Source of the DNA: Bacteroidota bacterium
Lineage (GTDB): Bacteria; Bacteroidota; Bacteroidia; AKYH767-A; OLB10
Direction of reading: 5' to 3'
Length of the DNA: 42,622 nucleotides
Assembly (NCBI GenBank): GCA_963169675.1
Contig: CAUJFJ010000032.1
Span: 1-42,622 of the forward strand
The notes beneath the pieces were generated by a model. That model was not told the origin of the DNA. It was given only the letters and a program-made list of their open reading frames with translations, and made no database searches. A program made the translations under genes and the position numbers. Shown here piece by piece: positions 1-42,622 of this stretch (position 1 is the first letter of the stretch; every line of letters begins with the position of its first letter).

Positions 1-2
1 TT

Positions 3-1607
3 GTTAAGCAGCAAACACCTGTGGCAGGATCAATTTCAGGAGCAACTTTTGTTTGTCAGCCATTTCCGGTACAACAAGTTTATTCTATTGCCCCTGTGCC
101 GAATGCAACCTCGTATGATTGGTCATTTAACACAGGAACAACCGGAGCTACATTTATTGGTTCCACAACAGGAACTTCAGTTACTGTAGAATTTAACACT
201 ACATCAAATTCAACTTACGTTCTGCGAGTTTCTGCTACGAATGCATGTGGGACATCACCACTTTCGAATATATTAATTCGTAAAACTATTTCTACACCTC
301 AAATTTCAGGTACGCCAACTGCCTGTGCAGGGTCAACACAAATTTACACAGTACCTTCAGCCATTTCCGGTGCGACTGGTTATACCTGGACAGCGCCTCC
401 GGGTTGTTTGATCAACGGTAGTTTATCGCCTGTAACAACATCAGGCACTTCTGTAGTTGTTCAATTTCATTCATTGTTTGTTTCAGGAAGCGTTTGCGTT
501 GTTGCTAATGATCCTTGTGGTGGTTCAACTTCGCAACGTTGTATGGATGTTTCAACAATTCCTGCAAGTCCTGTTGCTATACTTGGAGGAGCTGCTGCAT
601 GTCCAGGTGCTTCAGGAGTAGTATTTAGTGTTGCTCCTGTTACAAATGCCACATATTATAACTGGACGGTGCCATCGGGAATGACAATTACAAATGGAAT
701 AGGTACCAATCAGATCACTGTTGATTTAAACTCATCATATGTTCCCGGGAATGTTTGTGTGCAATCTGTTAATGGTTGCGGGTTCAGTGCTAACGAATGT
801 AAATTAATAACGATTAATCTTCCCGGCAGGCCAGCAGCAATTAGTGGTAACCTATATGGTGTATGCCGAAATCTGGAAAACTATACCGTAACTCCTGTTG
901 CAGGTGCTACCTCATACACATGGACTGTGCCTACAGGAGCGACTATACTTTCGGGTCAAGGAACAACTTCTGTTCAAATTGATTTTGATGGCGCAGTGCT
1001 TCCTGGCAATGTTTGTTGTGTTGCAAATAATGGATGTGGCTCCGGACCATCACGATGTGTGATAGTAAATGGTGTTCCTGAAAAACCAGAAGTAACATCA
1101 GGTGCATCAGTAGTCTGTGCAAATCAACAAGGCGAAATTTATTCTGTAACACCGGTGTACAATGCAGCGAGTTATAATTGGACAGTTCCTGCAGGAGCAA
1201 CAATAGTATCAGGTGCAGGTACTAGTAGCATTGTAGTGAATTTTGGCGCAAACGGCGGAAATGTTACAGTTAAATCACTTAATTTTTGTGGACAAAGTGG
1301 CACTTATGTTTATCCTGTTACTATGAATTGTAGAATCGCAGGTGAAAATGTTCAAAGTGCTTTTGAGGTTTATCCAAATCCAGTTGGTGATTTATTGAAT
1401 TACAAAGTTTCTGCATGGGATAATTCAAAAGGGTCCGTAATAATTTTGGATGTAAATGGTAAAATTATTTTGGAAGAACCTGTGCATGCAGACAGTGAAA
1501 TTTTAACCGGTTCAATCAATACTTCCGGTTATTCCAAAGGACTTTATCTTTTAAAAATAAGTTCTGAAAAAGGCACATTAATTCAGCAAAAGTTTATAGT
1601 GAGATAG
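3..1607 (+). CDS. Secreted modular protein with PKD/Ig-like Cys-containing repeats and T9SS type A C-terminal sorting domain (5' truncated by window edge)
   Basis: Frame is open to the left edge of the window (gtt aag cag caa aca cct...). Repeated modules 'C.......YSV.PV..A..Y.WTVP.GA.I..G.GT' end in 'FEVYPNPVGDLLNYKV...GLYLLKISSEKGTLIQQKFIVR', typical of T9SS tails. Confidence 0.85.
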   Translation, partial: VKQQTPVAGSISGATFVCQPFPVQQVYSIAPVPNATSYDWSFNTGTTGATFIGSTTGTSVTVEFNTTSNSTYVLRVSATNACGTSPLSNILIRKTISTPQISGTPTACAGSTQIYTVPSAISGATGYTWTAPPGCLINGSLSPVTTSGTSVVVQFHSLFVSGSVCVVANDPCGGSTSQRCMDVSTIPASPVAILGGAAACPGASGVVFSVAPVTNATYYNWTVPSGMTITNGIGTNQITVDLNSSYVPGNVCVQSVNGCGFSANECKLITINLPGRPAAISGNLYGVCRNLENYTVTPVAGATSYTWTVPTGATILSGQGTTSVQIDFDGAVLPGNVCCVANNGCGSGPSRCVIVNGVPEKPEVTSGASVVCANQQGEIYSVTPVYNAASYNWTVPAGATIVSGAGTSSIVVNFGANGGNVTVKSLNFCGQSGTYVYPVTMNCRIAGENVQSAFEVYPNPVGDLLNYKVSAWDNSKGSVIILDVNGKIILEEPVHADSEILTGSINTSGYSKGLYLLKISSEKGTLIQQKFIVR

Positions 1608-1626
1608 TCTATAAACACAGTCGTTT

Positions 1627-1662
1627 AAAACCTCTGAAATCATTGATTTCAGAGGTTTTTTT
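1627..1662 (+). terminator. Rho-independent terminator
   Basis: Perfect stem AAAACCTCTGAAATC-ATT-GATTTCAGAGGTTTT followed by a T run, 20 nt after the stop of the first CDS. Confidence 0.85.
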
Positions 1663-1890
1663 ATGTCTGTACGACTTCGGTTGTAAACTTAAATTTCTTG
1701 TAATCAGCTAATTAGCTTGTTGTTGATAGCTTTTTGGAGGGTATTTATGTATTTTTTTTTAATTTGTTCTTGAATTTCAGCCTGAATTAGAGTTGTTATA
1801 TTTTGATTAATAAATTGTTATCAGCTAACTGGATGGAATTTTAGCAATAATTTTGAAACCCTATCTTATCGAAAATAAAATCCCCTAATC

Positions 1891-4800
1891 ATGAAATCAA
1901 TTCAACAAATCACCAGAAAATGGATAATCAGGATGTCCTGTTTACTGATTGTTCTATGCCTGCTCACTCTTCAATCAAACGGTCAGATTGTTATTTCCGG
2001 GTATCATGCAAATCCCGGAGGTACTGATTCGCCGTATGAATATGTGCAGTTGAAAGCTACAACAGCTATAGACTTTAGTGTAACACCATATTCTGTAGTT
2101 TTTAATAATAATGGAACACCATCATCCAATGGATGGGCGGCCGGAGGAGCATTAACGTATAAGTTTAATCTGACTACTGGTTCAGTAGCTCAGGGAGATG
2201 TATTTTACGTGGGTGGTAGCGGCAAACTCATTAATGGGTCAGGATCAACAGACATTAGTTCTGAGGTCTGGATTCGCACTATTGCCACGGGTACAACTGC
2301 AGGTGATGGTTTTGGAAATTTAAACTCCACAGGCGTTTTAGGAAATGCAGGAACTACTGCAGATGGTATCGCAGTATTTTCAGGAACAACAGTAACTGCT
2401 TCTACGATTCCGGTTGATGCGATATTTTTTGGAAGTACTATTGGTGCTTCAATGGTTCCTGGATCCGGAGGTTATGTTATGCCAACGAATGACCGTTATG
2501 TAAATGGAAATGTAATGGGTGCAGGCAGCAATACCTTTTTATTTCCTGACAACAGTGCCAGTGGTGCATATACCAAACTTACAGGAACATACAATGTAAA
2601 TAGTTCAACATGGACTACGGCCAGAACTGGTGCAATTGTTTCGAATCCAACAACACTATCTCAAATTTCTTCCGGAATTACATTAGATGCAGGCTCGCCA
2701 ACTATATCAGTTAATACATCTGGTTTCAATGGATCTTTTGGAAGCATCACTATCGGAAATGTTTCTGATACTTCATCATTCACTGTTGAAGGTTCAACAC
2801 TAGTTGGTAATATTGTTATTACACCACCTGCAGGCGGTTTCGAAATTAGAACCGGAGTAAATGCGTTTTCAACCGGAGCTATTACTTTGGTCCCTGTTGC
2901 TCAAAGTGTTGCATTGACAACAATCGATGTGCGTTTTAATCCTTCAATTGCCGGACTTCAAAGTGGAGATATTACGGCAGCTTCAACTTCAGCAACTACT
3001 GTAAATATTCTTGTTAGTGGTACCGGAGTTGCAGTTGTACCTCCTGTCAAGTTAAGTGTTGTGTCTGTGAATGGTGGATCATCTCCCATAGTTGCAAATG
3101 CATTTGATGTAGTTGTAAATGCAGTTGATAACGCTGATGTTCCACAGAATGTTTTAAGTAATACTACTGTTCAATTGTCAGTGAATACCGGCAGCGGTTC
3201 TCTTTCTGGAGTCATTTCCGGAGTGATGACTGCAGGTACCAGCCAGGTTACAATTTCAGGAGCAACATATGCGCCCGCTGAAACCGGAGTTATTTTAAGT
3301 GCTGATGCCATTGCCGGAGATGTTCTTACTTCTGGCTTATCGTCATCATTTAATGTGCTTGATACAGCCTCTTTTATGTTTATGAATAATGCTCCGTCAA
3401 GTGGTCTTGTTGCAACTAACCTTTCAACATTTACCATTCAGGCACGTAGAGCTGATAATACAATTGACTTTAACTATGTAGGGAGCTTTACAATTTCTTT
3501 AGCTGCTGGTCCCGGAAATATATCTGGTACGCTTTCTAAGCCTGCGGTAAATGGTGTTGCATCATTCAGTGATATACAATTTGATCAACCAGGTGCGTAT
3601 ACTTTAAAGGTGTCTTCCGGATTCCTGCCTGATTTTTTCAGTAACACAATTGTTATTACGTTGAATCCTGTATTGACTGAATTGGTTGTGCCTTCCTTTA
3701 TGGGAGCAAAAACTTCTGCAAGCGGAAACAATACCAGAACACCAATAGCTGTTTGTGTACAAATCGACAACCTTCTCCCATTCACTACTTATGATGTTAA
3801 GTTAGGTTTAGGATTGACTTCTGATGCTGCAACTGTAATAGGAGCAGGTAATGTTTGGAATGGTACTGCATTCCTGGGTAGTGATGTTTTGGGTGCCTTT
3901 ACTACTGATGCTTCCGGAAGCAGTGGTCCATTTTGGGCGTATATTCAGCCAACCGGAAACGGTTCCCGCTTTGATGCAGGTCAGGTGCATAATATTCGAA
4001 TGAATTTTGTTCCAACAGGAAATACATTGAATACAACTCCTAAAGTGGTTGGATCAAAATCAATTACAGCTCTTGATATTTCAACTTCTGCCAGAACTGT
4101 CAGTTCAGCAGATGATGGAGCATTTTTTACCGGTACTTCTTATGATTGTACTTCAGGTAAATATCTCCTGGTTTATGACAATGTTTCAGGAACAGGTAAT
4201 CCACTTTATGTTTACCAGGTAGCTGCTACAACTTCAGTAAATTCAACACAATCAGATTTACCAAGCGCTATCAATAATTTTTACACGCAAACAGGCACAA
4301 ACCCCGGTGATTTTGGCGGAGTGATTCCTATTGGTGCAAATAATCCTAATGGTATTCGCAGAATTGAATTAAGAAATGCTGATAATACATTATATGGATT
4401 CCATTCTGATGCTGACGGTATTTGGCCTTCAGGAGCAAATACTACATCTGCTTTACGCAGAAGTGTTACTGCGCTTACATTATCAGATTCTCCTTTCTCC
4501 ACTGCGAGTGCATCTATTGCAGGTGATAATTCAATTTGTGCAGGTGGAAGTTCGAACCTTACATTAACATTTGCCGGAACCGGACCATGGACTTATGCTA
4601 TCAACGGTGATGCCCCTGTCATCACAAGTAATAATCCGGAAATTGTTTCGGTTTCTCCGGTAGTTACAACAGTTTACACAATCACTTCCTTTGCGGATGC
4701 AACTTGTACGGGCGCCATCACTGGAACAGCAACCATTACAGTTGATACAGCACCTCCTGCGAATTCTGTTACAGTAGCACCATTGCCAGGCTCAGGTTGT

Positions 4801-6327
4801 AATGGCGAAATTATTTTAGTGAATACAAATGCAGTTGCAAATGCAACTTCATATACATGGTCTGCACCTTCCGGAACATTGATTAATGGAATGCCCGGAC
4901 CTTTCAGCACTGCAACTAATTCGGCAACTATTACTCTTGGTAATGTGCTGGCAAATTCTTCTGGTTGGAATATTTGTGCCTTTGCTTCAAATGCATGTGG
5001 TGTAACAAATACTAATTGTAAATTTATACGTGGAGCATTAAGTACCCCTGCTCCAATTTCGGGAAGTAGTTTTGCATGCTCTAATACTTCTGCATCATAT
5101 TCCACTACAGCCGTGGCAGGTGCAAGTTCTTACTCCTGGTCCATTACCGGAGATGCCAGTGTTATCGGAACAACTACATCAGCTACAGTAAATTTCGGAC
5201 CTGCATTTACTTCCGGAACTTTATGTGTAAGAGGTGTATTGCCTTGTGGATATAATGGGCCGCAAAGATGCATGACCATTTCAAATGGAGTAGGAGCACT
5301 GGGTCTGATGTCAGGTTCGTTTAATGTATGCCCGGGTCAAACCAATGTAGTATACTCAGTAGCACCAGTTGCAAATGCAGCTTCTTATGCATGGACTGTG
5401 CCTGCGAATGTTTCTATCACTTCAGGTCAGGGTACAAATTCTGTAACTGTTTCAATAGGATCCGGATTTAATGTTGGAACAATTTGCGTTACCGCTACTT
5501 CAGTTTGTGGAATTGTTTCACCTGCACGTTGCAAATCAATTGTGAGTGATAAACCTTCAATGCCAGGCAATATTTCAGGTGCACTCACCGGTATTTGTAA
5601 TCAGGCAATTACTTATTCTGTAGCTGCTCAGGCTGGCGTAAGTTCTTATAACTGGTCTGTACCTTCCGGATCTTCGCTTACAAGCAGTAATGGCACCAAT
5701 TCGGCAGATGTGTTATTTACAAACTCATTCGCCAGCGGACAACTTTGTGTTACTGCACAGAATTCCTGCGGATCAAGTAGTGCAAGATGTGTTAATGTGA
5801 AAGGTGCTCCTTCAACACCTGGTATTATTAGTGGAAGTGCTTCGGTTTGTCCAAATGAACAAGGACTTATCTACAGTGTTACGAGCGTGTTTGGAGCTGC
5901 AAATTATCTTTGGAGTGTTCCAACAAGTGCATCTGTTGTTGCAGGGCAGGGTTCTTCAAATTTGATCGCGGATTGGGGTGCTAACTCAGGGAATGTAACT
6001 GTAAATTCAACTAATACTTGTGGAACATCCGGAACGAGAGTACTTGCTGTTACCGTTATTGGATGTAAATTGATTGGAGAGAATTACACTTCTGATTTTG
6101 AAATTTATCCAAATCCATCAAATGGAATTGTTCATGTAAACTCTTCAATGGAAGAGGATTTTACAATTGAGTTGTTTGAACTTTCCGGGCGATTGGTTTC
6201 AGTTCCTGTTTACTCAACTCACAGAATTCAAACCATTGATATTTCTTCAGTTTCATCAGGAATGTATTTTATTGTGATCACCAATTCATCAGGAATTTCC
6301 GAAAAGCATAAAATAGTTAAAAATTAA
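1891..6327 (+). CDS. Large secreted protein: N-terminal lamin-tail-like region, Ig/PKD-like modules, T9SS type A sorting domain
   Basis: Signal peptide MKSIQQITRKWIIRMSCLLIVLCLLTLQSNGQ; 'IVISGYHANPGGTDSPYEYVQLKATT' resembles lamin-tail domains; repeated Cys-containing SY.W(S/T)VP modules; C-terminus 'FEIYPNPSNGIVHV...SGMYFIVITNSSGISEKHKIVKN'. Confidence 0.85.
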   Translation: MKSIQQITRKWIIRMSCLLIVLCLLTLQSNGQIVISGYHANPGGTDSPYEYVQLKATTAIDFSVTPYSVVFNNNGTPSSNGWAAGGALTYKFNLTTGSVAQGDVFYVGGSGKLINGSGSTDISSEVWIRTIATGTTAGDGFGNLNSTGVLGNAGTTADGIAVFSGTTVTASTIPVDAIFFGSTIGASMVPGSGGYVMPTNDRYVNGNVMGAGSNTFLFPDNSASGAYTKLTGTYNVNSSTWTTARTGAIVSNPTTLSQISSGITLDAGSPTISVNTSGFNGSFGSITIGNVSDTSSFTVEGSTLVGNIVITPPAGGFEIRTGVNAFSTGAITLVPVAQSVALTTIDVRFNPSIAGLQSGDITAASTSATTVNILVSGTGVAVVPPVKLSVVSVNGGSSPIVANAFDVVVNAVDNADVPQNVLSNTTVQLSVNTGSGSLSGVISGVMTAGTSQVTISGATYAPAETGVILSADAIAGDVLTSGLSSSFNVLDTASFMFMNNAPSSGLVATNLSTFTIQARRADNTIDFNYVGSFTISLAAGPGNISGTLSKPAVNGVASFSDIQFDQPGAYTLKVSSGFLPDFFSNTIVITLNPVLTELVVPSFMGAKTSASGNNTRTPIAVCVQIDNLLPFTTYDVKLGLGLTSDAATVIGAGNVWNGTAFLGSDVLGAFTTDASGSSGPFWAYIQPTGNGSRFDAGQVHNIRMNFVPTGNTLNTTPKVVGSKSITALDISTSARTVSSADDGAFFTGTSYDCTSGKYLLVYDNVSGTGNPLYVYQVAATTSVNSTQSDLPSAINNFYTQTGTNPGDFGGVIPIGANNPNGIRRIELRNADNTLYGFHSDADGIWPSGANTTSALRRSVTALTLSDSPFSTASASIAGDNSICAGGSSNLTLTFAGTGPWTYAINGDAPVITSNNPEIVSVSPVVTTVYTITSFADATCTGAITGTATITVDTAPPANSVTVAPLPGSGCNGEIILVNTNAVANATSYTWSAPSGTLINGMPGPFSTATNSATITLGNVLANSSGWNICAFASNACGVTNTNCKFIRGALSTPAPISGSSFACSNTSASYSTTAVAGASSYSWSITGDASVIGTTTSATVNFGPAFTSGTLCVRGVLPCGYNGPQRCMTISNGVGALGLMSGSFNVCPGQTNVVYSVAPVANAASYAWTVPANVSITSGQGTNSVTVSIGSGFNVGTICVTATSVCGIVSPARCKSIVSDKPSMPGNISGALTGICNQAITYSVAAQAGVSSYNWSVPSGSSLTSSNGTNSADVLFTNSFASGQLCVTAQNSCGSSSARCVNVKGAPSTPGIISGSASVCPNEQGLIYSVTSVFGAANYLWSVPTSASVVAGQGSSNLIADWGANSGNVTVNSTNTCGTSGTRVLAVTVIGCKLIGENYTSDFEIYPNPSNGIVHVNSSMEEDFTIELFELSGRLVSVPVYSTHRIQTIDISSVSSGMYFIVITNSSGISEKHKIVKN

Positions 6328-6345
6328 CCGATTAATAACTTCGGT

Positions 6346-6381
6346 AAAAAGGGCTCCTCTTATTTAAGAGGAGCCCTTTTT
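6346..6381. terminator. Rho-independent terminator (symmetrical A/T flanks)
   Basis: Inverted repeat AAAAAGGGCTCCTCTTA-TT-TAAGAGGAGCCCTTTTT after the 1891-6327 CDS. Confidence 0.85.
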
Positions 6382-6580
6382 GTTTGATTTCCAGTATTTT
6401 ATAAGTTGTGAGAGTCTGGCTACGATTCCAGACAAATATAGTTTCGCTTTTATATTTTTTTTTCTTTGTCTTACTGTTAAGGAAACCTTTTCCATGAGTC
6501 CCCGTTGAATTGCTCTGAAAATCAGCATTCATTGATCTGCCCCTGATCAAATTCTGGAACTTCAAACTTAAATAAAGATC

Positions 6581-9500
6581 ATGGAAATTGTAAACAGAAA
6601 ACTAGTAAAATGGGTTTTCATTGTTTTGGTGGCAGCTACGGTAATCCTCAAAATTGATGATGCCTTTTCTCAAGAATCAATTAAAAAAGGTTATCCTCCG
6701 GATGCTGCAAATCGTAGCCCTCAACCGGTACCGGAATTTTCACTGTTATCACCGGCAACAAAAGGTAATAGCACCGAACGAGTTCTTGCAGCAGCCATAC
6801 CTGAGAATTTCAAATCTCACCCGGAATATGGGAAGGTTAAACTTGAAAATTCACCTCAATCGGTTGAATTGATTCAATCAAGGACTGCAAACAGCAGGAC
6901 ATTTTTAAATCCTGATGGTTCATACACTACCACTCAATCGAATGGTGTAATGCATTATAAAGATAATGCAGGGAATTGGATGAGTGTTTCTGCAGTACCT
7001 GGAGAAAATTCCAGAATGGCAGGAGAGTTCGGATTGTTTGAAACTGATAAGCCGATTTCGGTAAACAGAAATACTGGTGCAGGTACAGTTGTGCTTGACG
7101 AAAATAATGCAATAGAAATTTCTAAAGATGCTGCTGTAAACATTTTAAGTGCAAGTGGACAGGTTATTTCATCTGTGTCAAGAGCAAGAAGTGTGAATTC
7201 TGAGGTTTCCGGTAACGAAATTAATTTTAGAAACTTTTGGAATAATATTGATAGGGTTCAGATTATTGAGGCCGACAAATTGAAGACTAATTATGTTTTA
7301 ACAACTGTTCCTTCTGAATTGCCTGCTGATGGTTATTTATCCTTTACTGAAAAAGTTACAGTACCAGCTGGTTGGAATATCAGACGTGGTTCTGTCGGCA
7401 AAGAAATTTCAGGAAATTGGTTTGGCTCCTTCGAAATTGTTAATAGCAGAGGAAAAGTTGTCGGGACTTTTGATAAGTTGTTTTATTTCGATAATGAAGA
7501 AAATTCTGAAATTGAAGGAGGTTACAAGATTTCATCAGAAGGAAACGTATTTCACATAAGTGCTCTTGTTCCTGCAGTATGGCTGTCTGACCCCAAAAGA
7601 GTTTTTCCGGTAACTATTGATCCAACACTTTCCAACACTTATTCTTCAGGTGCAATTGGATCTACTTACAACGCTTTTTGTACTGTTAGTATGAATGCAG
7701 TAATTCCTGGAAATTCTACGGTTTCAAGTACAACTATCGCCTCAACGTATGTTGCCAGTGGCACAACTAAAAAGCGAAATGCACGCATTATATACACCGG
7801 TCCGGGAGGATCTACCAGTGAGTTTTACTGCAATGAAACAACTAATGGATCATGTGCATTAACTACTACCAGCACTACAATTGCAAATGGCTTCACTGCA
7901 ACTGGTATCATTCCGTTTTCAATTGGAGTGAAACGTAATAATAATAGTGGTGCAGCATGTAACAGCACATATCTATCGGTAACTAATAATACATGGGTTA
8001 TTACTTTAACTTATACAACATGTGCTACACCTACCGCTGGCGGAACACTTTCAGGTCCAACAACAGCTTCATGTGGTGATGCTAATTCTTATACATGTTC
8101 AGGAGGTTCAGGATCCTATTTATGGGAGTATTCTTCAAATGGTGGAACAACATATACTACTGTGACAGGTGCTGCCACGAATTCCACAACTATTTCTTTT
8201 AATACTACGGGCACTTATTTGGTACGGGTACAAAGAGAAGCAACAGGATGTTCGGCAAGTACTTCAAATGTTGTTACAACTGTGGTTTCTGCACCTACAA
8301 CAGGAATATCTACTGCAACGGCAGTTGTGATTCCTTCATTACCTTATTCAGGACTACATAATACTTATTGCTACCCCACAACATTTAGCGGTTCAGGTAA
8401 TCAAGCCACTGCTGCAAAATTCTTTAAATTTACTACGGGAAGTTGTGCCAATAAGGTGACAATAAATACTTGTGATGTAACTTCAATTTTCGATACCTAT
8501 ATTTTCTTGCTAAATTCCGCAGGTACTGTTATTGCAGCAAATGATGATTATACAGGATGTGCATACCTGGTTAGTGGAAATGCTTATTTATCACGCATTC
8601 TTGATTTTACGGTAACACCTTCAACAGATTATTTTCTGGTTGTTCAAGCATATCGCTATGCTAGTCCTGCGTCCGGCACTTTTGGGCTAAATATTAGTGA
8701 GAGTGGAGGCAGTACTGTTGTTCCTTCAGTGTCTATTTCTGGAGGTGCTTCAATTTGTTCAGGAGCACAACTGACGTTGACAGCTACACCGGTTAACGGA
8801 GGAACTTCACCAACATATGCATGGACGGTAAATGGGAACCCCGCTGGAAATGGCACTGCTACTTTTACCTCTTCTTCGCTTGCTAATGGAGATCAAATAG
8901 CTGTAACAATGACATCCAATCAGGCATGTGCTTCTCCGGCAACCGCAACATCCTCAACTTATACAGCAGTAGTTGGTGTTGGACCAACTATTTCAACCAG
9001 CTCAAATTCACCTTTATGTCATGGCGCTGATTTAATGTTAAATGTTAATGTCAATGAAAGTGTCACCGGTTATTCATGGACCGGTCCTGGTTCATTTTCA
9101 TCAACCGATCAGAATCCTGTGATTTCCTCTGGCACTACTTCAAATGAAGGCACCTACGCTGTTGTTGTCACAGGATTGAGTGGTTGTACTTCTTCGTCAA
9201 GTGTGAGTGTTGATTTTTCAACAGAATTAAATGCATCAGTACAATCATTTCAAAATCCAACATGTACTGGATTGTCAAATGGTAGTATTCAAATTGCTTT
9301 AACAGGTGGAACTGCACCCATTACTTATATGTGGTCTGATGGACAAAGTACAGGTATTGCATCGAATCTTGCATCCGGCCCTTATGCCGTTACTATTTTT
9401 GATGCAAATGGATGTACTGCTTATGTTGAACAGGAATTAAACGCTCCTGACCCCATTTCACCCGCTGTTGCAGGTGATGACAGAGAGGTGTGTAACCTGC

Positions 9501-11038
9501 TTTCCTTACAAATGCAGGCAACTACACCTTTATCAGGAACAGGAACTTGGATCATTGTATCAGGTAGTGGAAATATTGCTGATATTCATAGTGCCACAAC
9601 TATTATTAGTAACCTTGGAACCACACAAAATAACATATTCAAATGGACAGTTAGTAATGGTTGTGATAGTTTGTCTGATGAAGTATCTATCAGAGTTTAT
9701 ACAGCACCACCACCAAATCAGCCTACAGTTACTGGACCATTAATCGGTTGTGAAGGAGATACCTTAAGTTTTCAGACCAATTGTGCTGCTCCAACACTTG
9801 TTTGGGAAGCAAGACCTAATGGAACCATTGTAGAAGGACAGGGAACACAAAATGTAAAAATAATTTTCGGACAAACTAATGCCACAGGTTATCATGCATG
9901 CGTTACAGGTTCTAATGTTTGTGGTACAAATGTTGTTAAATGTTTGGCTGTTCGTACCAACACCAGTGTTCCGAAATTACTTGTTGCACCGGCTGATGTA
10001 TGTGAAGGTACTACAGTGGAATTTAAATCAAATTCCATTTCTGGAGCAGTTAACTATAAATGGACTGCAACTGGTGGTGTTACTTTTAACGGACAGCCTT
10101 CGCCATTTACAACAACCGATACATCAGTTGCTGTATATTTTCCTGCAGGATTTACCAGCACGAAGGTTGGTGTTGCATCAACAGCAGGATGTGCATATAG
10201 TAATGTACGCGAAGTTACTGTATCCGCAACTCCCGCAATACCCTATACAATTACAGGGTTGAGAGGTAATTTATGTAACTCAGAACAACTATATTTTATA
10301 CGTACCCGAGCAAATCAGACCTATGAGTGGAGTGTGCCAACCGGTGCTTCTATTACATGGACTTCAGCGGGAACAGATTCAATCAGGGTTCAATTTGGTA
10401 GTTCAGTTACCGGAAATATAACTGTCAAGGCAATTAACATTTGCGGAATACGTGGACCTGAAAGGAAATTAGCTGTTACATCAAATCCTTCTATTCCCGG
10501 AGTGGTTTCAGGTTTGCCTGAAGCGTGTCCTTTAAATTCAGGATATCAATATTCGGTAGCACCGGTTTCGGGAGCAACTGCTTACAGATGGACCTTGCCA
10601 TCAGGGTCTGTGATTAATTCAGGCGATGGCACACCAAATATTGATGTGACTTTTGGTCCAACGGTTGGAAGAATATCTGTTGCAACAATTGGAAGTTGTG
10701 GTGTCTCTGGAAACCGCTATTTCAATATTGCTTCCATTTGCAGAACAGCTGGATCTCCTGAACCTGAAGTTACTTCTTCTAAAAGCGATTTCAACTTGCA
10801 GGCATTTCCCGACTCAGAATCTAAAATTCTTACTATAACGTTCAACTCTGACAAAGCAGGCAGCTATAATTTTAAGTTGTTAAATCAGGCTGGAACCGAA
10901 ATGTCATCAGGTGAAATTAATGCGGTTAAAGGTAGCAACATGGAGCAAATTGATATGTCTGCATTACCCAATGCTATATATCGGTTGGTGGTTGAAAGCC
11001 CCGAAAAATCACAACAGTTAACAGTGCGTTTCTTTTAA
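6581..11038 (+). CDS. Large secreted multidomain protein (pre-peptidase-C-terminal-like domain, SprB-like repeat, PKD/Ig-like modules, T9SS-like tail)
   Basis: Signal peptide; 'VFPVTIDPT' motif; PPC-like 'FFKFTTGSCANKVTINTCDVTSIFDTYIFLLNSAGTVIAANDD'; SprB-like 'PTCTGLSNGSIQIALTGGTAPITYMWSDGQSTGIASNLASGPYAVTIFDANGC'; C-terminal beta domain ending 'YRLVVESPEKSQQLTVRFF'. Confidence 0.82.
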   Translation: MEIVNRKLVKWVFIVLVAATVILKIDDAFSQESIKKGYPPDAANRSPQPVPEFSLLSPATKGNSTERVLAAAIPENFKSHPEYGKVKLENSPQSVELIQSRTANSRTFLNPDGSYTTTQSNGVMHYKDNAGNWMSVSAVPGENSRMAGEFGLFETDKPISVNRNTGAGTVVLDENNAIEISKDAAVNILSASGQVISSVSRARSVNSEVSGNEINFRNFWNNIDRVQIIEADKLKTNYVLTTVPSELPADGYLSFTEKVTVPAGWNIRRGSVGKEISGNWFGSFEIVNSRGKVVGTFDKLFYFDNEENSEIEGGYKISSEGNVFHISALVPAVWLSDPKRVFPVTIDPTLSNTYSSGAIGSTYNAFCTVSMNAVIPGNSTVSSTTIASTYVASGTTKKRNARIIYTGPGGSTSEFYCNETTNGSCALTTTSTTIANGFTATGIIPFSIGVKRNNNSGAACNSTYLSVTNNTWVITLTYTTCATPTAGGTLSGPTTASCGDANSYTCSGGSGSYLWEYSSNGGTTYTTVTGAATNSTTISFNTTGTYLVRVQREATGCSASTSNVVTTVVSAPTTGISTATAVVIPSLPYSGLHNTYCYPTTFSGSGNQATAAKFFKFTTGSCANKVTINTCDVTSIFDTYIFLLNSAGTVIAANDDYTGCAYLVSGNAYLSRILDFTVTPSTDYFLVVQAYRYASPASGTFGLNISESGGSTVVPSVSISGGASICSGAQLTLTATPVNGGTSPTYAWTVNGNPAGNGTATFTSSSLANGDQIAVTMTSNQACASPATATSSTYTAVVGVGPTISTSSNSPLCHGADLMLNVNVNESVTGYSWTGPGSFSSTDQNPVISSGTTSNEGTYAVVVTGLSGCTSSSSVSVDFSTELNASVQSFQNPTCTGLSNGSIQIALTGGTAPITYMWSDGQSTGIASNLASGPYAVTIFDANGCTAYVEQELNAPDPISPAVAGDDREVCNLLSLQMQATTPLSGTGTWIIVSGSGNIADIHSATTIISNLGTTQNNIFKWTVSNGCDSLSDEVSIRVYTAPPPNQPTVTGPLIGCEGDTLSFQTNCAAPTLVWEARPNGTIVEGQGTQNVKIIFGQTNATGYHACVTGSNVCGTNVVKCLAVRTNTSVPKLLVAPADVCEGTTVEFKSNSISGAVNYKWTATGGVTFNGQPSPFTTTDTSVAVYFPAGFTSTKVGVASTAGCAYSNVREVTVSATPAIPYTITGLRGNLCNSEQLYFIRTRANQTYEWSVPTGASITWTSAGTDSIRVQFGSSVTGNITVKAINICGIRGPERKLAVTSNPSIPGVVSGLPEACPLNSGYQYSVAPVSGATAYRWTLPSGSVINSGDGTPNIDVTFGPTVGRISVATIGSCGVSGNRYFNIASICRTAGSPEPEVTSSKSDFNLQAFPDSESKILTITFNSDKAGSYNFKLLNQAGTEMSSGEINAVKGSNMEQIDMSALPNAIYRLVVESPEKSQQLTVRFF

Positions 11039-11058
11039 TTAAAAGATAAAGAATTATC

Positions 11059-12501
11059 ATGAGCAAAAATAAATTAAGAAACAGACAAACTGCTTATTTG
11101 AGCACCAGGATGCGCATAGTAATCGGTGCTTCAATTTTTGCAGCAGCATCATTATTATTGATTGTTGTATTCAATATTTCGGATGTTAAAGAGTCCCGAG
11201 CATTTAGTTCAGGTGATTACCGGACAACAACGTCCGGCGATTGGTCCGACAATAATACATGGGAAGTTTATGATGGCGAAAACTGGAGTAGTGCTGCAAT
11301 GCCTCCTGGACCAGGAGTAAAAACAATTGTTGTTACAGCTGGTAACGAACTTGCGGTTACGGAAGAGGTCTCTCTGTCTGAACTTATCATTGAAGAAGGC
11401 GGTAATGTCAGATTAGATGCTAACTCTCTCAGATTGATGAAAACTGATGCAAAAGGCGGAATCCTTTGTAAAGGTAAGCTCGACATGGGAACTGCTATTA
11501 TTGAAGGTGATGGTGATTTTATTGTTGAATCAGGAGCAACCCTTTATATTGGGTCTGATTCCGGAATAGATAAAAAAGGTGCATCCGGTAATATCCAGTT
11601 GCGTGGTAAAAGGGAGTTTTCAAAAGACGCTTCCTATGTCTTTAATGGCACTATTCAGCAACATTCCGGAAATGGTTTACCAACTGTCCTTAGATATTTG
11701 GCCATTCAGAATACATCAGGTGTAGAATTGGATCAGTCATTCTTTGTGATGGATACTCTAGCTTTGAGAAATGGTATTTTAAAAACAGGAAGATATGTTG
11801 TTACGATTGGTTCATCAACAACTGCTCCTGGATATGTTGAAAGTGTCAAAGGTGCTGTTAGTGGAAAATTAAAGAGATGGTATGGTCCATCAAATTTTAA
11901 AGAAGTTGTTTTCCCGGTAACGGATACTAAAGCTGTAAATATATTTTCGTTCACTTCTGATGTTCCTGAATTTCAAAAAGGAATGATTGAGTTAAATTAT
12001 CATGAGGGCTCTTTGAATAATGTTTCATCCAATCCATTTGATGCCCGTCAGGTTGTTGTAGGAATCACGGAACAAGGTTATTATACAGCACTGTTGTCGA
12101 ATGGTCCGGAAGAGGCATGGTTGAAAATCACTTCTGCAGTTGCAGGCGCTGACCGACTCAATAAAATATCCTGGAAAATTTCTAAATCTGCCAGAACAAA
12201 ACAGAATACAGATGAATCTGTTAAACTGGCAAGCAATGAAAATATTCAAAATATTGTTTTTGGGCCAAATCCGTTTAAAGATACATTCTTTGTGAGATTT
12301 CACAGTGATGCTTCTTCGCTCGCATTTGTTCAGTTAATGAATGCCGGTGGACAACTTGTATACAATGAGCAAATGAATGTTTATGAAGGCAGCAATCAAT
12401 TTCAGTATAAAGCTAAAAGTGCATTACCTCCCGGAGTATACATGTTAAGAATTAGCAATACCAGTGAAATTCATACAATGAAAGTCATAAAAGAAGATTA
12501 A
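11059..12501 (+). CDS. Secreted beta-rich protein with T9SS type A sorting domain
   Basis: N-terminal hydrophobic segment IVIGASIFAAASLLLIVVF; repetitive beta-type sequence (G8-like 'GDWSDNNTWE...'); C-terminus 'VFGPNPFKDTFFVRF...PPGVYMLRISNTSEIHTMKVIKED'. Starts 20 nt after the previous stop. Confidence 0.8.
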   Translation: MSKNKLRNRQTAYLSTRMRIVIGASIFAAASLLLIVVFNISDVKESRAFSSGDYRTTTSGDWSDNNTWEVYDGENWSSAAMPPGPGVKTIVVTAGNELAVTEEVSLSELIIEEGGNVRLDANSLRLMKTDAKGGILCKGKLDMGTAIIEGDGDFIVESGATLYIGSDSGIDKKGASGNIQLRGKREFSKDASYVFNGTIQQHSGNGLPTVLRYLAIQNTSGVELDQSFFVMDTLALRNGILKTGRYVVTIGSSTTAPGYVESVKGAVSGKLKRWYGPSNFKEVVFPVTDTKAVNIFSFTSDVPEFQKGMIELNYHEGSLNNVSSNPFDARQVVVGITEQGYYTALLSNGPEEAWLKITSAVAGADRLNKISWKISKSARTKQNTDESVKLASNENIQNIVFGPNPFKDTFFVRFHSDASSLAFVQLMNAGGQLVYNEQMNVYEGSNQFQYKAKSALPPGVYMLRISNTSEIHTMKVIKED

Positions 12502-12516
12502 CTTTATATTCAAAGT

Positions 12517-12558
12517 AAAAAAAAAAGAGCGGATGATTATTCATTCCGCTCTTTTTTA
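12517..12558. terminator. Bidirectional Rho-independent terminator between convergent genes
   Basis: AAAAAAAGAGCGGATGA-TTAT-TCATTCCGCTCTTTTTT between the + strand T9SS gene and the - strand sugar transferase. Confidence 0.75.
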
Positions 12559-12559
12559 A

Positions 12560-13666
12560 TTAGTTGCTTCTTGCCCGTTTAATAAAAATCTGATTAAAGG
12601 CTTTGAAAAAATACCTGATGTCAGTCTTGATTGGATTTTTTTCATAACTCCTCAAGTACTTTAATTCAGACTCCATTATTTCATCAAGTGTTTTAGGAAG
12701 GTCAGCATAGAATGGAGGTATGAGACCGGGTGTATGCTTTAATCTCTTTTCTTTAAGTTCTTCAGAGTAAAGTGATAAATATTGCTTGCTTAGTGGTCTT
12801 ACTCCGACAATTTTAAGATCGCCTTTCAGAAGATTAATGATCATCGGTAATTCATCCAGCCAATACTTGCGCATAAATTTACCTAAAGTTGAAATTCTGA
12901 AATCGTCTTTAAATTTACCACCTTCCTGAAGCTGGTTCCTTTCATAGATGTATTGCTGCAGATATTCTGAAAAAGGATGCATCGTTCGGAATTTATATAC
13001 ACTAATTATTTTACCTCCTTTACCAAATCGTCTCATCTTGCAGATTGGACCATAAGAAGGTTCTTCATCAAATGCAGGTTCGTCTATTTTACGAACAACA
13101 AAATACATTTTACCATTAATTTTCCTTTCATCAATAACACTAAACCCACAACTGTACAATCTACCAAGCGTTTCTGTTCTTGATATGACACGGTTGCGTC
13201 CACCGGTTATTTTGAAATAGATCTTTTTGGTAATGGGTAATTTTGGGAATATTCTTTTCAGAATAAAGTCGAGGGTGTAATATATGTGTGAAAGTCCCCA
13301 GGGATACTTGTGAAGTATCCGATATTTCCGGTCTCCCTTTGTTTCTACGCACCCAACAAATAAACCTTCCTTTGGTAATTTACTGTTTACTGCCTCAAAA
13401 AATTTATTTATTCTTTGAATGTCATTTATTCTGGCAAAATTCACCAGTGTCTCAAAGTAATTGTCTGATAAAGCGTAAACATTGAAAGCGGTTTTGGTCA
13501 TCAAAACCATCGTGCGGTCATTCTCCAGATTAATGAAATCAGACAAATAGTCGTAGACTTCAGGCCCCGGATCTTTTAGAATGGAGTTTTTTAAGTTTCC
13601 AAACTTGAATAAGTCGCGTAATTTACCCTCAGCCTTTTCGCGTTGTACAATTAAACTATTCCTCAT
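12560..13666 (-). CDS. Polyprenyl-phosphate sugar phosphotransferase-like protein (bacterial sugar transferase family) with atypical N-terminus
   Basis: C-terminal half 'YGPICKMRRFGKGGKIISVYKFRTM...ISTLGKFMRKYWLDELPMIINLLKGDLKIVGVRPL..QY...YSEELKEKRLKHTPGLIPP' matches WcaJ/WbaP catalytic domain motifs. Confidence 0.85.
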   Translation of the reverse strand: MRNSLIVQREKAEGKLRDLFKFGNLKNSILKDPGPEVYDYLSDFINLENDRTMVLMTKTAFNVYALSDNYFETLVNFARINDIQRINKFFEAVNSKLPKEGLFVGCVETKGDRKYRILHKYPWGLSHIYYTLDFILKRIFPKLPITKKIYFKITGGRNRVISRTETLGRLYSCGFSVIDERKINGKMYFVVRKIDEPAFDEEPSYGPICKMRRFGKGGKIISVYKFRTMHPFSEYLQQYIYERNQLQEGGKFKDDFRISTLGKFMRKYWLDELPMIINLLKGDLKIVGVRPLSKQYLSLYSEELKEKRLKHTPGLIPPFYADLPKTLDEIMESELKYLRSYEKNPIKTDIRYFFKAFNQIFIKRARSN

Positions 13667-13743
13667 TTAATATTTGATTTTAGAAGAAAAGTCTGAAGAG
13701 TTTTGCATTCTGAGTCGGCCGCACAAAACCCTGATTTTGAGTG

Positions 13744-13774
13744 TAAATTTAATGTTTTATTAAACTCAGCGCAA
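13744..13774 (-). promoter_or_regulatory. Candidate Bacteroidota promoter for the sugar transferase gene
   Basis: On the minus strand: TTG - 20 nt - TAAATTTA, close to the -33 TTG / -7 TAnnTTTG consensus, about 80 nt upstream of the start codon. Confidence 0.35.
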
Positions 13775-13949
13775 TAGGCAAATACATATACTTATACACT
13801 TCGATTGTTATTAAATTGTAAATAATTGATATCCAGTCAATTGAAAATATATTCGGATGTCAAATCAATTGACGAAATCAAGTAGTTCAATTTAATACGA
13901 GAATTGACTAAAACACAAGTAACAGTAAATCAGATGATTGCTATTTACG

Positions 13950-15113
13950 TCAATTTTTAGGAGGAAGCAAAGAAGCCAGGGCAACGAACATCCAGGCATT
14001 TGACCACCTCATGAAAGAAGGCTTTTCAGTGAATTGAGCATATTTCCTGAAATAAAAATACCCTTTGGGATCTTGCATAGTTCTGATCATGTAACTGGCA
14101 ACATTGGTGGCAATCTCTGTTTGATCAAATCGGGTTAATGTTAGAATGCTCTGACCTGCTGCTGTGCAATCGACAGGGAAAGTTTTATTGCTGAAAAATT
14201 TAGGTATTTCATTATTTTCAAAGAATGTATTCAAATAGTATTTAAAACCATTTGCAAGGTGATTTGAAAAGGAATTGTCATTGGTGCAAATTTGAAATTC
14301 ATGAAAGCAATCCAATACATATCCTGTATGATAATTGTCAATCCATTCCCCTTTATTCATAGCAGCATATTTCCAGGAACCGTCGATTTGTTGTTGGTTT
14401 GCTACATAGGTTGCTGCCAGCTTCGCAGGATGCAACAGTTTTTCATCTTTGGTAATACTGTATACCTGAGAAAGTAATCTGACCCCTTTCATACTGGCAT
14501 TGAATACCTGTTGTGTATCAAATGGAGAATAGGAAAAGCAAAAAGTTCCGTCCTCATAATGAGTTCTTTTTATATCATTGAGCACAAAAAGAGAAGCGCT
14601 TTTGCATAGATCACCCACTGATGCATCTTTAGTGAAGCAATAGTATTTAAAAAGTGCATTTGTTATAAATCCTGTAGCAACAATGGTTGGCTGATATGCG
14701 GGAATTTTAGCATATCTCGATTCCCAATCGAAGTCGTATCCCCAACAGGCGCCGTGAAATCCTTTCGGAATCATTTCAGTAAGTTTTGAAATGAGCGGGT
14801 TGCATTTTTTTTCTAACTCGCTTTTAGAAAGTAAATTCTTTTCACCCATAATGGTGTAGGCCTGAATACAAAGACCTAATGTAACCGGATTTAAACCTTT
14901 TTTTATTAAGAGTATAGGTCTTAAATTCAAAGGTGATCTTTTTACAAGTTGTTGCAGGCCAAATCTGAGCAACTTGCTACTCCGAAGAAGCGGTACATTA
15001 ACCAACGGGGATTTTAGAGCATCATAAGGATCATAGCCATGATAATTTTCTGCTTCAATATATTGCTGTAATTTATAAAATGCTTCTACTGCATTTGTTG
15101 CTTCCTGTTGCAT
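13950..15113 (-). CDS. Alpha/alpha-toroid-like protein of an exopolysaccharide locus (function unknown)
   Basis: Predominantly helical repeats with aromatic/Gly motifs 'WGYDFDWESR', 'DGSWKYAA..GEWIDNYHTGYVLDCFHEF', 'FMRWSNAWMF' typical of (alpha/alpha)6 toroid glycan-acting folds. Confidence 0.6.
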   Translation of the reverse strand: MQQEATNAVEAFYKLQQYIEAENYHGYDPYDALKSPLVNVPLLRSSKLLRFGLQQLVKRSPLNLRPILLIKKGLNPVTLGLCIQAYTIMGEKNLLSKSELEKKCNPLISKLTEMIPKGFHGACWGYDFDWESRYAKIPAYQPTIVATGFITNALFKYYCFTKDASVGDLCKSASLFVLNDIKRTHYEDGTFCFSYSPFDTQQVFNASMKGVRLLSQVYSITKDEKLLHPAKLAATYVANQQQIDGSWKYAAMNKGEWIDNYHTGYVLDCFHEFQICTNDNSFSNHLANGFKYYLNTFFENNEIPKFFSNKTFPVDCTAAGQSILTLTRFDQTEIATNVASYMIRTMQDPKGYFYFRKYAQFTEKPSFMRWSNAWMFVALASLLPPKN

Positions 15114-15115
15114 CT

Positions 15116-17257
15116 TTATAATGTGATTCTTTCTCCTTGTAATGCAATAGATCGTAATGCTTTGAATGTGGCATCGAAAGTGATGTATTGTTCTTCAAAC
15201 GGAACAGGGCATTCTTTACCGGTTTCTATATTCTTCAGAAAATTGGTTACTTCCGAATTGTGTCCTTTATCTATGCCTTTTACATTTTTTGTTACAGCCG
15301 TTTTTCCATAAATTTTTAAACTGCTGAAATCATCAATGATTCCAATTCTGCCTGCAAAGAAAACTTCCAGATATTCTTTAGGAAGGTCTTTATTTCCATT
15401 GGAGAAATAAGAAATATTCGCAATGCTGCCATTTTCGAAATGAAGATTAATAGTAACTGTATCATTATTGTTATTGGTGTCAGGCATTGCAACGGCACTT
15501 ACTGATATGATTTTGGAGCCCGTAAGATGCATTGCCAGATCTATAAAATGACATGCTTCTCCAATGATTCTTCCGCCACCAATTTTTTTATCGTGAATCC
15601 AGTGGTCGGCAGGTACTATACCTGCATTGATTCTGTAATTTATGCTTACCGGGGTTTTACCTGCTGATTCAATGGTGTTTTTTAGAGACACCACCAATGG
15701 AGAAAATCGTCTGTTGAATCCAACCATTAATGACTTTCCGGATTTTTGGTAAATTTCTTTGATAGATTCAAGTTCTTCTTCATTCATACAAAGTGGTTTT
15801 TCTACAAAAACATTTTTACCACTTTTCAATCCTTTAATTACATATTCTGCGTGAGAGTCGTGACGTGTTGCTATAAATATTGTATTTATCTCTGCATCAT
15901 TAAGAATTTCATCCGGATTTCCGGTGCATAATGAGAAATTGTATTTGTCTGCAAGATTTCTGGCATTTGCTGGTCGTGCCGTTGCTATTCCTTTTAGTTT
16001 TCCGGAGTCTCCAATTGCCGGTAGCAGGAAGTTTTGTGCGAAATTTCCGGCACCTATAAAACCGATTACTGGTTTATTTCCTGTGGATGGTGTATTTGTT
16101 GGGATTTGTTTTCGAACCGATCTTGCAATTTCTTTGCTGATATCGTAATTTAATACTATGGCCTGAAAAGGTTCACTTCTGGACACAACCAAATCATAAG
16201 CTTTGATAGAATCTGAGAAGGGGAACCGATGTGTAATTAGTGGATCAATATTGATTTTTCCTGAACGAATCAACTCGAGAAATGCACCCATATTCCTGTT
16301 TTCTGTCCACCTTACATATCCAAAAGGATAGTCAATACCTTTTTCTTCATAGGCACTGTCATAGCGGCCCGGTCCATAAGAACAAGACATTCTCAAATCA
16401 AGTTCTTTTCTAAAATAGTTGGTTCTCTTAAATCCGGTAGGAACTGCTCCTACAACTACTACTTTTCCCTTTTGTTTACATATCTCTCCAGAAAAATCAA
16501 TAGGGTCGGTAGATGACGATCCGGCAGTAATTATTACCGCATCAACACCATATCCATCAGTAAGTGATTCTATCGCTTGTGTAAGTCCTTCATTGCCTCT
16601 TAAGAAAGCCATGTCAGCTCCATTTTTTAAAGCTGTTTCTATCTGTTTCGGATCAATATCAATACCAACAGTTCGTACTCCTGAGGCATGTAACATTTGA
16701 AGTGTTAATTGACCGATCAAACCTAAGCCTATTACAGCTGCTGTTTCTCCAAGGCGTAAATCGGCTTGTCTGATTCCTTGTAATGCGATTGCGCCCAAAG
16801 TGGCTAGTGAAGCGTGCTCTGTTGATACATTGTTCGGTATTTTGACAGCTAGATTTTTTGGAATAGCAACCACTTCTGCGTGATTTGCTGAATTTCCTCC
16901 GCATGCTACCAAATCACCAATACGGAATTCAGTAACATCTGGTGCAACTTCTATTACTTCGCCTGCACTGCAATATCCAAGTGGAGTAGGGGCATCCAGC
17001 TTATTCATCACCATCCGGTAAGTGTTCATTATACCGAATGTTTTAGCTGTCTGAATTACTTTCTTAACCTCATCTTTTCTTGCTCGGGCTTTACCTATAT
17101 ATCCTAATCGGGCATCCTTTACAGTCTTTCCTTCAGTACCGGCACTTATAAGAGAAAAATAATTTCTTACCAGTATGCAGCCATTGTTTAAAGCCGGGAA
17201 AGGAACCTCAAGTAATGTCATTTTACCATCTTTCAGGTTTTGGGTTATTTGTTCCAT
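15116..17257 (-). CDS. Fused zinc-type alcohol dehydrogenase / Gfo-Idh-MocA family oxidoreductase
   Basis: N-terminal MDR half ('PLGYCSAGEVIEVAPDVTEFRIGDLVACGG', 'AAVIGLGLIGQLTLQMLHASGVRTVGIDID'); C-terminal half 'KPVIGFIGAGNFAQNFLLPAI...HDSHAEYVIKGLKSGKNVFVEKPLCMNEEEL' is canonical Gfo/Idh/MocA. Confidence 0.9.
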   Translation of the reverse strand: MEQITQNLKDGKMTLLEVPFPALNNGCILVRNYFSLISAGTEGKTVKDARLGYIGKARARKDEVKKVIQTAKTFGIMNTYRMVMNKLDAPTPLGYCSAGEVIEVAPDVTEFRIGDLVACGGNSANHAEVVAIPKNLAVKIPNNVSTEHASLATLGAIALQGIRQADLRLGETAAVIGLGLIGQLTLQMLHASGVRTVGIDIDPKQIETALKNGADMAFLRGNEGLTQAIESLTDGYGVDAVIITAGSSSTDPIDFSGEICKQKGKVVVVGAVPTGFKRTNYFRKELDLRMSCSYGPGRYDSAYEEKGIDYPFGYVRWTENRNMGAFLELIRSGKINIDPLITHRFPFSDSIKAYDLVVSRSEPFQAIVLNYDISKEIARSVRKQIPTNTPSTGNKPVIGFIGAGNFAQNFLLPAIGDSGKLKGIATARPANARNLADKYNFSLCTGNPDEILNDAEINTIFIATRHDSHAEYVIKGLKSGKNVFVEKPLCMNEEELESIKEIYQKSGKSLMVGFNRRFSPLVVSLKNTIESAGKTPVSINYRINAGIVPADHWIHDKKIGGGRIIGEACHFIDLAMHLTGSKIISVSAVAMPDTNNNNDTVTINLHFENGSIANISYFSNGNKDLPKEYLEVFFAGRIGIIDDFSSLKIYGKTAVTKNVKGIDKGHNSEVTNFLKNIETGKECPVPFEEQYITFDATFKALRSIALQGERITL

Positions 17258-17262
17258 TAGCC

Positions 17263-18375
17263 TTAATTTTTATTGTCAATTACATCCATGAATGCATCTG
17301 TGAAATTCTGCACCATTTTTGTTTCAGTGAATTTTTGTTTATACAGTTCGCGACTCTTTTTACCCATCGATATTCTCAGGCCGCTGTCAGATATCAATTG
17401 TTTAGCCCTTTCAGCTATTTCAACAGGAGAGCTGGGCTTAACTATGAAACCATTTACCTGATCAATTACTGATTCAATGATCGCTCCTTTATCTGTAGAA
17501 ATTACCGGAAGTCCCGAAGCCATTGCCTCTACAATGACCCAAGGATGTCCCTCAGGTTCCCGTGGTGTAAATATGAATAAATCGCTTTTTAAAAGGTATT
17601 CAAATTTATTTTTGCTTACAGAAGAACTATAAAACGTCACGGGCAAATTTTCTTTTTGAATAATTGCCAGACATTTTTCTTTGGTTTCATTTTTTCGCCA
17701 TTCGCCAATGATATCCATAACAAATGTTCCGGGTTGTTCTCTTTGAAGAATAGTGATCGCATCTATTACGTCTTCTATTCCTTTAGAGGACTGAAGATTG
17801 GCAAGATAAATAAGCTTAACAGGGTAGTCAGTGTTATATTGATGTTCCGGAATATGGTAGTTTCCTCCATTCGGAACAACATAAATTCTATGTTCCGGAA
17901 AAAAGTCACGAAACAAATATTTTAAATTATGCCCAAGTACTATTACACCTTTAGGTATTTTGAGTGTGAAAGCAACAAACATACGGGTGGAAGATGAAGC
18001 ATTGTCAAGCCATCTTTTAAAATCACTACCCCTAAGTTGAATCATTACTTTGCTTCTGCATAGAAAGCAGATGTATAGAAATACCGAATCTTTTAAAAAA
18101 CCAAGAGTTGCCTGGCTGATTGGTATTAATACAATATCAGGTCGTTTAGTAAGTAGTATTTTTATGAGCTTAAAATAAATAGATAAATTGGTAATTACTT
18201 TTTTGATGCTGAATTTTCCCAGAGTAGCCAGTGTTTCATTAGCTTTAACATCGAGATACAATAGCTCAAAATTGTCTTTTAATCCAGAATTTATCAGAAT
18301 TTCAAATGCCACCGATGGACCCATGTATGGTGGAGGTAGTTTTCCTAGTATAAGCAGCTTTTTCTTATTGCTCAT
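17263..18375 (-). CDS. Glycosyltransferase family 4 protein
   Basis: 'GKLPPPYMGPSVAFEILINSG' N-terminus; 'FIFTPREPEGHPWVIVEAMASGLPVISTDKGAIIESVIDQVNGFIVKPSSPVEIAE' GT-B C-terminal motif. Confidence 0.9.
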   Translation of the reverse strand: MSNKKKLLILGKLPPPYMGPSVAFEILINSGLKDNFELLYLDVKANETLATLGKFSIKKVITNLSIYFKLIKILLTKRPDIVLIPISQATLGFLKDSVFLYICFLCRSKVMIQLRGSDFKRWLDNASSSTRMFVAFTLKIPKGVIVLGHNLKYLFRDFFPEHRIYVVPNGGNYHIPEHQYNTDYPVKLIYLANLQSSKGIEDVIDAITILQREQPGTFVMDIIGEWRKNETKEKCLAIIQKENLPVTFYSSSVSKNKFEYLLKSDLFIFTPREPEGHPWVIVEAMASGLPVISTDKGAIIESVIDQVNGFIVKPSSPVEIAERAKQLISDSGLRISMGKKSRELYKQKFTETKMVQNFTDAFMDVIDNKN

Positions 18376-19633
18376 TTTTTTCTTTCATTGCTTCTACAGG
18401 TAATGCCAACATACACATTATCGGTATGAAAACATACATAAGTGGTGGATACAATAATGGTGTGGTACTAATGGAATATAAAGCTATAATTGCTAGTGCG
18501 CCCACTCCAAGAAATTGCATCGACATGGAATATCGGAGTAGTCGTACTCCAACGTTTAAGAGCAACATAATATAAAGGAAAAGTCCAATGAATCCAATAC
18601 TCATTAGAATTCTTATGAAGTCATTGTGTGATCCTTTCGAAATGTACATGTAAGGAACATTTAATGATAGGGGTAATCCAAAAAACTGGACAAAAGTGTT
18701 TTTTTCAAAGAAGTAATCCAGGAATGAATTCCACCTTCCAACACGGCCATGGAATAACATGTCATTGTCTTTTTCTCCTTCGTAAACCTTTATGTCTGTC
18801 TCAATCAATGGCATTACCTTTTCATCAATGGCATCTTGTCCAAGAAAATAGATCATTCCTGCTGCCATTCCAATGAAAGCTAGTCCGAATATGGCATTTC
18901 TTCGGAAGTTGTAAAACAGGAATAGGATCATGATAACACCTACTACTGCATAGGAAGCTGTGTGGTGAATATTAAATAGAATTGCTGTTGATACAATAAA
19001 TGCAAAAGCAAGTAAAGATGTTTTTTTAGTAGCAGTTGCAGGAGTATCTTTTACCAAAAAGGAATAACAGAATATTAATAAACCAACCGACATATAAATG
19101 GCGTAGTTCATGACATCCGAAAAATTTCCCTGGAATCTTTCAAATCCCCGGCTTATCTGGACATTGATTGGCTGAAATACAATTTCATAACCAAATGAAA
19201 GCACAACAAATATTGTGGAGTAAATGAATGACTGAAGCACTCCATACAAATCACGCTTACTGTGAATAAGTGTTCTTGTGAAAAAATACATATAACACAT
19301 GAATCCCATTTTTAAACTGAATTCAATTGCATCTAATGAAAATGCATCACTAACCAGCAATGCAACACATGAAATTCCGGTTATCAATGAAAAAATGCCC
19401 ATGTAGGTATCAAGCCGAGAATAATTGGGCTTTTTCATAACTATGGCAGCATAAATAGCGAAAAAAGGTGTTAGTACTCCTACGATGTAATTCGGTGAGA
19501 GAAAAGGAGAGAATTCTTTCAGGTAGTAAAAATTATCAATGATTGGCCTTAGTAATACTAAGAACACAAACCATCTGATAGAAATTGGTAGATCCCTGAC
19601 CCATGCCCGCCAGTCACTGAAAGTCATTAACAT
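18365..19633 (-). CDS. O-antigen polymerase/ligase-like (Wzy-type) membrane protein
   Basis: About ten hydrophobic helices with a large extracytoplasmic loop ('GRVGRWNSFLDYFFEKN...YISKGSHNDFIRILMSIGFIGLFLYI'); overlaps the adjacent GT gene by 11 nt. Confidence 0.8.
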   Translation of the reverse strand: MLMTFSDWRAWVRDLPISIRWFVFLVLLRPIIDNFYYLKEFSPFLSPNYIVGVLTPFFAIYAAIVMKKPNYSRLDTYMGIFSLITGISCVALLVSDAFSLDAIEFSLKMGFMCYMYFFTRTLIHSKRDLYGVLQSFIYSTIFVVLSFGYEIVFQPINVQISRGFERFQGNFSDVMNYAIYMSVGLLIFCYSFLVKDTPATATKKTSLLAFAFIVSTAILFNIHHTASYAVVGVIMILFLFYNFRRNAIFGLAFIGMAAGMIYFLGQDAIDEKVMPLIETDIKVYEGEKDNDMLFHGRVGRWNSFLDYFFEKNTFVQFFGLPLSLNVPYMYISKGSHNDFIRILMSIGFIGLFLYIMLLLNVGVRLLRYSMSMQFLGVGALAIIALYSISTTPLLYPPLMYVFIPIMCMLALPVEAMKEKNEQ

Positions 19634-19727
19634 AACAAGGGCAAAGTTAATATTTTATTCGGTACTGAATAGGATACAGGTAAAAGCCAACTCAACCTGA
19701 ATTTGATGGTGTTGGGAATTTAAACAG

Positions 19728-20867
19728 CTATTTTTCAGCCGGTTTTGAAATTGCATCGGTATAAACCTGAAAAATTCTTTCTTCCATTTTTTGGATGGTA
19801 TAATCCGCTGCCAGGTTCATTCTTCTGGTTATCAATTCTTTATCCTTAGAATTGCGGTTTTTGTAGTAGTAATTCAATCTGCTACAGAGTTGTTGTTCAT
19901 CCTCAACAATGTCTTCATTGAACTCATTTTCAACTATTTCAAGCATGCCCCCGGCATCCTTAAATACGATGGTAGGCTTTCCAAGTCCAAGTGTTTCAAC
20001 GGCTACTAATCCAAAAGCCTCATTTTGTGAAGAAAACACACACACATCCATTGAATTTTGGTACGATCTCACAGCCGATTGAAATCCTGTCAGCAAGGTT
20101 TTTGACTGAATATCTTGATCCTTAACCCACATTTCGATCTGATTTTTCAGAATTCCATCTCCAACAAGCATTAATACAACATCGTTTTTATCTTTGGCAA
20201 ATAAGGCAAATCCTTGAATCAGTCTGTCTATTCGTTTTACTCCTACAAAACGTGATGATGTTCCAACCACAAATTTATCTGCAATAAAGTCCCGGTGATT
20301 TTTGTCGGGAATCATTTCCGTGTTTGAAGAATTCTCGAGAAATATACCGTTAGGAATAATAACGCCCTTGATTTTGCCAGTATTAAAGAGACGGTCGGAT
20401 AATTGTTTTGAAAACCTGGAATTGTAAGTGATGTATGAAGTGAATGCAGGCAAAATAAGTTTGCTCAGAAATTGATTTATACTGTCTGTAATTCTTTTTT
20501 TTCTTCCAAAGAAAAAATTTCCATGAACCGTATAGATTATCTTTTTGCCTGACAATCCAGCCATGAGGTAAACTATGGGATTGAAGGTATGTATGTGGAT
20601 GATATCGGCTTCGATGAACTTGTTGCGAAGCAATTTTAATATAGATGGTCGGACGTCATTTCCGTTTTTCATTCCAACGAAAGTGTGGGTTAATCCGGTT
20701 TCATTGAGTTTATCAATGAAATTACCTTTACGGCATCCAATTAGTATTTGTGTCTCTAAACGGACATTCGATCGCTGGGCCAGCGATAAATCCATTACCA
20801 GTTTTTCGATCCCTCCGAAGTTAGCGGACCAAATATAATGGACGACAACAAGTTTGTTGTTTTTCAA
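19728..20867 (-). CDS. Glycosyltransferase family 4/1 protein
   Basis: 'VHYIWSANFGGIEKLVMDLS' and 'VCVFSSQNEAFGLVAVETLGLGKPTIVFKDAGGMLEIV' GT-B motifs. Confidence 0.88.
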   Translation of the reverse strand: MKNNKLVVVHYIWSANFGGIEKLVMDLSLAQRSNVRLETQILIGCRKGNFIDKLNETGLTHTFVGMKNGNDVRPSILKLLRNKFIEADIIHIHTFNPIVYLMAGLSGKKIIYTVHGNFFFGRKKRITDSINQFLSKLILPAFTSYITYNSRFSKQLSDRLFNTGKIKGVIIPNGIFLENSSNTEMIPDKNHRDFIADKFVVGTSSRFVGVKRIDRLIQGFALFAKDKNDVVLMLVGDGILKNQIEMWVKDQDIQSKTLLTGFQSAVRSYQNSMDVCVFSSQNEAFGLVAVETLGLGKPTIVFKDAGGMLEIVENEFNEDIVEDEQQLCSRLNYYYKNRNSKDKELITRRMNLAADYTIQKMEERIFQVYTDAISKPAEK

Positions 20868-20877
20868 ATTGATTCAG

Positions 20878-21855
20878 TTAGGAAAATATATTTAATGGGA
20901 ATCCACCGCATATGAATGATGGCAGATGTTGTTTATTGTATTTTAGAGCTTCTCCGAAGATTTGATGACGGTTTTGAAGTATTGAATTGGCTTCAGTTCT
21001 GACAGCAGATTTTTTTATTGTTACTTGATAATTATTCAATCTGTTATTTATTTTTCTTAAGACTGAAAATTTGTTTGAAAGTAATGGGGGAATTGATATG
21101 CCATTGGAGTTGATAGACATTTTATCCCCCGACTGAACAGTTATACTCTTTGCAATCTTGTGGACCTTGTTATCCATATAAAATCCATTTTCATCAATGG
21201 CCTTATTTATCGTATTTTCAAGTTGCTTATAATACAGTAAAGTAAGTTCTATAAGTTTTTGCTTTTGGAACGGGCTGTTGAAAAAGTTATCTCTGACTTT
21301 CATGAGCTCTTGCAAGGTAATGTTTAGAGGTTCATTTACCAAGTTGAGAAATCTCAAATCTGTTTGCAATGCTTTAGCATGAAGTAGAATCCCTCTTACT
21401 TTAATATTTTTTTGTGTAATATTGAGATGAATGCTGATCCATGCTTTGACCAGGTATTCAAGAGCAATCTGGTGTTCCAGATGAGTTCTGTCCGATTCTG
21501 AAAGTGTATAACTGGTAAGGTTTACCGATTCTCCTCCCTGTAGTTTGAAATTTCCAAAAAAAGTAAATTTCTCCATTTTTAAAGCCAACGATTCCGATGT
21601 ACCAAAGAGATTGTGGCAAAAAAGGTAACGGTCACTTGAAGAGATGTCTGCAACCGGGTTTTCATTACAAATGAAGCCATCTTTAAAAACAATGTAATAA
21701 TCAATATCGGAGATCCCGGGTGTGTTTATACCACCTACCTGAAAAATTGACTTCACTCCCGAAATACGAAGCAGCTTTTCGGTCATGCGATTCAAGCAGC
21801 TTTCGTATTCTGAACGGTCAACAGGTTTAGGTATGTCTGATAAATTATAACTCAT
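20878..21855 (-). CDS. Nucleotidyltransferase-fold-like protein, second of an adjacent pair
   Basis: N-terminal 'FQVGGINTPGISDIDYYIVF' resembles the Pol-beta superfamily GG..(7)..DxD motif; overlaps the upstream gene by 11 nt. Confidence 0.5.
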   Translation of the reverse strand: MSYNLSDIPKPVDRSEYESCLNRMTEKLLRISGVKSIFQVGGINTPGISDIDYYIVFKDGFICNENPVADISSSDRYLFCHNLFGTSESLALKMEKFTFFGNFKLQGGESVNLTSYTLSESDRTHLEHQIALEYLVKAWISIHLNITQKNIKVRGILLHAKALQTDLRFLNLVNEPLNITLQELMKVRDNFFNSPFQKQKLIELTLLYYKQLENTINKAIDENGFYMDNKVHKIAKSITVQSGDKMSINSNGISIPPLLSNKFSVLRKINNRLNNYQVTIKKSAVRTEANSILQNRHQIFGEALKYNKQHLPSFICGGFPLNIFS

Positions 21856-22849
21856 TTGATTTCTTTAGCATAGTTTGAGCCAGTAGATTCATTTGCTGAA
21901 GCAAACCTTTTTGGAAGGCCTGTAAAGTATCACCGGATAGTGAACCGGATGATTTTATTAGTTTACTTTTCAATTGTGAAGTAACAATGACCGGAGGACT
22001 AAATGGTAAGTTGTTTGTTGGTCGGGTCCAATTTAATCTTAATTGAGAGACAGTTCTCATAGGAAGCCATTCTTCATCACTAAAATGAGATGCTGCCTTT
22101 TCAAAGCTAAATTTTTTGAAAATTCCTTCACCCGTAATTTTTTGGATAAACAGTGTAGGGAGTAACATGAATTCACTTAGTAAATTTTTGACTTCATAAT
22201 TATTCGCAGGAATTCGACCTGTTGATGTTTTCTTAACAATGGAATTTACCAGGTTTTCAAGAGATCGTGAAGATTTGAAGTTGTAGTGACTTGCGTTGAT
22301 CTCAAGGTTTAAATTTCCATAAAGAGATTTAGAATGTTTTAATAGTTCTCTTGGAAAATAGTAATCGGGAAATTCTGTTAATTCATGTTCCAAAATTATA
22401 AACCAACTGTGATGCTGAAGATTATCATAGGCAAACATCAGTGAAAAGGATCTGCTTATTTTGATTGCAGTTTGTATCAGTTTGTTTTTATCCTTAAAAG
22501 TATCATTTTTTAAAATCAGCAATCCATCGAAGTCGCTATATTCTATTTCTTCATTTGTGCCTATGCTTCCATGAATCAATGCTGCAACTAAATTATCATG
22601 TAATTCCGATTGAACATACTCAGTAATTCGTTTGACCTCAGAATTGTGTGAGATTAATGGATCTATATGAAAACTCTCTGACTGAGAATATAGAGGTTTG
22701 TTTAATGAATTAAATGCAGTAATTATTGCACCTGCATTTTTGTAAAAAGGTATTTGGTTATTTGCGTAAGAAAGTAGTTTGTCGCCGGATGAAATGCAAC
22801 CATCTGTCAGATAGCGAACAAGCATTGTTCTGAAAGCGTGCATTTCCAT
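21845..22849 (-). CDS. Nucleotidyltransferase-superfamily protein, first of an adjacent pair
   Basis: 'LVAALIHGSIGTNEEIEYSDFDGLLIL' fits the minimal NTase signature hGS-x(10)-DhD-h. Confidence 0.65.
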   Translation of the reverse strand: MEMHAFRTMLVRYLTDGCISSGDKLLSYANNQIPFYKNAGAIITAFNSLNKPLYSQSESFHIDPLISHNSEVKRITEYVQSELHDNLVAALIHGSIGTNEEIEYSDFDGLLILKNDTFKDKNKLIQTAIKISRSFSLMFAYDNLQHHSWFIILEHELTEFPDYYFPRELLKHSKSLYGNLNLEINASHYNFKSSRSLENLVNSIVKKTSTGRIPANNYEVKNLLSEFMLLPTLFIQKITGEGIFKKFSFEKAASHFSDEEWLPMRTVSQLRLNWTRPTNNLPFSPPVIVTSQLKSKLIKSSGSLSGDTLQAFQKGLLQQMNLLAQTMLKKSNEL

Positions 22850-22861
22850 TTCTGTAATAGA

Positions 22862-24007
22862 TTATTTCTTCTTAAATACAGCTAAAACTGCGCTGGGACC
22901 ATACTTGGCTGACATTTTACCCAATGTTGAAAGAACTATTTCGTCGGTTGCGGAAAGCATGTTGATTACAAATTTTTGCAGCATGATTTTCCTTGAAATA
23001 TTCTTGATCAGGGTTTCAATCATTGTTCTTAATGCTGAAATCTGGTACTTTACTGAAACAGGATGAAAGTTTATTTCAGCCATTAATTTTGTAATTTCAG
23101 CCAGATCTATTTTGCCATCATGTTCACTATGTTCGTAGGTTGTCATGGCTTTTTTCAGACTTTCCATCCCGGGAACATTAAGAGTTGGTCGGTTTATAGG
23201 TTCGTGAAATGCAAAGTATCCTCCGGGAATAATCAGGTTATGACATTCTTTAACAGCATCAGACGGTCTTGGAAGATGATGAAGCATTCCAAAACTGATT
23301 ATAGCTTCAAATGATTCCGGTTTGAATGGAAGGTTTAAAGCACTTGTTTGGATAAAATCACCTGTGGGAATTGCTTGTTTCGCTACCAGCAATCTTTTGA
23401 ATGAAATATCGGTTCCAATGTAGTTGTAGCTATTTTTTCCCGGATCAAAATTGTAGGATATGGTTCTGGAGTTACCTGAACCAATTTCCAGCATAAATTT
23501 ATTTTTAATATGATTTGAAATCAGGTCAATGATGTATTTTTTTCTGGGCAGAAATATTCTCCAAATAGGTTTGTTTTTAATTTCCTGCAACATTTTGTTT
23601 CGCTGATCATCGGAACTTACTTCTTTATCGTAATATTTCATTTCCTCTCTGTTCCATTTTCCATCAAAAGTATCTGCTGTTTTTTGCAATCGTGTGAGTG
23701 TTTCTGCAGTAATTTCTTTGTATGGAGAGGGAAGTGCCGGGAGCATTGATTCGAGGAGACTGCAATGATGATTCGTGTCAACATCCAAATCATTTAGGAG
23801 TATGGCAACGGCCCCACTAATTGGATAAGCTGTTCTCCCTTCTTCAGCAATTAACACACCTTCCAGAATGTCATCTTCATTATGAATTTCAGAATCAATC
23901 AGATTTGTAATGATCTGGTTGTTTCGCGAAACACTAATGCCAAATACCTTGAACTTAACTGTGCGGTTGTTAGGATCACGTAATAAAGGAATTATTTTTT
24001 TTCTCAT
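22862..24007 (-). CDS. Class I SAM-dependent methyltransferase with Trm112-like N-terminal segment
   Basis: 'FMLEIGSGNSRTISYNF..NSYNYIGTDISFKRL' motif I/II, 'FEAIISFGMLHHLPRPSDAVKECHNLIIPGGYFAFHEP'; N-terminus 'ILEGVLIAEEGRTAYPISGAVAILL' resembles a Trm112-like element. Confidence 0.85.
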   Translation of the reverse strand: MRKKIIPLLRDPNNRTVKFKVFGISVSRNNQIITNLIDSEIHNEDDILEGVLIAEEGRTAYPISGAVAILLNDLDVDTNHHCSLLESMLPALPSPYKEITAETLTRLQKTADTFDGKWNREEMKYYDKEVSSDDQRNKMLQEIKNKPIWRIFLPRKKYIIDLISNHIKNKFMLEIGSGNSRTISYNFDPGKNSYNYIGTDISFKRLLVAKQAIPTGDFIQTSALNLPFKPESFEAIISFGMLHHLPRPSDAVKECHNLIIPGGYFAFHEPINRPTLNVPGMESLKKAMTTYEHSEHDGKIDLAEITKLMAEINFHPVSVKYQISALRTMIETLIKNISRKIMLQKFVINMLSATDEIVLSTLGKMSAKYGPSAVLAVFKKK

Positions 24008-24140
24008 TTATGTGTGTTTTATGATTACCTGAAAGCAGCTAAGGAGATTGCCTGTTTGTTTCCGGGTTACAAGTATTGGTTAAATTGAAAATATCATATA
24101 TGCTGATAACTGCAATTATAGCAAGATATTAAATTATTTC

Positions 24141-25514
24141 CTAATGATTTAAGCTATTTTCTGTGTCAGGAATGTTAGCTGTTCCCATTTTATGCTCATC
24201 AGAATCGAGCTTTTTCAGTGCATAGTATATGAAAAATCCGGGCATAATAACATTCATCAATATCATTGTGAATGCCATACCATCTGATCCATATTTTGGA
24301 ATCAGAAAATAGGCTGTAGTCAGGCCTGTTATAAAGCCTATTATAGATACTTTTAGTCTCAAATATACCAGATCAATAGCCTGTAATAAGGGCTGAATCC
24401 AGAAAAACATTGCATAAATTAAGGAAGCTCCGGTCAGTAAATAGAAGGTGGTACCTGCTTCCAGATACTCTTCTCCAAATGCTGTTTTTATTATCCATTG
24501 GTTGAAAAATATGGCAACAAGCATGAAAATGGTTGCAGGAATTGCGGCCATGGCGGTTAATTTTAAAAGCATCATCCTGATGGACTTAAATTGCTTTTCA
24601 GCATGGAGCTTACAAAGTTGTGGAAAAATGGAGTTTGATAATGGGTCAGTGAGGGTTAGAATAGAAAATGCCAATTTTTTACCGACAGCATAATATGCCG
24701 CCTGTGTTGGACTTGAAGCCAATATCCCAATTAAGAGTACATCTCCATTATTGATTAATGACTGAATTGTTCTGGAAAAGGAATTAGTAATTACAAAAAC
24801 TCTGATTTCTTTGAATTGAGCAGATATAATTGAAATTTTTGCTTTGGTATGTTCACGTAATTCAGGCAAAAGTTCCCTGAACGCAGCAATAGCCGGAATT
24901 GCACCGTTAATAAATCTGGAAAACAAAATGGCAATTAGAAAATAGTGAAGCTCTTTTGGCCATATAAATAAAGCACTGGTTATAAGCGATAATTCAATTA
25001 CATCCATTATCATCTGGATGACAGAATTTACTTTAAACTTGAAATATAGTCTAAGGACACCTCTGCTTATTTGATTAAATAATAAGGCACTGGCCGCAAA
25101 AGTATAAGTAATAGAGAACCACGAAAGACCAGGAGCCTTTATGAAAGTGTCGTAGGTAGTGAATGTTAGAATACTGATAACTGTTACTGAAGCAACAGCA
25201 ATTCCAAGAGTTGCCAGAACACTGATCTTGATCAGAGCAACTAATTTATCCGGTCTGTTTTCTGCTTTAAATTTAGCACCAAACCTGATAATCGCAGTTG
25301 CGAGATTCAGATTCAATACCTCCATCACGGTAGTAATGAATGCAACTATTACTGTATAAATACCAAAAAGTTCGGCACCAAGTCCCCGTGCTATAACAAT
25401 GGCACGTAGAAAGGTAAGGATAACTCCAAAAATATTTGCAAAAAAGACCCATGAACTATTCTTAAATAGTGTTTTGCTTTGGGTGTCGAGTCTTTTACTG
25501 ATAAATTTTTTCAT
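24141..25514 (-). CDS. Polysaccharide flippase (Wzx-like, MATE/PST family)
   Basis: Repeated hydrophobic helices; 'KNSSWVFFANIFGVILTFLRAIVIARGLGAELFGIYTVI' N-terminus typical of PST flippases. Confidence 0.87.
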   Translation of the reverse strand: MKKFISKRLDTQSKTLFKNSSWVFFANIFGVILTFLRAIVIARGLGAELFGIYTVIVAFITTVMEVLNLNLATAIIRFGAKFKAENRPDKLVALIKISVLATLGIAVASVTVISILTFTTYDTFIKAPGLSWFSITYTFAASALLFNQISRGVLRLYFKFKVNSVIQMIMDVIELSLITSALFIWPKELHYFLIAILFSRFINGAIPAIAAFRELLPELREHTKAKISIISAQFKEIRVFVITNSFSRTIQSLINNGDVLLIGILASSPTQAAYYAVGKKLAFSILTLTDPLSNSIFPQLCKLHAEKQFKSIRMMLLKLTAMAAIPATIFMLVAIFFNQWIIKTAFGEEYLEAGTTFYLLTGASLIYAMFFWIQPLLQAIDLVYLRLKVSIIGFITGLTTAYFLIPKYGSDGMAFTMILMNVIMPGFFIYYALKKLDSDEHKMGTANIPDTENSLNH

Positions 25515-25546
25515 GTCCCCAAAGTATCATAACGCCTTTTCAGAAA

Positions 25547-27967
25547 TCATGAACTTTTTTTGCTTCTTTTTTTACGACGAGATTTTTTGTTGTCCTCCTC
25601 ATAATACCCGTAGCCATATCCGTAACCATAACCATAACCATATCCATAGCCATAGGTCAGTGCATTGGTTTTAACCGCATTGAAAATAACACTCAGATTT
25701 GGAAGTTTATTCTCGTTATAAAGAGTATTAATGAATTCAATGTGTTGCTTCCGTGTAACATTTTGTCTGATAACATAGATGGTAGAATCCACATATTTAC
25801 TCAGCAACATTCCATCTGTTACAACTCCAATAGGAGGGGAGTCAATTATAATGACATCATAATTTGTCTCGAGATAATGGAAGAAATCATCCATTTTTGA
25901 ACTTAGGATGAGCTCAGATGGATTTGGAGGTTTAGGGCCTGATAAAATAATATCCAGGTTTGGTAAAGAAACCGATGGTTGAATAATTTCTTCCATCGAT
26001 GAGACACCGATCAGAAAATTCGAAATTCCAATATCGCTTGGAAGTTTGAATTCTTCATTTTTCTTAGGCTTTCTGAGGTCACCTCCAACCAGAACAACTT
26101 TTTTGCCTGAGATAGCATAAATGGCCGAAAGATTTGCTGCGCAGAAACTTTTACCTTCTGATGAAATAGAAGAGGTAACCAGAATTTTCCTGCATTTGTT
26201 ATTGGCAGCAAAATATTGAAGGTTTGTTCTGATGGAACGGAAAGATTCAGCAATTAATGATTCCGGACGATGTGCAACGATCAGATTGTCGTGTTCATCG
26301 TTGTATCCAACCATTCCTAAAACAGGAATATTTGTGATAGTTTCGAGATCACCGGCATCTTTAATTTTATCGTTCAGTATTTCTTTAATGTAGACAAATG
26401 CAGCGGGCAAAAGAAATCCAAGTAAAATAGCAAAAGTGTAGGTCTGATTGGGAACAGGCTTTACAGGCTTATAAGATGCTCTTGCTTTGTCTACAATTCT
26501 ATTGTCAGAATTGGTAGAGGCCAGAAGGATTGCTGTTTCTGCTTTTTTCTGTAACAGATAGTTATAAAGCCCTTCCCTGATTGTTGCCTGACGTTCCATG
26601 CCTACCAATGCACGTTGAGTTTTTGGAACAGTTTTGATTTTTCCCTGAATTCTTGCCAGTTGAAGTTCGGCCTGTTCTTTAGAAGCATTCAATCCGTTTT
26701 TGATGGATCTGACGTTTTCAAGCAAATCTTCTTTCGTGTTCTGAATTTGAATATTCAGGGAAACAATAATAGGATTATCCGGTTGCGTAGAATTTAATTG
26801 CCCTTTCCGCTGTATCTGCAAATCGCTTAATTGGGTAATAAGTTTTGTAAGCAATGGATCTGCAATACCAAGTGAAGAAGGTGAGATTTTGTCTAAATCT
26901 TTATCTTTTATAATGTACTCTTCCAGATATTTCAAAAATGATAGCTGTATATCAATTTCAGAAATCCTTTCATCATATACTTTTACACTTCCAAGAAATG
27001 CCTGTGCTTCAGTTCCTATATCGGTAATTCCTTTTTCTGTTTTGAACATTTCCAGATCTTCTTCAGATGATTTCAGATCTTCGGTAATCTTATCCAGTTG
27101 TTCATCAATAAACTTCAAAGAGGAAGTAGCATTTTCATTTTTCTGATCGATACCGCTTTGGATAAAAACTTCCAAAAGTGTATTCAGAAAATCGCCAGCC
27201 TTTTGTGGTACAGGATCTTTAAGAGAAAGTTGTAGTACGGTCGATTTTTTACTTACAAAACGAATCGATAAGGCATTGGTATATTTGTCTACGAGGTTGT
27301 CGAAGTTATGAATCGTTGCAACGAAACGACGCTTTTCAAATTCTGCTTTTCTGAAATCAGCATCCCTGAACTTATCTGTTTTTACAATTTTGAATTTACC
27401 AATTTTATTGGTGATTAGATCATCAAACTTGTGTTTTTCACTATATACACCATCATCATTTTTTAAAGAATAGGTAATTTCAAAATTCTTGTCATCAATT
27501 ACGTTGATATTAATTGGTTTTTCAAAAATTCTGAATGATAATGAATCGTATTCAATTTTAATTGGTGATTGCAGGTAAAGCTCAGACCTTTTGACACTTC
27601 CTCTGAGCATGTATGTAATATCGAAATCAAGGCGTCTCAGCGTTTTGCTGATAATTGCTCTTGATTGGATCAGTTCAACATCGTTGTCAATTCCACCTTG
27701 ATTATCAAAGTTGTTTAGTTGAGTCAATAAATCCGATGCAGCCTGATTTCGTTTATCGTCTTTTATGAGAAGTGTACAGGATGCGTTGTATAATGGAGTG
27801 GTGTACCAGTTGTATAAATAGGCACCTGAAAAAGTAAATATCAGACTGATTAGGTATAAGTACCAGTATCTGATTACATTTTTGATTAAGAAATATTTAA
27901 AATTAAACTTTTTCTCGTCCTGTAATTTTGTTTCTTTTTTGTTCTCGTTCATTTCAGGATGGATCAT
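25547..27967 (-). CDS. Polysaccharide co-polymerase / BY-type tyrosine autokinase (Wzc-like)
   Basis: Wzz-like N-terminus with TM segments, long coiled coil, kinase domain 'KILVTSSISSEGKSFCAANLSAIYAISGKKVVLVGGDLRKP' and 'YDVIIIDSPPIGVVTDG', Tyr-rich C-terminus. Confidence 0.92.
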   Translation of the reverse strand: MIHPEMNENKKETKLQDEKKFNFKYFLIKNVIRYWYLYLISLIFTFSGAYLYNWYTTPLYNASCTLLIKDDKRNQAASDLLTQLNNFDNQGGIDNDVELIQSRAIISKTLRRLDFDITYMLRGSVKRSELYLQSPIKIEYDSLSFRIFEKPININVIDDKNFEITYSLKNDDGVYSEKHKFDDLITNKIGKFKIVKTDKFRDADFRKAEFEKRRFVATIHNFDNLVDKYTNALSIRFVSKKSTVLQLSLKDPVPQKAGDFLNTLLEVFIQSGIDQKNENATSSLKFIDEQLDKITEDLKSSEEDLEMFKTEKGITDIGTEAQAFLGSVKVYDERISEIDIQLSFLKYLEEYIIKDKDLDKISPSSLGIADPLLTKLITQLSDLQIQRKGQLNSTQPDNPIIVSLNIQIQNTKEDLLENVRSIKNGLNASKEQAELQLARIQGKIKTVPKTQRALVGMERQATIREGLYNYLLQKKAETAILLASTNSDNRIVDKARASYKPVKPVPNQTYTFAILLGFLLPAAFVYIKEILNDKIKDAGDLETITNIPVLGMVGYNDEHDNLIVAHRPESLIAESFRSIRTNLQYFAANNKCRKILVTSSISSEGKSFCAANLSAIYAISGKKVVLVGGDLRKPKKNEEFKLPSDIGISNFLIGVSSMEEIIQPSVSLPNLDIILSGPKPPNPSELILSSKMDDFFHYLETNYDVIIIDSPPIGVVTDGMLLSKYVDSTIYVIRQNVTRKQHIEFINTLYNENKLPNLSVIFNAVKTNALTYGYGYGYGYGYGYGYGYYEEDNKKSRRKKRSKKSS
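25601..25656 (-). repeat. Imperfect hexanucleotide tandem repeat encoding (Gly-Tyr)n
   Basis: cataatacccgtagccatatccgtaaccataaccataaccatatccatagccatagg encodes YGYGYGYGYGYGYGYGYY on the minus strand. Confidence 0.85.
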
Positions 27968-28758
27968 TCGTTAGTAAATCGGACAACAAGCAGGGTAATA
28001 AGTGTCAAACCACTAATTACAATTGGTGCAATCCTGTAAAAGGCATCGGCAGAAGCAATTCTACCTTTACCGGCTGCAACATAGATTACATCACCGGGTC
28101 TCATGTAATAAAATTCTGATTTGAAAAGATCACGTGTGGTTAAATCTAGCTGATTGAATGTTTTCTTGCCATTCTGATCGCGGATAACCATAACACTTTT
28201 ACGGTCGCCGTAAATGGTCAGATCTCCGGCTAATCCTATAGCATCGGTTAAACTCAGTTTTTCATTTCTCACACTATAAACTCCCGGCACTTTCACTTCA
28301 CCAAGAATAGTTACTTTATAAGATTCAAGGTAAACTCTTACTGTGGGACTTTGAAGAAATTTTTCAAGCTTTTGTCTCAATAACTCTCGTATTTCCCGGG
28401 TTGATAGTCCGGAAACTTTTACTTTTCCTAATAAAGGCATTTCGATTTCGCCATTTGCATCAACTAAATAGTTAGTCATGTCTGTACTTGATGTTCCATC
28501 GGCTTTTTGTGAAGGATTGAAAAAACTGGCAGCCTCTGGATTAATGCTTGCAATGTGAATCCCTAAAATGTCGTTGTGCTCAATTTTAGGCTCGAAAGTG
28601 GGTGGCAACTCAATGGCATCTGCTGATGGCCGGGCATCCGGATCTTTTTGAAAATAATCAACTGCTTTCCTGTTTAAACAGGAACTCATCATAAATAGCA
28701 TAAATAACAACAAAACTATCTTTGGAGTAGTTTGTTTATGTGCAAATGGATTATTCAT
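27964..28758 (-). CDS. Polysaccharide export lipoprotein (Wza-like, SLBB)
   Basis: Lipobox-like 'LLFMLFMMSSCLNRK'; 'HNDILGIHIASINPEA', 'YLVDANGEIEMPLLGKVKVSGLSTREI', 'VTILGEVKVPGVYSVRNEKLSLTDAIGLAGDLTIYGDR'. Confidence 0.93.
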   Translation of the reverse strand: MNNPFAHKQTTPKIVLLLFMLFMMSSCLNRKAVDYFQKDPDARPSADAIELPPTFEPKIEHNDILGIHIASINPEAASFFNPSQKADGTSSTDMTNYLVDANGEIEMPLLGKVKVSGLSTREIRELLRQKLEKFLQSPTVRVYLESYKVTILGEVKVPGVYSVRNEKLSLTDAIGLAGDLTIYGDRKSVMVIRDQNGKKTFNQLDLTTRDLFKSEFYYMRPGDVIYVAAGKGRIASADAFYRIAPIVISGLTLITLLVVRFTNE

Positions 28759-28833
28759 GAATTCCTTTATTAATGCTTACTAGGTTGATATTGCAGTAGT
28801 TAGGTTGTTTGAAACCCCACGCCAAAAGGCTTG

Positions 28834-28841
28834 CAAAGATA
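28834..28841 (-). promoter_or_regulatory. Candidate -7 element for the exopolysaccharide operon
   Basis: TATCTTTG on the minus strand, exact fit to TAnnTTTG, about 75 nt upstream of the exporter gene start; no well-spaced TTG recognised. Confidence 0.4.
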
Positions 28842-29053
28842 GAAAAAATTCTATTATTTAATATTTACAGATCGCAATGTTGAGATATCCATTCAATAAG
28901 TGAATCTGAATCATCTAAATGACTTATTGTCAATAGAGTACAATTGTTTATAAGTATTTGTGAGGAAATACGGTCTATAATAATCTGTTTCGTACTCAGA
29001 ATTTGAGACCTGTTAAAGTTGACAAAAATCATTATATCGTCGTTTTAAAGTGG

Positions 29054-29061
29054 TAATTTTG
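29054..29061 (+). promoter_or_regulatory. Candidate -7 element upstream of paaA
   Basis: TAATTTTG, exact fit to TAnnTTTG, 19 nt before the paaA ATG. Confidence 0.4.
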
Positions 29062-29080
29062 TGACATTAATTGTGAAATT

Positions 29081-30013
29081 ATGATAGCTACAGACACAGA
29101 AAGAGAATTAGAATTTCAAGCCAAAATTGACAGGGGAGAAGTTATCGAACCTAAAGATTGGATGCCCGAAAGATATCGGAAACAATTAATTCGGATGATG
29201 TCGCAACATGCTCATTCAGAGGTTGTTGGAATGCTTCCCGAAGGAAATTGGATAACCAGAGCACCCTCGCTTGCCAGAAAAGCCATCTTACTTGCCAAAG
29301 TTCAGGATGAAGGTGGTCACGGACTTTATATTTACAGCGCGGCAGAAACTCTAGGAATCGACAGAGGTGAAATGATTGATCAGCTTCATACCGGCAAAGC
29401 AAAATATTCGTCTATTTTTAATTATCCAACTTTAAACTGGGCAGATATTGGAGCAATTGGCTGGCTGGTTGATGGGGCCGCAATTGTAAATCAAACTGCA
29501 TTGGCAAAGTGCTCTTATGGTCCGTATTCACGAGCCATGATCCGTATTTGCAAAGAAGAAAATTTCCATCATAAACAAGGTTATCAAATGCTAGCTTATA
29601 TGATGCGTGGTACCAAAGAACAGCAGGAAATGGCTCAGGATGCCATGAACCGTTTCTGGTGGCCCGCATTGATGATGTTTGGTCCTTCAGATACTGATTC
29701 TCCCAATAGTGCTGAACTGATGCGCTGGAAAGTAAAGTTGCATTCGAATGACGATTTAAGACAAAGGTTCATTGATAGAACAGTTCCTCAGGCGGAGGCA
29801 ATCGGTTTGAAAATTCCTGATCCGAAAATGAAGTTTAACGAAACTACACGCCATTATGAACATGGTGAAATTGACTGGCAGGAATTTAAGAATGTAGTTA
29901 GTGGAAATGGTCCATGTAACCGCGAACGTTTACGAGCCAGAGTGAAAGCAGATACAGATGGCAAATGGGTCAGAGATGCTGCAGAAGCTTATGCAAAAAA
30001 GCATATGAACTGA
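29081..30013 (+). CDS. paaA: 1,2-phenylacetyl-CoA epoxidase subunit PaaA
   Basis: '[66 protein letters not shown]' is the characteristic PaaA sequence; followed by paaB, C and D. Confidence 0.97.
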
Positions 30014-30071
30014 TATCAGTCATTTTTTTACCAGGAATCATTAAACACCTTGCACCGTTAAATTTATTATT

Positions 30072-30377
30072 ATGTCAGAATCAAATATCCCCACCAATCA
30101 ATGGAAATTGTGGGAAGTTTTTACACAGAAAAAATCAGGGTTGCCCCATGAACATGCCGGAAGCCTCCGTGCTCCGGATGCAGAAATGGCATTGCTGAAC
30201 GCACGTGATGTGTACAGCAGAAGAAATGAAGCAGTAAGTATCTGGGTGGTTCCATCCGAATGTATGGTATCGTCGACCCCGGAAGATGTCGGTTCTTTTT
30301 TTGATCCGGCAAACGACAAATTATACAGACACCCCAATTTTTATAAAACTCCTGATGGAGTGAAATGGACATCCTGA
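30072..30377 (+). CDS. paaB: 1,2-phenylacetyl-CoA epoxidase subunit PaaB
   Basis: 'WKLWEVFTQKKSGLPHEHAGSLRAPDAEMALLNARDVYSRRNEAVSIWVVPS' typical PaaB; position between paaA and paaC. Confidence 0.96.
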   Translation: MSESNIPTNQWKLWEVFTQKKSGLPHEHAGSLRAPDAEMALLNARDVYSRRNEAVSIWVVPSECMVSSTPEDVGSFFDPANDKLYRHPNFYKTPDGVKWTS

Positions 30378-30390
30378 TCTTCTTATTGCC

Positions 30391-31167
30391 ATGAATACAA
30401 CAACTGAAAAAAATAGTGCCCTCTTTGAATATTTGCTCCGATTGGGCGATACTTCCCTGATTCTTGGACATCGACTCGCTGAATGGTGCGGACATGCTCC
30501 AATTCTGGAAGAGGATATTGCATTGACAAATATTTCACTCGATCATATCGGTCAGGCCAGATTACTACTCGATTATGCCGGAAAAATTGAAGGCAAAGGA
30601 AGAAGCGAAGATGCATTGGCCTATCATAGAGATGCCAGACAATTCCGCAATTTGCTGATGGCAGAACAACCAAATGGTGATTTTGGAAATACTATGGTCA
30701 GACAGTTTTTAATCAGTGTCTATAATTTCCATTTGTATAGTGCTTTGTCTAAAAGTGCTGATGCAGAACTGGCTGCCATTGCTGCTAAATCTGTAAAAGA
30801 AGTTGCCTACCATGTTCGACACAGTAGTGACTGGCTCATTCGTTTAGGCGATGGTACAACAGAAAGTCACGAAAGAGTTCAGCAATCAATTAATGATTTA
30901 TGGATTTATGTTGATGACTTTTTCAATGGTGACGAAGTTGATGTACTGTTGATGAGTCAGAATATTGTACCCGACTTGAATGCGATTCGCCCTCTCTGGA
31001 ATGAAACGGTGCAGCTGACTATGGTAAAAGCTGGACTGCAGATACCACAGGTAAACAGTGCAATGCGTACCGGTAGCAGAAAAGGAAATCATACCGAATA
31101 TTTGGGTTATATTCTGGCTGAAATGCAATTTCTGCCTCGAGCATACCCAGATGCTGAATGGTTGTAA
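30391..31167 (+). CDS. paaC: 1,2-phenylacetyl-CoA epoxidase subunit PaaC
   Basis: 'LGDTSLILGHRLAEWCGHAPILEEDIALTNISLDHIGQARLLLDYAG' typical PaaC. Confidence 0.96.
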   Translation: MNTTTEKNSALFEYLLRLGDTSLILGHRLAEWCGHAPILEEDIALTNISLDHIGQARLLLDYAGKIEGKGRSEDALAYHRDARQFRNLLMAEQPNGDFGNTMVRQFLISVYNFHLYSALSKSADAELAAIAAKSVKEVAYHVRHSSDWLIRLGDGTTESHERVQQSINDLWIYVDDFFNGDEVDVLLMSQNIVPDLNAIRPLWNETVQLTMVKAGLQIPQVNSAMRTGSRKGNHTEYLGYILAEMQFLPRAYPDAEWL

Positions 31168-31181
31168 AATCAGTCCTTCCC

Positions 31182-31682
31182 ATGACTGACACCTCTGATA
31201 TTTCTCACATTCGCAACCTCCTGACTCAGGTTCAGGATCCTGAAGTACCTGTACTTACTATTGCCGATTTAGGCATTTTAAGGAATGTAGAATTTGTGGA
31301 TGGAGTATATGAAATACAAATTACCCCAACTTTCACAGGATGTCCTGCTATGAAAGCCATTGAAGAAAATATTTCAGAAGTATTAGTCGAGAATGGAATC
31401 CAAAATTACAAAGTTAGAATGGTCATGTCACCGGCATGGACCACCGACTGGATTTCTGAGCTTGGCAGAGAAAAATTGAGGAAATACGGTATAGCTCCTC
31501 CATCACAATCTACGGAAGAACACTTAAAGGCCATTCTCACGGGGAAAAATAAAGCGGTCGCATGTCCGTTTTGCGGTTCTGTAAACACTCGGTTAACCAG
31601 CGCTTTTGGTTCGACTGCCTGCAAAGCACTTCACTATTGCGATCATTGCCGCCAACCTTTTGAAGAGTTTAAATGCCATTGA
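31182..31682 (+). CDS. paaD: 1,2-phenylacetyl-CoA epoxidase subunit PaaD
   Basis: 'LLTQVQDPEVPVLTIADLGILRNVEF' DUF59-like domain and C-terminal zinc-ribbon 'CPFCGS..TRLTSAFGSTACKALHYCDHCRQPFEEFKCH'. ATG at 31182 preferred to the ORF-track start at 31158, which overlaps paaC. Confidence 0.94.
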   Translation: MTDTSDISHIRNLLTQVQDPEVPVLTIADLGILRNVEFVDGVYEIQITPTFTGCPAMKAIEENISEVLVENGIQNYKVRMVMSPAWTTDWISELGREKLRKYGIAPPSQSTEEHLKAILTGKNKAVACPFCGSVNTRLTSAFGSTACKALHYCDHCRQPFEEFKCH

Positions 31683-31745
31683 TTGGATCGCTTTTTTGGT
31701 AATTATCTTAGCTTTTTGTTAATTAATTGATTCGATAAATACAGG

Positions 31746-31774
31746 TTGGAATTGCAACTTTTGTTTTAATTTTA
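31746..31774 (+). promoter_or_regulatory. Candidate Bacteroidota promoter for paaG
   Basis: TTG - 18 nt - TAATTTTA, near consensus (-33 TTG / -7 TAnnTTTG), 20 nt before the start codon. Confidence 0.45.
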
Positions 31775-31793
31775 GCCGCAATTAAAAAGATAT

Positions 31794-32567
31794 ATGACTA
31801 TACAATTCGAAATTACAGAAAACGTAGCTCAAATCAGATTTAACCGACCTGATGTATTGAATAGCTTCAACAAAGAAATGGCATTAGCATTTCAAAAGGT
31901 TTTGGATCAATGCGATAAGGATCCACAGATCAGAGCTGTGCACATCACCGGAATGGGAAGAGCTTTTTGTGCCGGCCAGGATTTGGCGGAAGCAATTGCT
32001 ACTGACGGACCAAGTTTACAGGATATCGTTAAAGATCATTATAATCCGATTATAGCGCGCATTCGTGGTATTGAAAAGCCGGTTATATGTGCTGTTAACG
32101 GAGTTGCCGCCGGAGCCGGAGCCAACATTGCAATTTCATGTGATATTGTTTTTGCAGCTGAATCGGCCTCTTTCATACAGGCTTTCAGTAAAATCGGATT
32201 GATACCAGACAGCGGCGGAACTTTTTTTCTGCCCCGCTTAATAGGTTTGCAAAGGGCAACTGCATTGATGATGTTAGGTGATAAAGTTAAAGCTCAGGAC
32301 GCCTTAGCAATGGGTATGATATATCGGGTTTGCGCCGATGATCAACTGCAGGATGAATCTCTTAAAATTGCTCGTCAATTGGCTAAGATGCCAACTCGTG
32401 GTTTGGGTTATACAAAAAGGGCGCTCAATTTGTCGATGTTCAATAATCTCGATGATCAGCTGGATGTGGAAGAAGATTTGCAAACCAAATCAGCTGCAAC
32501 TTATGATTACAAAGAAGGAGTAAATGCATTTTTAGAAAAACGTACTCCTTTGTTTAAAGGAGAGTAA
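31794..32567 (+). CDS. paaG: Enoyl-CoA hydratase/isomerase family protein, probable PaaG
   Basis: 'GRAFCAGQDLAE', 'KPVICAVNGVAAGAGANIAISCDIVFAAESASFIQAFSKIGLIPDSGGTFFLPRLIG' crotonase motifs; PaaG-like FCAGQDL; in paa cluster. Confidence 0.88.
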   Translation: MTIQFEITENVAQIRFNRPDVLNSFNKEMALAFQKVLDQCDKDPQIRAVHITGMGRAFCAGQDLAEAIATDGPSLQDIVKDHYNPIIARIRGIEKPVICAVNGVAAGAGANIAISCDIVFAAESASFIQAFSKIGLIPDSGGTFFLPRLIGLQRATALMMLGDKVKAQDALAMGMIYRVCADDQLQDESLKIARQLAKMPTRGLGYTKRALNLSMFNNLDDQLDVEEDLQTKSAATYDYKEGVNAFLEKRTPLFKGE

Positions 32568-32570
32568 AAT

Positions 32571-33743
32571 ATGAGTACTAAACAAACGATAGGGGTTGCC
32601 GGTTCCGGTGCTATGGGTAGCGGTATTGCGCTTGTTGCAGCTACTGCAGGCCATCCGGTGTTGATTTTTGATGCGAACCCTCAGGCTCTTGAAAAAGCAA
32701 TTTCTTCTATAAGCGATATTATTGCAAAATCTGTAGCTAAGGGCAAGCTTAACGAAGACGCTGGACAACTAATTCTCTCAAGAATTAAAACAATCAATTC
32801 TGTAGCAGAATTTTCTCCCTGCAGTTTGATTATTGAAGCAATCGTTGAAAATATTGAAATTAAGAAAAGTCTTTTTAAAAGTATTGAAGCAGTCGTTGGG
32901 CCATCCTGCATACTTGCAACTAATACATCTTCCTTATCGGTGGTGTCGGTAGCTTCGGCCTGTCAGAATCGTGGACGGGTTTTAGGGATTCACTTTTTTA
33001 ATCCTGCCAATCTGATGCCACTTGTTGAAATTATTCCTGCTTTCACCACTGATGAAAGTAATGTGAGTCAAGCCAGGGCCATAATTGACTCGTGGGGTAA
33101 AATTACTGTGCTTGCAAAAGATACTCCTGGATTTATTGTAAATCGTATTGCCCGACCATTCTATGGGGAAGCCATCCGGATTTATGAAGAGGGTATTGCA
33201 GACTTCGCCACAATTGATTGGGCAATGAAAGAGTTTGGAGGATTTAAAATGGGTCCTTTTGAACTCATGGACTTTATTGGAAACGATATCAATTATAAAG
33301 TTACAGAAACCGTTTGGGAACAATTTTTTTATGATCCACGATACAAACCCTCGTTAACACAAAAAAGACTTTTTGAGGCGGGTTTGTTTGGTAGGAAATC
33401 GGGGAGAGGCTATTATAATTATGGACCTGATAGTTCAGTTCCAGAGCCTGTGACAAATGAGTATTTAGGAAAAGCTATTTTTACACGAATATTGGTAATG
33501 CTTATTAATGAAGCAGCCGATGCACTTTACCTGAATATAGCAACAGCATCAGACATAGAAACATCTATGATGAAAGGTGTGAATTATCCTAAAGGATTGT
33601 TAAGATGGGCTGATGAAATGGGAGTTGAAAAGGTACTCGCAGCTTTAAATTCATTGCAAGCCGACTATCAGGAAGACCGTTATAGACCTTCCTTGCTATT
33701 GAAAAAAATGGCTTCTGAAAAATCTGAGTTCTTCAACGATTAA
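32571..33743 (+). CDS. paaH: 3-hydroxyacyl-CoA dehydrogenase, PaaH-like
   Basis: 'IGVAGSGAMGSGIALVAATAGHPVLIFD' Rossmann motif; 'RVLGIHFFNPANLMPLVEII' and 'KDTPGFIVNRIARPFYGEAIRI' typical HAD; 4 nt after paaG. Confidence 0.92.
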   Translation: MSTKQTIGVAGSGAMGSGIALVAATAGHPVLIFDANPQALEKAISSISDIIAKSVAKGKLNEDAGQLILSRIKTINSVAEFSPCSLIIEAIVENIEIKKSLFKSIEAVVGPSCILATNTSSLSVVSVASACQNRGRVLGIHFFNPANLMPLVEIIPAFTTDESNVSQARAIIDSWGKITVLAKDTPGFIVNRIARPFYGEAIRIYEEGIADFATIDWAMKEFGGFKMGPFELMDFIGNDINYKVTETVWEQFFYDPRYKPSLTQKRLFEAGLFGRKSGRGYYNYGPDSSVPEPVTNEYLGKAIFTRILVMLINEAADALYLNIATASDIETSMMKGVNYPKGLLRWADEMGVEKVLAALNSLQADYQEDRYRPSLLLKKMASEKSEFFND

Positions 33744-34012
33744 TCACAGTCGCTGTCTTCAATTCTGCGGCTCATTTTGTAAAGAGCTTCAGTTCTTTCT
33801 GCAAGCTGCTTGATCATTTCTTTCTCTTTTTCTGTCAGGCCACGCATTCCGGAAGGAGCATTGGTTTGAATTTCTTTTGCAGTTCCGTTTTCGCCAAACA
33901 GCAACCAGGCCAGCAATTCGTCACGGAAGGATTCTTTTTCTGCAGGTGGCATATGCGCAGTTAGTTCTTTAACCTGCTCCATTATTACAGCTATTTTCTT
34001 TTCGTTTCTCAT
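33740..34012 (-). CDS. Small hypothetical protein (90 aa)
   Basis: Charged helical ORF 10 nt downstream of a histidine kinase gene on the same strand; stop shares the palindrome TTAA with the convergent paaH stop. Confidence 0.6.
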   Translation of the reverse strand: MRNEKKIAVIMEQVKELTAHMPPAEKESFRDELLAWLLFGENGTAKEIQTNAPSGMRGLTEKEKEMIKQLAERTEALYKMSRRIEDSDCD

Positions 34013-34022
34013 ACCTCAATTG

Positions 34023-35777
34023 TTATATTGCTTTAGCGTATTGTTCACTTTTTATTTGTGCATTTTCATGGTATTTCGGCCAGGTAAAATGAAATGTTGC
34101 TCCATTTCCCGCATGTGATTCTACCCAGATGCGCCCACCTTGTTCCTCAATAATTTTTTTGACAATTGCCAGTCCAACACCTGTACTTTCAAATTCATCA
34201 CGGGTGTTGATAGTTTGGAATATCACAAAAATCTTATCATGGAAACGCGGGTCAATTCCTGGTCCGTTATCTTTGATGCTGAACTGATAAAATGGACCGG
34301 TTTCCGTAAATGAAATTTTGACCTGCTTGTCGGCTTTGGTATTGAATTTAATTGCATTCCCGATAAGGTTCATAAAAACCTGTTGGACTTTAACCTTATC
34401 AGCCAAAACCATAGGGAGTTTATCCTGTACCTGGAAATTAACTTCAGACTTATGGCCTAGAAATTCTACGGCTTCTTTAACTATTGTCCCGGTGTCAAAC
34501 AATTCAAACTGATCGTTTCTTTTTGCAGCTTTGGAGTAGTCAAGAATACCATTGATCAGATTCTCCATTCTGCCAACTCGTTCTTTTATCAAATTGAAAT
34601 TTTTCCTGACTTCACCCGGAAGTAAATGTCCTGCATCTTCTTCGATCCATCCTGTTAAATTTCCAATAGCTCTCAGTGGTGCTTTCAGATCGTGAGAAAC
34701 TACATAAGCGAACTTATCAAGTTCTTTATTTGTTTTTTCAAGATTCTTCAGATATTCAGCCATCTTTTCCTCCGATTTCTTTCTCTCGGAGATATCGCTT
34801 TCAATGAAGATATATTTGGTGAGCTGATCGGTTTCATCAATAATTCTGGTAACATTTTCCTGAACCCATATCATTTCGCCGTTTTTGCGATACTTTATGA
34901 TCTCAGCATTAAAATTGTTTCCTTCAAAGTTTAAATCAGCTAACTGTTGTCTAATGAGTTTGTCACTTTTATTTCCAAAAAGCATATCGCAATTCGGTTG
35001 TCCTGTAATTTCTTCAGAAGAATAGCCTGTCAATCTGGTGAAACCATCATTCACCCATTCTACTTTTCCAAACTTATCGGTAATAATTACGGAATTAACG
35101 GTTTCACTAGCTACCAACGATAATTCCTGTAGTTCTTCATTTTTCTTTTCCAGAACTGCTTTTGAATCTTCAATTCTTCTGATAACTGCATTCTTTGAGT
35201 AAGCAAGATAGGTGCTCAAAGAGGTCATCAGGAACATACTTGTTATGGCTGTGTACAAATGTTTGCCATCAATTGCCCTGTCATTCAGTTGTTGGGAAAT
35301 GTAAATTCCCGGCTCTGTAAAGTCTGTTAAAGCATAAAAGTAAATGATGTTTGCAACCGAAAGCCATAGAGTAACCCTGCCACCTTTATTTTCAAGTACT
35401 ATATATGAATACAAGATAATTGATCCCATGTAGAAAAAATCGGGGTTTTTTACCCCACCTGAGTAGTAGGTTGCACAATGAATCAATGCCAAACCGGCAA
35501 TGATACTGATGCTATAGGCAACTGCAGGGATACGATGGAATTGTAAACCCACGTAATTGATGATCAGTGTAGAAGCAATCGCAAGAAATAATATAGTTTG
35601 TGCCTCATCCAGTGAACTTATTGAGTATTCTTCAATTGTAAATGCCAGCAATAAAAGTGCTCCCAGAAAGGTAAACACGCTGAAAAGGGTGTAACGCTGC
35701 CGGTCCAGAATATTATCAGTTGGTATTGCCTGATATATTCCTCCTTTTGTAATTTGTTTTAAAAGTTGCTTGAACAT
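34023..35777 (-). CDS. Membrane-anchored PAS sensor histidine kinase
   Basis: About six N-terminal TM helices; PAS domain 'NSVIITDKFGKVEWVNDGFTRLTGYSSEEITGQ'; HisKA 'FAYVVSHDLKAPLRAIGNLTGWIEED'; HATPase N/G boxes 'NLIGNAIKFNTKA', 'KDNGPGIDPRF', 'STGVGLAIVKKIIEEQGG'. Confidence 0.94.
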   Translation of the reverse strand: MFKQLLKQITKGGIYQAIPTDNILDRQRYTLFSVFTFLGALLLLAFTIEEYSISSLDEAQTILFLAIASTLIINYVGLQFHRIPAVAYSISIIAGLALIHCATYYSGGVKNPDFFYMGSIILYSYIVLENKGGRVTLWLSVANIIYFYALTDFTEPGIYISQQLNDRAIDGKHLYTAITSMFLMTSLSTYLAYSKNAVIRRIEDSKAVLEKKNEELQELSLVASETVNSVIITDKFGKVEWVNDGFTRLTGYSSEEITGQPNCDMLFGNKSDKLIRQQLADLNFEGNNFNAEIIKYRKNGEMIWVQENVTRIIDETDQLTKYIFIESDISERKKSEEKMAEYLKNLEKTNKELDKFAYVVSHDLKAPLRAIGNLTGWIEEDAGHLLPGEVRKNFNLIKERVGRMENLINGILDYSKAAKRNDQFELFDTGTIVKEAVEFLGHKSEVNFQVQDKLPMVLADKVKVQQVFMNLIGNAIKFNTKADKQVKISFTETGPFYQFSIKDNGPGIDPRFHDKIFVIFQTINTRDEFESTGVGLAIVKKIIEEQGGRIWVESHAGNGATFHFTWPKYHENAQIKSEQYAKAI

Positions 35778-35781
35778 AATT

Positions 35782-37545
35782 TTATTGGTAGTAAGTCATT
35801 GCACCGTTAAATTGATAAGCTTCAGGTTTTGGTTCTTTTGGCCAGGTGAATTTAAATTCAGAACCTTTCTTTAATTCTGATTCAACCCAAATTTCTCCAC
35901 CTTCTTCTTCAATTATTTTCTTAACAATAGCCAAGCCAACACCGGTACTTTCAACTGTGTCACGTGGGTTTAATGTCTGGAAGATCACAAATATTTTCTC
36001 GTAAAAACGAGAATCAATACCCGGGCCATTATCTTTCACAACGATTAACCAGTCGTGTTCTTTTTCTTCAGCTGAGATCTGTATATTGATTTCCGGTTTG
36101 TCGTTATATTTAATGGCATTGCCAATAAGATTGGCAAATATTTGCTGGAATTTTATTTTGTCACCGAACAGCACAGGAAGTTTACCATGAATTGCTATGG
36201 AGCAATTCGGAGGTACCGCACAAAATTCAATGACTTCATTTATAAATTCATTTAAATCAACTATCGCTTTTTCGCCTTTTTTATGATTGGCCCTTGCAAA
36301 TTCCAACAGTCCGTTAATCAGATCTTCCATTCTTGCAACACGACTTTTAATTATATTAAAGTTGGAGCTGGTTTCATCCGAGAACTTACCTTTCATGTCC
36401 TCTTCAATCCATCCGGTAAGATTTGAAATTGCATGCAAAGGAGCCTTCAGATCATGTGAAACCACATATGCAAATTCATCCAGTTCTTTGTTTGTTTTTT
36501 CAAGATCTTTCAGGTAATCTCTGATTTTATTTTCTGCAATTTTCCTTTCGGTGATGTCATCCTGAAGGGTAATAAATTCTACAATTTCACCAGCAGGGTC
36601 TACAATTGGAGTTATTGAAACCTGGCTCCAGAAAGTGGATCCGTTTTTATGATATTGCTCCAATTCTCCAACAAAGGTTTCCTTTGCATTCAAACGCTGG
36701 TGCATAAATTGAATTGTTGCAAAGTCAGTAGCTGTTCCATGCAATAAGTCTTGTGATGATTTACCGGCTATATCTGAAAGCTCGTATCCACTCAATTTTT
36801 GGAATGCATCATTAACCCAGTTTATTTCAAAATTCCTGTTCGTTATAATAACTGCCGAATCGGTTTTGCTTGCAACTAATGATAGCTTTTGCAATTCCTT
36901 ATTTTTAATAGCCAGAATTTCCTGCGATTCTCTTATTTTTTCGATGACAATATTCTTTGAGCTTCCCAAACTGTTGCTCAATGCTGCAATTGCAATCACA
37001 GCCATCACTGTCGAGAAAAGGAAATCCTGATTTAAGTCGGAAGGGTTTGCAGCTAATACATTACTTACCATTTCCGGATTGTCACTAATAAAATAGAAGT
37101 AAACCATATTGATGACCGATAGGCCCAACATGATCCAACCTTGTTTGTTGCCTAATAATATAACAGTGGCAATAATCATGAACAGGTAGTAAAAGTTCCC
37201 TGCATTTCTGATTCCACCATAATAGTAGTTGAACAAGTGTACACATGCAAATGCAGTTGCCAAGCAAACCATGTACGCAATCCGAAGTTGTTTGTGGCGC
37301 TGCAACCAGATGTAATTAACTAAAAATATGGCTGCAAATGTCTGTAAACCAGCACCTAATATGTTGTTGCCGGTGTCAAACGACATCGCATGAAACGACT
37401 CCGCAAAACAAAGCAAAAAACAGGTGATTGAAAATGTAAAAAACAACTTATATCGTTGTCTTTCAAGTAGATCGTCTTCCGGAATACTTTTATAAATACC
37501 CCAGGAAAGAACTTTTCTGATTTTTCTTATAAGCTTCCCAAACAT
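35782..37545 (-). CDS. Membrane-anchored PAS sensor histidine kinase, paralogue of the adjacent kinase
   Basis: Same architecture and strong similarity: 'SAVIITNRNFEINWVNDAFQKLSGYELSDIAGK', 'FAYVVSHDLKAPLHAISNLTGWIEED', 'ESTGVGLAIVKKIIEEEGG'. Confidence 0.94.
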   Translation of the reverse strand: MFGKLIRKIRKVLSWGIYKSIPEDDLLERQRYKLFFTFSITCFLLCFAESFHAMSFDTGNNILGAGLQTFAAIFLVNYIWLQRHKQLRIAYMVCLATAFACVHLFNYYYGGIRNAGNFYYLFMIIATVILLGNKQGWIMLGLSVINMVYFYFISDNPEMVSNVLAANPSDLNQDFLFSTVMAVIAIAALSNSLGSSKNIVIEKIRESQEILAIKNKELQKLSLVASKTDSAVIITNRNFEINWVNDAFQKLSGYELSDIAGKSSQDLLHGTATDFATIQFMHQRLNAKETFVGELEQYHKNGSTFWSQVSITPIVDPAGEIVEFITLQDDITERKIAENKIRDYLKDLEKTNKELDEFAYVVSHDLKAPLHAISNLTGWIEEDMKGKFSDETSSNFNIIKSRVARMEDLINGLLEFARANHKKGEKAIVDLNEFINEVIEFCAVPPNCSIAIHGKLPVLFGDKIKFQQIFANLIGNAIKYNDKPEINIQISAEEKEHDWLIVVKDNGPGIDSRFYEKIFVIFQTLNPRDTVESTGVGLAIVKKIIEEEGGEIWVESELKKGSEFKFTWPKEPKPEAYQFNGAMTYYQ

Positions 37546-37733
37546 AAGGCATTTAACGTCAGGTATATGGTTGGGTTACATCAAAATGTTATTAACCAAG
37601 GGTTTTCCCTGTACAATAAACAATTAGTGGTTTAAAACTTTTTAAAATGGATGCGTATAAGTTTAAACGATAAAAGGATTTTTGCTATCTTTAATTTATT
37701 AAAACACACACACACAAATACTGAAGCGAAATT

Positions 37734-38162
37734 ATGTCAACGAAGACGGTAAATATCCTCCATGTTGAGGATGACGAAGTGGACGCCATGGTCATGCAAA
37801 GGGCCCTGAAAAAGACCGATTTGAATTACAAATTGTATCAGGCAAAGAATGGACTTATGGCATTGGATATGTTGCGGGGAACCAATGGTTTTGAAAAGAT
37901 TACACCTCGTCCAAGTATCATTTTACTTGACTTAAACATGCCTCAAATGAACGGACACGAATTCTTAAAAGAATTACGTGCCGATGAAGAGTTGAAACCT
38001 ATTTCGGTGTATGTAATGTCAACATCTAATGATGATCGCGATCGCATTGAAGCATACGGTCAGAATGTTGCCGGTTATATTGTTAAACCTTTAAGTCTGG
38101 AAAGCTACGTAGATGCCGTCTCGGTGCTAAATGGCTTCTGGAGTTTGACCGAACTTCCATAA
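37734..38162 (+). CDS. Stand-alone CheY/Rcp1-like response regulator
   Basis: 'ILHVEDDEVDAMVMQRAL', phospho-Asp 'SIILLDLNMPQMNGHEFL', 'VYVMSTSNDD', 'GYIVKPLSLESY'; no output domain. Confidence 0.94.
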   Translation: MSTKTVNILHVEDDEVDAMVMQRALKKTDLNYKLYQAKNGLMALDMLRGTNGFEKITPRPSIILLDLNMPQMNGHEFLKELRADEELKPISVYVMSTSNDDRDRIEAYGQNVAGYIVKPLSLESYVDAVSVLNGFWSLTELP

Positions 38163-38201
38163 AAAAAACCGCCATAAGGGCGGTTTTTTTTATGGAAGTT
38201 C
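38151..38201. terminator. Bidirectional terminator embedded in a 23-bp perfect inverted repeat
   Basis: GAACTTCCATAAAAAAAACCGCC - ATAAG - GGCGGTTTTTTTTATGGAAGTTC; lies between convergent genes and its left arm includes the last codons of the response regulator. Confidence 0.85.
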
Positions 38202-38211
38202 AAATCTTATA

Positions 38212-39510
38212 TCAGGCTGTTTTTTTCTGATATGGGTAAGGCTTTTTGAATGCGCGATAGACTTCTTTCGCAGTAATGTTTGATTCCTTGAATGCATCAG
38301 GGAGTTCTTCTGCTATGTTTGAAATAAGTCCTTTCAAATCTTCGAAAGTATGATTTCTGCTGATCGGCAATCTGAGTCCCGCATTATTAATAGCAACACT
38401 TGGGAAGACAGAAAGATTAAACAGGAATCCTCTGTTCATCAATCGCTTAACCATGCTGAATGCTACCATAGGTTTAGATACGCCGATAAAGAATATAGGT
38501 GTATTGTTTTCCCACATTAAAGGCAATTCATATTCCTTACATAGGCTATTTACATAATTCACTCTGTCATTCAACTGCTTTTGCATGGTTGTGATTTCAG
38601 GTGAAAGGTGAATTTTTGCAGAGGCAATACATGCACCCAGCATCGGAGGTTGAATTGGTCCTGAGAAAATAAATGGCTTGCTGCAGTTTCTGGCAAATTC
38701 GTGTATTTTTTCGTTAGGGAATACAGTTATTCCGCCTGCTGCACCAAATGCCTTGTTCAAAGATGTAACCAAAATCATCTTGTCATGGAAATATGGAACA
38801 GCACTCATTACATATCCGGTTCCATTTGGTCCTGTCCAACTCATACCATGTGTATCATCAATATACAGATTGAATTGCTCGTACTTATCAAGTAGTGAGT
38901 AAATGTCTGTCATCGGAGCACAATCGCCGAACATGGAATAAACTCCATCAGCCATGTACCAGATTTTCTTGTACTGTCCTTTTAATTCATTGATTTTTTC
39001 TTCCAGATGATCCATTCTGTTATGACGGATAACCTCTATTCTGACATTTCGTGCCTTCAATAATTGTACTGCTGTTTGAACACTGTCGTGAACCTGAGTA
39101 TCTAATATTACAGCATCGCTGTCGTTAACCAAAATTGGAATATTGGAAACATGCGATAAGGTTACATTGGCTAAAAGCATCACAGGCTTGTTGAACATTT
39201 TTCTCAAAAGCTCTTCCATTTCTGCGTAAAGCTTCACATTCACATAAACACGGGTAGAAGCAAATGCAGTTCCGTACTTCTGAACAGCATCGATAACTCC
39301 TGCCTTCAACCGATCATCCATTTCCAATCCCATGTATCCACATGTACCGAAATTGATCGTTTCTTTTCCTCTGATCCTGATATGCCGACCATCTAATAAT
39401 TCATTTTCATCTGATAGGTGAATGATACCTAACTCTTTGGAAGTGATTACATTCTGATTTGTAATCTCCATAATCTGTTCATGCTTGCTCTTCGCGTCTT
39501 GCAGTACCAT
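38212..39510 (-). CDS. PLP-dependent alpha-oxoamine synthase-like enzyme (KBL/BioF/SPT-type fold)
   Basis: 'INFGTCGYMGLEMDDRLKAGVIDAVQKYGTAFASTRVYVN', 'DTQVHDSVQTAVQLL', 'YIDDTHGMSWTGPNGTGYV', PLP-lysine region 'VTSLNKAFGAAGG'. Confidence 0.82.
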   Translation of the reverse strand: MVLQDAKSKHEQIMEITNQNVITSKELGIIHLSDENELLDGRHIRIRGKETINFGTCGYMGLEMDDRLKAGVIDAVQKYGTAFASTRVYVNVKLYAEMEELLRKMFNKPVMLLANVTLSHVSNIPILVNDSDAVILDTQVHDSVQTAVQLLKARNVRIEVIRHNRMDHLEEKINELKGQYKKIWYMADGVYSMFGDCAPMTDIYSLLDKYEQFNLYIDDTHGMSWTGPNGTGYVMSAVPYFHDKMILVTSLNKAFGAAGGITVFPNEKIHEFARNCSKPFIFSGPIQPPMLGACIASAKIHLSPEITTMQKQLNDRVNYVNSLCKEYELPLMWENNTPIFFIGVSKPMVAFSMVKRLMNRGFLFNLSVFPSVAINNAGLRLPISRNHTFEDLKGLISNIAEELPDAFKESNITAKEVYRAFKKPYPYQKKTA

Positions 39511-39708
39511 AAGCTTAGTTTTTTAGGTTGTGTGTTTTATAAGGGCGTCGAAATAAGTACAACAGCATAATAATATAGCTGCTAATAGCTTGATGATCAA
39601 CGAATTAATAAATAATTACAATGTATTGAACCTACATAAACACTTAGGATTCACCGGCTAGTTTGGTGATTTCCTGAATGGCAAAGGGGGGGGTATGCCA
39701 ATGATTAT

Positions 39709-40194
39709 GTGACGACAAAATTATACTTATTTTTACAAAAACAAAAAAAAACTAAAAATATTTTGAAAAAGTTAACAATTCCGAAATCTGTTGTCCAGGA
39801 AATGATGAAGAATGATTTCTTCAGTCAATGGCTTGGTATCGAAGTTATGGATGTCACTGAAGGCACTTGCAAACTTAAAATGAGGATAAAAAAAGACATG
39901 TTGAATGGCTTTGGTATAGCCCATGGTGGTATTGCTTTTGCATTGGCAGACAGTGCTTTAGCTTTCGCGGCCAATTCAAGAAATAAGAAAAGTCTGGTGT
40001 TGGATGCAAACATTTCATTTCTGGCTCCGGTGAAGGAACACGACCAGCTTTATGCCACAGCTACAGAAGTAAACATTACGAATCGAACCGGTATCTATAA
40101 TATTTCAGTCACCAATCAGGATGATAAACTTATTGCAGTTTTTAAAGGTATTGTGTTTCGGAAAAGTGAAAATTGGTTCCCCGACCAGGAATGA
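39709..40194 (+). CDS. paaI: Hotdog-fold acyl-CoA thioesterase PaaI (start uncertain; TTG 39763 or ATG 39802 are alternatives)
   Basis: 'FSQWLGIEVMDVTEGTCKLKMRIKKDMLNGFGIAHGGIAFALADSALAFAANS' typical PaaI; Lys-rich N-terminus from an A-rich tract may be untranslated. Confidence 0.9.
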   Translation: MTTKLYLFLQKQKKTKNILKKLTIPKSVVQEMMKNDFFSQWLGIEVMDVTEGTCKLKMRIKKDMLNGFGIAHGGIAFALADSALAFAANSRNKKSLVLDANISFLAPVKEHDQLYATATEVNITNRTGIYNISVTNQDDKLIAVFKGIVFRKSENWFPDQE

Positions 40195-40224
40195 TTCTTA
40201 CCTTCGTGCCGTTAATATCAGATC

Positions 40225-41430
40225 ATGGAAAACGCATTTATTGTTGATGGAATCAGAACTCCGGTTGGCAGTTTTGGAGGTAAACTTGCTCAGGTCAGAG
40301 CCGATGACCTTGCTGCCACTGTAATTGCAGCATTACTGAAACGGAATCCAGGGGTTGATCCTAAGAACATAAATGAAGTAATTTTCGGGTGTGCAAATCA
40401 GGCTGGCGAAGACAACCGCAATGTGGCCAGAATGGCAGGATTGCTGAGTGGTTTGCCACTTTCTGTTCCAGCTGAAACTGTTAATATTTTATGTGCTTCA
40501 GGTATGGCCGCAATAGCCAATGCTGTCAGGAATATCAAAGCCGGTGATGGCGATCTTTTCCTTGCTGGCGGGGTTGAAAGTATGACACGAGCTCCATTTG
40601 TTATGGCTAAAGCTACAACTCCTTTTTCCAGAGATGTGCAAGTTTTTGATACCAGCATAGGCTGGCGATTTGTGAATCCTGCCATGAAAAAAATGTATGG
40701 CACCGACAGCATGGGTGAAACAGCTGAAAATGTTGCCGAAAAATATAATATCAACAGAATTGATCAGGATAATTTCGCTCTTCGTTCACAACAAAAAGCT
40801 GCAGCTGCACAAACCGCCGGTCGTTTTGTTGAAGAGATCACACCGGTTGTTATACCACAGAAAAAAGGTGATCCAATAATCGTTGATAAAGACGAATACC
40901 TGAAACCGGGAACGACCCTGGAAATACTGTCAAACCTCAAAGCTGCCTTCCGGGAAGGTGGTACGGTCACTGCCGGAAATGCATCGGGAATTAACGATGG
41001 TGCAGCAGTAGTCCTTTTAGCATCTGCCAAAGCAGTAGCAGAAAATCAACTGAAACCAATTGCAAAAATAATCTCATCCGCTGTAGCTGGTGTAGAGCCA
41101 AAATATATGGGAATTGGTCCTGTTCCTGCCGCAAATGAAGCACTTCGTAAAGCCGGATTAACATTTAATGATTTATCCGTAATTGAATTGAATGAAGCAT
41201 TTGCAGCTCAAGGTCTGGCCTGTATCCGCGAGTGGGGCTTGAAAGATGATGATGCACGTATAAATCCAAATGGTGGGGCAATTGCCATTGGTCATCCTCT
41301 GGGCATGTCAGGGACCAGACTGGTACTGACTGCAGCCAGAGAACTTCAAAAAAACGGAGGTCGTTACGCCCTTTGTACCATGTGCATTGGAGTGGGCCAG
41401 GGATATGCTATGATTATAGAACGCGTTTAA
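40225..41430 (+). CDS. paaJ: Acetyl-CoA acyltransferase (thiolase), PaaJ-like
   Basis: 'VDGIRTPVGSFGGKLAQVRADDLAA', active Cys 'NILCASGMAAIANAVRNIKAGDGDLFLAGGVESMTRAP', 'NPNGGAIAIGHPLGMSGTRL', 'ALCTMCIGVGQGYAMIIE'. Confidence 0.93.
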   Translation: MENAFIVDGIRTPVGSFGGKLAQVRADDLAATVIAALLKRNPGVDPKNINEVIFGCANQAGEDNRNVARMAGLLSGLPLSVPAETVNILCASGMAAIANAVRNIKAGDGDLFLAGGVESMTRAPFVMAKATTPFSRDVQVFDTSIGWRFVNPAMKKMYGTDSMGETAENVAEKYNINRIDQDNFALRSQQKAAAAQTAGRFVEEITPVVIPQKKGDPIIVDKDEYLKPGTTLEILSNLKAAFREGGTVTAGNASGINDGAAVVLLASAKAVAENQLKPIAKIISSAVAGVEPKYMGIGPVPAANEALRKAGLTFNDLSVIELNEAFAAQGLACIREWGLKDDDARINPNGGAIAIGHPLGMSGTRLVLTAARELQKNGGRYALCTMCIGVGQGYAMIIERV

Positions 41431-41439
41431 ATAATTGCC

Positions 41440-42030
41440 ATGATTTATAAATTCAATGGATATCAGCCTGTGGTACATGAGAGTTCCTTTGTGCATCCTC
41501 AAGCCGCAGTTACAGGTAATGTGATCATTGGCAAAAATGTTTATATAGGTCCCGGTGCTGCCATTCGTGGCGATTGGGGACAGATTATAATTGAAGATGG
41601 CTGTAATGTTCAGGAAAATTGTACCATCCACATGTTTCCGGGAGTTACAGTGCGACTGATGCAGGATGCTCACATTGGACATGGAGCCATTATTCACGGT
41701 GCTACCATCGGTAAAAATGTACTCGTTGGAATGAATGCCGTTATTATGGATCGGGCAGTAATAGGAGATCATTCTATCATAGGTGCACTTACCTTCATTC
41801 CCGCCGATGCTAACATTCCTGAAAGAAAGGTTGTGGTTGGTAATCCTTTTAAAATAATTAAGGATGCTTCCGACGAAATGATAGCCTGGAAAAGTGAAGG
41901 AACAAAAATTTACCAGCAACTACCTGCTGATCTTGAAAATACCCTGGAGCCATGTGAGCCATTGCGTTCAGTTCCTGAAGATCTCAAAATTCAGGATTCC
42001 GGTTATGCCCCCTGGAAAAGTAATGGCTAA
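41440..42030 (+). CDS. paaY: Hexapeptide-repeat (gamma-carbonic-anhydrase-like) thioesterase PaaY
   Basis: Left-handed beta-helix hexapeptides 'VTGNVIIGKNVYIGPGAAIRGDWGQIIIEDGCNVQENCTIHMFPG...IGHGAIIHGATIGKNVLVGMNAVIMDRA'; 9 nt after paaJ. Confidence 0.92.
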   Translation: MIYKFNGYQPVVHESSFVHPQAAVTGNVIIGKNVYIGPGAAIRGDWGQIIIEDGCNVQENCTIHMFPGVTVRLMQDAHIGHGAIIHGATIGKNVLVGMNAVIMDRAVIGDHSIIGALTFIPADANIPERKVVVGNPFKIIKDASDEMIAWKSEGTKIYQQLPADLENTLEPCEPLRSVPEDLKIQDSGYAPWKSNG

Positions 42031-42076
42031 GTCCGGGATGTTCAAAACTTAGTGTTTTCAATGCTCTGAACGACTT

Positions 42077-42105
42077 TTGGTAACATTAAAACTGTCTTAT
42101 ATTTG
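42077..42105 (+). promoter_or_regulatory. Candidate Bacteroidota promoter for paaZ
   Basis: TTG - 18 nt - TATATTTG, exact fit to -33 TTG / -7 TAnnTTTG, 21 nt upstream of the ATG. Confidence 0.6.
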
Positions 42106-42126
42106 TAACGTCATCACAATATATTT

Positions 42127-42622
42127 ATGAAACTAAAAAGTTATGTTGCCGGCGAATGGGTTGCAGGAACAGGAAACGGAACCCCTCTTTTTAATGCTGT
42201 AACCGGAGCGCAAATTGCAATTGCCGGTTCTGAAGGTGTGGATTTTAAGGCAATGCTTGATTATGCCAGAAATGTAGGTGGTCCTGCATTGCGCAAAATG
42301 ACTTTTCATGAACGTGCGCTTATGCTGAAGAAGCTGGCCATGTTTCTGAACGATAAAAAAGCACTTTTTTATGAATTGTCAGCAGCAACCGGTGCGACAA
42401 AAATTGATTCGTGGATTGATATCGATGGAGGCATCGGAACAATGTTCGTTTTTGCCAGTAAAGGGCGCCGTGAATTGCCCGATGAAACATTTCTGGTAGA
42501 AGGTAATCCCGAACAAATTTCTAAAAACGGAACATTCCTTGGACATCACATTTGTGTACCACTGCATGGTGTTGCTATCCACATAAATGCTTATAATTTC
42601 CCCTGTTGGGGGATGTTGGAGA
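42127..42622 (+). CDS. paaZ: Oxepin-CoA hydrolase / 3-oxo-5,6-dehydrosuberyl-CoA semialdehyde dehydrogenase PaaZ (3' truncated by window end)
   Basis: Translation from ATG 42127: MKLKSYVAGEWVAGTGNGTPLFNAVTGAQIAIAGSEGVDFKAMLDYARNVGGPALRKMTFHERALMLKKLAMFLNDKKALFYELSAATGATKIDSWIDIDGGIGTMFVFASKGRRELP..., PaaZ-type aldehyde dehydrogenase N-terminus; not in the ORF track because it runs off the edge. Confidence 0.93.
   Translation, partial: MKLKSYVAGEWVAGTGNGTPLFNAVTGAQIAIAGSEGVDFKAMLDYARNVGGPALRKMTFHERALMLKKLAMFLNDKKALFYELSAATGATKIDSWIDIDGGIGTMFVFASKGRRELPDETFLVEGNPEQISKNGTFLGHHICVPLHGVAIHINAYNFPCWGMLE

Follow-up and report, generated by a model that had tools for sequence, protein, structure and literature searches.

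NTA and NTB, two paired genes of predicted nucleotidyltransferase fold in flippase-dependent polysaccharide loci, and their possible role in glycan modification

Two genes predicted to encode proteins of the nucleotidyltransferase (NTase) fold, NTA and NTB, form a unit in polysaccharide loci: NTA was paired with NTB, as a separate gene or within the same chain, in 55 of 57 NTA loci from bacteria and archaea. We propose, at a probability of roughly 0.4, that the two proteins may act as a two-subunit NTase which places a phosphodiester-type substituent on a lipid-linked repeat unit before the latter is flipped. An earlier note on this DNA had joined both genes with a neighboring SAM methyltransferase gene into one three-gene module. 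Across the loci surveyed, the robust unit is NTA plus NTB, not the trio.

The window (the whole stretch of DNA that was analyzed, 42,622 nt) comes from a Bacteroidota genome whose assembly totals 3.87 Mb and comprises 351 contigs; the nearest relatives of this genome are MAGs labelled Bacteroidetes or Bacteroidia bacterium. Profile annotation identified a flippase/polymerase-type polysaccharide locus on the minus strand of the window. The genes are arranged in the order Wza-like, Wzc-like, Wzx, P0003 (the methyltransferase), NTA (P0002), NTB (P0001), GT4, Wzy-like and GT4, and the second GT4 gene is followed by a dehydrogenase/MocA fusion, a lyase-like protein and a Bac_transf initial transferase. 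The three ORFs singled out by the earlier note lie where it had placed them, all on the minus strand, and the NTA and NTB genes share the 11-nt overlap that it had reported. The features of the locus are as follows.

27964..28758, minus strand: Wza-like export protein (Poly_export, E 1.9e-16)
25547..27967, minus strand: Wzc-like chain-length protein with a kinase domain (PRK11519 Wzc, E 7e-77; GNVR, AAA_31)
24141..25514, minus strand: Wzx flippase (Polysacc_synt, E 2.7e-16)
22862..24007, minus strand: SAM methyltransferase P0003, 381 aa, with a relic Trm112-like start (Methyltransf_11, E 5.8e-18)
21845..22849, minus strand: NTA (P0002), 334 aa, AAD(9)/AadA-like protein of predicted NTase fold, core of the unit (predicted structure, Foldseek, homologues)
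20878..21855, minus strand: NTB (P0001), 325 aa, second, distantly related protein of predicted NTase fold (predicted structure, Foldseek, hhalign)
19728..20867, minus strand: GT4 glycosyltransferase, directly downstream of NTB (Glycos_transf_1, E 1.3e-23)
18365..19633, minus strand: Wzy-like polymerase (Wzy_C, E 3.2e-7, slightly below the Pfam cut-off; its cluster occurs in 24 loci)
17263..18375, minus strand: second GT4 glycosyltransferase (Glycos_transf_1, E 1.7e-27)
15116..17257, minus strand: alcohol dehydrogenase/GFO-IDH-MocA fusion
13950..15113, minus strand: lyase-like protein (weakly GH88/C5-epimerase-like; sub-threshold Pfam matches only)
12560..13666, minus strand: Bac_transf initial sugar-phosphate transferase (PF02397, E 3.9e-24)

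Pairing, distribution and fusion of NTA and NTB

In a set of 61 genomes, consisting of the window genome and 60 relatives, NTA was detected in 31 and NTB in 30, and these were the same genomes. When 84,980 species genomes were scanned with an alignment of ten sequences, 39 loci were found, from Bacteroidota, Aminicenantes, Desulfobulbaceae, Gammaproteobacteria, Planctomycetota, two alphaproteobacterial MAGs and Woesearchaeota. When the relatives and the species-genome scan were combined and duplicates were removed, 57 NTA loci were obtained, several of which come from close relatives and are not all independent. A separate NTB gene lay nearby in 52 of these loci (50 by the automatic map and 2 more by a six-frame search), and NTA and NTB were fused in 3. 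One further locus was cut by a contig end, and the NTB of that genome was located on another contig; L082 was the sole NTA locus of the 57 without NTB. Cultured carriers include Splendidivirga corallicola BMA10 (L084) and Lunatimonas salinarum KCTC 42988 (L087). NTB was immediately adjacent to NTA in 30 of the 50 automatically mapped loci, often with an overlap of 4–29 nt. In four Woesearchaeota loci NTB was convergent on the opposite strand, yet still adjacent to NTA. The full pair was present in only 2 of 248 genomes drawn from the phylum, window genome included, indicating that NTA-NTB is rare overall. No relatives of NTA or NTB were found in the plasmid collection or in viral contigs, and a mobile or phage origin was rejected on this ground.

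The three fused loci (L088, L089 and L090; two labelled Bacteroidales and one Carboxylicivirga) encode a single protein of approximately 610 aa, in which NTA is followed by NTB. Longer NTA-NTB-TPR proteins were found in three further Bacteroidota (G190, G346 and G337; loci L091–L093). Among these, one locus encodes an 1141-aa NTA-NTB-TPR protein, and the next gene, which overlaps it, has domains of glycosyltransferase family 9, Glyco_trans_1_2 and family 2. In another, this NTA-NTB-TPR-glycosyltransferase chain forms a single 2337-aa ORF. A further protein, of 1601 aa, combines NTA-NTB-TPR with a radical-SAM domain. The domain order, NTA then NTB, was constant across the fusions. These fusions connect NTA and NTB both with one another and with the assembly of glycans.

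Fold and active-site motifs

AlphaFold2 models built on the family alignments had a mean pLDDT of 93.8 for NTA and 92.5 for NTB, with a pTM of 0.90 for each. In Foldseek searches, the best PDB match of NTA was the spectinomycin adenylyltransferase AAD(9) (6xz0; E 1.1e-4, probability 1.00), and that of NTB, weaker but consistent, was also AAD(9) (6sxj; E 9e-3, probability 0.96); AadA and LinB came next for both. The TM-scores of NTA and NTB against ANT enzymes were 0.5 or lower, indicating a shared architecture rather than close kinship. NTA and NTB are themselves distantly related (hhalign probability, 88). The predicted structures thus place both proteins in the NTase (Pol-beta-like) fold superfamily, in agreement with the NTase core that the earlier note had anticipated for the two smaller proteins.

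Sequence profiles gave fainter signals. P0002 matched Pfam families below the cut-offs only (Polbeta, E 5e-4), no Pfam family was recognized in P0001, and the NCBIfam results were similar for each protein. Searches of PDB sequences with the single proteins returned only noise. In a Pfam scan of the families, NTP_transf_2 matched 30 of 36 NTA members (best, 3e-7) and, weakly, 8 of 33 NTB members. The NTA profile also matched Streptomycin 3''-adenylyltransferase by sequence (E 6e-5), and ANT_9 matched 6 of the 36 NTA members. Membership of the ANT(9)/AadA family itself was rejected: P0002 reached 16.9 bits with ANT_9, whose cut-off is 340, P0001 gave no ANT match, and the position of the catalytic base differs. 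In the libraries used here, no curated family claims NTA or NTB above its cut-off.

In AadA, ATP and magnesium are bound by five residues of the NTase domain (Ser36, Ser46, Asp47, Asp49 and Glu87, the last being the catalytic base) together with Arg192, Lys205 and Tyr231 from the helical domain (PMC4631478, PMC6065190). The corresponding segments of NTA and NTB are listed below.

22565..22570, minus strand: NTA G94-S95 turn, invariant in 36 homologues; Ser95 corresponds to AadA Ser36 by spacing (PMC4631478)
22526..22537, minus strand: NTA S105-D106-F107-D108, putative metal site; S, D and D invariant, spacing as in AadA Ser46-Asp47-x-Asp49 (PMC4631478)
22409..22426, minus strand: NTA D142-N-L-Q-H146-H147; D142, L144, Q145, H146 and H147 invariant in 36 homologues
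21700..21711, minus strand: NTB S49-D50-I51-D52, putative metal site; S49, D50 and D52 invariant in 33 homologues
21613..21615, minus strand: NTB H81, right before strand 3; at least 90% conserved and aligned with NTA H147 by hhalign

The HGS-x10-DFD motif that had been read in P0002 is present (H93-G94-S95, D106 and D108), and G94, S95, S105, D106 and D108 were invariant among its 36 homologous sequences. The S-x9-S-D-x-D spacing of NTA is exactly that of AadA, with which both proteins also share the two-domain architecture (NTase plus helical) by Foldseek. Basic residues in the helical domain are a further likeness: K221 and K245 of NTA were invariant and R271 nearly so, and these could be the counterparts of AadA Arg192/Lys205. 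The GG-x7-DID motif of P0001 was likewise confirmed (G41-G42, D50 and D52), but its description as degenerate holds only in part. The second turn residue is variable and the loop is shorter than that of NTA, whereas the carboxylates D50 and D52 never vary; G41, S49, D50 and D52 were invariant in the 33 sequences. The strong form of the idea, that NTB is a mere degenerate copy, was rejected because SDxD is invariant in all 33 relatives.

The main departure from AadA concerns the region of Glu87. Strand 3 contains no invariant acid in either protein; in NTA, the D142-x-L-Q-H-H segment lies immediately before this strand (residues 149–153), where AadA has Glu87, and D142 precedes the strand. From spacing and secondary structure, and not from a superposition, a histidine region seems to take the place of Glu87 in both proteins, namely the invariant D-x-L-Q-H-H in NTA and H81 in NTB. 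Since no equivalent of Glu87 is seen in strand 3, leaving D142 or H146/H147 in NTA and only H81 in NTB, the chemistry may differ. As far as the predicted fold and metal site tell, NTA and NTB would work like NTases.

Glycan setting and tailoring genes

NTA and NTB belong to glycan loci, as the earlier note had proposed from the window; this was borne out by co-occurrence in relatives and in distant phyla and by the fusions to glycosyltransferases. In being paired and glycan-associated, NTA and NTB differ from ANT(9)/AadA. Of the 41 loci with a recognized flippase, 29 had the flippase gene on the same strand and no more than three genes upstream; it belonged to one of two unrelated types, Wzx or ABC transporter. 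No enzyme supplying a specific donor was constant across the loci. The statement that NTases are foreign to Wzx/Wzy-type loci was too strong: in L054, a gene of another uncharacterized NTase family, NTP_transf_5, sits immediately upstream of NTA, and LicD-type NTases occur in other capsules (PMC11666461). In the open-licence papers, we found no description of the NTA-NTB pair or of such genes in Wzx/Wzy loci, and no characterized member of either family was found.

The tree distances of NTA and NTB were correlated (0.70, n = 46). Among the closer bacteria, the NTA-NTB correlation was 0.44, versus 0.12 and 0.21 with Wzx; in the wider set, the NTB-Wzx correlation was 0.86 and the partial NTA-NTB correlation given Wzx was 0.37. 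Because Wzx follows the same deep split, the NTA-NTB correlation is mildly supportive and is not proof of contact.

The genes around the pair change while NTA-NTB stays. The methyltransferase of the P0003 type adjoined NTA in only 6 of the 57 loci (the window and five others), and a full-length P0003 homologue was found beside the pair in few of the 61 genomes; in two genomes (L050 and L051) it was located away from NTA-NTB. The trio seen in the window was therefore not conserved across the loci surveyed, and a methyltransferase-NTA-NTB module was rejected in favor of an optional methyltransferase. In the five loci other than the window, P0003 is preceded by a glycerol-3-phosphate dehydrogenase gene. 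The Trm112-like start that had been noticed in P0003 was confirmed, albeit by a weak match (NCBIfam Trm112_arch, E 0.005, residues 41–71); its zinc cysteines were lost in the window protein and kept in the L050 relative (CPNC...CNEC). Elsewhere, the genes within or beside the pair included sulfotransferases, Methyltransf_24 and other methyltransferases, and a formyltransferase/GINT1-like protein. Asparagine-synthase-like proteins, named from a reading of their sequence, were also seen beside the pair.

Possible role and alternatives

We regard NTA and NTB as probable distant paralogues, each with an NTase domain and a helical domain, that would work together as a unit in polysaccharide pathways relying on a flippase. 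They probably assemble into a hetero-complex, united in one polypeptide where the two are fused; the fusions and, mildly, the tree correlation speak for this. The complex may catalyze, on the cytoplasmic side, a magnesium-dependent transfer in which a hydroxyl of the lipid-linked repeat unit receives a nucleotide-derived group in phosphodiester linkage. Such a transfer would precede flipping by Wzx or an ABC transporter, as suggested by the gene order and by the lack of a hydrophobic export signal, none being seen by eye in NTA or NTB. Catalysis would fall mainly to NTA, whereas NTB, in which the metal dyad is kept and the nucleotide-binding turn is altered, may provide a second active site or position the substrate. 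Enzymes encoded close by (methyltransferases, sulfotransferases and formyl/GINT1-like proteins) would then add interchangeable further decorations. A glycan decorated with a phospho- or nucleotidyl-derived group is plausible. A more far-reaching version is doubtful: that a heterodimeric or fused NTase of bacteria and Woesearchaeota, with a His-variant active site, places a nucleotide-derived phosphodiester group on lipid-linked oligosaccharides as a step common to otherwise different flippase-dependent polysaccharides. If true, this would be a way of modifying surface glycans that has not been described before.

Other enzymes suggest other roles for a pair of NTase folds. GlnE contains two NTase domains of opposite activity, and a protein-nucleotidylation switch can be imagined along these lines, in which NTA adds and NTB removes NMP (or the reverse) on the flippase, a glycosyltransferase or Wzc, thereby gating polysaccharide output. 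GlnE NTase domains (1v4a, 3k7d) and the protein-AMPylator DrrA/SidM do appear among the structure and profile matches of NTA, as weak profile and fold matches; SidM_N matched 7 of 36 NTA members (L089 at 4.5e-6), and the tandem fusion of two paired NTase domains recalls that of GlnE. However, the closest structural matches are adenylyltransferases of small molecules (aminoglycosides) and not GlnE, the gene setting lacks any glutamine-synthetase or Rab context, the pair stays while the flippase type changes between Wzx and ABC, no Wzc was recognized in the Woesearchaeota loci, and the fusion partners are glycosyltransferases and radical SAM rather than regulators. We consider such a switch unlikely. 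About equally improbable, or marginally more so, is a division of labor like that of LicC and LicD, in which one protein would start from a polyol- or amino-alcohol phosphate to produce a CDP-activated group and its partner would transfer the phosphate-bearing group to the glycan. It would account for two NTase folds as near-obligate partners, and in other capsules the transfer step falls to LicD proteins of the NTase fold (PMC11666461). The glycerol-3-phosphate dehydrogenase two genes upstream of NTA in loci with the window-type methyltransferase (c26) also fits, but this gene occurs in few loci and is absent from the window. LicD/fukutin-type enzymes (PF04991) resemble the pair as members of the NTase superfamily that act in capsule and glycan decoration (PMC11666461), whereas the metal motif of NTA and NTB is of the classical GS...DxD type. 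Membership of LicD/FKTN was rejected: PF04991 matched none of 69 members (36 NTA and 33 NTB, E 0.05). NTP_transf_5 (PF14907, uncharacterized nucleotidyltransferase) offers a similar case of an NTase-like gene in a polysaccharide locus, but it is a separate gene in L054, and neither NTA nor NTB matched PF14907.

One or both proteins might instead be non-catalytic, serving as a nucleotide-sensing or scaffolding subunit for glycosyltransferases and the flippase. The shortened, non-conserved glycine turn of NTB, the lack of an evident third carboxylate and the fusions with TPR repeats and glycosyltransferases are in keeping with this idea, which we rate somewhat below the two preceding ones. Against it, the Asp dyads, unneeded in a scaffold, are invariant in 36 of 36 NTA and 33 of 33 NTB sequences from bacteria and archaea. 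Very improbable is a chance placement in surface-glycan loci of resistance or conflict genes, such as an antibiotic adenylyltransferase, a HEPN-MNT-like system or a CD-NTase. The fold and a weak sequence resemblance to ANT(9), MNT antitoxins and HalB speak for it, but the genes sit nearly always in glycan loci, are absent from the plasmid collection and viral contigs, and occur fused to glycosyltransferases. A defence system was rejected, since no defence-family match rose above generic NTase similarity; a viral fold search likewise returned generic nucleotidyltransferases only.

Two families that lie outside the curated libraries used here are brought together as one testable unit, and this unit points to a step in glycan synthesis that current polysaccharide annotation misses.

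Methyltransferase at the NTase pair

NTA and NTB, the two NTase-fold proteins, are adjoined in the window by a methyltransferase gene (22862-24007, minus strand). In the other loci carrying a methyltransferase of this type (L023, L024, L060 and L063-L066), the gene was preceded by one encoding glycerol-3-phosphate dehydrogenase, and the flippase was an ABC transporter, except in L066, where the dehydrogenase was kept but an ABC gene was not recognised at the locus. The window has a Wzx flippase and lacks the glycerol-3-phosphate dehydrogenase. L050 still has the zinc cysteines of the Trm112-like part of this methyltransferase; the window copy and most relatives have lost them.

Neighbours and fusions of the pair in other genomes

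L054 8664-9812, plus strand: uncharacterised nucleotidyltransferase (NTP_transf_5, PF14907), immediately 5′ of NTA in an Aminicenantes MAG
L092 4907-11920, minus strand: NTA, NTB, TPR and several glycosyltransferase domains in a single 2337-aa ORF
L093 6152-10957, minus strand: NTA-NTB-TPR protein of 1601 aa with a radical-SAM C-terminal part

In L091, a close relative of L092, the same parts were split over two ORFs overlapping by 4 nt. Radical-SAM/B12 genes were also found near the NTA-NTB pair among the scanned neighbours. In archaea, a recurrent protein of approximately 262-267 aa adjoined the pair, its gene lying beside NTB (L074, L075, L076, L078 and L079). No Pfam match was obtained for either copy scanned (L074 and L076); a glycine motif in the sequence, noted by eye, resembles that of SAM methyltransferases.

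Flanks of the polysaccharide locus

21-11038, plus strand: large secreted proteins
29081-33743, plus strand: phenylacetate-degradation genes (PaaA, PaaC, PaaD, enoyl-CoA hydratase, 3-hydroxyacyl-CoA dehydrogenase)
34023-37545, minus strand: two adjacent paralogues of 584 and 587 aa

Both of the large proteins scanned (21-1607 and 1891-6327) have PKD-like domains together with a sorting tail for type IX secretion; two neighbouring proteins in this region are each approximately 1480 aa long. The one paralogue scanned of the minus-strand pair was a PAS histidine kinase. The Paa gene run adjoins the gene for the Wza-like export protein in divergent orientation. Several relatives, among them L019, L023, L024, L038 and L042-L044, also have Paa genes of these clusters at the edge of their polysaccharide locus, a conserved border.
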